Part shown: positions 1 through 64,000 of the stretch, piece by piece
Layout of the letters: every line of letters begins with the position of its first letter
Numbering within the stretch: the stretch's first letter is position 1
DNA from: Craspedostauros australis
Lineage: Eukaryota > Bacillariophyta > Bacillariophyceae > Mastogloiales > Achnanthaceae
Assembly: GCA_026770025.1 (NCBI GenBank)
Contig: JAMXDE010000010.1
Location: 930,001-994,000, forward strand
Length of the DNA stretch: 64,000 nucleotides
Direction of reading: 5' to 3'
Notes under the pieces: model-generated
Databases searched by the model: none
Told to the model about the DNA's origin: nothing
The model's input: only the letters and a program-made list of their open reading frames with translations
Made by a program: the position numbers and the translations under genes

Positions 1-37
1 GGTGTCGCTATTGTTAGAGATTTAGCGTGCGCTAATA
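1..37 (-). repeat. 3' LTR of the copia element, cut by the window edge
   Basis: Identical over 37 bp to 6571-6607. On the minus strand it directly follows a G-rich tract ending GGGGAG, as expected for a polypurine tract and LTR start. The rest of the LTR lies left of the window. Confidence 0.75.
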
Positions 38-61
38 CTCCCCAAAGCGTGTCCCGGACAT

Positions 62-3000
62 TCAGGTCTTGTAGGTCGGGGAAGAGGACTCAGTGTGCCC
101 TTTCCAGAAGAGGATGGGCTTCACGAGGGGCCAGAAGACAGCCCATGGAAGGAACTTCGTCATCACGTCGGCGACGTTCTGCGTGCCGGGGATCTTGATG
201 AAGTAGAGGATGCCAGCGGCGACAGCGGACCGAACGCGATGGTAGGCCAGTGCGTTGTGGCGCTTGGAGAGCATGCTCTTGGGGACCGTGGAGGAGGTGA
301 TGACGGACTGATTGTCACCCAGCATCCAGCTGGGGCCGTCGATCGGAATGCCCATTTCACGAAGGGCAAGACGGAGGGAGATGATCTGCTCCGTAGCTTG
401 ACGGGCAGCGACGAACTCGGACCCGTAGGTGGCGGTCTCAACCGTGCCTTGACGCTTGGAGAACCATTCGATGGGGGTCTGGTTTACCAGATGGAGAGCA
501 CCTGTAGCGGATCTGCCAGTGACTTGGCAGTGGAGAAGGTTGGCGTCGACGAACGTGGTGGTTCGGACTGGTTTGCCTTTCGGCTCGGGGATGTCGTCCG
601 GAATCTCCTCGGAGGTCTTCCCGTAGACGGAGTAGATCCAGTCATGGTTGGGAACCTCGTAGTGAAGATCGAAGCGGGGAACGCAGGTGCGGAAGCGGAT
701 GGCAGCATCAGGGTGCTTGCGAAGGTATCCGTACACTCGCTTGGCGCGGTCCAGATGGCCTTGGCGGGGAGCTGAGCGGAAACGTGCCAGCGTCATGACG
801 GCGACAGAGATGTCAAACCGTCTGAGGGAGATACACCACTGGAGTGCACCGATGAGCGACATGAACTTGCGCTTGTCGGTTTCGCTGAGTTCGGAAGAGG
901 TGTCAAGCTCGGGACTGTCGGCCTTGTCGAGGGGGCAGCTGATCTTGCGTGGAAGCTCGCTGAACATGCGCTCGTAGTTCTCCATCATCCGCTTGATGTA
1001 GGATTGCGGGGAGAGCTTGAGAGTGCCGTCGGGATCACGGCCGAAGTCAGCACCGAGATGGTACTTGATAGGACCAACTCCCTTGAGCTGGTACCCGTAC
1101 TTCGAAGAGAGGATGTCGAAGAAAGCCTTGGGGTCGGCCATCGTCGCGGTGAGGTCATCGACGTAGACGCAGACGTACTCCCAATGGGAGTTGGCGTCAC
1201 GCATCCAGACGTCGGGATCGGAGCGGCATTGGAGGAAACCCATGTCGCGAAGGGTGTCGGCGAGAGCCTCATGGAATCGGGCGCCCGATGTGCGCAGGCC
1301 GTAGAGTGCCTTGACTATCTGCATGGTATGACCAGCGAAGTCACCGAATTCGTCACCAGCGATGAAGCAGATGCGTTCTTGAGTGAAGGCCTCAAGATAC
1401 GCATTGCCGATGTCTCCAACCCATGTTGGAATGCCGTTGAGTTCGCCGGCGAGGAGGGAGAGGCGGAGAGAGCGAAGACTGACCACACCTGCGTAGGATG
1501 CATCCTTGCAGGGGTCGGTGAGGTGACCACCAGCGACGCAGCGCGCCTTGTGACGGAGGTCATGCTTCACAGCATAGACCCATTGGAGGCGGATCTTCTG
1601 GAAGCCGGAAGGGACAGGGGCGCCTTTGCCGAGAGACTTGAAGGTGTGGTACCCGAAGAGTTGGTCCATCTCCTTCTTCTCAGCGTCGGCCCAGAGAGTG
1701 TTGCCGTTCTTATCGTCGAGTCGCAGCGCTTCTTTGTGGTTGCGGGGGACTTGGACGCCGAACTGGAAGGTGGGAGCGTGGTTGAAGGTCTTGGATTTGT
1801 TGACCTGGCGCTCGAGACGATTGGTGCGGATGGCGAGGCGCTTGAGGCGCTTCCAGCCAGGCTCGTCGAGCAGCTCGTGGCGGCGGCCGTAGGCAGCGCA
1901 AGAGACAGGATCATCCTGAATCATGATGGAGAGGGGTTCGGTGGAGGTGGAGCCGTCTCCCCATTTCACGATGACGTTGAAACTGGATCCCTTGTAGGAG
2001 GGAGAGGAAGATGAGAGGGGACCCTCGTGTCCGATGATGGAGTCGAACTCCCACTTGGCGTCGGGGTCGTCGTTGTGCTCCTGTTGCCGTTCGATGATGT
2101 CGGCGAGCTCAACGTAGGAGATGAGGTCATGCGTCTCCCCATCGGCCAGTGCGAGTAGCATCTTGATACGTTGGTGGTTGGCTGCGTCAAGGTCATTGAC
2201 CTTTTGCACCACCTCCGCTCTGACTTGCTGGCCATCCTTCTCGTGGATGAAGGTCATCCCAACGAGATCCTCGGGAGAGAACTTCGGGATGTGGACCTTG
2301 GCATTCCCCACTGTTTCAGGGTCTGTGCCGCGGCGGTCAGCCAGGATGGAATCGGCGAGGGAGTGTACGATGGGGTCGGAGTCAGGAGGGACGGAGATGT
2401 CGTCGTCTGGCTCCCCATTCGCCACATTCATGGCATCAGAGCCATCGTCCTCCCCAACAATGGGGAAGGGGAAGTCCGCACGAAGATTGCGGGTGGCAGA
2501 GTCGTCGGCAGGTCGGATGGCAGACCGAGGAAGAAGTCGTTGGGTCTCGTCGTCGAGGACCCAGAAGGTAAGATCATCGCCTTTGTGCAGGCAGGGACCG
2601 GCCCAGCGTCCACTGCGCTCCTTGGACTGGCGGGGGAAGGTGGGGTTGTCAACCCGGTAGTAGACAGGTTGCCACCATCGGTAGGACAGGAACTTGGAGA
2701 TGTCCGGTCGCTGTCCGAAGGCGGCTTGAAGGGGGGTGATGGAGCCAGCGGTGACCTGTGCGATGTGATTGAAGAGATCAATCACATAGAGCGTGCAGAT
2801 CAGCCAGAAGCGGTCGGGAGTACCCGTGCGATCCATCACACCGTTGGTTGTGCGTTTGATATCCTGGATCCGGCGTTCCGCGCCGTTCTGGTGTTGATGT
2901 TCCGGCTCACTCTGGTGATCACGGATGTGATACTGCCGGAGGATCTCCATAACCTTGTTACCGATCTGCGCCTTGGCGTTGTCGGATATCAGCAGGTCAG

Positions 3001-5656
3001 GAGCCCCGTGGCGTCGGATGAAGTCACGGAGAGTGTCGGAGATGCGGCTCTCGGATGGCATGGGAAAGCCGGCCGTGAACCGAGAGTCGAGGGCGACGTA
3101 CACCTGAAGCATGGTGCAGCCGCCATGGCCGGGAACCCCGTCGTCGTGAGCAGGGGTATCGGAGAAGAGCGTATCCATCGCAACCGTCTCATGGAGACGG
3201 TCGACGTTGGCCGCTGGGAACCGAGACTTGAAATGCTTGCGCATGGAGAAGCGCTCGGCGGTACGGTACCATTGAGAGGTACACCGAAGAGTGTCGCGAA
3301 CGCGACGAGCTGGTATCCAGCCGAAGTGGGGTCGGAGAGCCTCGTAGTCGGCAGGCTTGCGAGTGGCAATGATGCTGCCCGGATTGTCAGCGATGTCGGC
3401 TTGGCGAGCACCAGTGTAGGCCGTGAGAACGGTAGAGTTGTTCTCGCGGCGCTGGAGTGCTGCGGCGTCATCATCGTCGACGTCGTCGAGGTTCATCTCC
3501 TGGTCGAGGGAAGAAGGGTCCCATTCGTCGTCCGCGGTGAAGTCGACATGTGGATACTTGTCGAGTTCGGAGCGGGTAGGCTTGGCCATGTCCATGTAGG
3601 ACAGGCCCTGCCGGACAGCCAGTGGGATGATGTGGCCTCCTGGTGTGATGATGGTCTGGCGACCTCCAGGGAGGTTCCGTGGGCGTTCGTTGACATCCAT
3701 TCCGAAGGCACCAAGCTGGTTGGATGAATGGATGGTCTTGCCCTTTCCGTAGAGCGCGTATTGGTGGAATTTACCAATGATGGGCCCTTCGGTGGTCTGG
3801 ATGAGACCAGCAACCGTACCGATGTCGAGGTTGGCGATGGCAGAGTCACCAATGCCACTGACGTCGGCGGTGTGTCCTGTCTTGCAGAGAACGAGGACGT
3901 CATCGCCAGCCAGGCCACCATTGGCACCGCTGTCGACGAGAGAGCCAGAGTGGTCCTTGACAAGCTTGTTGAAGCTGTACCGGACCACCGTGGAGTTGGC
4001 AAGGCGCCAGGTCTGGCCCTTGTAGACCAGTTGAGGAGTATTGTCAGACGAAGAGGTGGACTTGGTCTGTGCGAGAAGGCGATCGATGGCAGTGGACTGG
4101 TCACCAGCCTTGGAAGAGTCCGTGTTACCAGCGGATGGAGTTGCGGAAGGAGTGTCGGTGGTGCCCGAAGATGTGGCAGCGTTGTTGGCAGCTCGGTGGG
4201 AGTCAGCCTTGCCCTTGCCCTTGTTCTTGCGCCACTTGCCCTTTGCTTCGAGGAACGCCTTGCGTTGGTCCTTGGACATCTCACGCCATTCATCATTGGG
4301 GATGGAACGACGGTCGTCCTTGGCGTAGTCCTTGCCATTGCCTTTGCCAGCAGAGCCGCCGGTCTTGGCATTGTTGACCTTGCGCCGAGATGTGGTGCGA
4401 GGCTGGTTGGCGTCGAGGGATTGTGCCTCATCTCGAACGAACTCGAGGAGGTCTTCGAAGGAGACACCAACCTTGATGAAGCCGCGAGATTGCTTGTGAC
4501 GTTGGCGGGAGTTGGACTTCACGTTGGTGTAGGCCCGAGTCAAGTCGACATCGGGACCGATGGCGGTGCGCAACCATTGCTGCTTGACCGCCTCATCGAC
4601 ACATGCATCATCGAGCTCTTCGATGTCATCGAGCTTGGTTTCCCAGGCATCGAGGAATTGCTCGCGGGTCTTGGTCCAAGTCTGGTCCAGACGGAAGGCG
4701 ACGATGGTGTCTCTGTATTTGATGGACAGAGTCTCGCCGACGACGCCACTGGTGTAGCTGTCAACGAGGTCGGCGTAGGCCGCACGACCATCGCAGGACT
4801 TCTTGTAGGCACGGATGATGCGCCGACTCTTGGAAGTCTTGACATGCTCAGTGAGCACGGCGAAGAGGTAGCGATTCTGACTCGCGAAGAAGACCTCGTC
4901 CTTGGGTGCTGGCATGAAGTCCATGTCGAGATGGTGGTTGAGTCCATGAGAGAAGGAAAGAGTCTCGAAGGTCCGCATGAAGGTGAGGAAGTGCTTGTCG
5001 TCCTTCAGTGTCGGGAGCGACAGGCTCTCTCGCTTGGTTGCCTTGCTGAACTCCTTGACGTAGTCAGCCGGTAGCTCCATGGCATGGACACCTTGGAAGT
5101 TGGAAGAGGGTGCCATGGATGGAGTCACAGGCGGTTGCGGGAAGGCAGGATCAGGCACCGAAGCCGAAGGATCGAATCCGAAGTTCACATGCGGAGGTTC
5201 TTCGGCCACAGGACGGAATGCGGATGCCGGAGTGGTGTGGTTGCCCATGCCCATGCCCATGCCAATTGGAGATGGCACAGGTGTGCTTGCAGTCGAATGC
5301 GAGCGCGAAGAAGGAAGAGAAGGGTTGCTCTGCTCAGCCGTGAACGCCATGAAGGTAGCGCGATCAAGCTCGTTCCAGGTATCGTCATCCAGAATGGACT
5401 GGGTGAGGTACCACTTGCCGAGGTTCAGGATCTTGCGGATGTGGTTGATGCCGAGGGATGCGGTGAAAGGCTCGCCATCATCGGTGTTGCCACTGAGATG
5501 GAAGCTGCGAAGGTCATCCTCAGTGAGAGAGACGAGGTCGAGGGGGCTGATGATGTCCTCATGAGCGATGATATCGCGAGGAGTTGAGTCGGAAGGGATG
5601 CCGATGACACCGAGGATATGATCCAAGGTGGCGAGGTCCGTCTCAGCAGTCGTCAT
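62..5656 (-). CDS. Copia Gag-Pol polyprotein (1,864 aa)
   Basis: One uninterrupted frame of 1,864 codons. Approximate domain order: Gag-like N-terminal half (residues 1-520) ending in a Lys/Gly-rich basic stretch with no obvious CCHC knuckle; aspartic protease around 570-660; integrase around 780-950; reverse transcriptase around 1340-1560 with the YVDD box near 1500; RNase H around 1695-1830. The integrase lies upstream of the reverse transcriptase, which is diagnostic of Ty1/copia rather than Ty3/gypsy. Codon use resembles host genes, and long antisense frames (up to 518 codons) are a by-product of that composition. It looks whole; whether it is expressed cannot be judged from sequence. Confidence 0.92.
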   Translation of the reverse strand: MTTAETDLATLDHILGVIGIPSDSTPRDIIAHEDIISPLDLVSLTEDDLRSFHLSGNTDDGEPFTASLGINHIRKILNLGKWYLTQSILDDDTWNELDRATFMAFTAEQSNPSLPSSRSHSTASTPVPSPIGMGMGMGNHTTPASAFRPVAEEPPHVNFGFDPSASVPDPAFPQPPVTPSMAPSSNFQGVHAMELPADYVKEFSKATKRESLSLPTLKDDKHFLTFMRTFETLSFSHGLNHHLDMDFMPAPKDEVFFASQNRYLFAVLTEHVKTSKSRRIIRAYKKSCDGRAAYADLVDSYTSGVVGETLSIKYRDTIVAFRLDQTWTKTREQFLDAWETKLDDIEELDDACVDEAVKQQWLRTAIGPDVDLTRAYTNVKSNSRQRHKQSRGFIKVGVSFEDLLEFVRDEAQSLDANQPRTTSRRKVNNAKTGGSAGKGNGKDYAKDDRRSIPNDEWREMSKDQRKAFLEAKGKWRKNKGKGKADSHRAANNAATSSGTTDTPSATPSAGNTDSSKAGDQSTAIDRLLAQTKSTSSSDNTPQLVYKGQTWRLANSTVVRYSFNKLVKDHSGSLVDSGANGGLAGDDVLVLCKTGHTADVSGIGDSAIANLDIGTVAGLIQTTEGPIIGKFHQYALYGKGKTIHSSNQLGAFGMDVNERPRNLPGGRQTIITPGGHIIPLAVRQGLSYMDMAKPTRSELDKYPHVDFTADDEWDPSSLDQEMNLDDVDDDDAAALQRRENNSTVLTAYTGARQADIADNPGSIIATRKPADYEALRPHFGWIPARRVRDTLRCTSQWYRTAERFSMRKHFKSRFPAANVDRLHETVAMDTLFSDTPAHDDGVPGHGGCTMLQVYVALDSRFTAGFPMPSESRISDTLRDFIRRHGAPDLLISDNAKAQIGNKVMEILRQYHIRDHQSEPEHQHQNGAERRIQDIKRTTNGVMDRTGTPDRFWLICTLYVIDLFNHIAQVTAGSITPLQAAFGQRPDISKFLSYRWWQPVYYRVDNPTFPRQSKERSGRWAGPCLHKGDDLTFWVLDDETQRLLPRSAIRPADDSATRNLRADFPFPIVGEDDGSDAMNVANGEPDDDISVPPDSDPIVHSLADSILADRRGTDPETVGNAKVHIPKFSPEDLVGMTFIHEKDGQQVRAEVVQKVNDLDAANHQRIKMLLALADGETHDLISYVELADIIERQQEHNDDPDAKWEFDSIIGHEGPLSSSSPSYKGSSFNVIVKWGDGSTSTEPLSIMIQDDPVSCAAYGRRHELLDEPGWKRLKRLAIRTNRLERQVNKSKTFNHAPTFQFGVQVPRNHKEALRLDDKNGNTLWADAEKKEMDQLFGYHTFKSLGKGAPVPSGFQKIRLQWVYAVKHDLRHKARCVAGGHLTDPCKDASYAGVVSLRSLRLSLLAGELNGIPTWVGDIGNAYLEAFTQERICFIAGDEFGDFAGHTMQIVKALYGLRTSGARFHEALADTLRDMGFLQCRSDPDVWMRDANSHWEYVCVYVDDLTATMADPKAFFDILSSKYGYQLKGVGPIKYHLGADFGRDPDGTLKLSPQSYIKRMMENYERMFSELPRKISCPLDKADSPELDTSSELSETDKRKFMSLIGALQWCISLRRFDISVAVMTLARFRSAPRQGHLDRAKRVYGYLRKHPDAAIRFRTCVPRFDLHYEVPNHDWIYSVYGKTSEEIPDDIPEPKGKPVRTTTFVDANLLHCQVTGRSATGALHLVNQTPIEWFSKRQGTVETATYGSEFVAARQATEQIISLRLALREMGIPIDGPSWMLGDNQSVITSSTVPKSMLSKRHNALAYHRVRSAVAAGILYFIKIPGTQNVADVMTKFLPWAVFWPLVKPILFWKGHTESSSPTYKT

Positions 5657-5977
5657 GATGAGCGATGGATGGATGGAGAGAGCGGATGCGGATGCTGGAG
5701 GCTGAAGGATAGCTGAGGCTGGAGTGCACTGACTGAATCGTCTTCTGGTGCGGGAGGGTGCTGCAGGAAGTCTCGGATGGCTGAGTGGGAAGGCCCGAAC
5801 TCAGCAGAGGGACCGAAAGGAGGGCGTTCTGCAAATGCGAGAAAGCCGAAGGAAAGCCGAAATCACGTCGTCACGTGATGGAAGGTGAAGGGATCGCTCG
5901 TGGATGGACGAGGGATGAAGGATGGATGGATTGTCACGCAATCAATTCAGTAGGTGAAAGCTTGCGACTGTTAATCT

Positions 5978-6607
5978 GTTAGAACGTAATCGTAGATGGG
6001 TGTGAAGGATACCGCACCGAGAACGTAGAGTGATCAAGTCGTTGTTGTTGGTGAGGAGAGTGTTTGTTTACTGTGTTATTCGTATGGTAGTAGGAATGCT
6101 GTCAAGCTCACAAGATGGTTTCTTGAGAACTGTGAGCATGAGAGAGGCATGACATGATCTCATGCAATTGCAGATGAAATTAACACGGAGACAACACGGC
6201 AAATGTGCGTGTTACTGCGTGAAGATGAGGTGCAAAAGGTCAATGAACAAAACACCGCGATAGCCCGTGTTGTGAATTACGTCTTCTCATGATGTTGCTA
6301 GTAGTACGATCACACGATTGATCGTATTCACTTGAGAAGGTCATGGCAAGATTCGCACGTGTCACACCCAAGATCCAAGTCTGTCCTGATTGGGCAGATT
6401 GGTTCATCTTGGCAAGAAATCAATTTCCGCGACATTTTGGAACTGTGATTGAGGGAAAACGATTCTTGCGACGCGAAATGCGACACAAATTTGACACAAC
6501 GGATTTTCGACCAAAATTTCCGTTCGGAACGGAAAAGGTAAGAAAAGTGGAGATTTCTGATTGGTCGACGGGTGTCGCTATTGTTAGAGATTTAGCGTGC
6601 GCTAATA
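5978..6607 (-). repeat. 5' LTR of the copia element (approximate)
   Basis: The outer boundary at 6607 is set by a 37-bp identity between 6571-6607 and 1-37. After it the sequences differ: LINE coding sequence at 6608, and the element's purine-rich tract at 38. On the minus strand the LTR begins TATTAG. The inner boundary is an estimate, placed where the plus strand reads TGTTAG (5978), a near-mirror of the outer end, which gives a length near 630 bp. No canonical initiator-tRNA primer site was recognised next to it. Confidence 0.55.
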
Positions 6608-7644
6608 ACAGTCGCGCAGATACGGTTCGATTGCTCGGGAAACAGATGCGTTTCATGCCAGATGCGCTGGACCAACGCTTTCATCACCCGCCGTCCGAAC
6701 TTGCAGATCTCAGCACGATGGCAGCACACCAAGTCGCCTTTGAAAAGAAAATGATGACGCAGGGCGTGTATTCCATCATGCAGCTGGATGTGGAGGTACC
6801 AATCTGGAGGCTTACCCTACGAGAAGTCATCATGAACCTCAGATCATTTGACGATCCGGACTACACGTTGTTCGTCTCGGTCGACACAGACCGGTCTGAC
6901 CGCAACCGTACCTTCTTCGTCTTTCATCCCAAGAGACAGGTGGAAGCAAGAGAGCTGATCTCCAAACTGCCGTTCTTCTGCAGCAAGAAGCTCGACCACA
7001 AGTGCAGAGGATGGTTCACTCCGGAATCCTGGGCCCAGAATGAGTACTACGAGGTCGACTGGGAAACCGGGCTGGTCAGAAGCAAGGAGGAACTTGAAAT
7101 GGGACAGCTGGCGCAGGCCGGCGCACACTTCCTAGACCTGGACGAGGACGAGATGATCGGGCTGTCAGCAGAGGACGTCGGATGGGAGGGGTACGTGGAT
7201 GAAAACGGGAAGATGAAGCCGGTACCCTTGCTGAAATTCGAAGTTGAGATGACAGCCAACCCGAGAACCCAAAACGGGGACAACGGCACAGTCGCCACAT
7301 TCGCGACCGCGACAATGGCACAACAGAGCGCTCACATCTCCTCTGCCATCGGCAATACGGCGCGGCATAAGTCGGCCAGACCAGAGCAGTTCGCGACGGA
7401 CCCATCGGCCAAGACCGATTTCAATCCCGACGACCCCATCCTGGAGGAAGACAGCCCGGACACCGATGAGAGCGACCAGATGAAGGGACAAAAGTCCGGA
7501 GAAGACGAAGACAGCGGTGACAACTCGAGTGTTACCGAAGAAGACGGAAGGGAGGAGACCGTTCCACACAGAGAGGACACAGAAGATCCTATGGACACAG
7601 ATCCAATTTCACCAGATGGCACCGGCGCCCCAAGCCAGGAGTAA
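6608..7644 (+). CDS. LINE ORF1 protein, C-terminal part (about 345 aa)
   Basis: Coding sequence joined to the ORF2 element by orientation and spacing. The frame stays open upstream into the antisense of the copia LTR (to 6343), but that part is LTR sequence and not ORF1. The recognisable LINE portion starts at the LTR boundary. The protein has an ordered first part with two cysteines in a Phe-Phe-Cys-Ser-Lys context, then an acidic Glu/Asp/Ser/Thr-rich tail of about 100 residues ending at 7644. No CCHC knuckle or RRM was recognised. The 18-A run starts in the stop codon (7643-7660) and would be a slippage-prone site for polymerases. Confidence 0.65.
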
Positions 7645-7842
7645 AAAAAAAAAAAAAAAAGAAAGAGAGAATCGGAAAACACACGAACAGCGAAAAGGAC
7701 GCGAACAGCAAAGACACAACACAACAACAATAGAATCAACAGGAAAGAACAACAGACACTAATCGACGGGTACCAGACCCGACTACACAAAACCCTCCGC
7801 GAAGAGAGGAACAACCACTAAAATAGTGGACCAACAACAACA

Positions 7843-10800
7843 ATGACAACCGGCAATAGCCAGACACGACAGTCCGTACCACCAAGTAATAGCGACGACA
7901 TGATGGCTGCCACAGTCAACACAATAGCGAGCAGTCTAAACGATGCTTGCGGGGATGCGATGGGGACTAAAACCCAGGACACGATAAGGATTGTGTTCCA
8001 GAATGCATCTCAGATCCCGATCCACTCGTATCAACAGAAGAACGACGAGATCTTCGAATTCGTTCAAATGAGCGGACTCGACGTGCTCTGCATGGCGGAA
8101 ACCAACATCAGATGGGACCATGTCCGGCCTCAAGATCAATGGTCGGAAAGAGCCAGATCACCAATACCCAGGTCAAAGCACGTGTTCGCATACAACACGC
8201 ATGAACCAAAAAGAGACCCAAGGATTTACGGAGGCGCAGGAACGGTGCTTACCGCCCAGATGGCCGCCCGAACATTCCAAAGCGGAGTCGACGAAAGCGG
8301 GATGGGAAGATGGTGTTGGACCCTATCGGAAGGCAAAGCAGGAAGGATGCTGAGGACGATAGCGGCTTACCGTCCATGCCGCTCGACCAGCGGCGACAAC
8401 ACGGTCTGGGCACAACAGTCCAGAGTGTTGAACGCAGAAGGACGAGTCGATAACCCGCACGAAGCATGGATACAAGATCTACTGGAAGAACTGAGGAGAT
8501 GGAGGTCCCAAGGCGACACGATCATTATGGGCGTTGACCTCAACGACGATGTGATGGACAGCGCTACCGCCCAGCAACTACACGCTGTCGGAATGAAGAA
8601 TGCAGTTGAAGCGCGGGTGGGAAGTGAGGCCAGACAGGCCACTCAACAACGGAATCGCGAAGGAACACCCATCGATGCGATATACACCTCTGAAGGGGTA
8701 CAAATCGAGAGCGCGGGATACCTTGCCTTTGGCGCCGCCATCCCTTCGGACCACCGAGCGATTTGGGCAGATGTCAGTTTCGCGCAGATCCTAGGCGCGG
8801 GAATCAGGCCAGTCAAGACCAAATCCCCACGACGGTTGGTGCTGAGCGACCCTCGAGTAGTCCAGAGATACAATGATGCACTCTTTGAAGAGTTTGCCCG
8901 GCACAACATCCCCCAACGAGTGGAGAAGATGTGGACAACGGTGAAACGACAAGGATGGACGCTGACGATTACACAACGAACGCAGTTCGACAAGCTTCTG
9001 GATCAGATCCACCAGATGCGCAGATCCGCGGAGAAAAGCTGTCGAAAGCTTAAGATGGGTTGCGTATCATGGTCCCCGGAAATACAGCATTCACGTGACG
9101 CGATCAAGCATTGGACCCTGGAGGTGAAGCAACAAGCCGGCGTGAAAGTGAGTTCATCCCTACGCCTGCGCACCCGCCGAAAAACGGCCCTCCCAGAAAG
9201 TACGTCACTCCAGCACGCCCAGCAGATGCGCGTAGAGGCATACAGGACCTACTACGCACAAAAGAAGGATCACGACAGAGCAAGGCAGGACTATCTGGTA
9301 CAATTGGCACGACAACGGCACGACGCAAAAGAGCAGGAATACGAATCGGCATTGCATCTGCTGCTGAATCGAGAGAAACAGCGAGAGCAAGCGCGACGGC
9401 TGCGTGCCGTCTTCGGAAGTGGCAAGTCCATGACTACCAAGGTGCTGTTCACAGACGACAGTGGCCAGGTACATGAGTGCAACGATCAACACGAGATAGT
9501 CACTGCATGTATACGAGAGAATAAGAAACGATTCTCCCAAGCAAACCGTACTCCATGCATGACGGGTGAAGGCAAGAAGTTCATGGACAGGATATGGTGC
9601 CCACAGCTGGCACCCCAACTGATAAAGGCCGGCGCCCAGATTCCAGAGTCGATTGATCCAATGATACAGGTTTTGCTGGAGTCGTTGGAACCGGTGCCAC
9701 CAGACGTGTCAGAGCTGTCAGTCGAAGATCATGTAAAAGCATGGAAGAAGCAGACTGAACTGACCAACTCTGAGCCGAGCTGCCCCCACTTTGGGCACTA
9801 CAAGGCATCAGCGATTTCCTCGACGCTGGCGCGAGTCGATTCACGCATGCGGGAGATCCCCTACCAGACTGGACACTCCCCCTCACCCTGGCAACGCATC
9901 ACCGACGTGGAAATACTGAAAAAAGCGCAAGTGTTCAATATAGAGAAAATGCGTACCATCCAATTGATGGACGCTCAGTTCAATTTGAACAACAAGAGAC
10001 TGGGCAAACAAATGATGGCAACAGCGGAGGCAGCCGGATGGCTTTCTGAGCATCAGTTTGGGAGCCGCAAGCAGAGGTCAGCCATGAGCGCCGCGCTCAA
10101 CAAGCGTCTCTCTATCGACTTAGGGTTTCAACGGAAGGTGGCGGTCTCATTCTGTTCAAACAACGCGAAATCCTGCTACGACAGGATTGTTCCCAACTTC
10201 GCAGCCGCAGCCATGATAGCTGCAGGCGCCAACAGCTCGGCCACCCGTAGCATGTTCAAGACGCTACGAGACGCCAAGCATCACATCAGTACTGCGTACG
10301 GAGTTTCCCAACGGCATTACACGAAGGGAGCGGACTGCGACATGCACGGCATAGGTCAAGGTAACGGAGCGGGTCCGGCAATATGGGCCGTGATCAGCTC
10401 TGTGCTGTTCAAGGCCATGACAAGGTTGGGCCACTCGTTCTCTCTCAGAAGCCCGTCCGGTGAAGCCTTGCCCATCCTGGGTTCGGCGTTCGTCGACGAC
10501 ACTGACCTGGTCAGACTTGAGCGACGCCGGAAGGACTCAGCCGATACGGAGGCATTCAAACGCATCATACTCGACTGGGGGAACTTGCTACGGGTCACCG
10601 GAGGTGCTCTGGTGCCAGAGAAGTCCGCATGGTGGGCCATGCAACCCCGGTTTGACAAAGACAAATGGGAGTGGCACGACGCCAACGGTGGTACCGACAT
10701 ACGCATCGACGACGGCCACGGAGGAAGCGCCGACATCCCACGAAGGGCGATGGACCAACCCTTGTTCACCCTGGGGGTGTTTATTGACTTCGACGGCGAC

Positions 10801-13368
10801 AGTGACTCGCAAGTTCAAGCTATGCGGAAGAAGGCTGAGGATTTTGGAGGGAGGATGCGCACGGCGCAGATTTCCCCGGAAGATGCCCGATCTGCCTTAA
10901 CACTGCAGTTCATGAAGTCCATCGAGTACGCCATGCCTCTCGTTCAGCTTGCCCCGAGTGAGTGGAGATACATAATGGCCCCGGCCTTGTTGGCCGCGCT
11001 ACCCAAGATGGGTTGCTCTAGAAATATGCCGAGAGATTTGGTGTACGGAACAAAGTCGCTCGGAGGGTTGGGAATCAGGAATCCCGCCAACTCCCAGTTG
11101 ATAGCGCAAATCCGCCTTGTCTTTGACGAAGTGCACCGAGGAACACAAACAGGCGCAATGTTCAAGTGCTCGATCCAGGCCCTGAAGGAGGAGCTCGGAA
11201 TCGGTGGCTCGTTGTTTCAGTATCCATTCGGAGTTATCGGTCACTGCGCAACCCGTTGCTGGATCACAGGTCTATGGCGGCAGCTTCACGGCACCGGCAT
11301 AGAGGTGATCGAAACGACGGAGTCGAGAGAAACGCAGCGGGAAGGCGACTCTTTCCTTATGGACCTGTGGATTCGCCAGAGAGTGAAAGGGGCGCAGCTG
11401 TATCATCTCAACATGATACGACAGAAGTTGGGAGTCCTACGACTTTCGGATATTGTGTCAGCCGACGGCACCAGAATAGTGCCAGGAGTACTTGACGGAA
11501 CTTTTGAGTCAAGTACGCCCCAGCCGTGGGCGCGACAGCCGAAACGGTTACCGAGTGGGTGGTGGAGAGAATGGCAACGATGGTGCAAGTCCTTGTGCTT
11601 TCACGGTCTTCTTCTACATCATCCGCTTGGAAGATGGCTACGCGACGACGGATCTTGGCGGTGGTGGAAAGCTCCCTATCAGGATGATATCTTTGACATA
11701 TCCGTTTCTCCATTCTTGCAATACTTGCCGAATCCTTGGCGGCGCACGCGGCGACAGCAATACACCCGCACAAGAGCCGTCACGGAAATCCCCGAGGGAG
11801 CCAAACGCGTCACGGTGGTAGCCACGGAGCAGGGTATCGAATGGAATGGGCACCTTGGTCTCTCAAGCGTTCCAGACGAGCCAGCTGACGCTCCGTTCCC
11901 GTTCGAAGATATGCGAGGAGCCATGTCCCTTCAGGAAGCGGCCAGAGCAGCGAATCGGGGAACTCTAGTGATGGTGAGCGACGGGTCATTCAAGGACCAA
12001 CGCGGCACATCGGTCTCTACAGCCTATGACACGGAGTCCGAGCGATACATCTACTGCCACACGTTTGTCCCAGGTCCCCCAACCGTCCAAAGTGCTTACC
12101 GCAGTGAGCTGGCAGGGATTTGGGCATCGCTTGCCATGCTTAGCATTATGCCCGGGCTGATGCCTAGCGCGGTTGTTACTATCGCGCTCGACGGCAAACA
12201 GGCGCTCACGCAGGCGCAAAAGGACGATCTGCGGCCCAGTCAGAAGGATTGGGACATTCTCACGGAGATTCAGATGCTACGACATGAGATACCGGCATTG
12301 TTGAAATGGGAATGGGTCAAAGGCCACCAAGACGGCACCGGGAAGAAGCTCACTCTGCTCGAGCAGCTCAACGTGGAAGTCGATCGGAGAGCCAAACAAT
12401 TTTGGGAGGCCACCATATCACGGCCCCACAACACACAGTGGGCCACTGACACCGTTCGGTGGCGCATACGGCTTCGCGGCAGTGATCACTCCCATGTGGA
12501 TCCTGATGCCATTAACGAGCTACTACAGTCCAATTCGGCAATGCAGTACTGGTCTTCGAAGTTCAAATGGAACCCCACTCAGCTGAGCCAGGTCGACTGG
12601 CAAACCTACAAATTGGCGCGCAAGTCCAAGTCCAATCGAAGCTCCACGACGTTCATCACTAAATGGTCATCGGGTTTTGTTGGAGTCAACCGGAAATTGT
12701 TCCAGACGGGGCAACTGCCTTCATCCAAGTGCAAGTTCTGCAATCAGGAGGAGACGACTCAACACGTACTGAAGTGCTCAGAACACTTGGGCGCATGGAA
12801 AGAAGCCACGGACGGCCTTGTGGGCCGTATGCTGGAGATCGGAACGTCTCCTCGCCTGGTGAGCAACATGAGAGTGGGGCTGGTGAAATGGAGACGAAAC
12901 GCGCGATCATCGGACGCCCAAAGTACCGTTGGTTGGTACCCGCTCCTGCTGGGATTTTTGCACACAGACTGGATCCGTCAACAAGAGCTATGGATGAAAA
13001 CGCACGAGTGCCGATACCCGGACGCGGCGGTGTGGGCCAGAGAGGTGGTGCGATGGATATGGAAGGTGCCTTGGGAAGTGTGGTTGGCACGCAATGCAAA
13101 AGTACATGACGAAGAGAACCACCCGACAATGCGGGATCTGCGGCGACAGGTCCAGCGCCTTCTTCAAAGCGCGAGCAAGGATATGAACGATTCGGAGCTT
13201 CATCTACTCCGTGTAGGTCGTATCGTCGAAAGTGGCACAGAAGAGCAGATGAGACAGTGGGTGAATTCTATGATAGCCGTACAAGCGACGGTGAAAGCGC
13301 GGCGACGGTCACGAACAATGCAGGCTGAAAGGCAGGCAATGGCGTCGTGGCTAGGGCTGGGCTCATAG
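7843..13368 (+). CDS. LINE ORF2: endonuclease / reverse transcriptase / RNase H (1,841 aa)
   Basis: Domain order by residue: APE-like endonuclease about 45-310, closing with the Ser-Asp-His catalytic box near 301-303 followed by RAIW; reverse transcriptase about 680-960, with motif B (GQGNGAGP) near 838 and motif C FVDD near 882-885; RNase H about 1375-1510, with acidic residues in SDGS, SELAG, LDGKQAL and EVDRRA; and a Cys-x2-Cys...His...Cys knuckle near 1630. The frame is open over its full length. One oddity: motif A reads FCSNNAKSCYDRI, so the position normally held by the first catalytic Asp (as in D-A-x-x-x-[FY]-D) is Asn. The start at 7843 is the first ATG of the frame and lies in an A/C-rich leader. 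Family assignment is firm; the exact clade is not. Confidence 0.9.
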   Translation: MTTGNSQTRQSVPPSNSDDMMAATVNTIASSLNDACGDAMGTKTQDTIRIVFQNASQIPIHSYQQKNDEIFEFVQMSGLDVLCMAETNIRWDHVRPQDQWSERARSPIPRSKHVFAYNTHEPKRDPRIYGGAGTVLTAQMAARTFQSGVDESGMGRWCWTLSEGKAGRMLRTIAAYRPCRSTSGDNTVWAQQSRVLNAEGRVDNPHEAWIQDLLEELRRWRSQGDTIIMGVDLNDDVMDSATAQQLHAVGMKNAVEARVGSEARQATQQRNREGTPIDAIYTSEGVQIESAGYLAFGAAIPSDHRAIWADVSFAQILGAGIRPVKTKSPRRLVLSDPRVVQRYNDALFEEFARHNIPQRVEKMWTTVKRQGWTLTITQRTQFDKLLDQIHQMRRSAEKSCRKLKMGCVSWSPEIQHSRDAIKHWTLEVKQQAGVKVSSSLRLRTRRKTALPESTSLQHAQQMRVEAYRTYYAQKKDHDRARQDYLVQLARQRHDAKEQEYESALHLLLNREKQREQARRLRAVFGSGKSMTTKVLFTDDSGQVHECNDQHEIVTACIRENKKRFSQANRTPCMTGEGKKFMDRIWCPQLAPQLIKAGAQIPESIDPMIQVLLESLEPVPPDVSELSVEDHVKAWKKQTELTNSEPSCPHFGHYKASAISSTLARVDSRMREIPYQTGHSPSPWQRITDVEILKKAQVFNIEKMRTIQLMDAQFNLNNKRLGKQMMATAEAAGWLSEHQFGSRKQRSAMSAALNKRLSIDLGFQRKVAVSFCSNNAKSCYDRIVPNFAAAAMIAAGANSSATRSMFKTLRDAKHHISTAYGVSQRHYTKGADCDMHGIGQGNGAGPAIWAVISSVLFKAMTRLGHSFSLRSPSGEALPILGSAFVDDTDLVRLERRRKDSADTEAFKRIILDWGNLLRVTGGALVPEKSAWWAMQPRFDKDKWEWHDANGGTDIRIDDGHGGSADIPRRAMDQPLFTLGVFIDFDGDSDSQVQAMRKKAEDFGGRMRTAQISPEDARSALTLQFMKSIEYAMPLVQLAPSEWRYIMAPALLAALPKMGCSRNMPRDLVYGTKSLGGLGIRNPANSQLIAQIRLVFDEVHRGTQTGAMFKCSIQALKEELGIGGSLFQYPFGVIGHCATRCWITGLWRQLHGTGIEVIETTESRETQREGDSFLMDLWIRQRVKGAQLYHLNMIRQKLGVLRLSDIVSADGTRIVPGVLDGTFESSTPQPWARQPKRLPSGWWREWQRWCKSLCFHGLLLHHPLGRWLRDDGSWRWWKAPYQDDIFDISVSPFLQYLPNPWRRTRRQQYTRTRAVTEIPEGAKRVTVVATEQGIEWNGHLGLSSVPDEPADAPFPFEDMRGAMSLQEAARAANRGTLVMVSDGSFKDQRGTSVSTAYDTESERYIYCHTFVPGPPTVQSAYRSELAGIWASLAMLSIMPGLMPSAVVTIALDGKQALTQAQKDDLRPSQKDWDILTEIQMLRHEIPALLKWEWVKGHQDGTGKKLTLLEQLNVEVDRRAKQFWEATISRPHNTQWATDTVRWRIRLRGSDHSHVDPDAINELLQSNSAMQYWSSKFKWNPTQLSQVDWQTYKLARKSKSNRSSTTFITKWSSGFVGVNRKLFQTGQLPSSKCKFCNQEETTQHVLKCSEHLGAWKEATDGLVGRMLEIGTSPRLVSNMRVGLVKWRRNARSSDAQSTVGWYPLLLGFLHTDWIRQQELWMKTHECRYPDAAVWAREVVRWIWKVPWEVWLARNAKVHDEENHPTMRDLRRQVQRLLQSASKDMNDSELHLLRVGRIVESGTEEQMRQWVNSMIAVQATVKARRRSRTMQAERQAMASWLGLGS

Positions 13369-13477
13369 GAGGCATTCGACAGCTCGCTCAAAGCACGGTC
13401 CTAAGGGGCCGGTGGCGGCGAGGGTAAAGCCTACAGGCACATTCCTAATGTAATCACTGAGTTATTATTATTATTGC

Positions 13478-13921
13478 ATAGTGTCCAGACTGCAGACACA
13501 ATTCTCTATTCTTCAGAGAGAGAGAACAGGGACGGAGAAAGAGCACGGGGATTCTAACACTATCTATTCCGCTGCACTGAACGTGGATCAGTGTAGCCTC
13601 GGTTATTATGTATTTGTAGGGAAAGGATCAGGTGCCGAATGCCGCGCGTGCTGGGAATAAGTAATCCACCGTACAATGCGAGAAAGTTGCGGAATAAGTA
13701 GTGAGAGGCATGATCCAACGTCACAGCCACGGGAGCATGGAGGGTGAACTCTGAAAGCGCGATGTCTACACAATGCTGATGTGTCGTATCTTTGGAGAGA
13801 TAGGTAGAGTACCCGCACAGAAGAGAAGCGAGATAATACGGAGGAGTATTGGAATTTGCGAACAGTAATGCTGCAGTACCATACTATTAGTGTGATGCTT
13901 CTGACCGAGGCTGCTTCATGT
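13478..13921. other. Intergenic, no gene seen
   Basis: About 440 bp between the LINE tail and the 3' end of the HtrA-like gene. It holds a short GA-rich run near 13515 and no convincing reading frame or RNA gene. Confidence 0.6.
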
Positions 13922-14881
13922 TTATGGCTGAGGGATGCTTAGCGATGCAGAGCCATTCGTTTGATTCCTCATGGACTTCCGGATGGTCTCGATCGCTTCG
14001 TGAATCGGAATTGCATACGTTATGCCTTCGGCTACCTTGATGGAGTTGATGCCAATGATTTGTCCGTGTATGTTTGCGAGCGGCCCGCCAGAATTGCCAA
14101 TGTGGACAGCGGCGTCCGTTTGGATGTAGCGATGCACGCCTACATTTCTATCCGGATTGGAGACGATGCCGACCGTCACCGAGCTTTCCAGGCTCAACGG
14201 CGCACCCACTGCCAGCACGAATTCACCATGGCGCACGCGCCCATCCACAAGCGACGATGCCATCAGGTGACCTTGATCGAAGGGTTCGATACATGCCACA
14301 TCCTTCTCAACGTCAAATGCCACCATCCAACCGCGAATCTGCTGGCTGCCCTTCATCTCCAGAAAGACTTGTCGACCGTCTTCGATTACTTCGTTGCGAT
14401 GGAATTCTTCTGGCGTGAGCACGCAGTGCGCATTGGTGAGAATGTAGACGCCAGTCGACCCAGGCTTCACGTCACCAGCATCCACGACGAAACCGGATCC
14501 TGACCCGCGTAACCTGCCCCCGGGACCGGCCTTCACCTCGACGCGGACGACCGACGGCAGCACCTTCTCCGCGGCATCCGCGACGAAGTTGAATCGACCC
14601 AGTGCGCTTTCCGTTGGTGTGGGGATGGGAGCGACAGGAGCAGCCGCGGGCGTTGCCATTGTATCGGAACGGATCGTCTCAAGGCCGTGTAGGCGCAGCG
14701 CTTCATCGCCAATGCCGGGGCTTGGCTGTATCCTGGTCTCGCATTGCGTCGGCAGTTGGAGATGCTGCGTCTGGCGGTGCGATTGCTTGGCGAGACCGTT
14801 GTAATAGACAAAGCCGATGGACCCGCAGAGCAGAGCCGGAAGAGACCCTGTTGTGCATGCTTTGGCGACTCTCGAGTACAT
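13922..14881 (-). CDS. HtrA/Deg-like trypsin-fold serine protease without PDZ (319 aa)
   Basis: A single exon encodes a chymotrypsin-fold protease of the HtrA/DegP group. The catalytic triad is visible: His152 in TNAHCV, Asp194 in KDVACI and Ser264 in GNSGGPL. The protease domain spans about residues 95-305, and the protein ends shortly after the last beta strand, so the PDZ domain usual in HtrA/Deg proteins is absent. The N-terminus has a short basic start and a hydrophobic stretch (about 14-29), then a Pro/Ala-rich linker; this fits a membrane anchor or an organelle presequence but does not identify the compartment. It is divergent to methionine synthase, separated by 1.2 kb. The role is presumably protein quality control. 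A PDZ exon outside the frame was not found downstream. Confidence 0.88.
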   Translation of the reverse strand: MYSRVAKACTTGSLPALLCGSIGFVYYNGLAKQSHRQTQHLQLPTQCETRIQPSPGIGDEALRLHGLETIRSDTMATPAAAPVAPIPTPTESALGRFNFVADAAEKVLPSVVRVEVKAGPGGRLRGSGSGFVVDAGDVKPGSTGVYILTNAHCVLTPEEFHRNEVIEDGRQVFLEMKGSQQIRGWMVAFDVEKDVACIEPFDQGHLMASSLVDGRVRHGEFVLAVGAPLSLESSVTVGIVSNPDRNVGVHRYIQTDAAVHIGNSGGPLANIHGQIIGINSIKVAEGITYAIPIHEAIETIRKSMRNQTNGSASLSIPQP

Positions 14882-16082
14882 GATCTTGTTGCGGAGATGG
14901 TTGTTATGGTGGGCTGCAATTGGTGATGGGTTGGGAGATTGCGCGTGCGATCTCTTGACAAATGATGTTCATTGTGGTCTTTTCGAGCGCAGGTATTTGC
15001 GAGAAGAACGACGATGTGTGGAAAAGAACAAACGTGGTGCATTGGCGCCAGAACCACAGAACAAGAACGAGAAGCATGATTGCTGCCCAAAGGAACACGA
15101 GAAATGTGACACCATCATCATCACGTCATTCGTGATTGACTGACCTTGTGGGGATTGAATGGGTTCGCGGCATAATATAAAATTAGTACATATTGCGACA
15201 ACAAATGAAGAATCAGGATTGGTACAGATATACTATATACATAGTATCAATTGAAACATGCAAAACGAAATTCCAAAGAAAACCTGGTACTGTCGAGGAA
15301 CACTGAACGTGCTGTTCGCGAACACTTCTTCGTTGTTCGTTAATCTTGGAAATCAGTGGAACGTGCGGTCCAACACGTCACCACGAAGAAAGAGATGTGC
15401 ATCGTCTGTCCATCATTGCGTTCACCGCCATTTTGTGTCAAGCATTTTTTGGATCGGTTCGTTGCTGATGTCGCGCCTCCGTCCTCCAACCAACCAGCGA
15501 CGCGATGGAACGAAACGCGGGGCAGAGAATCTGTCGATCCACCGACCCATCGACCGAACGAACTGACAGCAGAAACCACTCTCTGGGGTACGCGCATGAG
15601 GGGAGTACAACCAGGAAGACCAACGAAGAGAAAGACAGGAGCAACACAACGGACGTATGGCGACACTCCTTTCTGCCATTCCTCCACTTCATCTCATCTC
15701 AAAAAGTGAGTGCGAGATAGGACGACACTCCACCAGTCCTTCCTGACACTTACTTGCGCTTGCTTCCACTCCCGAATCAGACCACCTCCCACCGGAACGG
15801 TCCCATACTCATCCTCGTGCCCATAGTAGTACTAGCAGTGTACATACTATACTTGTCTCGCGATCGCGTCTTGCACAGTGACAACCTGAACCAGGACAGC
15901 GAGCCCATTCAACATCAACATCAGCGGCATCACCAGCAATAAGAATAGCAATAGCCGTACCAGTCGAGTGCAGTGCAGTGCATCAACAGTAGTAGCAACA
16001 GTCTCTTTCAAGCAGAGGGGCCAACAACATCAAACGACGGAAAGAAGCGAAAGATCGAACCACGGAGAAGGCGATTGTGAAG
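14882..16082. promoter_or_regulatory. Divergent intergenic region between HtrA-like protease and methionine synthase
   Basis: About 1.2 kb separates two start codons on opposite strands, so it must hold both promoters. An A/T-rich patch with a TATA-like stretch lies near 15172-15186. Short frames occur on both strands around 15258-15709, but none looks like a protein. The last 130 bp before the methionine synthase ATG is CA-rich and is probably 5' UTR. Confidence 0.45.
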
Positions 16083-19000
16083 ATGGTTGACCCACCGAAG
16101 AAGCTGCACCCGAGGAAGCAGTTCGCATACGATGCGATCCCATCCAAGCCGGCCGTCGAACCACCCACACCGGTGTCCGATGTGGCCCGCAACCACGTCC
16201 CCAACCCATACACCAACTCCACCTTCACCCACGAAACCATCGCGGCCATCCGCGCCAAGGCCACCAACCCTAACAAGGACATCAACTTCGACTACACACA
16301 GGATCCCGACCTCTACCCAACCGAGTTCCCGTACTTCGTGCGTGGACGTGACAGTCTCCGCGAGTACATCACCAAGCTCTTCAACAGCCGCATCTCTCTC
16401 TACGATGGTGGAATGGGAACCATGATCCAGAACTTCTCCAAGCGCAACCGTCTCGAAGAAGAGGAGTACAGAGGTGATCGCTTCCCCAACTGGCCATGCA
16501 ACGTCAAGGGAAACAACGACATGCTCAGCATCACCCGTCCAGACGTCATCCAGGGCATCTACAAGCAGTACCTCGAGGTGGGAGGATCCGACCTGATCGG
16601 AACCAACACCTTCTCATCCACCACCATCGCCCAAGCTGACTACGAGATGGAGGCATACGCATACGAGCTCAACTACGAGTCCGCCCGTCTCGCTCGTGAG
16701 GTGTGTGACGAAGTCACAGCCAAGGACCCAACCAAGCCACGCTTCGTGGTGGGAGCCATGGGACCAACCAACCGCACGGGATCCATCTCGCCATCCGTCG
16801 AGGATCCATCCGTTCGCAACGTCGACTTCGACGAGCTTGTGGAAGCGTACTTCGAGCAGATCGTGGGACTGGTCGATGGAGGATGTGACATCCTGATGGT
16901 CGAGACCATCTTCGATACCCTCAACGCCAAGGCGGCCGTCTACGCCGTGGGAGAGTTCCTCGAGATCACTGGCATCGACATGCCGCTGTTCGTCTCTGGA
17001 ACCCTCGTCGATCAATCTGGCCGTACCCTGTCCGGACAGACCGGAGAGGCGTTTTACGCATCCATCCGCCACAGCAAGCCCATGTGCGTTGGTTTGAACT
17101 GTGCCTTGGGTGCCGAGCACATGGTCCCATTCGTGGAGAGACTGGCCAAGTGTGTGGAGTGCTTCATGCACGTGTACTCGAATGCTGGTCTTCCAAATGC
17201 CATGGGAGGATACGATGAGACCCCATCCGATATGGCCGAAGGAAACCGTGTGTTCTTCGAGAACGGATGGCTGAACATGGTGGGAGGATGCTGCGGATCC
17301 ACACCAGAACACATCAAGGCCATCCGCGAGGCATCCGAGAGCTACAAGCCCCGCAAGCTCCCAGATGTGGGACGCCCCAAGATGTGGCTGTCTGGTCTTG
17401 AGGATCTTGTGGTGGATGACGTCCACAACCACCTCGGTCTTCCATTCCTGAACGTCGGAGAGCGATGCAACATCGCTGGATCGATCCGATTCAAGAAGCT
17501 GATGATGGCTGGCGACTACGCAACCGCCATGGACATCGCCAAGCATCAGGTCGAAGATGGAGCCCACGTGATCGACATCAACGTCGATGATGGTATGCTC
17601 GATGGACTCGCTGCCATGCAGAAGTTCGTGAAGATCGCCATCACCGAGCCAGAAGTGTCGAAGGTTCCATTCATGCTCGACGCATCGAAGTTCGAGATCG
17701 TGATGGCCGGACTGAAGTGGTGCCAGGGCAAGCCCATCGTGAACTCCATCTCCCTGAAGGTCGGAGAAGAGCTGTTCATGGAGCATGCGACTCTGCTGCG
17801 CAAGCACGGAGCAGCAGTGGTGGTGATGGCCTTCGATGAGGAAGGTCAGGCCGCCACTGCGGATGAGAAGATCCGCATCTGCAAGCGTTCGTATGACATC
17901 CTGGTGAACAAGGTCCGCTTCCCACCTGAAGACATCATCTTCGATCCGAACGTGTTGACGATCGGAACAGGAATGGAGGAGCACTCGAACTACGGCGTTG
18001 ATTTCATCAACGCCACGAAGGTGATCAAGGAGCAATGTCCATACGTGAAGATCAGCGGAGGTATCTCGAACCTTTCGTTTGGCTTCCGTGGTGTGACGAA
18101 GATCCGCGAGTCCATCCATGCTGTGTTTTTGCATGAGGCAATCTTGAACTCTGGAATGGACGTCGGTATCGTGAACGCCAAGGAGCTGTTGGCCGTGGAT
18201 GAGCTCGAAGACGACATGCGGATCTTGTGTGAGAACCTTGTCTTCAACAAGGACGAGGATGCCACCGAGGACATGTTGAAGCGCACTTCTTACGAGCGTG
18301 CCGCCAAGGAAGCCCTCAAGAAGGGATTGCCACCACCAAGAAAGCCCCGTGGCAAGATGCGCCAGCTTCCGAAGAAGCAGTTCGCCTACGATGCGATCCC
18401 ATCCAAGCCAGCCATCGAGCCACCCACACCGGTGTCCGATGTGGCCCGCAACCACGTCCCCAATCCATACACCAACTCCACCTTCACCCACGAAACCATC
18501 GCAGCCATCCGCGCCAAGGCCACCAACCCAAACAAGGACATCAACTTCGACTACACACAGGACCCCGACCTCTACCCAGCCGAGTTCCCGTACTTCGTGC
18601 GTGGACGCGACAGTCTCCGTGAGTACATCACCAAGCTCTTCAACAGTCGCATCTCTCTCTACGATGGTGGAATGGGAACCATGATCCAGAACTTCTCCAA
18701 GCGCAACCGTCTCGAAGAGGAGGAGTACAGAGGTGATCGCTTCCCCAACTGGTCATGCAACGTCAAGGGAAACAACGACATGCTCAGCATCACCCGTCCA
18801 GACGTCATCCAGGGCATCTACAAGCAGTACCTCGAGGTGGGAGGATCCGACCTGATCGGAACCAACACCTTCTCATCCACCACCATCGCCCAAGCTGACT
18901 ACGAGATGGAGGCATACGCATACGAGCTCAACTACGAGTCCGCCCGTCTCGCTCGTGAGGTGTGTGACGAAGTCACAGCCAAGGACCCAACCAAGCCACG

Positions 19001-22000
19001 CTTCGTGGTGGGAGCCATGGGACCGACCAACCGCACAGGATCCATCTCGCCATCCGTTGAGGATCCATCCGTTCGCAACGTCGACTTCGACGAGCTTGTG
19101 GAAGCGTACTTCGAACAGATCGTGGGATTGGTCGATGGAGGTTGTGACATCCTGATGGTCGAGACCATCTTCGATACCCTCAACGCCAAGGCAGCCGTCT
19201 ACGCCGTGGGAGAGTTCCTCGAGATCACTGGCATCGACATGCCGCTGTTCGTCTCTGGAACCCTCGTCGATCAATCTGGCCGTACCCTGTCCGGACAGAC
19301 CGGAGAGGCGTTTTACGCATCCATCCGCCACAGCAAGCCCATGTGCGTTGGTTTGAACTGTGCCTTGGGTGCCGAGCACATGGTCCCATTCGTGGAGAGA
19401 CTGGCCAAGTGTGTGGAGTGCTTCATGCACGTGTACTCGAATGCTGGTCTTCCAAATGCCATGGGAGGATACGATGAGACCCCATCCGATATGGCCGAAG
19501 GAAACCGTGTGTTCTTCGAGAACGGATGGCTGAACATGGTGGGAGGATGCTGCGGATCCACACCAGAACACATCAAGGCCATCCGCGAGGCATCCGAGAG
19601 CTACAAGCCCCGCAAGCTCCCAGATGTGGGACGCCCCAAGATGTGGCTGTCTGGTCTTGAGGATCTTGTGGTGGATGACGTCCACAACCACCTCGGTCTT
19701 CCATTCCTGAACGTCGGAGAGCGATGCAACATCGCTGGATCGATCCGATTCAAGAAGCTGATGATGGCTGGCGACTACGCAACCGCCATGGACATCGCCA
19801 AGCATCAGGTCGAAGATGGAGCCCACGTGATCGACATCAACGTCGATGATGGTATGCTCGATGGACTCGCTGCCATGCAGAAGTTCGTGAAGATCGCCAT
19901 CACCGAGCCAGAAGTGTCGAAGGTTCCATTCATGCTCGACGCATCGAAGTTCGAGATCGTGATGGCCGGACTGAAGTGGTGCCAGGGCAAGCCCATCGTG
20001 AACTCCATCTCCCTGAAGGTCGGAGAAGAGCTGTTCATGGAGCATGCGACTCTGCTGCGCAAGCACGGAGCAGCAGTGGTGGTGATGGCCTTCGATGAGG
20101 AAGGTCAGGCCGCCACTGCGGATGAGAAGATCCGCATCTGCAAGCGTTCGTATGACATCCTGGTGAACAAGGTCCGCTTCCCACCTGAAGACATCATCTT
20201 CGATCCGAACGTGTTGACGATCGGAACAGGAATGGAGGAGCACTCGAACTACGGCGTTGATTTCATCAACGCCACGAAGGTGATCAAGGAGCAATGTCCA
20301 TACGTGAAGATCAGCGGAGGTATCTCGAACCTTTCGTTTGGCTTCCGTGGTGTGACGAAGATCCGCGAGTCCATCCATGCTGTGTTTTTGCATGAGGCAA
20401 TCTTGAACTCTGGAATGGACGTCGGTATCGTGAACGCCAAGGAGCTGTTGGCCGTGGATGAGCTCGAAGACGACATGCGGATCTTGTGTGAGAACCTTGT
20501 CTTCAACAAGGACGAGGATGCCACCGAGGACATGTTGAAGCGCACTTCTTACGAGCGTGCCGCCAAGGAAGCCCTCAAGAAGGGATTGCCACCACCAAGA
20601 AAGCCCCGTGGCAAGATGCGCCAGCTTCCGAAGAAGCAGTTCGCCTACGATGCGATCCCATCCAAGCCAGCCATCGAGCCACCCACACCGGTGTCCGATG
20701 TGGCCCGCAACCACGTCCCCAATCCATACACCAACTCCACCTTCACCCACGAAACCATCGCGGCCATCCGCGCCAAGGCCACCAACCCAAACAAGGACAT
20801 CAACTTCGACTACACACAGGATCCCGACCTCTACCCAACCGAGTTCCCGTACTTCGTGCGTGGACGTGACAGTCTCCGTGAGTACATCACCAAGCTCTTC
20901 AACAGCCGCATCTCTCTCTACGATGGTGGAATGGGAACCATGATCCAGAACTTCTCCAAGCGCAACCGTCTCGAAGAGGAGGAGTACAGAGGTGATCGCT
21001 TCCCCAACTGGTCATGCAACGTCAAGGGAAACAACGACATGCTCAGCATCACCCGTCCAGACGTCATCCAGGGCATCTACAAGCAGTACCTCGAGGTGGG
21101 AGGATCCGACCTGATCGGAACCAACACCTTCTCATCCACCACCATCGCCCAAGCTGACTACGAGATGGAGGCATACGCATACGAGCTCAACTACGAGTCC
21201 GCCCGTCTCGCTCGTGAGGTGTGTGACGAAGTCACAGCCAAGGACCCAACCAAGCCACGCTTCGTGGTGGGAGCCATGGGACCGACCAACCGCACAGGAT
21301 CCATCTCGCCATCCGTTGAGGATCCATCCGTTCGCAACGTCGACTTCGACGAGCTTGTGGAAGCGTACTTCGAACAGATCGTGGGATTGGTCGATGGAGG
21401 TTGTGACATCCTGATGGTCGAGACCATCTTCGATACCCTCAACGCCAAGGCAGCCGTCTACGCCGTGGGAGAGTTCCTCGAGATCACTGGCATCGACATG
21501 CCGCTGTTCGTCTCTGGAACCCTCGTCGATCAATCTGGCCGTACCCTGTCCGGACAGACCGGAGAGGCGTTTTACGCATCCATCCGCCACAGCAAGCCCA
21601 TGTGCGTTGGTTTGAACTGTGCCTTGGGTGCCGAGCACATGGTCCCATTCGTGGAGAGACTGGCCAAGTGTGTGGAGTGCTTCATGCACGTGTACTCGAA
21701 TGCTGGTCTTCCAAATGCCATGGGAGGATACGATGAGACCCCATCCGATATGGCCGAAGGAAACCGTGTGTTCTTCGAGAACGGATGGCTGAACATGGTG
21801 GGAGGATGCTGCGGATCCACACCAGAACACATCAAGGCCATCCGCGAGGCATCCGAGAGCTACAAGCCTCGCAAGCTCCCAGATGTGGGACGCCCCAAGA
21901 TGTGGCTGTCCGGTCTTGAGGATCTTGTGGTGGATGACGTCCACAACCACCTCGGTCTTCCATTCCTGAACGTCGGAGAGCGATGCAACATCGCTGGATC

Positions 22001-24683
22001 GATCCGATTCAAGAAGCTGATGATGGCTGGCGACTACGCAACCGCCATGGACATCGCCAAGCATCAGGTCGAAGATGGAGCCCACGTGATCGACATCAAC
22101 GTCGATGATGGTATGCTCGATGGACTCGCTGCCATGCAGAAGTTCGTGAAGATCGCCATCACCGAGCCAGAAGTGTCGAAGGTTCCATTCATGCTCGACG
22201 CATCGAAGTTCGAGATCGTGATGGCCGGACTGAAGTGGTGCCAGGGCAAGCCCATCGTGAACTCCATCTCCCTGAAGGTCGGAGAAGAGCTGTTCATGGA
22301 GCATGCGACTCTGCTGCGCAAGCACGGAGCAGCAGTGGTGGTGATGGCCTTCGACGAGGAAGGTCAGGCCGCCACTGCGGATGAGAAGATCCGCATCTGC
22401 AAGCGTTCGTACGACATCCTGGTGAACAAGGTCCGCTTCCCACCTGAGGACATCATCTTCGATCCGAACGTGTTGACGATCGGAACAGGAATGGAGGAGC
22501 ATTCGAACTACGGTGTTGATTTCATCAACGCCACGAAGGTGATCAAGGAGCAATGTCCATACGTGAAGATCAGCGGAGGTATCTCGAACCTTTCGTTTGG
22601 CTTCCGTGGTGTGACGAAGATCCGCGAGTCCATCCACGCTGTGTTCTTGCATGAGGCGATCTTGAACTCTGGAATGGACGTCGGTATCGTGAACGCCAAG
22701 GAAATGCTGGCGCTCAGCGAAGTCGAACCGGAACTGAAGGCCGCATGCGAGGACCTCGTTTTCAACAAGAACGAGGATGCCACGGAGAAGATGTTGGAGC
22801 TGACCAAGAAGGAGAAGGACGCCATCGAAGCAAGGAAGAAGGGAGGCGTCGTCACTGTCAAGGAGACATCCTGGAGAGACTTCGATGCCGTCAAGCGCTT
22901 GGAACATGCCCTGGTGAACGGTATCTCGCAGTACGTCGATGGCGATGTCGAAGAGGCCCGCCAGATATGCGACAAACCACTCGACGTTATCGAAGGTCCA
23001 TTGATGGATGGTATGAACATTGTCGGTGACCTCTTCGGTTCAGGAAAGATGTTCTTACCGCAGGTCATCAAGTCCGCACGCGTGATGAAGAAGGCCGTCG
23101 CCTACCTTCTCCCATTCATGGAGGAAGAGAAGAAGCAGAAGATGATCGACGAGGGCATCGACCCGAGCACGGTCGATGCCAACGACGACTCTAACTACGC
23201 CGGCAAGGTGCTGATGGCAACCGTCAAGGGTGACGTCCACGACATTGGAAAGAACATCGTGGCCGTCGTGCTCGGTTGCAACAACTTCAAGGTTTATGAC
23301 ATCGGAGTCATGGTCTCGTGTGAGAAGATCCTCGAGAAGGCCAAGGAATACAAAGTTGACGTGATCGGTCTCTCCGGGTTGATCACACCATCGCTCGATG
23401 AGATGGTGGTCGTCGCCAAGGAACTCTCGAAGGGAGGCTTCAAGCAGCCACTCCTGATCGGTGGTGCCACCACCTCCAAGATGCACACCGCCGTCAAGGT
23501 AGCGCCGAGCTACTTCACCTCGCTGCATCCGGTGATTCATGTGCTGGATGCATCCAGATCTGTCACAGTCGTGTCCTCGTTGCTTGGAGAAAACAAGGCC
23601 GAATTCGTCGACGAGTTGGATGAAGAGTACGAAGAGATGCGAGAAGACTACTACGCTGGACTGGAAGACCGTCACTTCCTCACCTTCGATCAAGCGAAGG
23701 AGAACAAGTACAAGATCGACTTCGATGATGCACCGCCAGCACCCGTTCCAGCCAAGCTGGGAATCACTGTCATTGACAACATCAAGGTCGCCGATGTTGT
23801 GCCATACATGGACTGGAACCCCTTCTTCCAAACTTGGGAGCTGCGTGGTCGATACCCCAACCGTGGTTACCCCAAGATCTTCAACGACGCAACCGTCGGT
23901 TCGGAAGCCAAGAAGCTCTTCGATGACGCACAGGCCATGATGAAGGAGATCATCGCCGACGGCTCCCTGACGTTGAAGGGAGTTGTGGGACTCCACCCTG
24001 CCAACCGCAGCGAGGACGGCGAAGACGTCGACGTCTTCCTCACCGAAGAAGACCGTGAACAAGGCAAGATCGCCACCAAGTACTGCATGCTCCGACAGCA
24101 GGCGGAGAAGGAATCTGATGACCCGTACATGTCCCAGGCCGACTTCATCGCTCCAAAGGGATACAAGGACCACATCGGCTTCTTCGCTGTGTCTTGCTTC
24201 GGCTGCGACGCCCTTGTTCGGAAGTACGAGGCCGACAACGACGACTTCTCCAAGATCATGGCCCAGGCCCTGGCCGATCGTTTCGTCGAAGCCTTCGCCG
24301 AGTACCTCCATCGCGAAATCCGTACCGAGATGTGGGGTTACGCCAAGGGTGAGTCTCTCGACGAGGCCGATCTCTTAAAGATCAAGTACGATGGTATCCG
24401 TCCAGCTCCAGGCTACCCATCCCAGCCAGATCACACCGAAAAGCGCCCCATGTGGGACTTGGTCAGAGTCAAGGAGCTGGCGGGCATCGACCTCAGCGAC
24501 TCCCTCAGCATGATGCCAGCTGCCTCCGTTTCGGCCCTGGTCTTTGCCCATCCACAATCCGAGTACTTCGCGGTTGGGCAGATCGGAAAGGATCAAGTTG
24601 AGAGCTACGCAAAGCGCAAGGAGATGGAGCTGTCCCGCTGCGAGCGCTGGTTGTCGCCCATCTTGAACTACGAGCGTGACTAG
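16083..24683 (+). CDS. metH: Cobalamin-dependent methionine synthase with three tandem homocysteine/folate modules (2,866 aa)
   Basis: Transfers a methyl group from methyltetrahydrofolate through cobalamin to homocysteine. The usual protein has about 1,230 residues in the order homocysteine, folate, B12, activation. Here residues 12-764, 765-1517 and 1518-2206 are three near-identical homocysteine + folate modules, followed by one B12 cap and binding domain (DVHDIGKN, axial ligand His2386) and one activation domain ([12 protein letters not shown], about 2520-2866). The three zinc cysteines of each homocysteine site are kept in every unit: 340/403/404, 1093/1156/1157 and 1846/1909/1910. The folate motif NVGERCN is also kept in all three. 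Each unit begins with a roughly 90-residue extension of unknown role before the GGMGTM start of the family. The ATG at 16083 is chosen as start; the frame opens two codons earlier with GTG. No intron is evident. An assembly artefact must be excluded, but unit-specific differences argue against simple collapse or duplication by software. Confidence 0.93.
16116..22700 (+). repeat. Three-unit in-frame tandem repeat inside metH (period 2,259 bp)
   Basis: Units start at 16116, 18375 and 20634, with exactly the same spacing. Units 1 and 2 run the full 2,259 bp. Unit 3 stays homologous to about 22700 and then changes to a different tail leading into the B12 half. Bodies differ at only scattered, mostly synonymous sites. 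In the first ~820 bp of a unit, unit 2 shares diagnostic bases with unit 3 (for example the third base of the Ala codon at 19193). From 19610 onward it shares them with unit 1 (for example C at 19610 where unit 3 has T at 21869). Confidence 0.95.
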
Positions 24684-25155
24684 ATGTGGCAAAGCAAGCG
24701 CAATTCGTGCGCGCTACAGACATCTCGCCGCTGAGTAGAACCGATGATGAAAATGCGCACCCCGCACACACCGACGAACCCAGCATACAGCATACAGCCG
24801 AGCATTCGGGGACCAAAACGAGCGCACGCAGAGCGTTCAATCCCACCAAACAAAGCAAAACAATATAAGCCAACACATGTTCAGCAGGAACTTATGCATA
24901 CATGAAGGATGGTGCCTATCTTCGTACGCGCTTTTTGGCAAAGAGAGGCGCTACGTATGCTTGTTGATTGGTGGTTGCTCATTACTCTGTAGCGCATTGC
25001 ATGTTGATGGTTCTGTCGAATGACATATCTGTATCCTTGAAGTGCTGCCATTTAGGTGATGTGCATGCATGCGCTGATGACCCCTCTCGCGCGTCGGCAT
25101 TGGACGAATCGAATCAAATCGAAACGGCGCTGCATTCTTCGTTATTCGCCATACA
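24684..25155. other. Convergent intergenic region
   Basis: About 470 bp between two 3' ends (metH and the coiled-coil gene). It holds A-rich sequence near 24840-24870 that could serve 3'-end formation. No gene seen. Confidence 0.5.
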
Positions 25156-26361
25156 TTAGCAGTCGTCAGGTTGTGAACCGTAAAATGCGTCCAGGTTGGC
25201 TCTCCCTACTGCGGCGCCTGGTCCGGGAGGAGACTCTTCGCCCATCTCACCATTCCACTCAACGTTGGCGGGTCCCCATTCCGTCATCGTGGGCATATGC
25301 TTGTTCGCGATGGACTGAAGGGTATCGAGCCGTTGCTTGGCGGCAGTATGCGCTTGCTCCTCTCGCACAAGTCGCCCGTTCGCATCGCTCAACATGTTGA
25401 AGGAGTGGGAGCTTGGTACCGCAGACCACAAGCTTCCATTCTTTGCTGCGACATCCTGAACGGATTTCACCGAGAGATATGGGCGCGCCAAGATCGCAGT
25501 TTTCAATTCCAGACACTTGGCATACTCGTCACTGAGCTTGTCCGCATCTGTCACGAAGTTCTCCTGATCCTTGGCGATCTCATCCTTGAGCATTTGATAG
25601 TGCTTCGCGCAGTCTGCATCGATGGCAAGCGATGCGTGGAGTGTTGTGCGAGGGAATAGGACATAGAGTGGGGTATGGTGGGCCATAGGCAGCACAATGC
25701 GGCATCGTGTGATGGAAGCCAGCACAGCATCGGGAATGGAGAAAAGCGGAGAACAGCACTTATGAGAAGCCAAGACGAATGGCAGGCGGATGAATGGCAC
25801 ACCCATCACATCTTCCAAAGTGGGAACTCGCCGAGTGTGCTCGTACCATGGCGATGCCACGTACTCCCGGTGGTTGTGTTTGAGCCTTCGACTTTTCCGG
25901 CATGTCGACCAAGAGCAGGAGCACACAGGGAGTGGATAGCCCTGAGCAGAGATCGTGTCTTGGTGGGCTTGCTGGCTGCGTGCACGCTGGGTCGGCGACT
26001 CACCTTTGAGAGCCTTGGTCTCGTTGTTCATGATTCTGCCCAGCCGTCGCTTTTCATGATTCAGGAAAGCAGACTTCTTCGAAACACCGCCGAGCGTTTC
26101 CTTCGCCGCGTGCTTTTGCTGCGTCAAGGTGCGCTGCTTCACCTTCAGTTCCCGCAGCACGCCTTCGATGGACCGTCGCTCCCGCTCTGCCTTGTCCATC
26201 TCCTTTTGGAAAGCGTCCTTGTCGCGTTCCAAAGCTGCGAATTGGTGTCGGATGGAGTTGCGGCGGACCAGCCCGCCGTCTCCGATATTCATGGATGGAT
26301 TCATCGTCCCGGTCTGTCGTGCCCTGGATCGGTCTGCGTCGGAATTTATGAAGGAGAGCAA
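25156..26361 (-). CDS. Coiled-coil protein of unknown function, two exons (271 aa)
   Basis: Predicted as complement(25156..25613, 26004..26361). The 390-nt intron (25614-26003) has a GTGAGT donor and a GATGCAG acceptor, is phase 1, and happens to stay open, so an unspliced reading would insert a cysteine- and proline-rich segment unlike its surroundings. The spliced protein is charged and helical: residues about 35-165 are rich in Lys/Glu/Gln with heptad-like spacing (coiled coil), followed by a second helical stretch and a Gly/Pro-rich C-terminus ending in AFYGSQPDDC. No enzyme motif is recognised. The start is uncertain; a second in-frame Met (residue 20) precedes a better conserved-looking region. 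A structural or scaffolding role is a guess. Confidence 0.7.
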   Translation of the reverse strand: MLSFINSDADRSRARQTGTMNPSMNIGDGGLVRRNSIRHQFAALERDKDAFQKEMDKAERERRSIEGVLRELKVKQRTLTQQKHAAKETLGGVSKKSAFLNHEKRRLGRIMNNETKALKGESPTQRARSQQAHQDTISAQGYPLPVCSCSWSTCRKSRRLKHNHREYVASPWYEHTRRVPTLEDVMGVPFIRLPFVLASHKCCSPLFSIPDAVLASITRCRIVLPMAHHTPLYVLFPRTTLHASLAIDADCAKHYQMLKDEIAKDQENFVTDADKLSDEYAKCLELKTAILARPYLSVKSVQDVAAKNGSLWSAVPSSHSFNMLSDANGRLVREEQAHTAAKQRLDTLQSIANKHMPTMTEWGPANVEWNGEMGEESPPGPGAAVGRANLDAFYGSQPDDC

Positions 26362-26942
26362 GAAAACAAGAGCAGAGTATCTTTTGGCGGTTGTGTGTGT
26401 GTGTGCTCACGAACTGGACGTGGTGTGGTGTTGATGTTGTGGGTTCCAAATTTGCGCGCCAACTTTTCCGCGATTCCATTTTTCTTTGCAGAACGCATTC
26501 AGACGTGCGGAGAGGAGGCAGATGCGTCGCGAAGCACCTCATGCCAAAGGTTGTACCATAGCTTGTACGATTACGGACGCTGCATGAGTACGAGTAGAGT
26601 GCTGGGAAGGCCTCCACCCTCTACCAATACCAAACACTGTAGCCATCTCTCCAGCATCGATGTGGTATGTTTCGATTCCGTGGCGGCACGGAGAATCCGA
26701 CGCCCTGCCAAGGAATGGTCTGCCGTATTCGTCGCCACGAACAGACGCGATGGAACAGACGCGAGACGCTCTTGGAATCAAGCCAGACGTCGAATGAATC
26801 GCTGACCTTTATCCTCTGTTGCATGAGGACAAGGATACGGATAAAACATAGCGTAGAATAGACTATCCCTTCGTGACCTAGGGGATTACTTCGATCCAAT
26901 ATAAATTTCATTCTCACCCCATTCCGTTTTTGACCGCAACTT
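26362..26942. other. Intergenic, no gene seen
   Basis: About 580 bp upstream of the coiled-coil gene and downstream of a small hypothetical frame. Short frames only; one GTGTGT run near 26392-26403. Confidence 0.5.
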
Positions 26943-27305
26943 TTACATGTACCCCTCCACTTTTCTTGTACCAACGGAATCCTTGGGAGTTGGCGCTTCT
27001 TCTGATCTTCCTGAATCAGGGGTCTTCTTACTGCGGTTGGGTCGCCATCGGCCTCCGAAGTACTCGTGAATCGTTTTTTCAGCGACGGGACTGACGGGAA
27101 AACTCATCAGCGAGGCCATCATCGCTGATTTTCGCGACACATCAATGATTTTTTCGGTGCTCACATCGCTCACATCGCTCACGTCTCTCAACTCGATCGC
27201 CGTTTTCGCATGCATCACTTGGCATGCGTGTTCATACAGCTCCATGGATGCCTCCCAGCACATGGCTTCACTGGTGATCTCCGTGGCCCATCGCTCATGG
27301 ACCAT
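26943..27305 (-). CDS. Hypothetical protein (120 aa), doubtful
   Basis: A 120-codon ATG-to-stop frame, divergent from the piggyBac transposase start 156 bp away. The N-terminal two thirds look helical with three short direct repeats of Asp-Val-Ser (DVSDVSDVS), and the C-terminus is basic and polar (FGGRWRPNRSKK). No family is recognised. It could be a real small gene, an exon of a longer gene, or chance. Its head-to-head position makes an accessory gene of the transposon conceivable, but nothing in the sequence shows this. Confidence 0.3.
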   Translation of the reverse strand: MVHERWATEITSEAMCWEASMELYEHACQVMHAKTAIELRDVSDVSDVSTEKIIDVSRKSAMMASLMSFPVSPVAEKTIHEYFGGRWRPNRSKKTPDSGRSEEAPTPKDSVGTRKVEGYM

Positions 27306-27461
27306 TCTTCGTTGTGCTCAATCTCCTTGATTGTTTCTTCTCACCGTCGAAGAGATCGTCACGATTGTTGATCACAAAATTGAAATCACAATTCCAACGA
27401 TGCCACATCATCGATCGCCCATCACAACACAAGCACAGCCAGATCTCGTCCACCCGCGGCC

Positions 27462-30005
27462 ATGCCCACATCATCTCCGTCCTCTCCCACATCCAAGCAC
27501 GTCAAAGCATCCAAGCCTCCCCTAATTGGCGCGGCAAGCTACAGTTGTGCCGAACCCTTTGTGGTATTCCTCAATGGCAATCGGAAAGAATTGCTTCATG
27601 CTACTACTGGAGCAACAGGAAACCGCTCTGCAGGAGCACCAACTGTGAGCAGCAAGGGAGTATGCAACGGCAACAGTGCCTGCATCAGCGTGGCTGGTAC
27701 CACCACCATCAGCAGCACCGCAAGCAGAATCGAAAGCAACAGGCGCAGCAGTCGCATCCTCAACCGCCTCAAACGCAAACTTGCGTTGAGGCGAAAAAGC
27801 CATCATGAGAGAATCGGCACAATTGCAGCCAATGACACCAATGATGGCACAGCCAGCCACGATGGCACGCCCAGCCACGATGGCATGCCCAGCCACGATG
27901 GCACACCAAGCAATGATGGCACACCAAGCAACAATGGCACGCCCAGCAACGATGGCACGCCCAGCAACGATGGCATGCCCAGCAACAATGGCACACCCAG
28001 CAATGATGGATCAATGGGTGCAGATCACACCACTTTCATCGGTGCTGCCATGGCTACTGACAGAGCAACTGCTACAGATGGCACAATCATGGACAACAAT
28101 GAAATTGCAAATGACAATGCAACTGGTGCGGATGGCACAGCCATTCCTGTGCATGGAGCCGACAAAAATGTTGGCTATGTGCCACTCCCCATCAGTTCCC
28201 ACATGCCACTCTTCCGGTCAGTTGGAGGTGTCAACCCATCAGTTGATACCATCCTGGAGGTTTACTTCTCACGGCAACTCATTGAATCCATTCAAGTCCA
28301 CACCAACAACCATATCTTCAACAGTGGATCCACGGCCAGCTTCGTTTCAGTGAAGGAGATCTACCTCTTCCTTGCAATCTACTACTACATGGGAGTCTTC
28401 AAGGCACCGGCCAAGCGGGATTATTGGCGTGCCCCTTCCATTGGCATACCATCCCACTTGCTGACAAAGTACATGACACGGGCAAGATACGAAGTTGTGT
28501 GGAACCACATTCACTTCACAGCTGTGAGGGGCACAATTACTGCTGGCACAAAGAAGGCCACTGACTCAGATGACGAGGATGTCAGTGACAGCGAAGACGA
28601 TCTCGTCCAGAGCCGATACGATTCTCTCACAAGTGCAACCATCAGCAGCTTGCCCTCAATTCGATCTGCAACTTCGAGCCTCTCTGCATCCACAGCCACC
28701 AACCAAACCCTGTACACGCAGCCCCACATTCCTCCTACACCGATTGTTGACAGCAACAGAAGCTGGTATCACAAGATCCAACCACTGCTTGACCACGTCA
28801 ACCAGGTGTCGAAGAGTATCTGCATCAATCCAGGCTTTGCCTGTGCAATCGATGAGATGATGGTGAGATTCAAGGGCAGGTCCAGGCAGACCACTCGGAT
28901 GAAGCAGAAACCCATCAAAGAGGGGTACAAATTCTACGCTCTGTGCTGCTCGAAGACTGGATTTGGATATCATGTACTGCCTGCAGGACGTCTGGACACC
29001 ACAACAAAGATCAACAACACTGTGGAGGAACTCATGAAGACATTGGACCCAACAAATCATCATGTTGTTGCGATGGACAATCTCTTCACAACCAAGACAG
29101 TCATGGCAAAGTCAAGAGAGATGGGCATTGGAGTTGTTGGCACTGCAAGGAGGAGGAACGGATTCCCCAGCACAGAGGTGAAGGAGGTCGATGACATGCG
29201 CTTCAACTCACTCTATGTCTGGATTGAGAACAATCAGTACGTGGTGACCAGGTGGATTGACAACAATGTGGTGTTGATGGTCAGTACGGTGCACCATGGG
29301 AACGAGTCGGTACTTTCCAATCGCCACAAGCCAAGAAAGAACAAGGTGAATGCAGGGCACTTGGAGATGGTCTGGGGGAGCAAGTACTCTGCTCACATCC
29401 GAATCCCAAAGATGATTGACGACTACAATCATTGGATGCTTGGAGTTGACAAATGCGATCAACTCATCGCATACTATCGCCCTGACTTGAGGGCTCAGAG
29501 AGTATGGATGCCCCTCATGTTCCACTTGTTCGACATCATGCGCGTCAATACTTGGATTGCATTCAATCACCTGGCAAGGGAGCAAGATCGATTGAGAAGC
29601 AAGGCATTCATGATCGAGATGATTGAGGCTCTTGTCCGCAAAGGGAATGAGGCAGACTTGATGGCAACAAGGTCAAGCCGCGAGAGAGTCCCACACACCA
29701 TTCGAACAAGGAATCGGATGAGCCCCTGCTCTCCAAAGCTGCCCAGATCGAGGTTGGAGGGGAGATTCGAAGATCACAAGGAGATCATCAGCAGGGACGG
29801 AAGCCAGAAGACTTGCAGATACTGTTCTTATCTTAAAGCAAAAGCAAAGCTTGAAGGGAGGCCCACACACGAACCAAGCAGAGTCAGAAGGGTGTGCAGT
29901 GTGTGTGGAATCCATGTCTGTAAGCTGCACTGGAATGTATTTCATGGGAAGGATGACGAGAGTATCACCAACTCTGAAGAGAGTGAACTGACCATTACAG
30001 TCTAA
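27462..30005 (+). CDS. piggyBac-family DDE transposase (847 aa)
   Basis: The DDE_Tnp_1_7 core of piggyBac transposases spans about residues 245-715. The predicted catalytic aspartates are Asp464 (AIDEMM), Asp539 (AMDNLF) and Asp663 (GVDKCDQL), all present. A C-terminal cysteine/histidine-rich domain (Cys-x2-Cys, then Cys-x2-Cys-x4-Cys-x2-His-x4-His) lies near 785-830, as in the family's end-binding domain. The long N-terminal region (1-240) is low-complexity and contains nine hexapeptide repeats, D/N-G-T/M-P/A-S-H/N. The frame is open and complete. Terminal inverted repeats with TTAA duplications were not found by eye, so it may be a stranded or domesticated gene or an element whose ends were missed. 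The exact start Met is uncertain. Confidence 0.9.
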   Translation: MPTSSPSSPTSKHVKASKPPLIGAASYSCAEPFVVFLNGNRKELLHATTGATGNRSAGAPTVSSKGVCNGNSACISVAGTTTISSTASRIESNRRSSRILNRLKRKLALRRKSHHERIGTIAANDTNDGTASHDGTPSHDGMPSHDGTPSNDGTPSNNGTPSNDGTPSNDGMPSNNGTPSNDGSMGADHTTFIGAAMATDRATATDGTIMDNNEIANDNATGADGTAIPVHGADKNVGYVPLPISSHMPLFRSVGGVNPSVDTILEVYFSRQLIESIQVHTNNHIFNSGSTASFVSVKEIYLFLAIYYYMGVFKAPAKRDYWRAPSIGIPSHLLTKYMTRARYEVVWNHIHFTAVRGTITAGTKKATDSDDEDVSDSEDDLVQSRYDSLTSATISSLPSIRSATSSLSASTATNQTLYTQPHIPPTPIVDSNRSWYHKIQPLLDHVNQVSKSICINPGFACAIDEMMVRFKGRSRQTTRMKQKPIKEGYKFYALCCSKTGFGYHVLPAGRLDTTTKINNTVEELMKTLDPTNHHVVAMDNLFTTKTVMAKSREMGIGVVGTARRRNGFPSTEVKEVDDMRFNSLYVWIENNQYVVTRWIDNNVVLMVSTVHHGNESVLSNRHKPRKNKVNAGHLEMVWGSKYSAHIRIPKMIDDYNHWMLGVDKCDQLIAYYRPDLRAQRVWMPLMFHLFDIMRVNTWIAFNHLAREQDRLRSKAFMIEMIEALVRKGNEADLMATRSSRERVPHTIRTRNRMSPCSPKLPRSRLEGRFEDHKEIISRDGSQKTCRYCSYLKAKAKLEGRPTHEPSRVRRVCSVCGIHVCKLHWNVFHGKDDESITNSEESELTITV
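27843..28004 (+). repeat. 18-bp coding minisatellite in the piggyBac gene (9 units)
   Basis: Nine in-frame 18-bp units coding for Asp/Asn-Gly-Thr/Met-Pro/Ala-Ser-His/Asn. Units differ by a few substitutions but not in length. Such arrays usually vary in copy number between alleles. Confidence 0.9.
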
Positions 30006-30806
30006 ATTCCAGTTTAGAGACAAGTACAGAATTAGTTTTCATACGTAGGACATGGTAGGGAAAAGCTGTAGAAATTTAACACGGAGGCTTTATAATGGCT
30101 CTGACAGATCCTTTAGGGCTGGTCCACGAAGGGATAGGAGGGTATAGTGCTTTTGCTCTGCTCGCGGATACTCTCTCCTGTGCGTTGTTCATCGCATTGT
30201 TGTGGAGTGGGGCAGGCCTTCCGCTGCGATTTCGAGGAGGATTGCTTCAACGGATAGCGTGCAAATACCTCTCACGCCGTCTCATGCAAATACACACTTT
30301 CCAGTATCTCTATTCTGGTATCTTTGAAGGTCATTTAACGGTCGAGCAGGCGATTGTGTTCATCGTGATGCATGGCGAACAGCGATCGTCACCGTCTTCT
30401 CTGCCCACGTACGTTTTTGCATCATCGTTTCTCACACAACAACACACAACAACACACAACAACACACAACAACACACAACAACACACAACAACACACAAC
30501 AACACACAACAACACACAACAACACACAACAACACACAACAACACACAACAACACACAACAACACACAACAACACACAACAACACACAACAACACACAAC
30601 AACACACAACAACAAGAACTGCGAACCACTCCAAACCCGGCGTAACAACTTCAAGCATCACAACACACAAGTTCAAGCACCGCACACATCGTCAACAAAC
30701 AAAATCTGCAATTTCATTTGCAGATTGCATTTACGATCAACTGCACAACACGGCACCTTCATTTCATAAAGTCTTCAAGCCACATCTGCATCCCTCCGTA
30801 ATCACC
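30006..30806. other. Intergenic region with a 10-bp tandem array
   Basis: About 800 bp between the transposase and the ornithine carbamoyltransferase start. It holds the 30434-30613 array and CA-rich leader sequence. Frames crossing the array encode only simple repeats. Confidence 0.6.
30434..30613. repeat. 10-bp minisatellite, about 18 perfect units
   Basis: The unit AACACACAAC (or a rotation of it) repeats without visible change for about 180 bp. It ends roughly 190 bp upstream of the ornithine carbamoyltransferase ATG, so it may lie in the promoter or 5' UTR. Perfect identity implies recent expansion. Confidence 0.95.
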
Positions 30807-32340
30807 ATGTTCTCATCCGCACGATCGTCCCTCACCGCCATCGCCAAGCGACAGTTCGCGTCGCCTCGGACTCGCAATGCATCGTCGCTGGCGGATACTC
30901 TGTCGACTTTGAAGGGAGAGCACTTCATGACCATCGACCAGTTGACGTAAGTCGCAGCGTCTCGCATCTTTCAATGCAAGCACACGTTCCTCCTCCCCAT
31001 CGATCCATCAAATGCGCTGATGGATCAGGAGCGGCTCGGCGTCATTTGGAAGCAGAAGGGGGTACATACCATACTCCAACAAATGAAGCTACGGCCGAAT
31101 GATTGGATGGGAAGCACGTGGATATGCCGATGTCGCTGACGGATTGTATGGGATCGCACACATGACCAATGAAGGATCAATCTGGTATCTGCCACCCAAC
31201 AGCACACGGTCCTACCTGTTGTCCATTTGCCATGAAGTTGATTGGTATAATACCATCCAGCCGGCATGCACGGAATGAATACATGCTTACGGAATCTCTG
31301 TCTCTTGTGAATTGACACCTATGCCAATATCAACTCCATACACCTCTCTTTGTGCACACACAAACACACACGCATTCATATTCATGTCCACGTCCATGTT
31401 CATTGCCATATTTCATTTTTGCACTATTGCTGGACTCAGCAACGATGAGCTGAAAGGTCTCCTGAATCTGTCGCAAAAGTACAAAGACATCTACAGCGAC
31501 AAGTCCAACCCAAATCCAAAACCGCTCGACGGTGACTCCGTCAGCATGATCTTCCAAAAGAGATCCACACGAACGCGTGTGTCGACGGAAACTGGCATGG
31601 CACTGCTTGGTGGACACGCCCTGTTCCTTGGTCCATCTGACATCCAGCTCGGCGTCAACGAATCCATGCGTGATACAGCCTCCGTCCTGGCGAGATTCAA
31701 TTCGTTGGTCTTGGCACGCGTGTTCTCACACAGCGACATCGAGGAGCTCGCCAAGTACTCCACAGTTCCCATCATCAACGCACTTTCCGACTTGCACCAC
31801 CCGCTCCAAACCTTGGCGGACATCATGGCGTTGCAGCAGCATTTCGGCGCCGATTTGGAAGGCAAGACCTTGGCATGGGTCGGCGATGGCAACAACGTCC
31901 TGCACGATCTCATGCTGGGCTGCGCCAAGATGGGCATGAGCGTCAACATCGCCACTCCCACCGGATACGAGCCAAACGCCGAGATCTTGGAGAAGACGAA
32001 GCAGCTCGCTGCTGAGAACGGGGGCGTCATTTCCACCACGACCGTCGCCGCTGATGCCGTGAAGGGCGCCGACGTCGTCGTGACCGACACCTGGGTCAGC
32101 ATGGGCCAGGAGGAGGAATACGCCAAGCGCGTCAAGGACTTCGACGGCTACCAAGTCAACAATGACCTGATGGGCAAGGCCAACCCTGGCGCGGTCTTCC
32201 TGCATTGCCTTCCGCGTCATCCGGAGGAGGTCACGGACGAGGTCATCTACAGCGATCAGTCGCTGGTCTTTTCCGAAGCCGAGAACAGAATGTGGACCGT
32301 CATGGCTGTCATGGCTGCCCAGCTCGGGAAGGTTGAGTAG
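30807..32340 (+). CDS. OTC: Ornithine carbamoyltransferase, mitochondrial type, two exons (346 aa)
   Basis: Makes citrulline from ornithine and carbamoyl phosphate. Exons 30807-30946 and 31440-32340; the intron 30947-31439 has a GTAAGT donor and a CTCAG acceptor and splits a Thr codon (AC|C). The carbamoyl-phosphate loop Ser89-Thr-Arg-Thr-Arg, His167-Pro-Leu-Gln and the ornithine-site His302-Cys-Leu-Pro are all present, and length and order match the family. Exon 1 encodes a presequence-like N-terminus (MFSSARSSLTAIAKRQF: Arg/Ser/Ala-rich, no acidic residue), consistent with mitochondrial import. In diatoms this enzyme belongs to the mitochondrial ornithine-urea cycle; that role is inferred from the targeting signal. 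Confidence 0.95.
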
Positions 32341-33098
32341 ATCAGTGCTCTCCCATCATGTGGATGTGTGAGTGTGGGGATGGTGCTGCATTTGATCCTC
32401 TCAGGAAGTATTATATCAAGGTTGTGACATCCTCCAAAACACGCAGCAGAGATGCTGCTTTCACCTCGTGCATACGAGTATCTGTGAGTATTACGTACAC
32501 AAGTCGGCATGCTACTTGACCATATAATACAAGTATATTAGATGCAGATGTTGGCATTACGAAGTAGAACATTGCACATGGCCCAACTCTGATCTGCTAT
32601 CCGCGTATTGTACAGTATGTGCAGGTAATGTCCCATTGTGTCTGGTCCATACTCTTATGTGGCTCCTACGCGTACACGTGCCCCCGAGGTCGTAGATCGA
32701 AGATGCGGCCGCGTTTCGGAATCGAATCTGAGGGCTTGCTTCAATCGCATGTAACCAATCCCGTGGCGAATCACGCGCCACAATCAAGCCGATGCCAAGA
32801 GACCGAAAAGTTCTCCTCATTTTCCAACGCTGACTTGTGGGTTCTTCATTGTTGCCAAAACGCGAACGACATCGCCAGCGGTTGGAGAGGGCTGTTGGTG
32901 ATGGAGACATTCACCTGCCATGGTCCACAGTCTTATCATCCCCAACAACAAAGAGGGACATACCTACGGAGAGCCCGCATTTGGAAGCAGAGAGAAGGAG
33001 AGATCAAGCCACGGAACTGCGGCACAGATACAAGCAGACTAGAGAGAGAGAGAGAGAGAGAGAGAACACTCGACTCGGCTCTACATAGTGTTGACGCC
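32341..33098. other. Intergenic, leader of the Nudix gene
   Basis: About 760 bp. The frame of the Nudix gene stays open upstream to 32619, but this part is not protein-like. A (GA)n tract lies at 33041-33065, 34 bp before the chosen ATG. Confidence 0.5.
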
Positions 33099-34513
33099 AT
33101 GATTTCAAGAGTGTGGATGGGAGTGCGTCGGCGAGTTCTGCCAACTTCGTCGTGCCTTTCCCAGCATCAGCACCAGCATCGACGAGTTGGCGCCGAATCT
33201 GCGAGATTCTCGCGACACCACTCATCGCACCAAACGCCATCCAGTGGCAACGAATCGCTGCCATCCTCCGACAGACTCATTTGGCGATCGGTCGATGGCG
33301 ATGACAGCGATGATGGAGTTGTCATTGCGGCCGATGCCAACGACAGCCATCCACAACAGCAACAACGTCATCCGCACGATCCGGTGGCATGGCACGACGA
33401 CGTGGCCAGCAATCCTGGCGATTCCGATCTCTCCAGTTTGCTGGAGCGCATCGAGAAGCAAGAACTGCAAGGCGGGCGCATGAGAACGCGGCAGCAGGGC
33501 GTGCTGCATGAAGATCCAAAAATTGACATGCGGTTGCTCACGGAGAACTACACGGTCAAGAGCTTGGCCAGCGCCTTGCGCGATCGTGAGGAAGTGCTGC
33601 AGCATTGTGCGCAGCTCGCGCAGAACAACGACGTCGAAGGACTCAAAGCGGCATTGGACATCTTCCATCCCGACCTGGTGCTGCAACAGCGCAAGGATAT
33701 CCGCCGGTTGGATCTGTCGCGGACGTTGACGGGGACGTCGCTGGAGATCATCCGCAAGGCGTTGATGAGGATGCCACGGCGTGTCACGCAGGCGCATTCC
33801 AAGCGGGCTGGTGTTGTGCTGGCCATGTGCCATGTCAACGGAGTGCCGTCGTTGTTGTTTGAGAAACGGGCAGCGTCATTGCGTGCTCACCCGGATGAGA
33901 TCTGTCTGCCCGGTGGTATGTTCTGTTCCGTCGAAGACAAGACCATCGTCGAGACCTGCTTGAGGGAGATGGGGGAAGAGATCGGCGGTCTGCCCTTCGA
34001 GCAGAACACGAGCGGTTTTTCCGGAGTCAACGTTCTGGGCGTCCTGAGATGCAACTGGGGGAATGTGCACCATCTCGTCGGCGTTGCCGTCACGCCGTTG
34101 GTGGTCATCCTGCAGAAGGATCTGGGAGATTTGCGCCTCGAACCCAACAAGGATGAGGTGTCAGAAGTCTTCACGGTGCCGGTGCACACGCTGCTGGACA
34201 GCAGCAAGTGGATTCACAAGGAGGATCATGCACCCATCTTCATTGGCGGGCCATACGCAATCTGGGTAAGTGTCGGAGGGCGGCCTGGACAAGGAGTTGA
34301 TTTGCAAAGCGTGATGCTGCCATTCAAGCGACCGTACGCATATTCCACAATGCTCGCCTCCTCTCACATTACCTCATCTAACTTTCTTGAACTGTATGCA
34401 ATGTTTCATGCTTCGACTGTTCGTAACTCTCGCAGGGGCTGACGGGATACATCCTTCAACGCTTCATGAAGGATATTTTGCTACCACATCATGTCAAGCT
34501 CACAAATCATTGA
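33099..34513 (+). CDS. CoA-pyrophosphatase-type Nudix hydrolase, two exons (414 aa)
   Basis: Exons 33099-34265 and 34436-34513; the intron has a GTAAGT donor and a CGCAG acceptor and is phase 0, placed so that GPYAIW joins GLTGYIL, a conserved junction in NUDT7/NUDT8 proteins. The Nudix box is at about residues 270-292 (LPGGMF...LREMGEEIGGL), preceded by the NuCoA-like motif LLFEKRAASLRAHPDE. Members cleave CoA and acyl-CoA to 4'-phosphopantetheine and 3',5'-ADP in peroxisomes or mitochondria. The first ~235 residues are an extension: an Arg-rich start that could be a mitochondrial presequence, a His/Gln/Ser-rich stretch, then a charged helical segment. The C-terminus (VKLTNH) is not a peroxisomal tripeptide. 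Confidence 0.88.
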
Positions 34514-35206
34514 CAAGGCAGAATATACGTACGACTACAGAATAGATAAGACGCCGCCTTCACTTGACTCCAACTGTCACAGTCATTCGAAGCCATTAGC
34601 CGGACTACGAGTATGACGGACCAATCCACGCGGTGGCCATACTAGCACACGAGTATCATGCCCAATGGCCACTATCGTCGCAAAAGTCAGCGTCGCAGAA
34701 CATGCACAAAACAACCAAGGTGGTCGTTATGGTACGCACTCGAACATAGGGCAGTGAGACCACCTTTTCATGGAGTAGCACTCCTCGCATAACATTGTAA
34801 GCTAATTTTCCACGGCATGTAGAGTGCAAAGGATGCTTCATCAGTACGGTGTCGCCTTCATGTTGTTGGAACAGACAGCGTCTGTGCGGGACGATCCAGT
34901 TCACGAAGGTATCTTTGTGAGGATTGAATGCGTGACTCAGATCCGTCATCAGCAACCTCCCTTCGGTCACGACAGAGAGAGAACATCTTCGGACCAGCTC
35001 TCCTGTCTCCCCTCTTCCCATCACCATCAACGGAGCAACCAGTGACAAGAGAGACAGACATCACCATCGCCCTCCCTCCCTCCCTGTTGCGATCCCTTCC
35101 AGCGTTCCATCTTCGTCCTCATCCTCGCCAACAAAAACACTCCCATTTCCCCCATTTGGTTGTCCAGACATCAGCGCGCTCACGACAACACTTGAGAATA
35201 GCCATC
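34514..35206. other. Intergenic, no gene seen
   Basis: About 690 bp. The last ~200 bp are C/T-rich and probably carry the cupin gene's 5' UTR. A 130-codon antisense frame (34656-35048) has no protein-like features. Confidence 0.5.
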
Positions 35207-35866
35207 ATGTCTCTCCTCCCGACAAAAACGAAGGATGCTGTCGATGCGCTTGGCCTGATACCGCATCCAGAAGGCGGCTTCTTCCTCGAGACTTTCCGCA
35301 GCGGAAGCGTGCCCATGACAAGCCGCGGCCACACCAACTTCGACGTGGAGGTCCCGTCCAAGGATCTGGTTGAGACCGACCGCAAAACGCGCCCCGATGG
35401 TGACACAAGACGCAATGCGTTGACCAGCATCTACTGGGTACCAACCATCGAATCGCCCATGCTCAAAATAGTCGTGCAGGTCTCGGATCATGTGCGGCTG
35501 TACCATGGCGGCCAGCCATTCCGCCATCTGCTGTACGATCCAAGCACGAAGACCATCGAGGAGAAGGTGCTCGGGCCCGATGTGCAAAACGGACACCAGC
35601 TGCAGATCTCCGTCAAGGGCGGAACCTGGGTGTGCGGTCGCCTTCACGATCACGCCATTCTCAACGAGTACGAGTACTGCATACTCGCGGAGGTATTTGG
35701 CCTTGGCTTTGATGTTTGCGACTTCAAATGGGTGACGCAGGAAATGGTGTCATCTTGCAGCAACGAGGTTCAAGAGAAGCTGCAAGAATTCGTAAACACC
35801 GATGTCGAGGTCGTACAAACAAGCGAGCAAACGCGGGAAGACTTTGACAAGTACTACAACGACTGA
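35207..35866 (+). CDS. Cupin_5 / DUF985 family protein (219 aa)
   Basis: A single-exon protein of the cupin_5 (YML079W-like) family. Conserved features: LGLIPHPEGGFFLETFRS at residues 16-33, the central beta strands through SIYWVPT and HVRLYHGGQP, GHQLQISVKGGTWVCGRL, and the closing GFDVCDFKW. The family adopts a double-stranded beta-helix fold and its biochemical role is unsettled. Compared with typical members there is a charged insertion of about 20 residues (VPSKDLVETDRKTRPDG) after the first motif and a longer acidic C-terminal tail. The start at 35207 is chosen because homology begins nine residues later and the upstream open frame is C/T-rich leader. Confidence 0.85.
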   Translation: MSLLPTKTKDAVDALGLIPHPEGGFFLETFRSGSVPMTSRGHTNFDVEVPSKDLVETDRKTRPDGDTRRNALTSIYWVPTIESPMLKIVVQVSDHVRLYHGGQPFRHLLYDPSTKTIEEKVLGPDVQNGHQLQISVKGGTWVCGRLHDHAILNEYEYCILAEVFGLGFDVCDFKWVTQEMVSSCSNEVQEKLQEFVNTDVEVVQTSEQTREDFDKYYND

Positions 35867-36850
35867 AGAGACACAGTGGTCGACACAGAAGAGGAGAGCA
35901 TGTCAAAGAAGAGTGTAGTGGAGTGAATGAATGAATGAGTGAACGGTCCAACACGACCGCACTTGCGGATGTGTGCATGTTCGTCAATGCACAAATGAAC
36001 AAACGAGCAAACGAAGAAATGAACAAATGAACAAGCGTACAGATGAACAAGCCCACGAACCCACAAATGCGCAAATGCGCCAAGCGCAAACATGGTGAAT
36101 AGGAATGAATCATTGGCCAGAAGTCAAAATAGCCCCTTGTTACGCACACTTCTCCTCTACCGCATGGTAGAGGCTGCACCTCATTCTACTTCGTTGAGAA
36201 TAATTACAATTCTGGATACGCACAGCCGCAGTCTCTCTCTCTGGAGAGAGTATCTTATATCTCCTTATTGCGTTGTTGGTGAGTAGGGGGCTGAACGTTC
36301 AGCTGATCGCTGCAGGGACTTGTCCCAAGGGATCGAATCAACGCAAAGGTCGAAGCAGGAGGAGATACTCTACACGTACATATTCTGCGTGCGCAAAGAT
36401 GGAGGTGAAGGTACTTCTTATTGCGCGCTTCTTGGATGATAAGTGGGTGATCATGGTTACGTTTGGCGCAGGATGGTGAAATACCTTGTGCGCCGATGTG
36501 TGTGCTTCTACATTCATGATATGTAGACCAGAATACTAACTCTACATTCTATGTCGTAGACAGACATCTGTCAAAGCGTTCAGATCCGCGAAGTCGTCAG
36601 ATACAGATGGTTGTGTGACGCACCACAGGCGGTCAAGGAACACGCACATCACACACACTCGCAGCCATGATGCCAACACACCCAACAAGCGACACACATC
36701 AACAACAGATCCAACCCTCGGACCGGAGATGAAAACCGACATCTAATTGCCAATCAATCACAACATCAGCAACCAAGTCAACCGCAAACCTGCAACGCAA
36801 CCCTCCTTCCGCATCGCAATATTCGTGCCGAAAAACTCAGCCTGTCCAAC
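35867..36850. other. Intergenic with degenerate short repeats
   Basis: About 980 bp. From 35920 to 36075 there are loose repeats of ATGAA and ACAAA-type words (for example GAATGAATGAATGAG near 35923). No gene seen. Confidence 0.55.
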
Positions 36851-37081
36851 ATGAAGCTCTCTGCCGCCATCCTCCTCGCCATCCCAGCCGTGGCCTCCGC
36901 CTTCGCCCCAGCCCACGTCTCCAGCAAGGCCTTCGTCTCGCAGCTGTCCGCCAAGCCAGCCAAGTCCGCCGAGGAAGATCTCGAGATGACAAGAAAGGTC
37001 ATCCTGTCTTTCTCTGATGAGGGCGAGGCCGAGGATGCCGCTGAGCCTGCTGCCGAAGAATCCAAGGAGTCTGACGAGTAG
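36851..37081 (+). CDS. Small acidic plastid-targeted protein (76 aa)
   Basis: A complete 76-residue frame. Residues 1-17 form a signal peptide (Lys at position 3, Leu/Ala/Ile core), cleaved at ASA|FAP, the classical diatom plastid import motif with Phe at +1. Residues 18-40 are Ser/Ala/Lys-rich like a transit peptide. The remaining ~36 residues are strongly acidic (Glu/Asp/Ala, ending SKESDE) with one short hydrophobic helix (MTRKVILSF). The upstream leader is A/C-rich as in the neighbours. No family is recognised. The mature product would be very small and acidic, perhaps a stromal accessory protein; this is a guess. Confidence 0.75.
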   Translation: MKLSAAILLAIPAVASAFAPAHVSSKAFVSQLSAKPAKSAEEDLEMTRKVILSFSDEGEAEDAAEPAAEESKESDE

Positions 37082-37949
37082 GCGATCCGCTGGTCCAACC
37101 ATGGTGAATGGGATATGCTGAAGATGCAGCATCGGTTCACAGCGAAGGATCATGTGACGAAGGGGGTGGCTTGGGGATGCCAATTCAACAGTGCGTGTCA
37201 CGATGCAACCACAAGTTACCCACCCGCCGAAGGGTCCCACTTCTCTCACAAATGTGGACTCATGACATAGACGCCCTCCATTGTGGAGTTCATCATTCCG
37301 GAAAGGACCGCCTCGATGACATCGTGTGGAGACAATTCGAGTCTCGGCTCGTGTCGCCCTCTGGTTTGGGAAGGTCTTGGAGTGCTCTATCATACATGAA
37401 TCTTCTCGCACCACGGACAGAATTTGCTAAACTTAAACAACCAAGTCAGAAATGCACGTGAGATCAGGCATTGTATTGCATAATAGAAGTACCGTGGGTA
37501 GTGGCACTTCTTTCGTCCCGCTGATGTGTGGGTGGATTCATCCAGAAATGATGACAGAAGCTGCAAAGTTACCAACGCAAATCCTCCAGGGTGCTGCGCT
37601 GAAGTGACTCTCTGGGGATGCTCCTGACATCTGCTCTGGACTGCTCGTGTTGGTAGATCATCCATTCTCACACACATCACAGCAACGCGATTCGTGATCA
37701 ACAAGTCCCACTTCTCGCTTCTTGCTTCTCGCTTGGTGGCCCATGATCACAAACCAACACAGCCGGAAGAGCGGCTGCTGATGGGCAAGTATCAAAGTAG
37801 AGAGTGGAGCAGACCAAAGCAAAGCATTGTGGAGCAGAGTAGAGAGAGAGAGAGAGTTGCACATTTGCCAACAGCCCTGTTCATGCCTCGTGGTGGACAG
37901 ACGAGTTACAGTGAGCGTACTCGCAACATCCATCAACACAGAACAAATC
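37082..37949. other. Intergenic, leader of the methyltransferase gene
   Basis: About 870 bp. Nothing gene-like. A GA tract at 37839-37856 lies 94 bp before the next ATG. Confidence 0.5.
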
Positions 37950-39083
37950 ATGAACGCTGGGTTTTCATTCAATTTCATCACTGACGACGATGCTGATGGT
38001 GGTCAGTCATCAACTGCGCATATCCGCATCGAAACAAAACAACATAGTCATAGCCAGCCACGAGAGGAACAACGTGCAGCATTGTCACAAACTGCGCAGC
38101 AAGTCAAACAACATGATGCTGACGATAATGACAATGCCTATCGCGGCGATGGCGGTGGCGACGACCATCGGTTCCGTTGGCATCCCATTTCAGAAAGCAT
38201 GCTCGCCCAACATTTCAACGAAGCAAAGAAAATACGCTGCGCGGCAATTCCTCTGCGACAACGCACGGATGGTAGCGGCAATGATCCTCCACACACCACC
38301 ACGCTTTTCACGATCGATGAATCGACATCATCAGCTGCCTTGGACTTTCCCAATTCTGACCTTGTCTCCGGCACGTACGAAGGCGGATTGAAGGTATGGG
38401 AGTGCAGCTTGGACCTTTGTCGGTATATTGAGGCAAGTCCTGGCACGATCCGCGGTCAAGTGCTGGAGCTTGGCTGTGGTCATGGTCTGCCGGGTTGCAT
38501 GATCCTCAAACGAGCCTACGATGGCTCCAAAGGTATGCAAGGTAGCTCTGTTGCGACCAACGTGACTTTCAGCGACTTCAACAGTTTCGTGATCGATGAA
38601 GTCACGCTTCCAAACATCGTTCTGAACATTCGCGACGGTTCGATCCAAGACAGTGATGTGGCCGAGTCCATTTCTTGGATTGCGCAGCACGCCGCCTTGA
38701 GTTCAGGCCATTGGACGTCCCTGTCGAATCATCTTCTCTCGATGACGCGTGATGGATCGTATCATCCCCCTTGTGTCCCGAGGAATGGATTGTACGATGT
38801 GATTCTCGCAGCAGAGACCACGTACTCCATCGAAGCAGCTGGGGATACAGCGTCCATGATCGTGAAGCACCTCGTGGTCTCGTCTGGCGTTGCCTACGTT
38901 GCTCATAAGAGGTACTACTTCGGGGTCGGCGGTGGATCCGATGCGTTCCAAACTGCGTTGCAGAATGACGCCCGTCGTCACGACATGACAGCATCCGTTC
39001 AAATCCTCGAAGTTTACGACGACGGCGCCAGCAACATTCGGGAGATTCTGGGGGTGAAGCTTCAGAAGGCCACTGAACACTGA
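37950..39083 (+). CDS. METTL18/HPM1-type histidine protein methyltransferase (377 aa)
   Basis: A Rossmann-fold SAM-dependent methyltransferase. Motif I is VLELGCGHGLPG at residues 171-182. It is preceded by GTYEGGLKVWEC, and followed by FSDFNSFVIDEVTLPN near 207 and by AHKRYYFGVGGG near 320; these strings are characteristic of METTL18/Hpm1, which methylates a histidine of ribosomal protein L3 (uL3). The N-terminus MNAGFSFNFI also matches the family's FxFNF start and supports the ATG at 37950. Residues 12-75 are a Gln/Asp/His-rich low-complexity insertion. Single exon. Substrate in this organism is inferred from the family. Confidence 0.85.
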   Translation: MNAGFSFNFITDDDADGGQSSTAHIRIETKQHSHSQPREEQRAALSQTAQQVKQHDADDNDNAYRGDGGGDDHRFRWHPISESMLAQHFNEAKKIRCAAIPLRQRTDGSGNDPPHTTTLFTIDESTSSAALDFPNSDLVSGTYEGGLKVWECSLDLCRYIEASPGTIRGQVLELGCGHGLPGCMILKRAYDGSKGMQGSSVATNVTFSDFNSFVIDEVTLPNIVLNIRDGSIQDSDVAESISWIAQHAALSSGHWTSLSNHLLSMTRDGSYHPPCVPRNGLYDVILAAETTYSIEAAGDTASMIVKHLVVSSGVAYVAHKRYYFGVGGGSDAFQTALQNDARRHDMTASVQILEVYDDGASNIREILGVKLQKATEH

Positions 39084-39696
39084 TGGATGTGCAAAGATGG
39101 ATGACTTGTAGAGCGAGAGAGAGAGCATACGGCCGATGCATGGTAGAATTATGGATGCAAAGAGTGCTTGCTTTGTGGAGTGGGATTGCCACTCAATCCC
39201 ACCATACTCCTCTCCACATAGTCAGACTATTCGAAGCTCAAAGCAACAGAACTGTTACTACTCTTATGTATTACAGAGTAGAGCAGAGCAGATCAGAGCA
39301 GAGTAGAGTAGCCCACTGAGACTTCGTTGCAGTATCGTGTGTTTCTTGGGGTCAACATTTCCCTCTCTAAATTCGTTTATCTATCTAAAAACCGAAACGA
39401 AAATCGAAGCGGTCGAATTTTGACTCAACGGAATAACAAGGCCAAACAACCTTTCGACGGACGACGGACATGCGTCGCTTTTTAGTAAGGGGTAACGGAG
39501 CGCATGTGTCAAACAACAAACAGCGATTTCATCAACAACGCCAACTGCGACAACAACAGGCACTGCACGGCTCACCATTGTCACACCAACCCCTTGCCTT
39601 GTGTTTGCTGCCTGATCGGAGTCCCAAGACAACACCAACCATCCTCACCCGTACCGCAGACTCAGACCCTTGACGTACAGGAAAAACACTGCCACC
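39084..39696. other. Intergenic, no gene seen
   Basis: About 610 bp, with a degenerate AGAGCAG/AGAGTAG repeat at about 39278-39312. The last part is the 5' UTR of the ribosomal protein gene. Confidence 0.5.
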
Positions 39697-40522
39697 ATGT
39701 ACGTGCCGACGAACGATCGAGAGGTGTCGATGGATGGAATGTGAACGGCGAAGTTGCCGACGATGGCTGGAGTGGCCTGGTTGTCGGCTGTGGTTGTCGA
39801 ATTGGGTGTTGCGACGATTTGGAAGGGTCGTTTCAGGATCGGCAGTGAAGAACAGGAGAGGCCGCATCTGGGCTTCCGGCGACAGGAAGGATGGCTGACT
39901 GATCACGACAGCCAAAACAACAGCGCAACCAACTCGCTCACATTAGCCATTGTACTGCTCTCCCCTTCGAATGCTCTGATCGTTGACGCGGACTGGTTAC
40001 CGCACATTGGAACGCGATCTGAATTGTACAAACCAACGCAAACGCTGCACCACCGACGAAAACGCTGATACTGAACGCTTCCACAGGTCGAGCTCGTTGA
40101 TGCAAGGACCGGAATTCCAGCACATTCTGCGTATTCTTAATACAAACGTGGAAGGAAAGCGAAATGTCGTTTTCGCTTTGACCAAGATCAAGGGTCTTGG
40201 ACGCCGTTTCACTGACCTCATCTGCAAAAAGGCCGAGGTCGACGTCAACAAGAGAGCAGGAGAATTGACCGCCGATGAGATCGAGAAGATCGTCGCCATC
40301 ATCCAGAACCCAAGCCAGTTCAAGATCCCGCTCTGGTTCCTGAACAGACAGAAGGACTTCAAGACCGGAAAGTACAGCCAGGTCTTCGCCCAGAACATTG
40401 ATGCCAAGCTCCGTGACGACATCGAGCGACTCAAGAAGATCCGCGCCCACCGCGGTCTTCGTCACTGGTGGGGCATCAGAGTCCGTGGACAACACACCTG
40501 CTCCACCGGACGCCGCAAGTAA
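39697..40522 (+). CDS. RPS18: Cytosolic 40S ribosomal protein S18 (uS13), start codon split by an intron (145 aa)
   Basis: Exon 2 (40087-40522) encodes an almost complete S18: [42 protein letters not shown] and [19 protein letters not shown]. The best start model joins AT at 39697-39698 (context CCACCAT, donor GTACGT) to the G that opens exon 2 after the CACAG acceptor, giving [13 protein letters not shown]; the intron of 388 nt splits the ATG. An alternative is the in-frame ATG at 40099, which shortens the protein by four residues. The C-terminus stops after TGRRK, slightly shorter than the animal protein. Confidence 0.9.
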
Positions 40523-41153
40523 ACAATGAAGAAACCATAGAAATATTGTTCCAAATTGACGCGCTACCTTCTCTCTGGAGCTGAGGGGGATGGCTGTCAC
40601 TCCTCGTCGGAGTACTCTTCACTGATTCATGTCGAGGTGTGCGGAGACCAACGTCCGTATGTATAGCAGTAGCTGTTGAAGCACCACCACCACCCTGTTT
40701 CCATCCCCTGCGTGCTTCGGGTGGACTTGGAATACCAACAGCGTGGAGGTAGCTCGACATTCATAGTAAAGGTGAACGTCGGGGATCGTCCCTGCGTGTT
40801 GCGAGACGCAGTCAGCTCAATCGATACTGCAGCCCTCTTGTCACCGTGTCTGACCAAATCGACCACCGGAGCACTGCTTAGTCCGTTGAGTCGAAGGATG
40901 GAAAACAGCCAACAAAGTGAAGTTTCGTGATCGTCGGTCGAAACAACAGCGTTGTGCTGCCTCGCGGGCATCTCCTTCACCGCCATCGTTGTTCACCATC
41001 GACATGATCTTGCCCGACGACCCTTTTGCCATCATCCTGAACCGCAACCGCGCATCGAGGAAGACCTCCGATTACCATAGTAGAACTCGTATACAGGCCT
41101 TCACGACACCAACTCATCCCGGAAGAGGAAGCATCAATTGATTATAATTCAAG
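40523..41153. other. Intergenic, no gene seen
   Basis: About 630 bp between S18 and the twin CX9C gene. Short frames on both strands lack protein-like composition. Confidence 0.5.
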
Positions 41154-42412
41154 ATGGCATTCAACTCAGTGTACAACCGCATGATGGGCCTTGTCAGAAA
41201 CGACGAGGAGGTCCCAGCCAGCATGGCATGCAGCAATGAGATTCTAACCTTGAGAGAATGCGTCAAGGATGTAAGCTCCACATTCGGCTGCATGGTCAGC
41301 CATGTGATCAATCGATCGATCGATTGATGCTTTATGTTTGATTTGACGCTTGGTTGGTTGGGCAGCAATGGCCTTGCCGGATGAGCACATTTTGACACTG
41401 CGGAGGATGCTCCCGCTCCGATCAGCAACCAGACTTCTGGCCACAGCAGCCTGATCTGTTCGCTCACTCCAAAATGGACTATTGCTCTGCCAGTCTGTCA
41501 TACGCAATGTTCGATCAGGCGGCCGGATCAGGAAGAGTACTGCGGGATCGGGTATACAGACCAGAACAAAGACCAACGACAATGGTGCATGGTACCCTTG
41601 TCCCGCAATTTCTTGCATGGTTAGCACAGTTTAATCTTTTGCAGCCACACTTCTCAAGCATCAGCACCTGCAGTCCAGGGCAAGAGGATGCCACCGACTC
41701 CAATTTTATATTTGAAGATCGTCATCTCACATCCAACAAACATCCTTTGTACTCCCTGTTGTTCTTTCCCTCGTCCAAATCTTCATCGAAATCTTCCAAT
41801 GGGAAACTAAAATTCGTGACTACCTCTTGGATGACATTTCAGGAGCAGGGCGACGAGAAGTGTGGCACCGAATTCTGGGACCTCCAGGTCTGCCAAGCCG
41901 ACCTGCGGGTGAGCATGACGGAGAAAGCGCGCATCCGCATGGGCGTTGCAAAGTACAACGAGCACGTGAAGATGGTCGAAGAGGCGGAGGGAGCCGAGAA
42001 GGCCGCCGAGATCCTCGCAATGCCAAAGAAGATACAGGCGGACACGTATGCCAAGAAGATGCTGTGGAATGTCGCCAAGGGTAAGCACCCCAAGGGCGTT
42101 CCAAAGCCAGATTGGTCGCAGGCAGACCTCACCCGATACGAAATGGGAGAGGCTGCGTACAACGACGCCGCGAGTGTGCTGGTTGCAGAGTTCGGACTGG
42201 CAGTGGCCGATCAGCTCGTGGATGCCAAGAAGGAGCAGGACTCTTTCGAGGCAGCCATCAACCTCGTTGCCCCGGGATCCATCCCTGCGAGACCATCGGA
42301 GCAGGAGATCAAGGCCTCCATCCAGGCGAAGTACCCAGAATTCAAGCTCGACGGAACAGATAGCATGGCATCCATTTTTGCTGCCATCCACAAAGAGCGT
42401 TCCGCGGCATAA
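41154..42412 (+). CDS. Twin CX9C protein of unknown function, two exons (228 aa)
   Basis: Exons 41154-41270 and 41843-42412; the 572-nt intron is phase 0 with a GTAAGC donor and a TTTCAG acceptor. Splicing joins two CX9C motifs: Cys26-x9-Cys36 in exon 1 and Cys46-x9-Cys56 in exon 2, with nine residues between them. This is the helix-hairpin pattern of proteins imported into the mitochondrial intermembrane space by Mia40 and Erv1. The remaining ~170 residues are helical, charged and free of cysteine, far longer than most twin CX9C proteins. No N-terminal presequence is obvious, as expected for Mia40 substrates. The specific family was not recognised; a respiratory-complex or cristae factor is possible. 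Confidence 0.8.
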
Positions 42413-44402
42413 GCAACTCGTAATGGCACTGACTGGAACCACGATCTACTCTGCTCCTGCAACAGAACAGGAGAAGAAACAGAGAGAGAGCCAGGCTGCC
42501 ACTCACGTGTCAGTCGGTCACACGTCGTAACCCAACCAATCAACACAACGCACAGCGCCGCACCGTCACACACGATGTGATGCAATACAATCTTAGCGTG
42601 AGGCAGGGCAGACGGCGTGGATAACTCCTAGATTCGCTCGCCTGCCGTCGGTTTGGCGTCAATCTTTCACTCATTTCGGATGGGTGCTCAATCGCAATCC
42701 TCGTGTAGTCCGTGTTTACATTGGGGGATTTATGTCGTTGAATCGTTCTTACCGTTTTATCTATCCATGCTCCGATTGCTCTGTGCTCGTGCTATGCAAT
42801 CCTCATCTCCTCCAGTACAGGCAACTCCCCATCCCGCATCATGCGTCCTTTTCGTTTCCTTGAACAAGAATTGACGCGCACAAAATCCACCACATAGTCG
42901 TACTATCGATGTCTGCTCGAATGCGGTGCCACTAGTAGTCGTACGAACCGTACCAAAGGATGAAGGTGGGGGTTGTCCCGAGGCGCTTATGTTGCTATTG
43001 CTGCATGCGATCATCGTTCTTTCCACTTCTCTGCTCGTACGGACTCCGTGCGTCGTCTCCCTTCGCAAACGTTTCGACTGATACACAAAAAAGGCAAGGA
43101 GGTATCGCGGTGCATTGTCTGCCGTCGCCATCTCGCCATGCGAAGCCCCTTTCGCGATTAGACTTGCTGTATTGCACTCGCTGTCCAAGCTGAATAGGGC
43201 GAATGTCTATCTATCTTGGCTCTGGTTGTATCTCGGTGGTCTCGATGTGAGGGAAGGTTGATAAATCTGAAACCTTCCAAGTGATGGCTCCTCCATGCCT
43301 CTATAGTAGAGAGAGAGAGAGTATGATACCATGATCGAGTCGATGTAGATACCACTATTTTGGATGTGGCACTGGCGACAGCTCCGTCTCTGTTCTGCTT
43401 CCAATTGGGGACGGCTGGGTACTCCAGGACACGTTGATGACGCGCATCAGTGGTGGCAATGGTGCACCAAGGTCCTTGGCAGCTGGTTTCCAATACCCAC
43501 CAGGTCCGAACAACGCTCAGAGTGAGAACATGCTGCGTGAGCTTGTGGTTCCCAGCGAGTCTCCACAAAATCAATTGACAAGACCATCGCAGCTCCCATT
43601 ATACATATCATTCTGTTTGTGCGAATGGCATCGATGCAAACAAAGCTCCTCTGCATTGACCAAACGACTTGGGAATCTTATCTTAGTTTCCAGCAACTGT
43701 GTTTCGGCAGTTGCCTTGTCCTTCGTACATTACATGAATAGTTCCTCGTGTTGTCTTGCTGCGGTGTCAGGATAAGGAGAATCTCGGGTCTTGTTGCAGG
43801 CAACAGATTGCTATACCAATACTTGGAAGTCTTCGCATCGAGAGTGCATTCTATTGCCTGACGTTGAACATGGTTTCGTCTCAGCGAGTCCTCACAAACC
43901 ATCGGAGCATTAGTATGTACGTTCGTTGTGCGTCGTATCTGGGGCAGAGATAGATAGATAGATAGAAAGAGAGCACACACTCCTCTAACATCTATTCTAC
44001 AATCCATGCAACAGGTAGCGTAGGTGCCACACCCTCCTCCACCCTGCGCTGGCCTGCAACAGCTGAGAGGACCGAAACTATCCCCCCAGAAAAGATACCT
44101 TCTCTCCTGTTGCCGGCACTTTGCTGACAAAGAAAATGTCGAAGTTGCACACGTCAGACGAAGTTCAGGAGAAGGTGCCGCAACATTTTTGCTTCAGGCA
44201 TCAAAAGAAGCCACCAGGTCTGTGACGTTCATCACCACCCAAAGATTGGCCCACCTTTCTTTCCACCTTCACGCATTGCCACCTTGACGCGCATACGTAT
44301 TGGCACGAGTACAAGAGAAACGAGAGAGGAATTCCGCGTCACCTTTCCTGATTGATGCCCTTCCTTTGCTCATAACATCAAGAACAACACACATCAGCAA
44401 CA
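42413..44402. other. Long intergenic region, nothing recognised
   Basis: Nearly 2 kb, the longest gene-free stretch. It contains a GA tract near 43309-43322 and a GATA-type run near 43950-43965. Frames up to 150 codons occur on both strands, but their composition is not protein-like. The final part must carry the nitrite reductase promoter. Confidence 0.5.
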
Positions 44403-46883
44403 ATGAAGTTCACCGTCACAGCAACTGCCGTTGCGCTCCTTTGCGCTTCCAGCATCAACGCCTTCGTGCCACAGAAGGCCGCACAGCCATTCGGAACGGG
44501 CATCCGATCTGCAGCCGTCGAAGACGATGTCACCGCAAGAACCGGAAAGCCGACGGGAACATCCTTCCTCCCTGAAGAGACGGTCGAGAGAGCGAAGAAG
44601 GGCAACCCAACCGAGAAGGCCAAGCTCGCCAAAGACCCAACCTCCGCATGGGTCGATGTGTACGAGTACGCACGCAAGATCCGCGAGGGAGAGATGACAT
44701 GGGAGGAAGTGGAGAAGGCTGACTTGGACACTGTAAGATCTTTCGCATCTTGGGAGCATTTTCCCATCTTCGTCGTGCCTCGCATTGGACGGCATCACCT
44801 TTCTTCATCTCATCATTCAAGCTGTTATGGTTTGGTTTGAGAGAAATTGGATGTGGCAGAATTGAGAATTGGTGCTGAGGATCGCAGCAGAGTGTCAAGA
44901 GAGGAGCATCGATGGTTGCCACCATGCTGTGACATGTGCCGTATCAACATGGCACCTACGACATGCGAACTCATCATCTGCCGCTTTTGTGCTTTCCATA
45001 CTGTCTTTGTGTCCCCCCTCTCTCGCTCTTTTCTCTCTCTCTCTCTGGTTGTGCGGCTGTTCCTTGGTGTCCCATCGATTTCGATATCTCGCGCACTTGA
45101 AATTGGCACATGCTCGTACGTATTCGGACACCATCACGCAACCACGCCATCACATCATCGCAACAACCACAGCGCCTGAAATATGTTGGAATGCTCCACC
45201 GTAACAAGCGCACACCAGGACAATTCATGATGCGCCTCAAGGTGCCAAATGGCATCGTCAATGCCGACCAAATGCGATTCTACGCTGACTGCGTGGAGAA
45301 GTACGGAGAGGAGTACGGTGTCGTCGACATCACAACGCGTGCCAACATCCAGCTGCGTGGCGTCAAGATCGAGGATGCCGGTGACATCCTCGATGGGCTC
45401 CACGCGCGCAACCAGACGTCCATCCAATCTGCATTGGACAGCGTGCGCAACATGGTGGGAAGTCCATTGGCAGGCATCGATGACCAGGAGTTGGTCGACA
45501 CGCGCGTTCTTTGCAACGCAGTCAACGACCTCATCAGCATGGATCCAGTGACCGAAACACGAGGCAACCCACAGTGGGCCAACCTCCCGCGCAAGTTCAA
45601 CATCGCCATCAGCGGATCCCGTGATGACTTTGCGCACACCCACATCAACGACGTCGGCATGCAGCCATGTGCACATGCCGAGACAGGAGAGATGGGCTTC
45701 AACATCGTGCTCGGTGGATTCATGTCCATCAAGCGCGTCGCCGAGTCCGTCGACTCCGGCATGTGGATCCCGGCCGATCGCGAGTCCGTGGTGACCTTCT
45801 GCGAGGCCATCCTGCGCATCTTCCGTGACGAGAGTGAGCGCAAGAACCGTCAGGCAGCCAGATTGATGTTTTTGGTTGAGAAGTACGGAGTGGAGGAATT
45901 CAAGGCAGCCGTCATAAAGGAGGTCGAGAGCTACGGTCGCGGAGTGAAGGTCCAGGATCAGCAACCCCGCGAGACAGACGTGTTCGAGCGACGTGAGTTG
46001 TTGGGCGTGCACCCACAGAAACAGGAGGGCAAGGTCCGTGTCGGCGTCCACGTCCCAGCAGGCCGTCTGAGCCAGACCGAATGCCGTGATCTGGCCGACC
46101 TCGCAGACAAGTACTCTGCCGGAGAGATCCGCATGACTGTCGAGCAGAATCTGATCTTCCCCAACGTCGATGAGGGCAAGGTCAAGGAGATGCTTGCGGA
46201 ACCCGTGCTTGGCAAGGGATCCCGCATGTCTGCATCGCCAGGTTTCATTGAGGGCAACGTCGTGTCTTGTACGGGAGCCCAGTTCTGTGGACTTGCATTG
46301 ATCGAGACCAAGGGGAATGCTGAGGCCCTTTCCAAGAAGCTCGAGGATCTCGTGACGGTGGATCGTCCTATCCGCATCCATTGGACTGGATGGTAAGTGA
46401 TTGCGGGCACTGTGTGTGCCGCACAGATGGATGAATAATGAAAGACTGAATGTCTTGTTGTGTGGTGGCGCACCCCTGTGATGGCCTGGCACTGATTGCT
46501 TTCGTCGGTGGTGATCTCCTTGCTTCGCCAACTTGTTCACTCACACTCATCATCACCTGATCGTACAAAACACATTGGCTCTTCGACATTGCAACAACGA
46601 TAACGACAACAACATTAACAACAATGGCAAATACAGCCCAAACAGCTGCGGACAGGTCCAGGTTGCTGACATTGGTATCATGGGTGGTCCTGCCAGAAAG
46701 GAGATTGATGGAAAGAAGATGGCCGTCCCAGGATGCAAGATCTTCGTCGGTGGTCGCATCGGAGAAGACGCGCACTTGGCAATGGAACCAATCGCCTCCG
46801 GCATCCCGCTTGATGAGGAGGACTTGATCCCAACCCTCGTCGACATCCTCAAGAAGGAGTTCGGTGCCGTTGACAAGAACTAA
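44403..46883 (+). CDS. NIR: Ferredoxin-nitrite reductase, plastid-targeted, three exons (598 aa)
   Basis: Reduces nitrite to ammonium with six electrons from ferredoxin in the plastid stroma. Exons 44403-44732, 45173-46392 and 46637-46883. Donors are GTAAGA and GTAAGT, and the second intron splits the Cys codon of GCPNSCG, which confirms the model. Ligands for siroheme/[4Fe-4S] are Cys476 and Cys482 (SCTGAQFCG) and Cys517 and Cys521 (GCPNSCG). Both half-repeats of the siroheme reductase fold are present, and RLKYVGMLHRNKRTPGQFMMRLKVP is typical of the nitrite enzyme rather than sulfite reductase. The N-terminus is a bipartite plastid signal cleaved at INA|FVP. The introns are about 440 and 244 nt. 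Confidence 0.95.
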
Positions 46884-47316
46884 TTGAGCAATGCCGCACT
46901 GCTGCGGCGCTCCAATCCAAATCGATTTAGCAGACGACAAAGTTTTACCAGGGAACAATAAGCATTTCGTCCCCACGTATAATACAGTTTAGCCGCAATA
47001 CCGTACAACAACGAGGGCGTGCTGTGCAGTATGTGTGGGGCATGCTCTTGCCTGCATTCTCCTGCCTGCAGACCTTGCCACCTCAGCACCAGAAATCCAG
47101 CGGTCTTCACAGATTCGGAAACACACGTTGACAGCCTCGGACGGCGAGTAGTCCAGCAAAAGGCATACTTGGAAACACAATGCTCTATATCCTTGCCTGC
47201 GCTGGAAGGCACCTATGTGTCGATGCCCCGACTTCAAAGCCATCAGAATGAACGGAAGCTTCTACCCTAAACTCGACATGGTTCTACTACAGATTGCTAT
47301 CGCGTCACCTATCCCA
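46884..47316. other. Convergent intergenic region
   Basis: About 430 bp between the 3' ends of nitrite reductase and UBC9. No gene seen. Confidence 0.5.
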
Positions 47317-48127
47317 TCAGTCTCTGTTCTTGTTTGCTTCAGTTCTCACACGTTTTCGGTACTCGGAACGATTGTTCATGTACAACTGGTACGCCTCTTG
47401 CTGTGCCGGACTTGCTGGGTTGGGTTCGTCGAGCAGATCCTGGATACCAATGAGCACTTGCTTGACTGTGATTGCGGGACGCCAACCTTCTTCCTCGTTC
47501 AAAATGGATAGACAGATCGTTCCTGATGGGTAGACATTCGGATGGAACAGTGGTGGGACGAATTTGCCTGTATGTGCCGTATGTGCCGTATGGGTTGCAT
47601 TGGATTGCATGAGATTGCCCAAATGGTAATAGAGGAAAATGAGATGACTCACCACGGTAAGGAGCAGCGCATGAGGTTCGAAAGCAATGGATTTAGCATG
47701 ATATGAGTCGGAGTGTTGGGGCATAGCAATCGACGCATGCAGCGGCGCAACCGGTTGAGGCGAGCTTTGCTTGCGCAGCTCAAACTTTGGCGCCAAAATT
47801 GGAAAGGGCGACAATCGGAGGTGGCTCTCCAGTATCGTTCCATAGCAGAATTCCAGAAACGTCTCAGTCATGGCAGTGCAAGAGGGCGGAAGGAAACTTA
47901 CACTTGGGTGGCTTCGATGGATAGTCCTCGGAGAATTCCATCGACACTTTGTACACCCCACCGGACCAGTCGGTCCCCTCCTTGCCGGGGATGCCGGCCT
48001 CCCAGTTCATGATGTCGCTCGAGCCATCACCCTTTGACTTGAGCTTCGCGTAAAAGCCGAATGGGTGATCGCGGCGCCAAGCCTTGCGCTCTTCTGACAA
48101 TCTTCCTCGTGCAATTCCCGATGACAT
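47317..48127 (-). CDS. UBC9: SUMO-conjugating enzyme UBC9, two exons (158 aa)
   Basis: Complement(47317..47567, 47902..48127). The 334-nt intron has a GTAAGT donor and an ACAG acceptor and splits Cys76 of PPKCKF. The length, 158 residues, equals that of animal UBC9. The catalytic cysteine is Cys94 in [11 protein letters not shown]-terminal [17 protein letters not shown] is the SUMO/E1-binding helix typical of UBC9, and the HPNVYPSG core and [13 protein letters not shown] segment are also present. It accepts SUMO from the SAE1/SAE2 E1 and transfers it to lysines in psi-K-x-E sites. It diverges from the superoxide dismutase gene across a 913-bp spacer. Confidence 0.95.
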
Positions 48128-49040
48128 CTTTCAATCTGCTTCCGTGTAGCGGGTTGCTTGTGTCTGCTACGATCTGTGCTATGCTCTTCGTGCCTCTTGG
48201 TGTGCAGTGCGTGATGTTTGTTGTGTGCAGTTGTCGTCACTTTGCACCCGTTTGAATTTGTGTGGTGGTGTGCGATCAGCGAGTAGCTCCTGTTGCTTCT
48301 CCGATTGCCTTCCTTCCCCTTGGTTGCTTGTGGTTGTGTTGCTGTGTGTTTTGTGGTTGCAGATCCCCTTGATCTCTTGTTGTCGTTGTTGGTGATACTG
48401 GTGGAGTTGCTGCACTGGCGCGAGTAGTTGTGGTGATTTCCTCTCAGTCTGTGCTGTGCGTTGTCTGTCTTCTCTGTGTGTGTGTCTGTGCGTCTGTGTC
48501 TCTGTGTTGTTTTTGTTGGTTTGTGTTTGCTGCGCTGCGCAGCACTGTTCGTGTTCTTGTTTCGAATTTGGACAGTTGACGTTGTTACCGTTGCCGTTTG
48601 CAGGTTTGAAAATCTGATTCTGGGCACGATTTGGGACTTCATGAGGCCCCATTTGAAATGGAGTTCGAAAGGGTGTACTTAAGTAGCGTTGAACGAATTG
48701 AGGTTCGCTATTTTGTTGACAACTGAGGTGACGTCAACGCTACTACCTCCAAGACTGACTCGGATGACTCGACGCAAACCAACAAGGCGTCTTTGGGGAA
48801 GGTCTTTGGTGGAAGTTCTGGGCGCGGTATCCATCACCGATGGCGACGAGGCATGAGTACGAACACCGAAGATCGCCTCTTTTGGGTGTCAGCGGAACAC
48901 ATCAATTCCAAACAAAGGCGCGTGTGGCGCGCACGTGAAAATCTTTCCAGGATCCGAAGCATCAACTTCACAACCAAGTGCCCACAATCGCAAACAACGA
49001 CCAAGACATTGAAATCAACATCAACACCCGTTCCATCACC
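48128..49040. promoter_or_regulatory. Divergent spacer between UBC9 and the superoxide dismutase gene
   Basis: About 910 bp holding two divergent promoters. It contains a GT/CT-rich run near 48460-48510. A 211-codon minus-strand frame here is low-complexity Asn/Thr/His/Arg and is taken as untranslated. Confidence 0.45.
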
Positions 49041-50389
49041 ATGAAGCTCGCTATTGCCTCCATCCTTGTTGGATCTGCTGCGGCATGGTCCTCCCTCGAC
49101 ATGAAGGCCGGTAAGGAACTCCGCTGGTTGTTCTTCTGTCTCGTCTGACCTTTGGTGGCATGCTGGTTTTCGGCGCTTTCTTGTGGTTGCAAGTATTGTA
49201 GGCCATTGGAAAGAAAAAGCCGATCACGAAAGATTCGCGGGACCATGGTACTACTATCTCCCGCTGTCTCGTATCGCACCGTCGATCATTGCTCTTCACA
49301 GCGGGCTTCAGGCATGAGACTGGGTACATCACCCACGATCTTCACCGTGGTTGTCACGGTTATCGTCATCGTCATCATCGTCAACATCTTTGGCCTCTGC
49401 ATCATCGCAAACCAGCACTCACAACGGCCTTGATTTGCACTTGATTGGATCGTGTCGGATCTTCTCGGATCGCATTGCATTGCACCGCATCGCACCGCAT
49501 CTCATTGGGTTGCGTTGGATGTGATTGCCAAATGTACCCATGGACCGACGACCATTCATTGGATGTAATTCTTTGTGGACACCTTGCACATCTGGATACC
49601 GTGCCATACCTCCATGACGCTACATTCCCAACTTCCATCCATGTCACATCCTCGGCAGACGGCGTCACCAGCCGCCGCGGAGCCTTCGGAAAGGCAGTCG
49701 CTGCCGGTGCAGCCTTGGCTGCTCCAGGTGCCGCCAGCGCCTACTTCGTGCCGGACTTGCCATACCCATTCGAGGCCTTGGAGCCATACATCGACGCTCC
49801 AACCATGAAGATTCACCACGACAAGCATCATGCCACCTACGTTGCCAACATCAACAAGGCACGCGAGGGCAAGCCCGATGTCCCAATCCTTGACCTCATG
49901 GCCGACGCGCTCGAGGCTGGGCCAGGCGTCCGCAACAGCGGTGGCGGGCACTACAACCACGCTCTCTTCTGGACCGAGATGGTGGCACCGGACAAGGCTA
50001 AGGACACTAAGCCATCCGCGGAGCTCTCTGCCATGATCGACAAGTCCTTCGGCTCCTTCGACGACATGAAGTCCAAGTTTGAAGCCGCTGCCGCCCCAGG
50101 AGCCACCTTCGGCTCCGGATGGGTCTGGGTCTGCGTCAACATGAAGGGCGATGAGCTCAAGATCGTCTCCACACCAAACCAGGACAACCCTCTCATGAAG
50201 GGCGTTGGCGACGAGGTCATGCTGCCAATCCTTGGAATTGATGTCTGGGAGCACGCATACTACCTCAAGTACCAGAACCGCCGACCAGAGTACGTCTCCA
50301 ACTGGTGGAATGTCGTCAACTGGGACAAGATCAACGAAAACTTCACCTACGTCGTCGAGAACCACTCCGGAGTCAAGGTTGACGGCTAG
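49041..50389 (+). CDS. Mn-type superoxide dismutase with plastid and twin-arginine targeting, two exons (266 aa)
   Basis: Exons 49041-49110 and 49659-50389; the intron is 548 nt, phase 1, with a GTAAGG donor and a CGGCAG acceptor. Mature metal ligands are His76, His124, Asp218 and His222. Gln198 in STPNQDNPLM and the Gly triplet before His121 point to the Mn rather than Fe subtype. Exon 1 encodes a signal peptide ending AAA|W. Exon 2 begins with Ser28-Arg-Arg-Gly-Ala-Phe33, an Ala-rich hydrophobic core and APGAASA cleaved before Tyr52: a twin-arginine signal expected to direct passage across the thylakoid membrane. Diatom Mn-SOD has been reported in plastids; the luminal placement is inferred. 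A small extra exon inside the intron cannot be excluded. Confidence 0.9.
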
Positions 50390-50989
50390 AGAGAATCCCA
50401 GCGGCTACTCTGCATACAATTATTTTAGACAAGCATGTGTTTGCAAACAGGAGGAGAGGGAAGTGCCAGAGAGCCCCAGTATTGCTCTGAATATTGGTGC
50501 GAGTACATACAATACTGCTATACGATACGAGTAATAGAACTGGCGAAGCAGAACCAACACAACCATGGATGCTGTTGACGTTGCTGAAACACAATGAGCG
50601 GCCCCAGTCCAGGCAAAGCTCTGTTCTGCTCGGCTGCTGGACTGCTCTGTACAAGACCACCATAGCGGTACCCCAGCGCGTTCTTGAGTACAAGGCGAGC
50701 CCAAAACGAGATCTGTAAGGAAGCTCCGTTGCCATGCGAGTGTTGCATCCTTGTCCCAACATCGAATGCAAAAACTAAAGTTACTTCCATCCGATGCTTC
50801 CTAATTGCATCCCACCATGCGTATAGTAGACCTTCCACCCTGACGAATATGCGCACCGACATGCTGCCATCGGGCTGCACGGGAAGGTGCGATTGGATCA
50901 CCGGATGCAATTCCAAGAGCAATGGAATGCGAGCCGCCCCACAAGCCCGCGTGCCTCCAGTCGTCCCTTCCATGATGTCCTGAACGAAA
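50390..50989. other. Convergent intergenic region
   Basis: About 600 bp between the 3' ends of the SOD and RBR genes. No gene seen. Confidence 0.5.
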
Positions 50990-53900
50990 TCATTTCGCTG
51001 CTTTGTGCTTTGTCATGGAGCCTCCAAATTTGAACACGGTGCCGAAACTGGGCGCCTTCTCCCCAACCAGCCCCTTCTTCTGCTGCACTATCTTGGACGG
51101 TGCTGAGGCATCCTTCTGACGGCCTTTCGTGCTCGCTTTTGCAAATTCATTGTGCGTCGCACCGGCCTTTTGCATGTTCTGAGGTTTGGTTGATGCAGAT
51201 GAAGGTCCGTTGGAAGGTTTTGAGGCAGTGACACGGGATGCACTGGCATTATCCTTCGTTTTCTTCAACGCCTCCGCAAGCACCGCAGTGTTCCGTCTCA
51301 ACGATTTGCTGTACAAAAGATGCTTCTTCATTTTCGGCACGTAAGTGCGATTGTAGAATTCGATGATGTTGCCGATGGGCTTTTGGTCAGCGCTTTCGGA
51401 CACGGCTCCGTCGTCCTCATCTCGCAGCAGACAAATTTGTCGCACGATGCGCTGGCACGCCATCTCGCCAAGCTCTTGCCCGCGTACGCCAACGTATACA
51501 TCAATCAGCTTTACGAAGGTTACATCTGGCACCATCCCCATGACCTTGCAGATGCCGTACACGGCACAGAGCACCAGATGGTCGATGTGTCGATCGTACA
51601 GCAACTCCGTGTGATGCCGCAGCATGTACCGGAATGCGATCCATATCTGCGACATGACGGGGTACTGCTTGGGTATTTTCAGCACCGAACAGATGGTCTC
51701 GATTCGAAAATGGGCGATTCTCATCACCTTGCGAAAGATGAAGGACAAGAATTGGGACTCCGAAGTGGGAGGAGGTTTGAGGGAGCGGGATCGATCGTAC
51801 TCGAAGCCGATGTCCTCAATCTCTTCGGGCAGCGTGGGTGCCATGACATCGAGTGGCCACGACCCCGTGTGTTGCTTGCCGTCGATTCGGGGGTGCCTTT
51901 TCAATTCGTTGATGGATTGGATCAACGACCCTTCCTGGCTCAACGTCGGTTCGCGAGCCCAGATCAAGGAATCCAGCACCTGTACTTCTGTTCGTCGAAT
52001 GTGCCGTTGCAGGATCGTGGGCAGACCGCCGATGATCGTCGGTCGCACCTGTTTCCCGGCATCGGCTTGGATGGTGGACCGGCAGAAGGACTCAGAGACC
52101 TTCAGGTAGGTGTACGGCGTCGTTTCGAACAGATGCAACAGCGTGTAGATCGTGATCTTGTAATGCTTGGAGCTCAGCTTGACCTTGCGACTGCAGCCGA
52201 CCGCCTTCAACGCAGAAAAGTAGCAGCACACCAGCAACGCACGATGAAACGGGATGCTCCGAATGAGCCTCGAGTTTGAGTTGGCCTTGAGGCGTTCCTT
52301 CTCCTCCGTCAGAATGGACTCGAGAGAATGATAGTAGAGGCCGACGACAGCCGCAACGAGCTGGATGTCGTCTGGCATGCGTCGTTCGAAGTACAGCTGT
52401 CCGTCCTTGTTGCCCACGGACACCGATGTCGGCTTTCCCTTCCCCATGAACGTGTCCACCAGCATGCGCTGAAGAGCCTTGTTCATCGTCGGTACGATGA
52501 TATCGGAAAATGCGTCACTTGAGTCATCTTCAAAGAACGCGACCAGTTTGTTGCTGGGTCGTATGACGGAGAGCGAGAGTATGGACAGAGTCCACTCATT
52601 GAGTTCCATGGCATCGGTGAGGCTGGGCGATCTTTCCGAGGCGGCACCTGGCACTAAGATACGACTTGGCTTGCTTTCAGCAACCTCGGTGCCTTCCTCC
52701 AACGTCACAGTCACGGCACCTCGTATTTGATCAGCATGAAGCGAACCCTTCGGACTGTTTTTGGCAAGCATGTCGACCTTTCGCAGGTCTGGAACAACCC
52801 ACATGAGTTTCGACTCTCCGAGCACAGCGAACATGGAATCGATGATCATCTTCATATTCTGCTTGAGGAACTCTGGCTTGCTCACCAACCCCCTGAGCGT
52901 GGATTGCGTGACCACTTTGTGGGTGGCTATGGCGCCGCTGTCGGAGTCATCCACAAAGGTTGACTCAGCCGGCGCTGCCTGAACGCTCGGGCTATTTTCG
53001 ACGCCGTAGAGCATGGCAAAGAGCTGCGAGAATATCGCAGTTCTGCTGGCCTCCACGCAGAAGGATTCTCGTGACTTCCACGCGAGCTTCCTGCCCAGCT
53101 GGTTGCAAGCCACCAGCAATCGGAAGACCATGTCCTCGTCGCTCTTTGTGTTGTGGCCGTTGCTCATGCGTATCCGTTTTGCTGGAGGTTTGCGTGTGCC
53201 TTCGGATTTGTCCGTCTCCGTCTCCATGTTCGTCTTCGTGTTGTTGCTGTTGGCAGATGCGTTCGATTGTGGCTTGGTGACGGCGACATCAGTCTCAGGC
53301 ACGTTCATGGAAGACCAGTCTGCTCTCCACGAGTACTTTGGAGTTTTGAAGACTATGGAGAGCAGGCCGATGCTCGCTGCGACCATGGCGATCTGCGAAT
53401 CGCGTTGGATATTGGCTGGATGCGTCTTGGCCATCGCCCAGCAGCACAATCGCACGCCGAGGTCCTGCCATGGCTGGTCATCGAGAAAGACGCAGTGAGA
53501 GATGTAGTCCATGTCCTTGGCAATGTGGAATATCTGAATGGATCGCAGCTTGCAGAGGCGGAGATTCTGCGTGAGGAACTGTTTGAGGGCGTCGCAATCT
53601 GATTGGATATTCTGGGACTGCATGGCAGCGGTGGGCTGAATCTTCGACTTGGACGACGGCGTCAATGGCTGCGATGCCTTGGCTGCATTGCTGGAGTCGT
53701 AGATGCTCAGTATTTTATGCAGGCCGTTGAGCTGGTGCGTGGAGGAGCTTGTGGATGCCGGGCGTATCGCCATTCTCAAGAGGGCATGATCAACGACGTC
53801 GGGGACTGTGAGGTCCTGCTTCATATCAGCCATGACATCGATCGTGTCAACGATGAGCTTGTGGAGCGCATCCGAGAAGGACTGATCAGAAGAGTTCTGT

Positions 53901-54799
53901 TTTGAGACCGATGACGATGATGCTGCTGCTGATGCTGACGTGGGAGCTTTCTGAGATGCGGCTGAGGATGATCCAGTTTTGGCTGCACTCTTTGTTTGGC
54001 TGGCATTTTTGTTGCTATCGTCATCGACTTCCATGCCCCGAACTCCGCTGTTATCTCCATCGGTACTTTTGACAAGATTGCTTGCGACGGAAGATGTTGC
54101 TGCTGCTGATGAAGTCTTCTTGGTTTGTTGCTGTGCGGATGGCGCGGGTGCTGGTGTGTCCTTCTTTTGGGCGCTTCCAGGAGCGGCGCCAGAGGTGGAA
54201 CTTGTGGTTGCATCGGCAGCTGGTGCATCCTTCTTTGCCTGTTCTCCTGACGCTGACGCCGACGCCGAAGCTGATGCCACCGATGGAGGCTTGGCTGCAG
54301 TCGTGGCTACAGCCGCAGCCGTGGGAGTGGCAGATGACGGAGCCACAACATTTGGCTTGACCTTGGCCTTCGTATTTGCACCTGTATTTGCTTTGGCATC
54401 TGCCTTTGCCTTAGTGCTGGCGTTGCCATTTCCATCGCCAATGCCGTTGGCCGATGGTTGCTTTGCTTTCGTATTCGTAGTCTCCGCTTGCTGATGTTTC
54501 GATTCCGAGTAGATGCTGAGCAACCGCTGCAGGAGGTGGGCGCTGAGCACCTTGGCGCAGGACGATTCCTTGTCATCCTCCGGCCGTTCCATCCATTTGA
54601 GGATCTTCTGAAACACCAGCCGATCGGCTTGACATGCCAGGCTCTGCTCGATGCGCAGGATCTGTCCTGGCAGCTCCTCCGAGGCCGCTGGCGCGCTGCT
54701 CCCGGACGCACTGGCGCTGGCGGATGCACCATTGGCACCGGACTTTCCTTTCCCCGCATCCGCGCTGGTGCTGACATCCATCTTCGAAGGAACATTCAT
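50990..54799 (-). CDS. RBR: Retinoblastoma-related protein (1,269 aa)
   Basis: A single-exon member of the RB family of cell-cycle repressors, which bind E2F/DP and LxCxE proteins. The pocket A box is at about residues 740-930 (YFERRMPDD, LYYHSLESILTEEKERL). The pocket B box is at about 1010-1165 (FLSFIFRKVMRIAHFRIETIC, then LYDRHIDHLVLCAVYGICKV near 1065 and IIEFYNRTYVPKMKKHLL). An RB N-terminal cyclin-like region lies around 400-600. Residues 1-380 include a long Ala/Ser/Thr/Lys low-complexity stretch (about 110-310), unusual for the family. Many Ser/Thr-Pro sites are available for CDK control. The C-terminus is basic. Diverges from the membrane-protein gene. Confidence 0.92.
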   Translation of the reverse strand: MNVPSKMDVSTSADAGKGKSGANGASASASASGSSAPAASEELPGQILRIEQSLACQADRLVFQKILKWMERPEDDKESSCAKVLSAHLLQRLLSIYSESKHQQAETTNTKAKQPSANGIGDGNGNASTKAKADAKANTGANTKAKVKPNVVAPSSATPTAAAVATTAAKPPSVASASASASASGEQAKKDAPAADATTSSTSGAAPGSAQKKDTPAPAPSAQQQTKKTSSAAATSSVASNLVKSTDGDNSGVRGMEVDDDSNKNASQTKSAAKTGSSSAASQKAPTSASAAASSSSVSKQNSSDQSFSDALHKLIVDTIDVMADMKQDLTVPDVVDHALLRMAIRPASTSSSTHQLNGLHKILSIYDSSNAAKASQPLTPSSKSKIQPTAAMQSQNIQSDCDALKQFLTQNLRLCKLRSIQIFHIAKDMDYISHCVFLDDQPWQDLGVRLCCWAMAKTHPANIQRDSQIAMVAASIGLLSIVFKTPKYSWRADWSSMNVPETDVAVTKPQSNASANSNNTKTNMETETDKSEGTRKPPAKRIRMSNGHNTKSDEDMVFRLLVACNQLGRKLAWKSRESFCVEASRTAIFSQLFAMLYGVENSPSVQAAPAESTFVDDSDSGAIATHKVVTQSTLRGLVSKPEFLKQNMKMIIDSMFAVLGESKLMWVVPDLRKVDMLAKNSPKGSLHADQIRGAVTVTLEEGTEVAESKPSRILVPGAASERSPSLTDAMELNEWTLSILSLSVIRPSNKLVAFFEDDSSDAFSDIIVPTMNKALQRMLVDTFMGKGKPTSVSVGNKDGQLYFERRMPDDIQLVAAVVGLYYHSLESILTEEKERLKANSNSRLIRSIPFHRALLVCCYFSALKAVGCSRKVKLSSKHYKITIYTLLHLFETTPYTYLKVSESFCRSTIQADAGKQVRPTIIGGLPTILQRHIRRTEVQVLDSLIWAREPTLSQEGSLIQSINELKRHPRIDGKQHTGSWPLDVMAPTLPEEIEDIGFEYDRSRSLKPPPTSESQFLSFIFRKVMRIAHFRIETICSVLKIPKQYPVMSQIWIAFRYMLRHHTELLYDRHIDHLVLCAVYGICKVMGMVPDVTFVKLIDVYVGVRGQELGEMACQRIVRQICLLRDEDDGAVSESADQKPIGNIIEFYNRTYVPKMKKHLLYSKSLRRNTAVLAEALKKTKDNASASRVTASKPSNGPSSASTKPQNMQKAGATHNEFAKASTKGRQKDASAPSKIVQQKKGLVGEKAPSFGTVFKFGGSMTKHKAAK

Positions 54800-56014
54800 G
54801 GTTGCGTCGCGGTCTCTCTTGTTCGATTCGATTCGACCGGATGGTGGTGAAATGTCGATGGAGACGTTGATTGGATGCCTCCTTCAGACACTTGCGCTTC
54901 TGTACGAGCTGTGCGTATGAGTGGATGTATGCTGCAGCTGCTGCTGTTGTCACCAATGCCTCCACCGGTAGCACGTTTGGCGCGAAGATCGCTCCCTTTG
55001 TGTTTCTGTTTGCGTGCGTACTCGTGTGCGTACTCGTGTGCGTACTCGCGTGTTCGGATGAGATGATGGTCTATTCGTAGCTTCGCAAGGCTGAAGGCGC
55101 GATGTCCGAGGATCCGTCCAGCGTCTCTCCCGTACATTCGAAGAGAGGAAGAGAGAGAGAGAGTCCAATGGTAAATGGACAAGACTGGCAAGCCTGACAG
55201 TAGAGTGGTCGTTGGACGAGGAGGCGACGGCGATGGCAATCAGACAACCTGTTCGGTGGTTCGTCGTTCTGATCGTTCCCTTGCGTTGGAGTATGTATTA
55301 TACGAGCGACGATACTCAAGTGCTCCTGTCTGGGTTGCTTTGTGATGAGCTCTGCGCGGTTCGGGTGTTGTCGGAGGTGCGGCTTGTCTCTTTGTTTGCT
55401 CTTTTGTCGTGCAACGCAAAAACACGTGCAATCACCAGAGAGAGAGGGAAGATAACGGCGTTTCGATCCGGGCTCCTCTCTTTTGCCACATTCTTGGTGT
55501 TCGTGGAGAGAAACGGTCGCGCGAAGTGCTCGAAGTGGTCGACTATCCTCACATTTTCGCTTCTTGTCACGAATGCCGTGTATTTCTCACGTTGTTGGCG
55601 CTTGCGTGGAGGTTTGGGGTTCGTTGGCTGTTCGCTTTGTGGTGGCAATTGTCGTTGCCGAATCTCTGTTGTCGTGCTGCCCCTGTTTGCTTCCGTTGGC
55701 TTCGCCGTCCGTTTTCTTGTTCCTCTCCACTTCACCTTCCCATCCGCGTTCCTTCTCCCGCCATCGATGGGCGAGGGCGACAAGAAAGATAGCGCACACA
55801 TCCAACCAGGACAAGGGCAGTTGCACACGCTGCTCGAGACAATCTCTCTATCGATCCACTCGTCGCGCACTCGTGCACATTGCTGACACTTCACACCAAT
55901 ACAAAGCAAAGTGGAGTACTCTGCAGAGCGAGAGAGAGAGAGAGAGAGAGAGAGTACCACAGCCACACACTCATACTGTACAGAGCATAACACGACATAA
56001 CACGACACGACACA
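54800..56014. promoter_or_regulatory. Divergent spacer between RBR and the membrane-protein gene
   Basis: About 1.2 kb. It holds a short array of a 12-bp unit (CGTACTCGTGTG type) near 55016-55058, a GA tract at 55925-55954 that ends 60 bp before the next ATG, and shorter GA runs near 55150. Frames of 224 (plus) and 294 (minus) codons overlap one another here, and neither looks like a protein. Confidence 0.45.
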
Positions 56015-57057
56015 ATGGTAGCCAGCAAACGCGCGAAGACCACCAAGGTTGCCGCCAGTAGCAACGATGCTGTGGTCGACCCCGAGAATACCGCGAGCAA
56101 GCGCGACAAGTCTCTGCAGGAGCATCTGGACCGAGCTCGACTTGCCGTGGCGAAGGCCAAGGGATCCTCGGACGCCCTGCATGCCAACTGGAGGCTTCAT
56201 CTATTGCGTCTCTCCTACATCATCATCATCGTCACCCTGCAGCAAGCGCAGGCTCCCATGACGGATTGCATCAAGGAATTCAAGGTGAGTGGAATGTCTT
56301 GTATCATCGTATTGTATTCTACAATGTAATAGAATACGTTGGAGTGTGTTACAAGGCAGTGCCTTGAGTTGATAGAATACTTCGTTGGATGCGTTGTGTT
56401 GCACTGCACGACACTATACCACGCTTTTGGAGAATCATCATTCTCACACGTCCCACTTGGTATCTCGCATGTCACTCTTCACAATACTCCTCCATTCAAC
56501 ACCTTCCAATGTTTCACTGTGCTGTCATTCCATGATGTGCTACACTCTACTCATCCATCAAAATACACGCACACACACACCACACACAGCTGGTGAACGC
56601 GCTGAAGAACAGCAAGATGGAGACGCCGTTGAGCGGACTGCAGGCGGGTTCCGCCATTTTGCAGGATTCCGTCGTGGAGATCCTGAGCATCGTGTGCACG
56701 GTATTCCTCGGACTGCTCCTGAACCAGCCGCCTGCCGAGCGCACGGAGTTCGTCGAGAAATGGTATGCCCTTTCCACGATCTGCGTCCCGCTCATCGTCG
56801 CCACGTACTTCCAAAAGAAGGAGCTCAGCTGCATCGACGATGAGGAGCTTCTCAACGAGGCGTACGGCGACACGACGAGGGAACCAGCACTGAGAAATTT
56901 CCCCGTCGCCCTCGTCTTTCATATTATGGTCACGGTGGCGCTGTGGTTCATGCAGTTTCAGCGGCACCAGCATGCGAAGAACGTCCGCATGGTCGATCAG
57001 CTGGCTATCAAGCTGAAGGAGGCGCAGCAGGAGCAGCACACGAAGAAGGGCAAATAG
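56015..57057 (+). CDS. Small multi-pass membrane protein, two exons (245 aa)
   Basis: Exons 56015-56284 and 56590-57057; the 305-nt intron is phase 0 with a GTGAGT donor and a CA-repeat leading into an ACAG acceptor. The first ~50 residues are basic and Ala/Lys-rich. Hydrophobic stretches lie near 66-78 (YIIIIVTL), 118-134, 152-168 and 206-225, giving three or four membrane spans. The C-terminus is a charged helix ending QQEQHTKKGK; the di-lysine near the end could act in ER retrieval, but it is not in the strict KKxx position. No family was recognised; the four-span layout loosely recalls small ER membrane proteins. Confidence 0.75.
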
Positions 57058-58287
57058 ATCGATCAGCTGTTGAGAGTTCAGGAGTGATCTCTCTGTCACT
57101 TCCAGTGTTTTCGTGAGGTTGATTGCAACACCATTGCTTGATGAAGGACGCGGCTCAACATGGAGTCAGCGAGGCATGGTGACGAAAATCATGATGGATG
57201 ACTGGCGTTGATTTGGATTGTCATCTTCTATCCGCATCGTGGCATTGGACCTGCAGCATTCAAGCAACTTTGCTCTCTTTCCTTCCGAGAGGAATCGAGG
57301 CATCCCGTGCTCTACAATCTCCTCTCTTCGAGGAATGCGTTCAAAAGAGTAGTTTGTATATGATGTAGTAGGTACTTGCAAGCTACAATAGGCGTCAAAG
57401 CATGCCATCATGCTTGTATCATATTCTATGTATTGTACCAGCAGAAGGATGATTGATTTAGCACACTTCCATCGCCATCCTTCGTCATCATTGGAGTTCT
57501 CTCTCGCTCTCTCTGGTTAGTTCCAAGTTCCCATCACTCACTATCATCCTCACACCCCGCAACGGTAGAGTCAATCGTGCACGGATTAGTTGCTGGGAGA
57601 AACACGACTGGGGCCTCCGATTACGCACGTTTTCCGCACAGAGATACGGGTCCGTCGTCGTTGCGTCAGTCTGCTCATCCACCAGAGAGACAGAGAGAGA
57701 ATCGGTCCCAAACAGCTGTCGCGACGGATGACGAAAGAACAGAAACATCAGCCACCAGACTCCAAAGAAATCGGGCCATGCTCTGCTTCCGATGTTGACG
57801 ACAAAACCTCGCACTGCGACACTGACAAGAACTGTAACTGCAACAGCAGCTTGAGATCGGGCATCAGTCCCATCGGCTGTCGTTCTCAACAATAGTTCGT
57901 ACTCCATCACAGACAGCTTGAATCATAATCCGAGTTCATTCAGTACGACCAAGGGACAAGACGAGCACCGAGCGGCTAAGGGGTGACAACGACGACAAGG
58001 ACGACAACAGCAAGAGGAACACTAACAAGAAGACCAGCAGCTCCACAAACAACAGTGACACCAGTGACAGCAGTGATAACAGCGACAGCAGGAGCAATAG
58101 TCGTACTAGTGCACATTAACCAGTTCCTTCATGAGCATCACACACAAACAGTACAAGCATTCAAACACAAGCACAACCTCAAACACAAGCACAAACCAAC
58201 AGGTAGAATTGTCGTTGCTTCCTCAGTCAGTCGCACGAAGACAGATACAGATACAAGTACAGATACAGATACGGAGAGAGCACATTG
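57058..58287. other. Intergenic, no gene seen
   Basis: About 1.2 kb. From 57990 on it is rich in ACAACA and GATACA-type simple sequence (for example 58240-58278), probably the 5' UTR of the next gene. Confidence 0.5.
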
Positions 58288-60960
58288 ATGACCCAGACAG
58301 CGACGATCGAAGCACACTCACTCACTCACAGCCGCAGCTTTGGGACAGCGCCATTCAAGGCCATGGACGCCATAGATCGGGCAGAGGCAGATGCGCAGCA
58401 CAACACTGCGAGCGGACAGCAGCAGCAACAACTACAACCACAGCAACAGCAAGCAGATCAGGTGGGTACTGGGGCACAGGGCAACCAAGTTCTTCCACAG
58501 GATCAGGCCGCGAGCAATGACAACACCAACAACGACAATGGAGCGATCGACAACGCGGTGGATGCGCCCGATGACAACAGCCAAGGGCAGAATACCAATG
58601 CTCCAGCACACCTCGCGTTGATCCCACTGCACCCGACTGGCAAGAAGCTGCAGAAGCTCGAGGCAAAGCCGATCCCGATCGTGCTGGGCAGGACCAACCT
58701 TGCCAACTGGTGGTGGAAGTCGTGCGATTGCGGTGACTACTGCCGTCTGCATTGCCGCCCCGTGGCACAGAACATCCGATCGCTCAGCAAGGTCATGGTC
58801 CAGATCGATTCCAACGGGGTGCTCTACACCGTGGGGAAGAACCCTCATCTCGCCACAGTCACACCGCCTCGGAAAAATGAGCCTCTGCAGGTCAACGACA
58901 TCATTGCCATCGGCAGACGGGATCGGGAGCCATGGATGAGGTTTCAGGTCATCTCAGGCACGGAGTACGAATCGAACCTCTCTGAGCGGGCAAGGAATCG
59001 TCCACGAGCTCCAACTCCTGCTGCTGCTGCTTCAGCCAGAGCCACGTCGAAAGGGAATGCCGAACAGCGAAGGGGAGACAAGGTGCAACAACAGCAGCCT
59101 GCTCAATACACGGAACCGACGATAGCCGCACCGCAGGCTGCTGGGGGACAGAGGTTACCGGAATGGATCACAATGACGAGGAGGGTGCCTGTGGCTGCAT
59201 CGAATCTAGATGCCGACAGCACTGGTTTCAACCCAAATGCGAATACTACGGCGAATGGGAATAGAGGTGGCGAAGGTCAACGTTCTTCAATAACACAACA
59301 GCAGCAGCAGCAGATGTTGCAGATGTTGCAGATGCCACAAGCTCACACCGAGAATCAGCATCAGCAGTCGCAACAACATCAACACGAACAGCAGGAACAG
59401 CAACAACTGCGAGCAGCAGCAGTGAAGCCTTTGGAAGAGACGTTGGCAGCGGCAGCGGCAGCATCAGCTTCACAACCGCTGCCACCGCCAGCGCCGGTGC
59501 AAGTACCACAGCAACTTCCGGTAGTAGCAGCTGTGCCACCGACGTTGGCCGCCACGGCGCCAGTGTACGGAGTGGGGACGCTGAACCAGTTCCACCACGA
59601 AGCCGAGCAGCCGAGCAGTCGCAAGAGAAGGCGCTCCAGGCACAGTCCAGGCCGACGGATCAAAGAGTCTGCGCTGGTGACTGCAAAACGATCGCTGCGT
59701 GGAGACAAATTATCATCTTCGAAGGCAAAATCGAGCCTCCATCTGGGATCATCAGCTCCATTCGGCCTTGCGGATAAGGATCACTACCCGCAAGTGCACC
59801 TGCTCTTTCAGGATTATGAGACGTCGGCGGCATTGGTGCGAGCCACGCAGCGCAAGAAGCGCCGCAAGTCTCCAGTGGCAGGAGACACCTCCACCGCTGA
59901 CGCGATGAGCGCATCCAACCAATCATCCGCAAGCGCAACCGGCAGATCACACCACCAGCGTCGACTTCCCAGACAGTTCATCGGCAACAAGAACGAGTTG
60001 CAGCTGCTGTCTCAGAATTATGCCGCGGCTCTTTATAACGCCGCCCAGGCACCTGATGCGCAAAATCAGAACAACGATTTGAATGCGGCACTCACGACTG
60101 TCCCAGAAGCAGCACAGCCAGAAGCAGCAGCAGAAGCAGCGACGGAAACGGGGGGAATTGCGCTTCCGCAACCTCAGGGGGATAAGATGGACGCCGAGAT
60201 GCCTGGCGGACAGCAGTCGCAGTCGCAGTCGAATATGGGAGCACAAGCAGCCGTTATGGAGAGCAACCAAACGCCCGCAGCCAAAGAAGGTGCGGAGTCG
60301 ATCCCTGGACGCGGCGAATGCCTCCAAAATGGTGCTCCCGCATCCGCGCTTGCGCAAGGGGACCCAACTACGCGGCGAGTGATACAGCCAGATGCGGTGG
60401 AGGCAAATGGCATCGGCGTCGATGTCGATAGTAATGTCGATGTCAGTGCACCAAATGATGCAGGACCATCGAAGGCGCAAGATTCCGGGCAAGCTGATGG
60501 GACAGTAAGCAAGGCGACGGCAGCTGCTGATGGGGTTGCTTTGAGAGATGCGGATCAGGATGGTACTCCATTGACAGTAAGTACCGCTGCGAACTTGTTG
60601 TCAATGCCAACAGCGAATCACAGAACGGGCGTAGCTTGCAACGACCAAGACACCAACCTTGATGAATCACATCCAGCCGCAAACCCTGCAGCTCATCCGC
60701 CGTCGTCTGTCCTTCTAAATGCCACGCCAATTACTGTTGCTCCTACATCAACTCCGCATGGACGGCAAACCACCACCACCACCACCACCATCTATTTCGA
60801 TGCGTCCACATCCAACAGTGAAATGCCACCCGACCATCCCGGTATACCGACCAGTGCTTCTCAGACGAATAGGACGAGCAAACACGATTCTGACAGTTCG
60901 CCAGAGTTGGTCGATCCCATCCAAAATGATGACGGGCAGTGGGAGCGCCATCGGAGATGA
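58288..60960 (+). CDS. FHA-domain protein with Gln/Ala-rich regions (890 aa)
   Basis: The FHA-like domain, a phosphothreonine reader, is at about residues 126-230: VLGRTNL opens it, RSLSKVMVQI matches the S-x-x-H/K region, and NDIIAIGRR with WMRFQVI closes it. Between the first strands is a cysteine-rich insertion, Cys146-x-Cys148-x3-Cys152-x3-Cys156, which could bind zinc. The rest is low-complexity: Gln runs near 330-370, Ala/Pro around 395-430, a basic stretch RKRRRSRHSPGRR near 448 (likely nuclear signal), and a second KKRRK near 528. The start is uncertain between 58288 and the in-frame ATG at 58363, which has better context. A nuclear regulator is likely; the partner is unknown. Confidence 0.75.
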   Translation: MTQTATIEAHSLTHSRSFGTAPFKAMDAIDRAEADAQHNTASGQQQQQLQPQQQQADQVGTGAQGNQVLPQDQAASNDNTNNDNGAIDNAVDAPDDNSQGQNTNAPAHLALIPLHPTGKKLQKLEAKPIPIVLGRTNLANWWWKSCDCGDYCRLHCRPVAQNIRSLSKVMVQIDSNGVLYTVGKNPHLATVTPPRKNEPLQVNDIIAIGRRDREPWMRFQVISGTEYESNLSERARNRPRAPTPAAAASARATSKGNAEQRRGDKVQQQQPAQYTEPTIAAPQAAGGQRLPEWITMTRRVPVAASNLDADSTGFNPNANTTANGNRGGEGQRSSITQQQQQQMLQMLQMPQAHTENQHQQSQQHQHEQQEQQQLRAAAVKPLEETLAAAAAASASQPLPPPAPVQVPQQLPVVAAVPPTLAATAPVYGVGTLNQFHHEAEQPSSRKRRRSRHSPGRRIKESALVTAKRSLRGDKLSSSKAKSSLHLGSSAPFGLADKDHYPQVHLLFQDYETSAALVRATQRKKRRKSPVAGDTSTADAMSASNQSSASATGRSHHQRRLPRQFIGNKNELQLLSQNYAAALYNAAQAPDAQNQNNDLNAALTTVPEAAQPEAAAEAATETGGIALPQPQGDKMDAEMPGGQQSQSQSNMGAQAAVMESNQTPAAKEGAESIPGRGECLQNGAPASALAQGDPTTRRVIQPDAVEANGIGVDVDSNVDVSAPNDAGPSKAQDSGQADGTVSKATAAADGVALRDADQDGTPLTVSTAANLLSMPTANHRTGVACNDQDTNLDESHPAANPAAHPPSSVLLNATPITVAPTSTPHGRQTTTTTTTIYFDASTSNSEMPPDHPGIPTSASQTNRTSKHDSDSSPELVDPIQNDDGQWERHRR

Positions 60961-61827
60961 ACCTTATGAGTTTCAAAACGAAGCGATGCAGCACACGAGC
61001 TCCCTGCATTTGTGCACTGTGCTGGTATCGCCGTGCAAACCAACGGATAATAGTATTGGAGCGGAGTCAGTCGCGATCGAAGAGGGGCGGCATCGAGGCA
61101 AATCGCAACAATAAGGACGCAGCAGCAGGAAGGGGGTTAAAGGTAAACAAAAACGATAGCGCGGTGCAAGCCTCCATCCTCTATTCCTTCTCTTCGTAGG
61201 GATCAAGTTAGCTTGTTGCGACACGTTGCATTGTTCATGGCGCCGACGAAGTGAAAAGCTGCCCTCATTCCGGATGACGACATTCCGAAACCAGGCTGCT
61301 GCTTGCTCGTGCAGGCATACGTTCATTATGTACTCGTGGCGAATGACGCTGGTAACTCGTTCGGGTACGATCCATGGCAGATGCGTAATGCTTCCACGAT
61401 ACGAACTCGTAATGAGGCAAGTGTGACATGATCTAATTCTTGTGCTAACGGGCTGGTTTGTTGTACTCCACGAGTATGGTATAAATAATGTAGGGCATTG
61501 GACAGTACTGGCTTTCTGTGCTTCACATGATGAATTGATTTAATCAACAGTCTCGATACAGGACTCGTATGTGCAGTTCGCAGCACAGGAGGTTGTGTAC
61601 CATGCGAGTATCGTGTGATCTATTCCGTTCGCTCACACGCACTCTGAAACCTCCCACGGATCCCATGGCTTGCGACGTGACGGGTCCAACCTAAAACAGT
61701 GGGGGCGGCAATCAGGAGCCTTCCCACGGATCCCGTCAATAATTTGCCAGCACATTCGTTCATTCTAGTTGCCCCATTCGTCTTCGATCTTGCGGCGCTT
61801 AGCACCTGCTTCACAGTCGAATGCGAG
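60961..61827. other. Convergent intergenic region
   Basis: About 870 bp between the FHA and zinc-repeat genes. No gene seen. Confidence 0.5.
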
Positions 61828-64000
61828 CTAAAGCCACGAGCGTTGGGCGTCTTGGGTCCCAATTTCTGGATGCAACAAATCGCGGACAGTATCGGTCGAG
61901 ATCTCCTGGAAGATGGAGATTCCTCTCTTGTGCCCCTTCTTGTCCACGTGTGCTGACATCTGCGCTGAGTCTTGATCAGGCTTGCCTGCGCTGGCTGCCA
62001 CTGGGTGGCACGAGTCAAGCCCGACTGTCGATGGAGGCGGGAGGCGAGAAGCAGTGCTTTCAGGATGGCTGATCAGTCCCGCAGCGACCTGGTCATGATG
62101 CTTCTTGCACATCCCAGTCAGTATGGCTTGCTTGGTGCAGTACTCCATGCAGCACAACTTCTTCTTGGCGCCATGGGCAATGCATCTGCCACCCTGCACG
62201 GCCACCTTCGTGCATCCCTTCGCCTCGCATTGCTTGCGTGGAGGACCATGTGTGCTGCAGTATCCAGCCTTCTTGACGTGCTTGGCACATCCCGGGTGCT
62301 TGCACGTCTTACGCTTTGCGCCATGCGAGATGCAAAGGCCACCTTGTACAACTCGGTTGGTACATCCCTCCTTGGTGCACTTGCGACGAACACGCTTGCT
62401 GGTGCCTCCTTGCGCGAGCTTGGTGGTCGGAGCGACTGGATTACTTTCGGTTGGAGCCGAGAAGTTGTGAGCCGTCGATCTCGGTGGTGGGGATGGCAAA
62501 GTCGATGTCTGTTCTGATTCGTACGTCGTTGGGAAGCCTGCGTTGGTGAGTTGGTCTGATTGGGTTGCCGTGGCAGCGGCTCCTTCTGCTGCTGGAGGGG
62601 TGGATCCCTTCAGGAAGACGACGTCCTCATCGAAGCCGATGTCAAATCCTTTCAAGAACGAGACGGTCGACGATGTGATCCGGTGATGACTCTTCTTGGA
62701 AGATTGCTGCGCTTGCTGCTCGCCAGCTTCTGGGATCTGGAAGATGTTGGGCAATGGCCCAAGGCTGGAGAAAGAAGAAAGATTGCGATGATGAGCGCCT
62801 CCTCTGTTCTCAGCGCCAGACGACGCGGCGGGGCCTTCAGCTTCTCCCGAGAGCGCCGTAAAGTGAGAGTGGGTTGGGGCTGCTGCCGCTGCGTATCCCG
62901 AAAGCGGAGGCTGGTGAGATCTTCCCTGTCCATCTGCGTACGGCATATGTTCACCGCTTGCGGTCACTGGTGGAGGGTGCTCCGGATTCACGGTCGATGA
63001 TGAGCGGGGACGTTCGGTGTCGCTGCTGCGTCTACCCGAATGCTGAGATGGATAGGACATGCCTCCAGGGTACGGGTAGGCTGCTTGATGGCTGTGGCCA
63101 TGCCCATGTGGATGCGTGGGTAGGTGACGGCCGCGTGGTTGTGGCTGCGAGTGCGATGGAGGTTGGTAATGGTACTGGGGATGGTATTGGTTTGCGGGAG
63201 CGTGTGACGCGCCATGCAACGGGTGTTGATAGTACGGGTGATGGTGCCCCGCTTGAGCATCGTAGTAATTCGAAGCTGCTGGTGGCTGCGCGGTTGGCGG
63301 TGGAGCGTAAGCAGAATGGGTGGGGGTTCCGAAAGAATGGGGATACTGCAGGAACCTGTCATGTCGAGATGGGGCCGAGCCTGCGCTGGCTGGATATCCG
63401 TGGGATGAGGCCGCTGGCGGTACTGGTGCTCGCGTGTCGCTGGGCAGGCGGCTGTAATAGTCGCCATGTGCGCCATGCTCACGCCTGGCGGCATCTTTCT
63501 TGCTGTCGTTGCCTGGGGCAGAGAGAGTCGCGATGTCCCCGTGCGCTGATGCGGCGACCGCGGCACTGAGAACATCTAGTCCGCTGCCCACGCGCTGATG
63601 TCTCTTGCGGCCGCCGCCGTACGTGCTGCGTTTGATGGCGGCACTCTCGCCAATGGAATTAATGCGCCGGTGCGCCATGGGCGGATTCAGGGAGTCGTTT
63701 GAAAATACGCGACGGTGCTTGGTTTGGGTCGTATCCTCTTTCATGACGCTCGCATCGTCGCCTGCGTCAAAGACTCGAGGCTCGCCGCGTCCGCCGTATT
63801 GCTGGAACACACCAAACTTTGGTCCTGGGCTGGCGTCTTCAGAGATCTTTGCAGCATCCTCAAAGTGTTCCGACAAGTCCCGTCGATGGCGAGCCCTGCG
63901 ATGCTTTGCTGGAGCAGTGGCAGAAGAAGCAGCAGCGGCAATTCGATCCTCCTTGGCTGGCGACACTCTGGCTTCTGTTTCCAAATTTCGGTCCACTTCA
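61828..64000 (-). CDS. Protein with four C-x4-C-x9-C-x2-H zinc repeats, N-terminus beyond window
   Basis: An open frame of at least 722 codons runs to the right edge. The first in-frame start-like codon (63996) is GTG, so the true ATG is probably outside. Near residues 540-635 (counted from 63996) four tandem repeats follow Cys-x4-Cys-x9-Cys-x2-His with Gly-rich spacing (for example GGLCISHGAKRK), joined by 7-residue basic linkers. Similar repeats occur in many stramenopile proteins and in the plant WRKY19 group, where they are presumed DNA- or protein-binding. The N-terminal ~500 residues are Ser/Pro/His/Tyr-rich and disordered with several RHRR/KRH basic clusters. The C-terminus holds a conserved-looking RGISIFQEISTDTVRDLLHP segment. 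Probable transcriptional regulator; not proven. Confidence 0.8.
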   Translation of the reverse strand, partial: EVDRNLETEARVSPAKEDRIAAAASSATAPAKHRRARHRRDLSEHFEDAAKISEDASPGPKFGVFQQYGGRGEPRVFDAGDDASVMKEDTTQTKHRRVFSNDSLNPPMAHRRINSIGESAAIKRSTYGGGRKRHQRVGSGLDVLSAAVAASAHGDIATLSAPGNDSKKDAARREHGAHGDYYSRLPSDTRAPVPPAASSHGYPASAGSAPSRHDRFLQYPHSFGTPTHSAYAPPPTAQPPAASNYYDAQAGHHHPYYQHPLHGASHAPANQYHPQYHYQPPSHSQPQPRGRHLPTHPHGHGHSHQAAYPYPGGMSYPSQHSGRRSSDTERPRSSSTVNPEHPPPVTASGEHMPYADGQGRSHQPPLSGYAAAAAPTHSHFTALSGEAEGPAASSGAENRGGAHHRNLSSFSSLGPLPNIFQIPEAGEQQAQQSSKKSHHRITSSTVSFLKGFDIGFDEDVVFLKGSTPPAAEGAAATATQSDQLTNAGFPTTYESEQTSTLPSPPPRSTAHNFSAPTESNPVAPTTKLAQGGTSKRVRRKCTKEGCTNRVVQGGLCISHGAKRKTCKHPGCAKHVKKAGYCSTHGPPRKQCEAKGCTKVAVQGGRCIAHGAKKKLCCMEYCTKQAILTGMCKKHHDQVAAGLISHPESTASRLPPPSTVGLDSCHPVAASAGKPDQDSAQMSAHVDKKGHKRGISIFQEISTDTVRDLLHPEIGTQDAQRSWL

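Follow-up and report, generated by a model that had tools for sequence, protein, structure and literature searches.

Three front halves in one open reading frame

The window, i.e., the whole 64-kb stretch of DNA that was analysed, carries a gene for a cobalamin-dependent (MetH-type) methionine synthase on its forward strand. The usual (non-essential) MetH layout has one front half per back half; here three homocysteine and folate front halves precede a single back half with its Cap, B12 and activation domains. The frame and its parts are listed below.

16083-24683, + strand: MetH open frame, ATG at 16083, stop at 24681-24683; 2,866 aa, calculated mass 318 kDa
16083-18341, + strand: unit 1 (type A); N-terminal extension, homocysteine barrel, folate barrel, tail A
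18342-20600, + strand: unit 2 (hybrid); front unit-3-like, rear and tail A as in unit 1
20601-22859, + strand: unit 3 (type B), which runs via tail B into the Cap domain
18180-18356, + strand: unit 1 tail A with the unit 1/unit 2 junction, from unit comparison
20439-20615, + strand: unit 2 tail A with the unit 2/unit 3 junction, same sequence as the unit 1/unit 2 junction
22698-22844, + strand: tail B of unit 3, ending in ARKKG, diverged from tail A
22893-23108, + strand: Cap (B12-binding_2) domain, Pfam, residues 2271-2342
23202-23486, + strand: cobalamin-binding domain with GDVHDIGKN (DxHxxG ligand loop)
23787-24623, + strand: activation domain (Met_synt_B12), Pfam, residues 2569-2847

The first-pass annotation had described an exact 753-codon period in an open frame of 2,866 codons, and both ORF reading and self-comparison bear this out. 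At an offset of 2,259 nt, units 1 and 2 matched the next unit with 95-100% identity per 100 nt across most of their length, and outside the array identity was roughly 13-43%. Gap-free homology between the units begins near 16110, preceded by about nine residues private to unit 1, and falls abruptly at unit nt 2102, from where the tails of units 1 and 2 differ from that of unit 3. A chance or low-complexity repeat can be ruled out, since the units are homologous enzymes of 700 residues. Tandem Repeats Finder, whose longest period (500) is below the unit length, reported no repeat. Scans of the 64-kb window with Rfam (gathering threshold) and for tRNAs gave no hits.

Pfam analysis of the 2,866-aa frame recorded three stretches of S-methyl_trans (homocysteine barrel, PF02574) and three of Pterin_bind (folate, or pterin-binding, barrel, PF00809), with B12-binding_2, B12-binding (Cap and cobalamin domains, PF02607 and PF02310) and Met_synt_B12 (SAM-binding activation domain, PF02965, E 5e-108) once each (counts 3/3/1/1/1), so that a single cobalamin and a single activation domain follow the array, as had been claimed. 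Conservation was read from an alignment of the three units with 16 bacterial MetH rows chosen from 80 loci. The three zinc cysteines, which lie in GLNCA and GGCCG, are cysteine in 19 of the 19 rows; together with the folate motif they occupy the same positions in every unit, in agreement with the earlier description of both as intact throughout. The units depart at 19 of the 189 front-half columns that are invariant in the bacterial rows, and 18 of these departures are common to all three units. After unit residue 735, 11 of the 148 bacterial-invariant columns depart, and DVHDIG agrees with the invariant columns. Unit residue 712, a conserved tail column, is M in units 1 and 2, and L in the bacteria and unit 3. 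No decay is seen in the front-half bodies of the first two units: they are stop-free, their changes are mostly silent and nearly all invariant-column departures are shared, which leaves the idea of decayed spare copies unsupported. Since the body sequences are nearly identical and conversion alone could preserve them, intact active sites are no proof that each unit is used.

The predicted model of unit 1 consists of two barrels that match the N-terminal half of human MTR (9ssp), with an rmsd of 1.5 over 648 columns and a TM of 0.97 by target. The N-terminal extension was modelled at a pLDDT <50 over most of its length, and because its alignment depth is almost nil it argues only weakly for linker flexibility. 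In excerpts of two structural papers, the MetH N-half is described as rigid and flexibly tethered, and the Cob domain as moving about 50 Å (PMC13376404, PMC10567725).

Relation to known methionine synthases

Human MTR and bacterial MetH (PDB 9ssp, 4ccz, 8ssc, 8g3h) have the same five domains in the same order, and in the fold alignment the human N-half is 56% identical to the front half found here, but each of their chains has a single front half. The N-terminal extension (about 90 residues) precedes the start of the human match, and 78 of the 80 bacterial matches start no earlier than residue 69. The Thermotoga maritima MetH fragment (1-566; 1q8j, 3bof) shares the fold of the homocysteine-folate double barrel, at about 26% identity, but it is one isolated pair with no tandem in the chain. 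Core methionine synthases, as far as the excerpted text describes them, also methylate homocysteine and probably rely on a corrinoid protein in vivo, but are without folate-binding domains (PMC7857596), whereas each extra unit here retains one.

Among prokaryotes, 80 loci were kept of at least 586 relatives, some of them cut by contig ends. No tandem front halves were seen in these 80 loci: 79 had one match, and the other (L037) had a second match, 27% identical, just downstream of its MetH frame. The frame was closed at both ends in 76 of the 80, the longest being 1,451 aa, and six genomes behind these loci had a single match each, with open frames of 1,224-1,336 aa. Within one bacterial phylum, a match was present in 330 of 398 genomes, some of which had two, and among the matches listed no open frame exceeded 1,397 aa. 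Nine stretches of viral contigs held no relative.

The first-pass annotation knew of no described MetH of this layout. This does not hold for the doubling, and the layout is not wholly new: in gene Phatr2 23399 of the diatom Phaeodactylum tricornutum the front half is reported to be doubled in frame, with a "2,280-long intron" that is open in frame and covered by ESTs (2015, PMC4523565). Both genes contain an in-frame extra MetH and pterin half (2,280 nt there vs 2,259 nt here), but the P. tricornutum gene has two units and the present one three, i.e., two extra units rather than one; the two are putative kin, judging from what was published on the P. tricornutum gene and from the closely similar length of the repeats. 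For three units the statement may stand: no three-unit MetH was found in the open-access literature among the matches listed. New in the present gene is the contrast between tail and body divergence, the split of the tails between units 1-2 and unit 3, and the mosaic nature of unit 2.

Age of the doubling and the mosaic unit 2

Between units, the bodies have a dS of 0.03-0.05; between tail A and tail B, dS is 1.09 and dN 0.35. Only 4 of the 32 variable body sites are amino-acid-changing (P about 1e-14 against chance). In the tails, about 17 of 29 silent sites and 33 of 118 replacement sites are changed (Fisher P 0.004, from rounded counts), so that constraint is visible in the tails as well. 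Given how much further the tails have diverged than the bodies, an old age is probable for the two-unit state, which was probably retained as coding sequence while its bodies were homogenised. The 5′ UTR gave no sign of being a tail A remnant, with a local alignment score of 28 against a mean of 27.3 and a maximum of 41 in 200 shuffles (360 nt long, vs 383 nt for the real stretch).

Two further sets of coordinates bear on the copy number.

16935-18502, + strand: longest exact repeat at offset 2,259, 1,568 bp, equal to 19194-20761
16935-17350, + strand: block identical in all three units, 416 nt (unit nt 852-1267), which would hold the crossover

The rear and tail of unit 2 are identical to those of unit 1 across 1,407 nt, and its front resembles that of unit 3, from which it differs at 5 sites (unit nt 161-305), one of them amino-acid-changing. 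All 17 unit-1-specific sites precede all 10 unit-3-specific sites, an order with a chance of 1.2e-7 by a test picked after the pattern was seen. At the level of sequence, unit 2 can be shown to be a B/A (unit-3/unit-1) hybrid, which the first-pass annotation had missed, and the third front-half copy seems to have arisen by recent recombination. It is for this hybrid nature that the copy number is the least secure part of the observation: the mosaic is explicable by unequal crossover in a two-unit gene, or by an assembler that walked the loop once per haplotype.

If the assembler had walked the A-B loop twice in a two-unit gene such as that of P. tricornutum, the third unit would be an artefact. 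The exact blocks common to units 1 and 3 (416 and 443 nt) suffice to tangle short reads, and a double walk predicts precisely what is observed, a middle unit with a B front and an A rear at the exact unit period. A plain double walk, however, needs the fronts of units 2 and 3 to be identical, and five sites differ, although heterozygous haplotypes could still account for them. The window contains no N letters, and the regions on either side of the gene (1-16000 and 24000-64000) have no repeats of ≥60 nt, hence no long-terminal-repeat pair from which the mode of assembly might be guessed. We consider such an artefact rather unlikely, and the third unit is, on balance, probably real in the organism; we are highly confident that the gene itself is real and has two coding units or more. 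The strong unlikeness of tails A and B, with its abrupt edge at unit nt 2102, and the initiator-like ATG at the repeat joint also speak for another origin, in which a front-half gene that once stood alone and had diverged would have been fused upstream of a normal MetH, giving units 1 and 2, and then homogenised by conversion. An ancient tandem duplication followed by conversion yields the same picture, however, and we give the fusion a minor share of our belief.

The product and its use of cobalamin

Downstream of the first ATG, two in-frame ATG codons lie at the heads of the repeated units.

18357-18359, + strand: ATG in frame near the beginning of unit 2, context GGCAAGATGC, close to where the start lies in unit 1
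20616-20618, + strand: ATG in frame near the beginning of unit 3; 1,355 aa and 150.8 kDa onward, the conventional MetH size

It is conceivable that units 1 and 2 are absent from the mature enzyme, which would then be a 1,355-aa MetH produced by transcription or translation from 20616 or by removal of a multiple of 2,259 nt from the mRNA, the long frame being a passenger or a regulatory form. Skipping or release of the first two units, considered in the first-pass annotation, is likewise conceivable. The ATG at 20616 has an A at -3 and gives a product of normal size, ten AG^GT sites found in each of the three units would permit seamless skipping, six donor-like strings (GTGAGG/GTGAGT) lie within the gene, and the P. 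tricornutum gene model annotates its unit as an intron (PMC4523565). Yet ESTs covering that "intron" were reported in the same work (PMC4523565), and tails that diverged so long ago yet remain constrained speak for translation of tail A. Moreover, the gene is without any YAG after 12 bases with ≥10 pyrimidines, a criterion that is uncalibrated on the introns of this genome. The shorter enzyme is, in our view, the less probable product, although it deserves some weight.

The reading that we favour, with confidence divided about evenly for and against it, is that of a diatom-type MetH with two old front halves (A then B) and a third acquired via unequal crossing-over; "diatom" here follows the first-pass annotation, the P. 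tricornutum description and the overall gene content. The ancestral gene would long have carried front halves A and B in frame before one B12 half, and A/B unequal crossing-over would have added the third. The whole frame might be made as a single chain, and a single long polypeptide seems to us about as probable as its absence. Unit 3 and the adjacent B12 half would run the standard reaction of MetH, in which the methyl group passes from folate to cob(I)alamin and on to homocysteine. Linkers of about 100 residues would carry the extra rigid homocysteine-folate pairs, which the same B12 domain may visit or receive methyl from. One cobalamin serving three substrate pairs appears physically plausible; that the extra units are used catalytically with the one B12 is a tentative proposal, rather less likely than not. 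The fullest version, a 318-kDa enzyme with one cobalamin for three pairs and a unit number that varies by unequal crossing-over among alleles or strains, is unlikely.

In textbooks, MetH exemplifies a cofactor domain that travels among a single set of fixed substrate domains. With extra substrate pairs built in, such an enzyme would offer a natural way to ask how the cobalamin domain locates its partners and whether sharing of front halves is possible. To the brief remark of 2015 the present analysis adds evolutionary content: the doubling looks old, its coding capacity retained and its copy number changeable. B12 is a vitamin that algae must take up. They do not make it, according to an excerpted account (PMC12538271), and if the extra pairs are used there would be more substrate sites per B12, which would bear on the use of this vitamin by algae.

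Layout and surroundings of the MetH gene

The MetH frame runs on the plus strand from an ATG at 16083 to a stop at 24681-24683 and codes for 2,866 residues, with a calculated mass of 318 kDa. Pfam places in it three homocysteine and three pterin-binding domains, followed by Cap, B12 and activation domains, each found once. The first-pass annotation had proposed three front halves (homocysteine and folate barrels; units 1 to 3) and one back half (Cap, B12 and activation domains) in a single frame, and these counts, the open frame and a repeat period of exactly 2,259 nt show this to be accurate. The human MTR structure 9ssp aligns best with residues 1596-2866, i.e., unit 3 plus the back half. 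In-frame ATGs head unit 2 (18357) and unit 3 (20616), and the frame read from 20616 alone gives 1,355 amino acids, a normal-sized MetH.

Features of the window
62-5656, minus strand: 1,864-amino acid frame with RVT_2 (Pfam), which we take to be, probably, a Copia-type retrotransposon
6343-7644 and 7843-13368, plus strand: two successive frames, the second with an endonuclease domain (PF03372)
16083-16368, plus strand, recurring in both later units: N-terminal extension, ~90 residues long, outside the human 9ssp match
27462-30005, plus strand: transposase domain DDE_Tnp_1_7 (Pfam), presumably PiggyBac-type
31312-32340, plus strand: frame with two carbamoyltransferase domains (Asp/Orn), by domain matches
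45110-46396, plus strand: nitrite/sulfite reductase domains, by domain matches
49445-50389, plus strand: iron/manganese superoxide dismutase
50990-54799, minus strand: Retinoblastoma-type protein, A and B domains, by domain matches

The 7843-13368 frame matched RNase H only below threshold, with no reverse transcriptase family among the matches listed; together with 6343-7644 it is possibly a diverged non-LTR element. A 461-amino acid frame opposite the nitrite/sulfite reductase had no Pfam match. Antisense frames of 591-625 amino acids (16614-18491, 18873-20750 and 21132-22907, minus strand) recur with each MetH unit; they are probably a by-product of codon bias (GC3 ~0.74) rather than genes.

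Anatomy and integrity of the units

Ungapped homology between the units extends from near 16110 to nt 2102 counted within a unit, and is preceded in unit 1 by about nine private residues. Beyond nt 2102, units 1 and 2 share one rear end (tail A), which closes with a basic, proline-rich stretch and the in-frame ATG heading the next unit, and unit 3 carries a different one (tail B), which runs into the Cap domain. Past its first residues the N-terminal extension is nearly constant across all units. Nearly all of the 80 bacterial matches leave it uncovered, starting at residues 69-108 in 78 of them and at 28 and 42 in loci L022 and L070.

The units were aligned with 16 full-length bacterial MetH proteins picked from the 80 loci. 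As had been claimed, the zinc cysteines were found in every unit. The units depart from the bacterial proteins at 19 of 189 invariant front-half columns, and 18 of these departures are common to all three. Within the 189 columns the units differ from each other only at two tail residues, 705 and 712; at 712, units 1 and 2 have methionine and unit 3 has leucine, as in bacteria. The back half departs at 11 of 148 invariant columns. A structure model of unit 1 with tail A (input alignment of 22 rows) gave a mean pLDDT of 83.6 and a pTM of 0.83, with pLDDT below 50 at residues 1-48 and 61-89 and tail helices at 710-720 and 727-746. It matched the human N-half with an rmsd of 1.5 and a target-normalised TM of 0.97.

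Origin of the units

In the bodies (units without tails), the 17 sites peculiar to unit 1 all lie at unit nt 31-851, the 10 peculiar to unit 3 at 1268-2057, and the five peculiar to unit 2 at 161-305. The separation of the 17 and 10 sites is complete (chance 1.2e-7, by a test picked after the pattern was seen), so unit 2 is a front of the unit 3 type (B) on a rear of the unit 1 type (A). Such a hybrid is what a single unequal crossover of A with B, placed inside unit nt 852-1267, is expected to produce. Over 1,407 nt the rear of unit 2 matches unit 1 without a difference, whereas 5 sites separate its front from that of unit 3; the two matches are unlikely to be equally old (Poisson 2e-4). This contrast suggests either a crossover of two different alleles or an assembly that merged two haplotypes.

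Body dS is 0.039 (units 1-2), 0.053 (1-3) and 0.031 (2-3), with dN of 0.001-0.002, whereas tails A and B differ with a dS of 1.09 and a dN of 0.35 (49 aligned codons). Since the tails are much more diverged than the bodies, the split between copies A and B is probably old, with conversion or crossing-over homogenising the bodies afterwards. Fewer replacement changes than expected are seen in the bodies (4 of 32 sites), and they are under-represented in the tails too, where 33 of 118 replacement sites and 17 of 29 silent sites changed (rounded counts, P 0.004). The strongest evidence for long-standing translation of A-type units is this deficit. The old doubling is firmer than the third unit, and firmer than the sharing of one B12.

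Precedent and proposed working

The first-pass annotation knew of no described MetH of this layout. A doubled version has, however, been reported: a 2015 study of the methionine genes in Thalassiosira pseudonana (PMC4523565) mentions a long MetH gene in P. tricornutum, with a 2,280-nt 'intron' that is open in frame, encodes MetH and pterin-binding domains and has ESTs, and reads it as probably a domain doubling, to be verified. Nothing recognisable as a three-unit form, or as a follow-up on the doubling, was found among the open-access papers listed or in passages of PMC11439496 and PMC12538271, and the bacterial loci and genomes examined had a single front half. We would class the C. australis gene as a MetH with an enlarged front, one that carries further an arrangement already noted in a single diatom, P. 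tricornutum.

As described in two structural papers, PMC13376404 and PMC10567725, the MetH front half is a rigid double barrel on a flexible linker to the back half, whose modules are mobile, the folate and homocysteine sites being ~50 Å of travel apart. The link from unit 3 to Cap is short, whereas, from the unit 1 model, units 1 and 2 each stand ~100 residues from the next unit (measured from the end of the last tail helix, near 746, to where the homocysteine barrel of the following unit lies, near its residue 92). Given this difference, the B12 domain probably works mainly with unit 3; it could possibly also visit the homocysteine-folate pairs of other units, whether in its own chain or in an adjacent one. 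If B12 is shared in this way, the gain would be more substrate sites for each B12.
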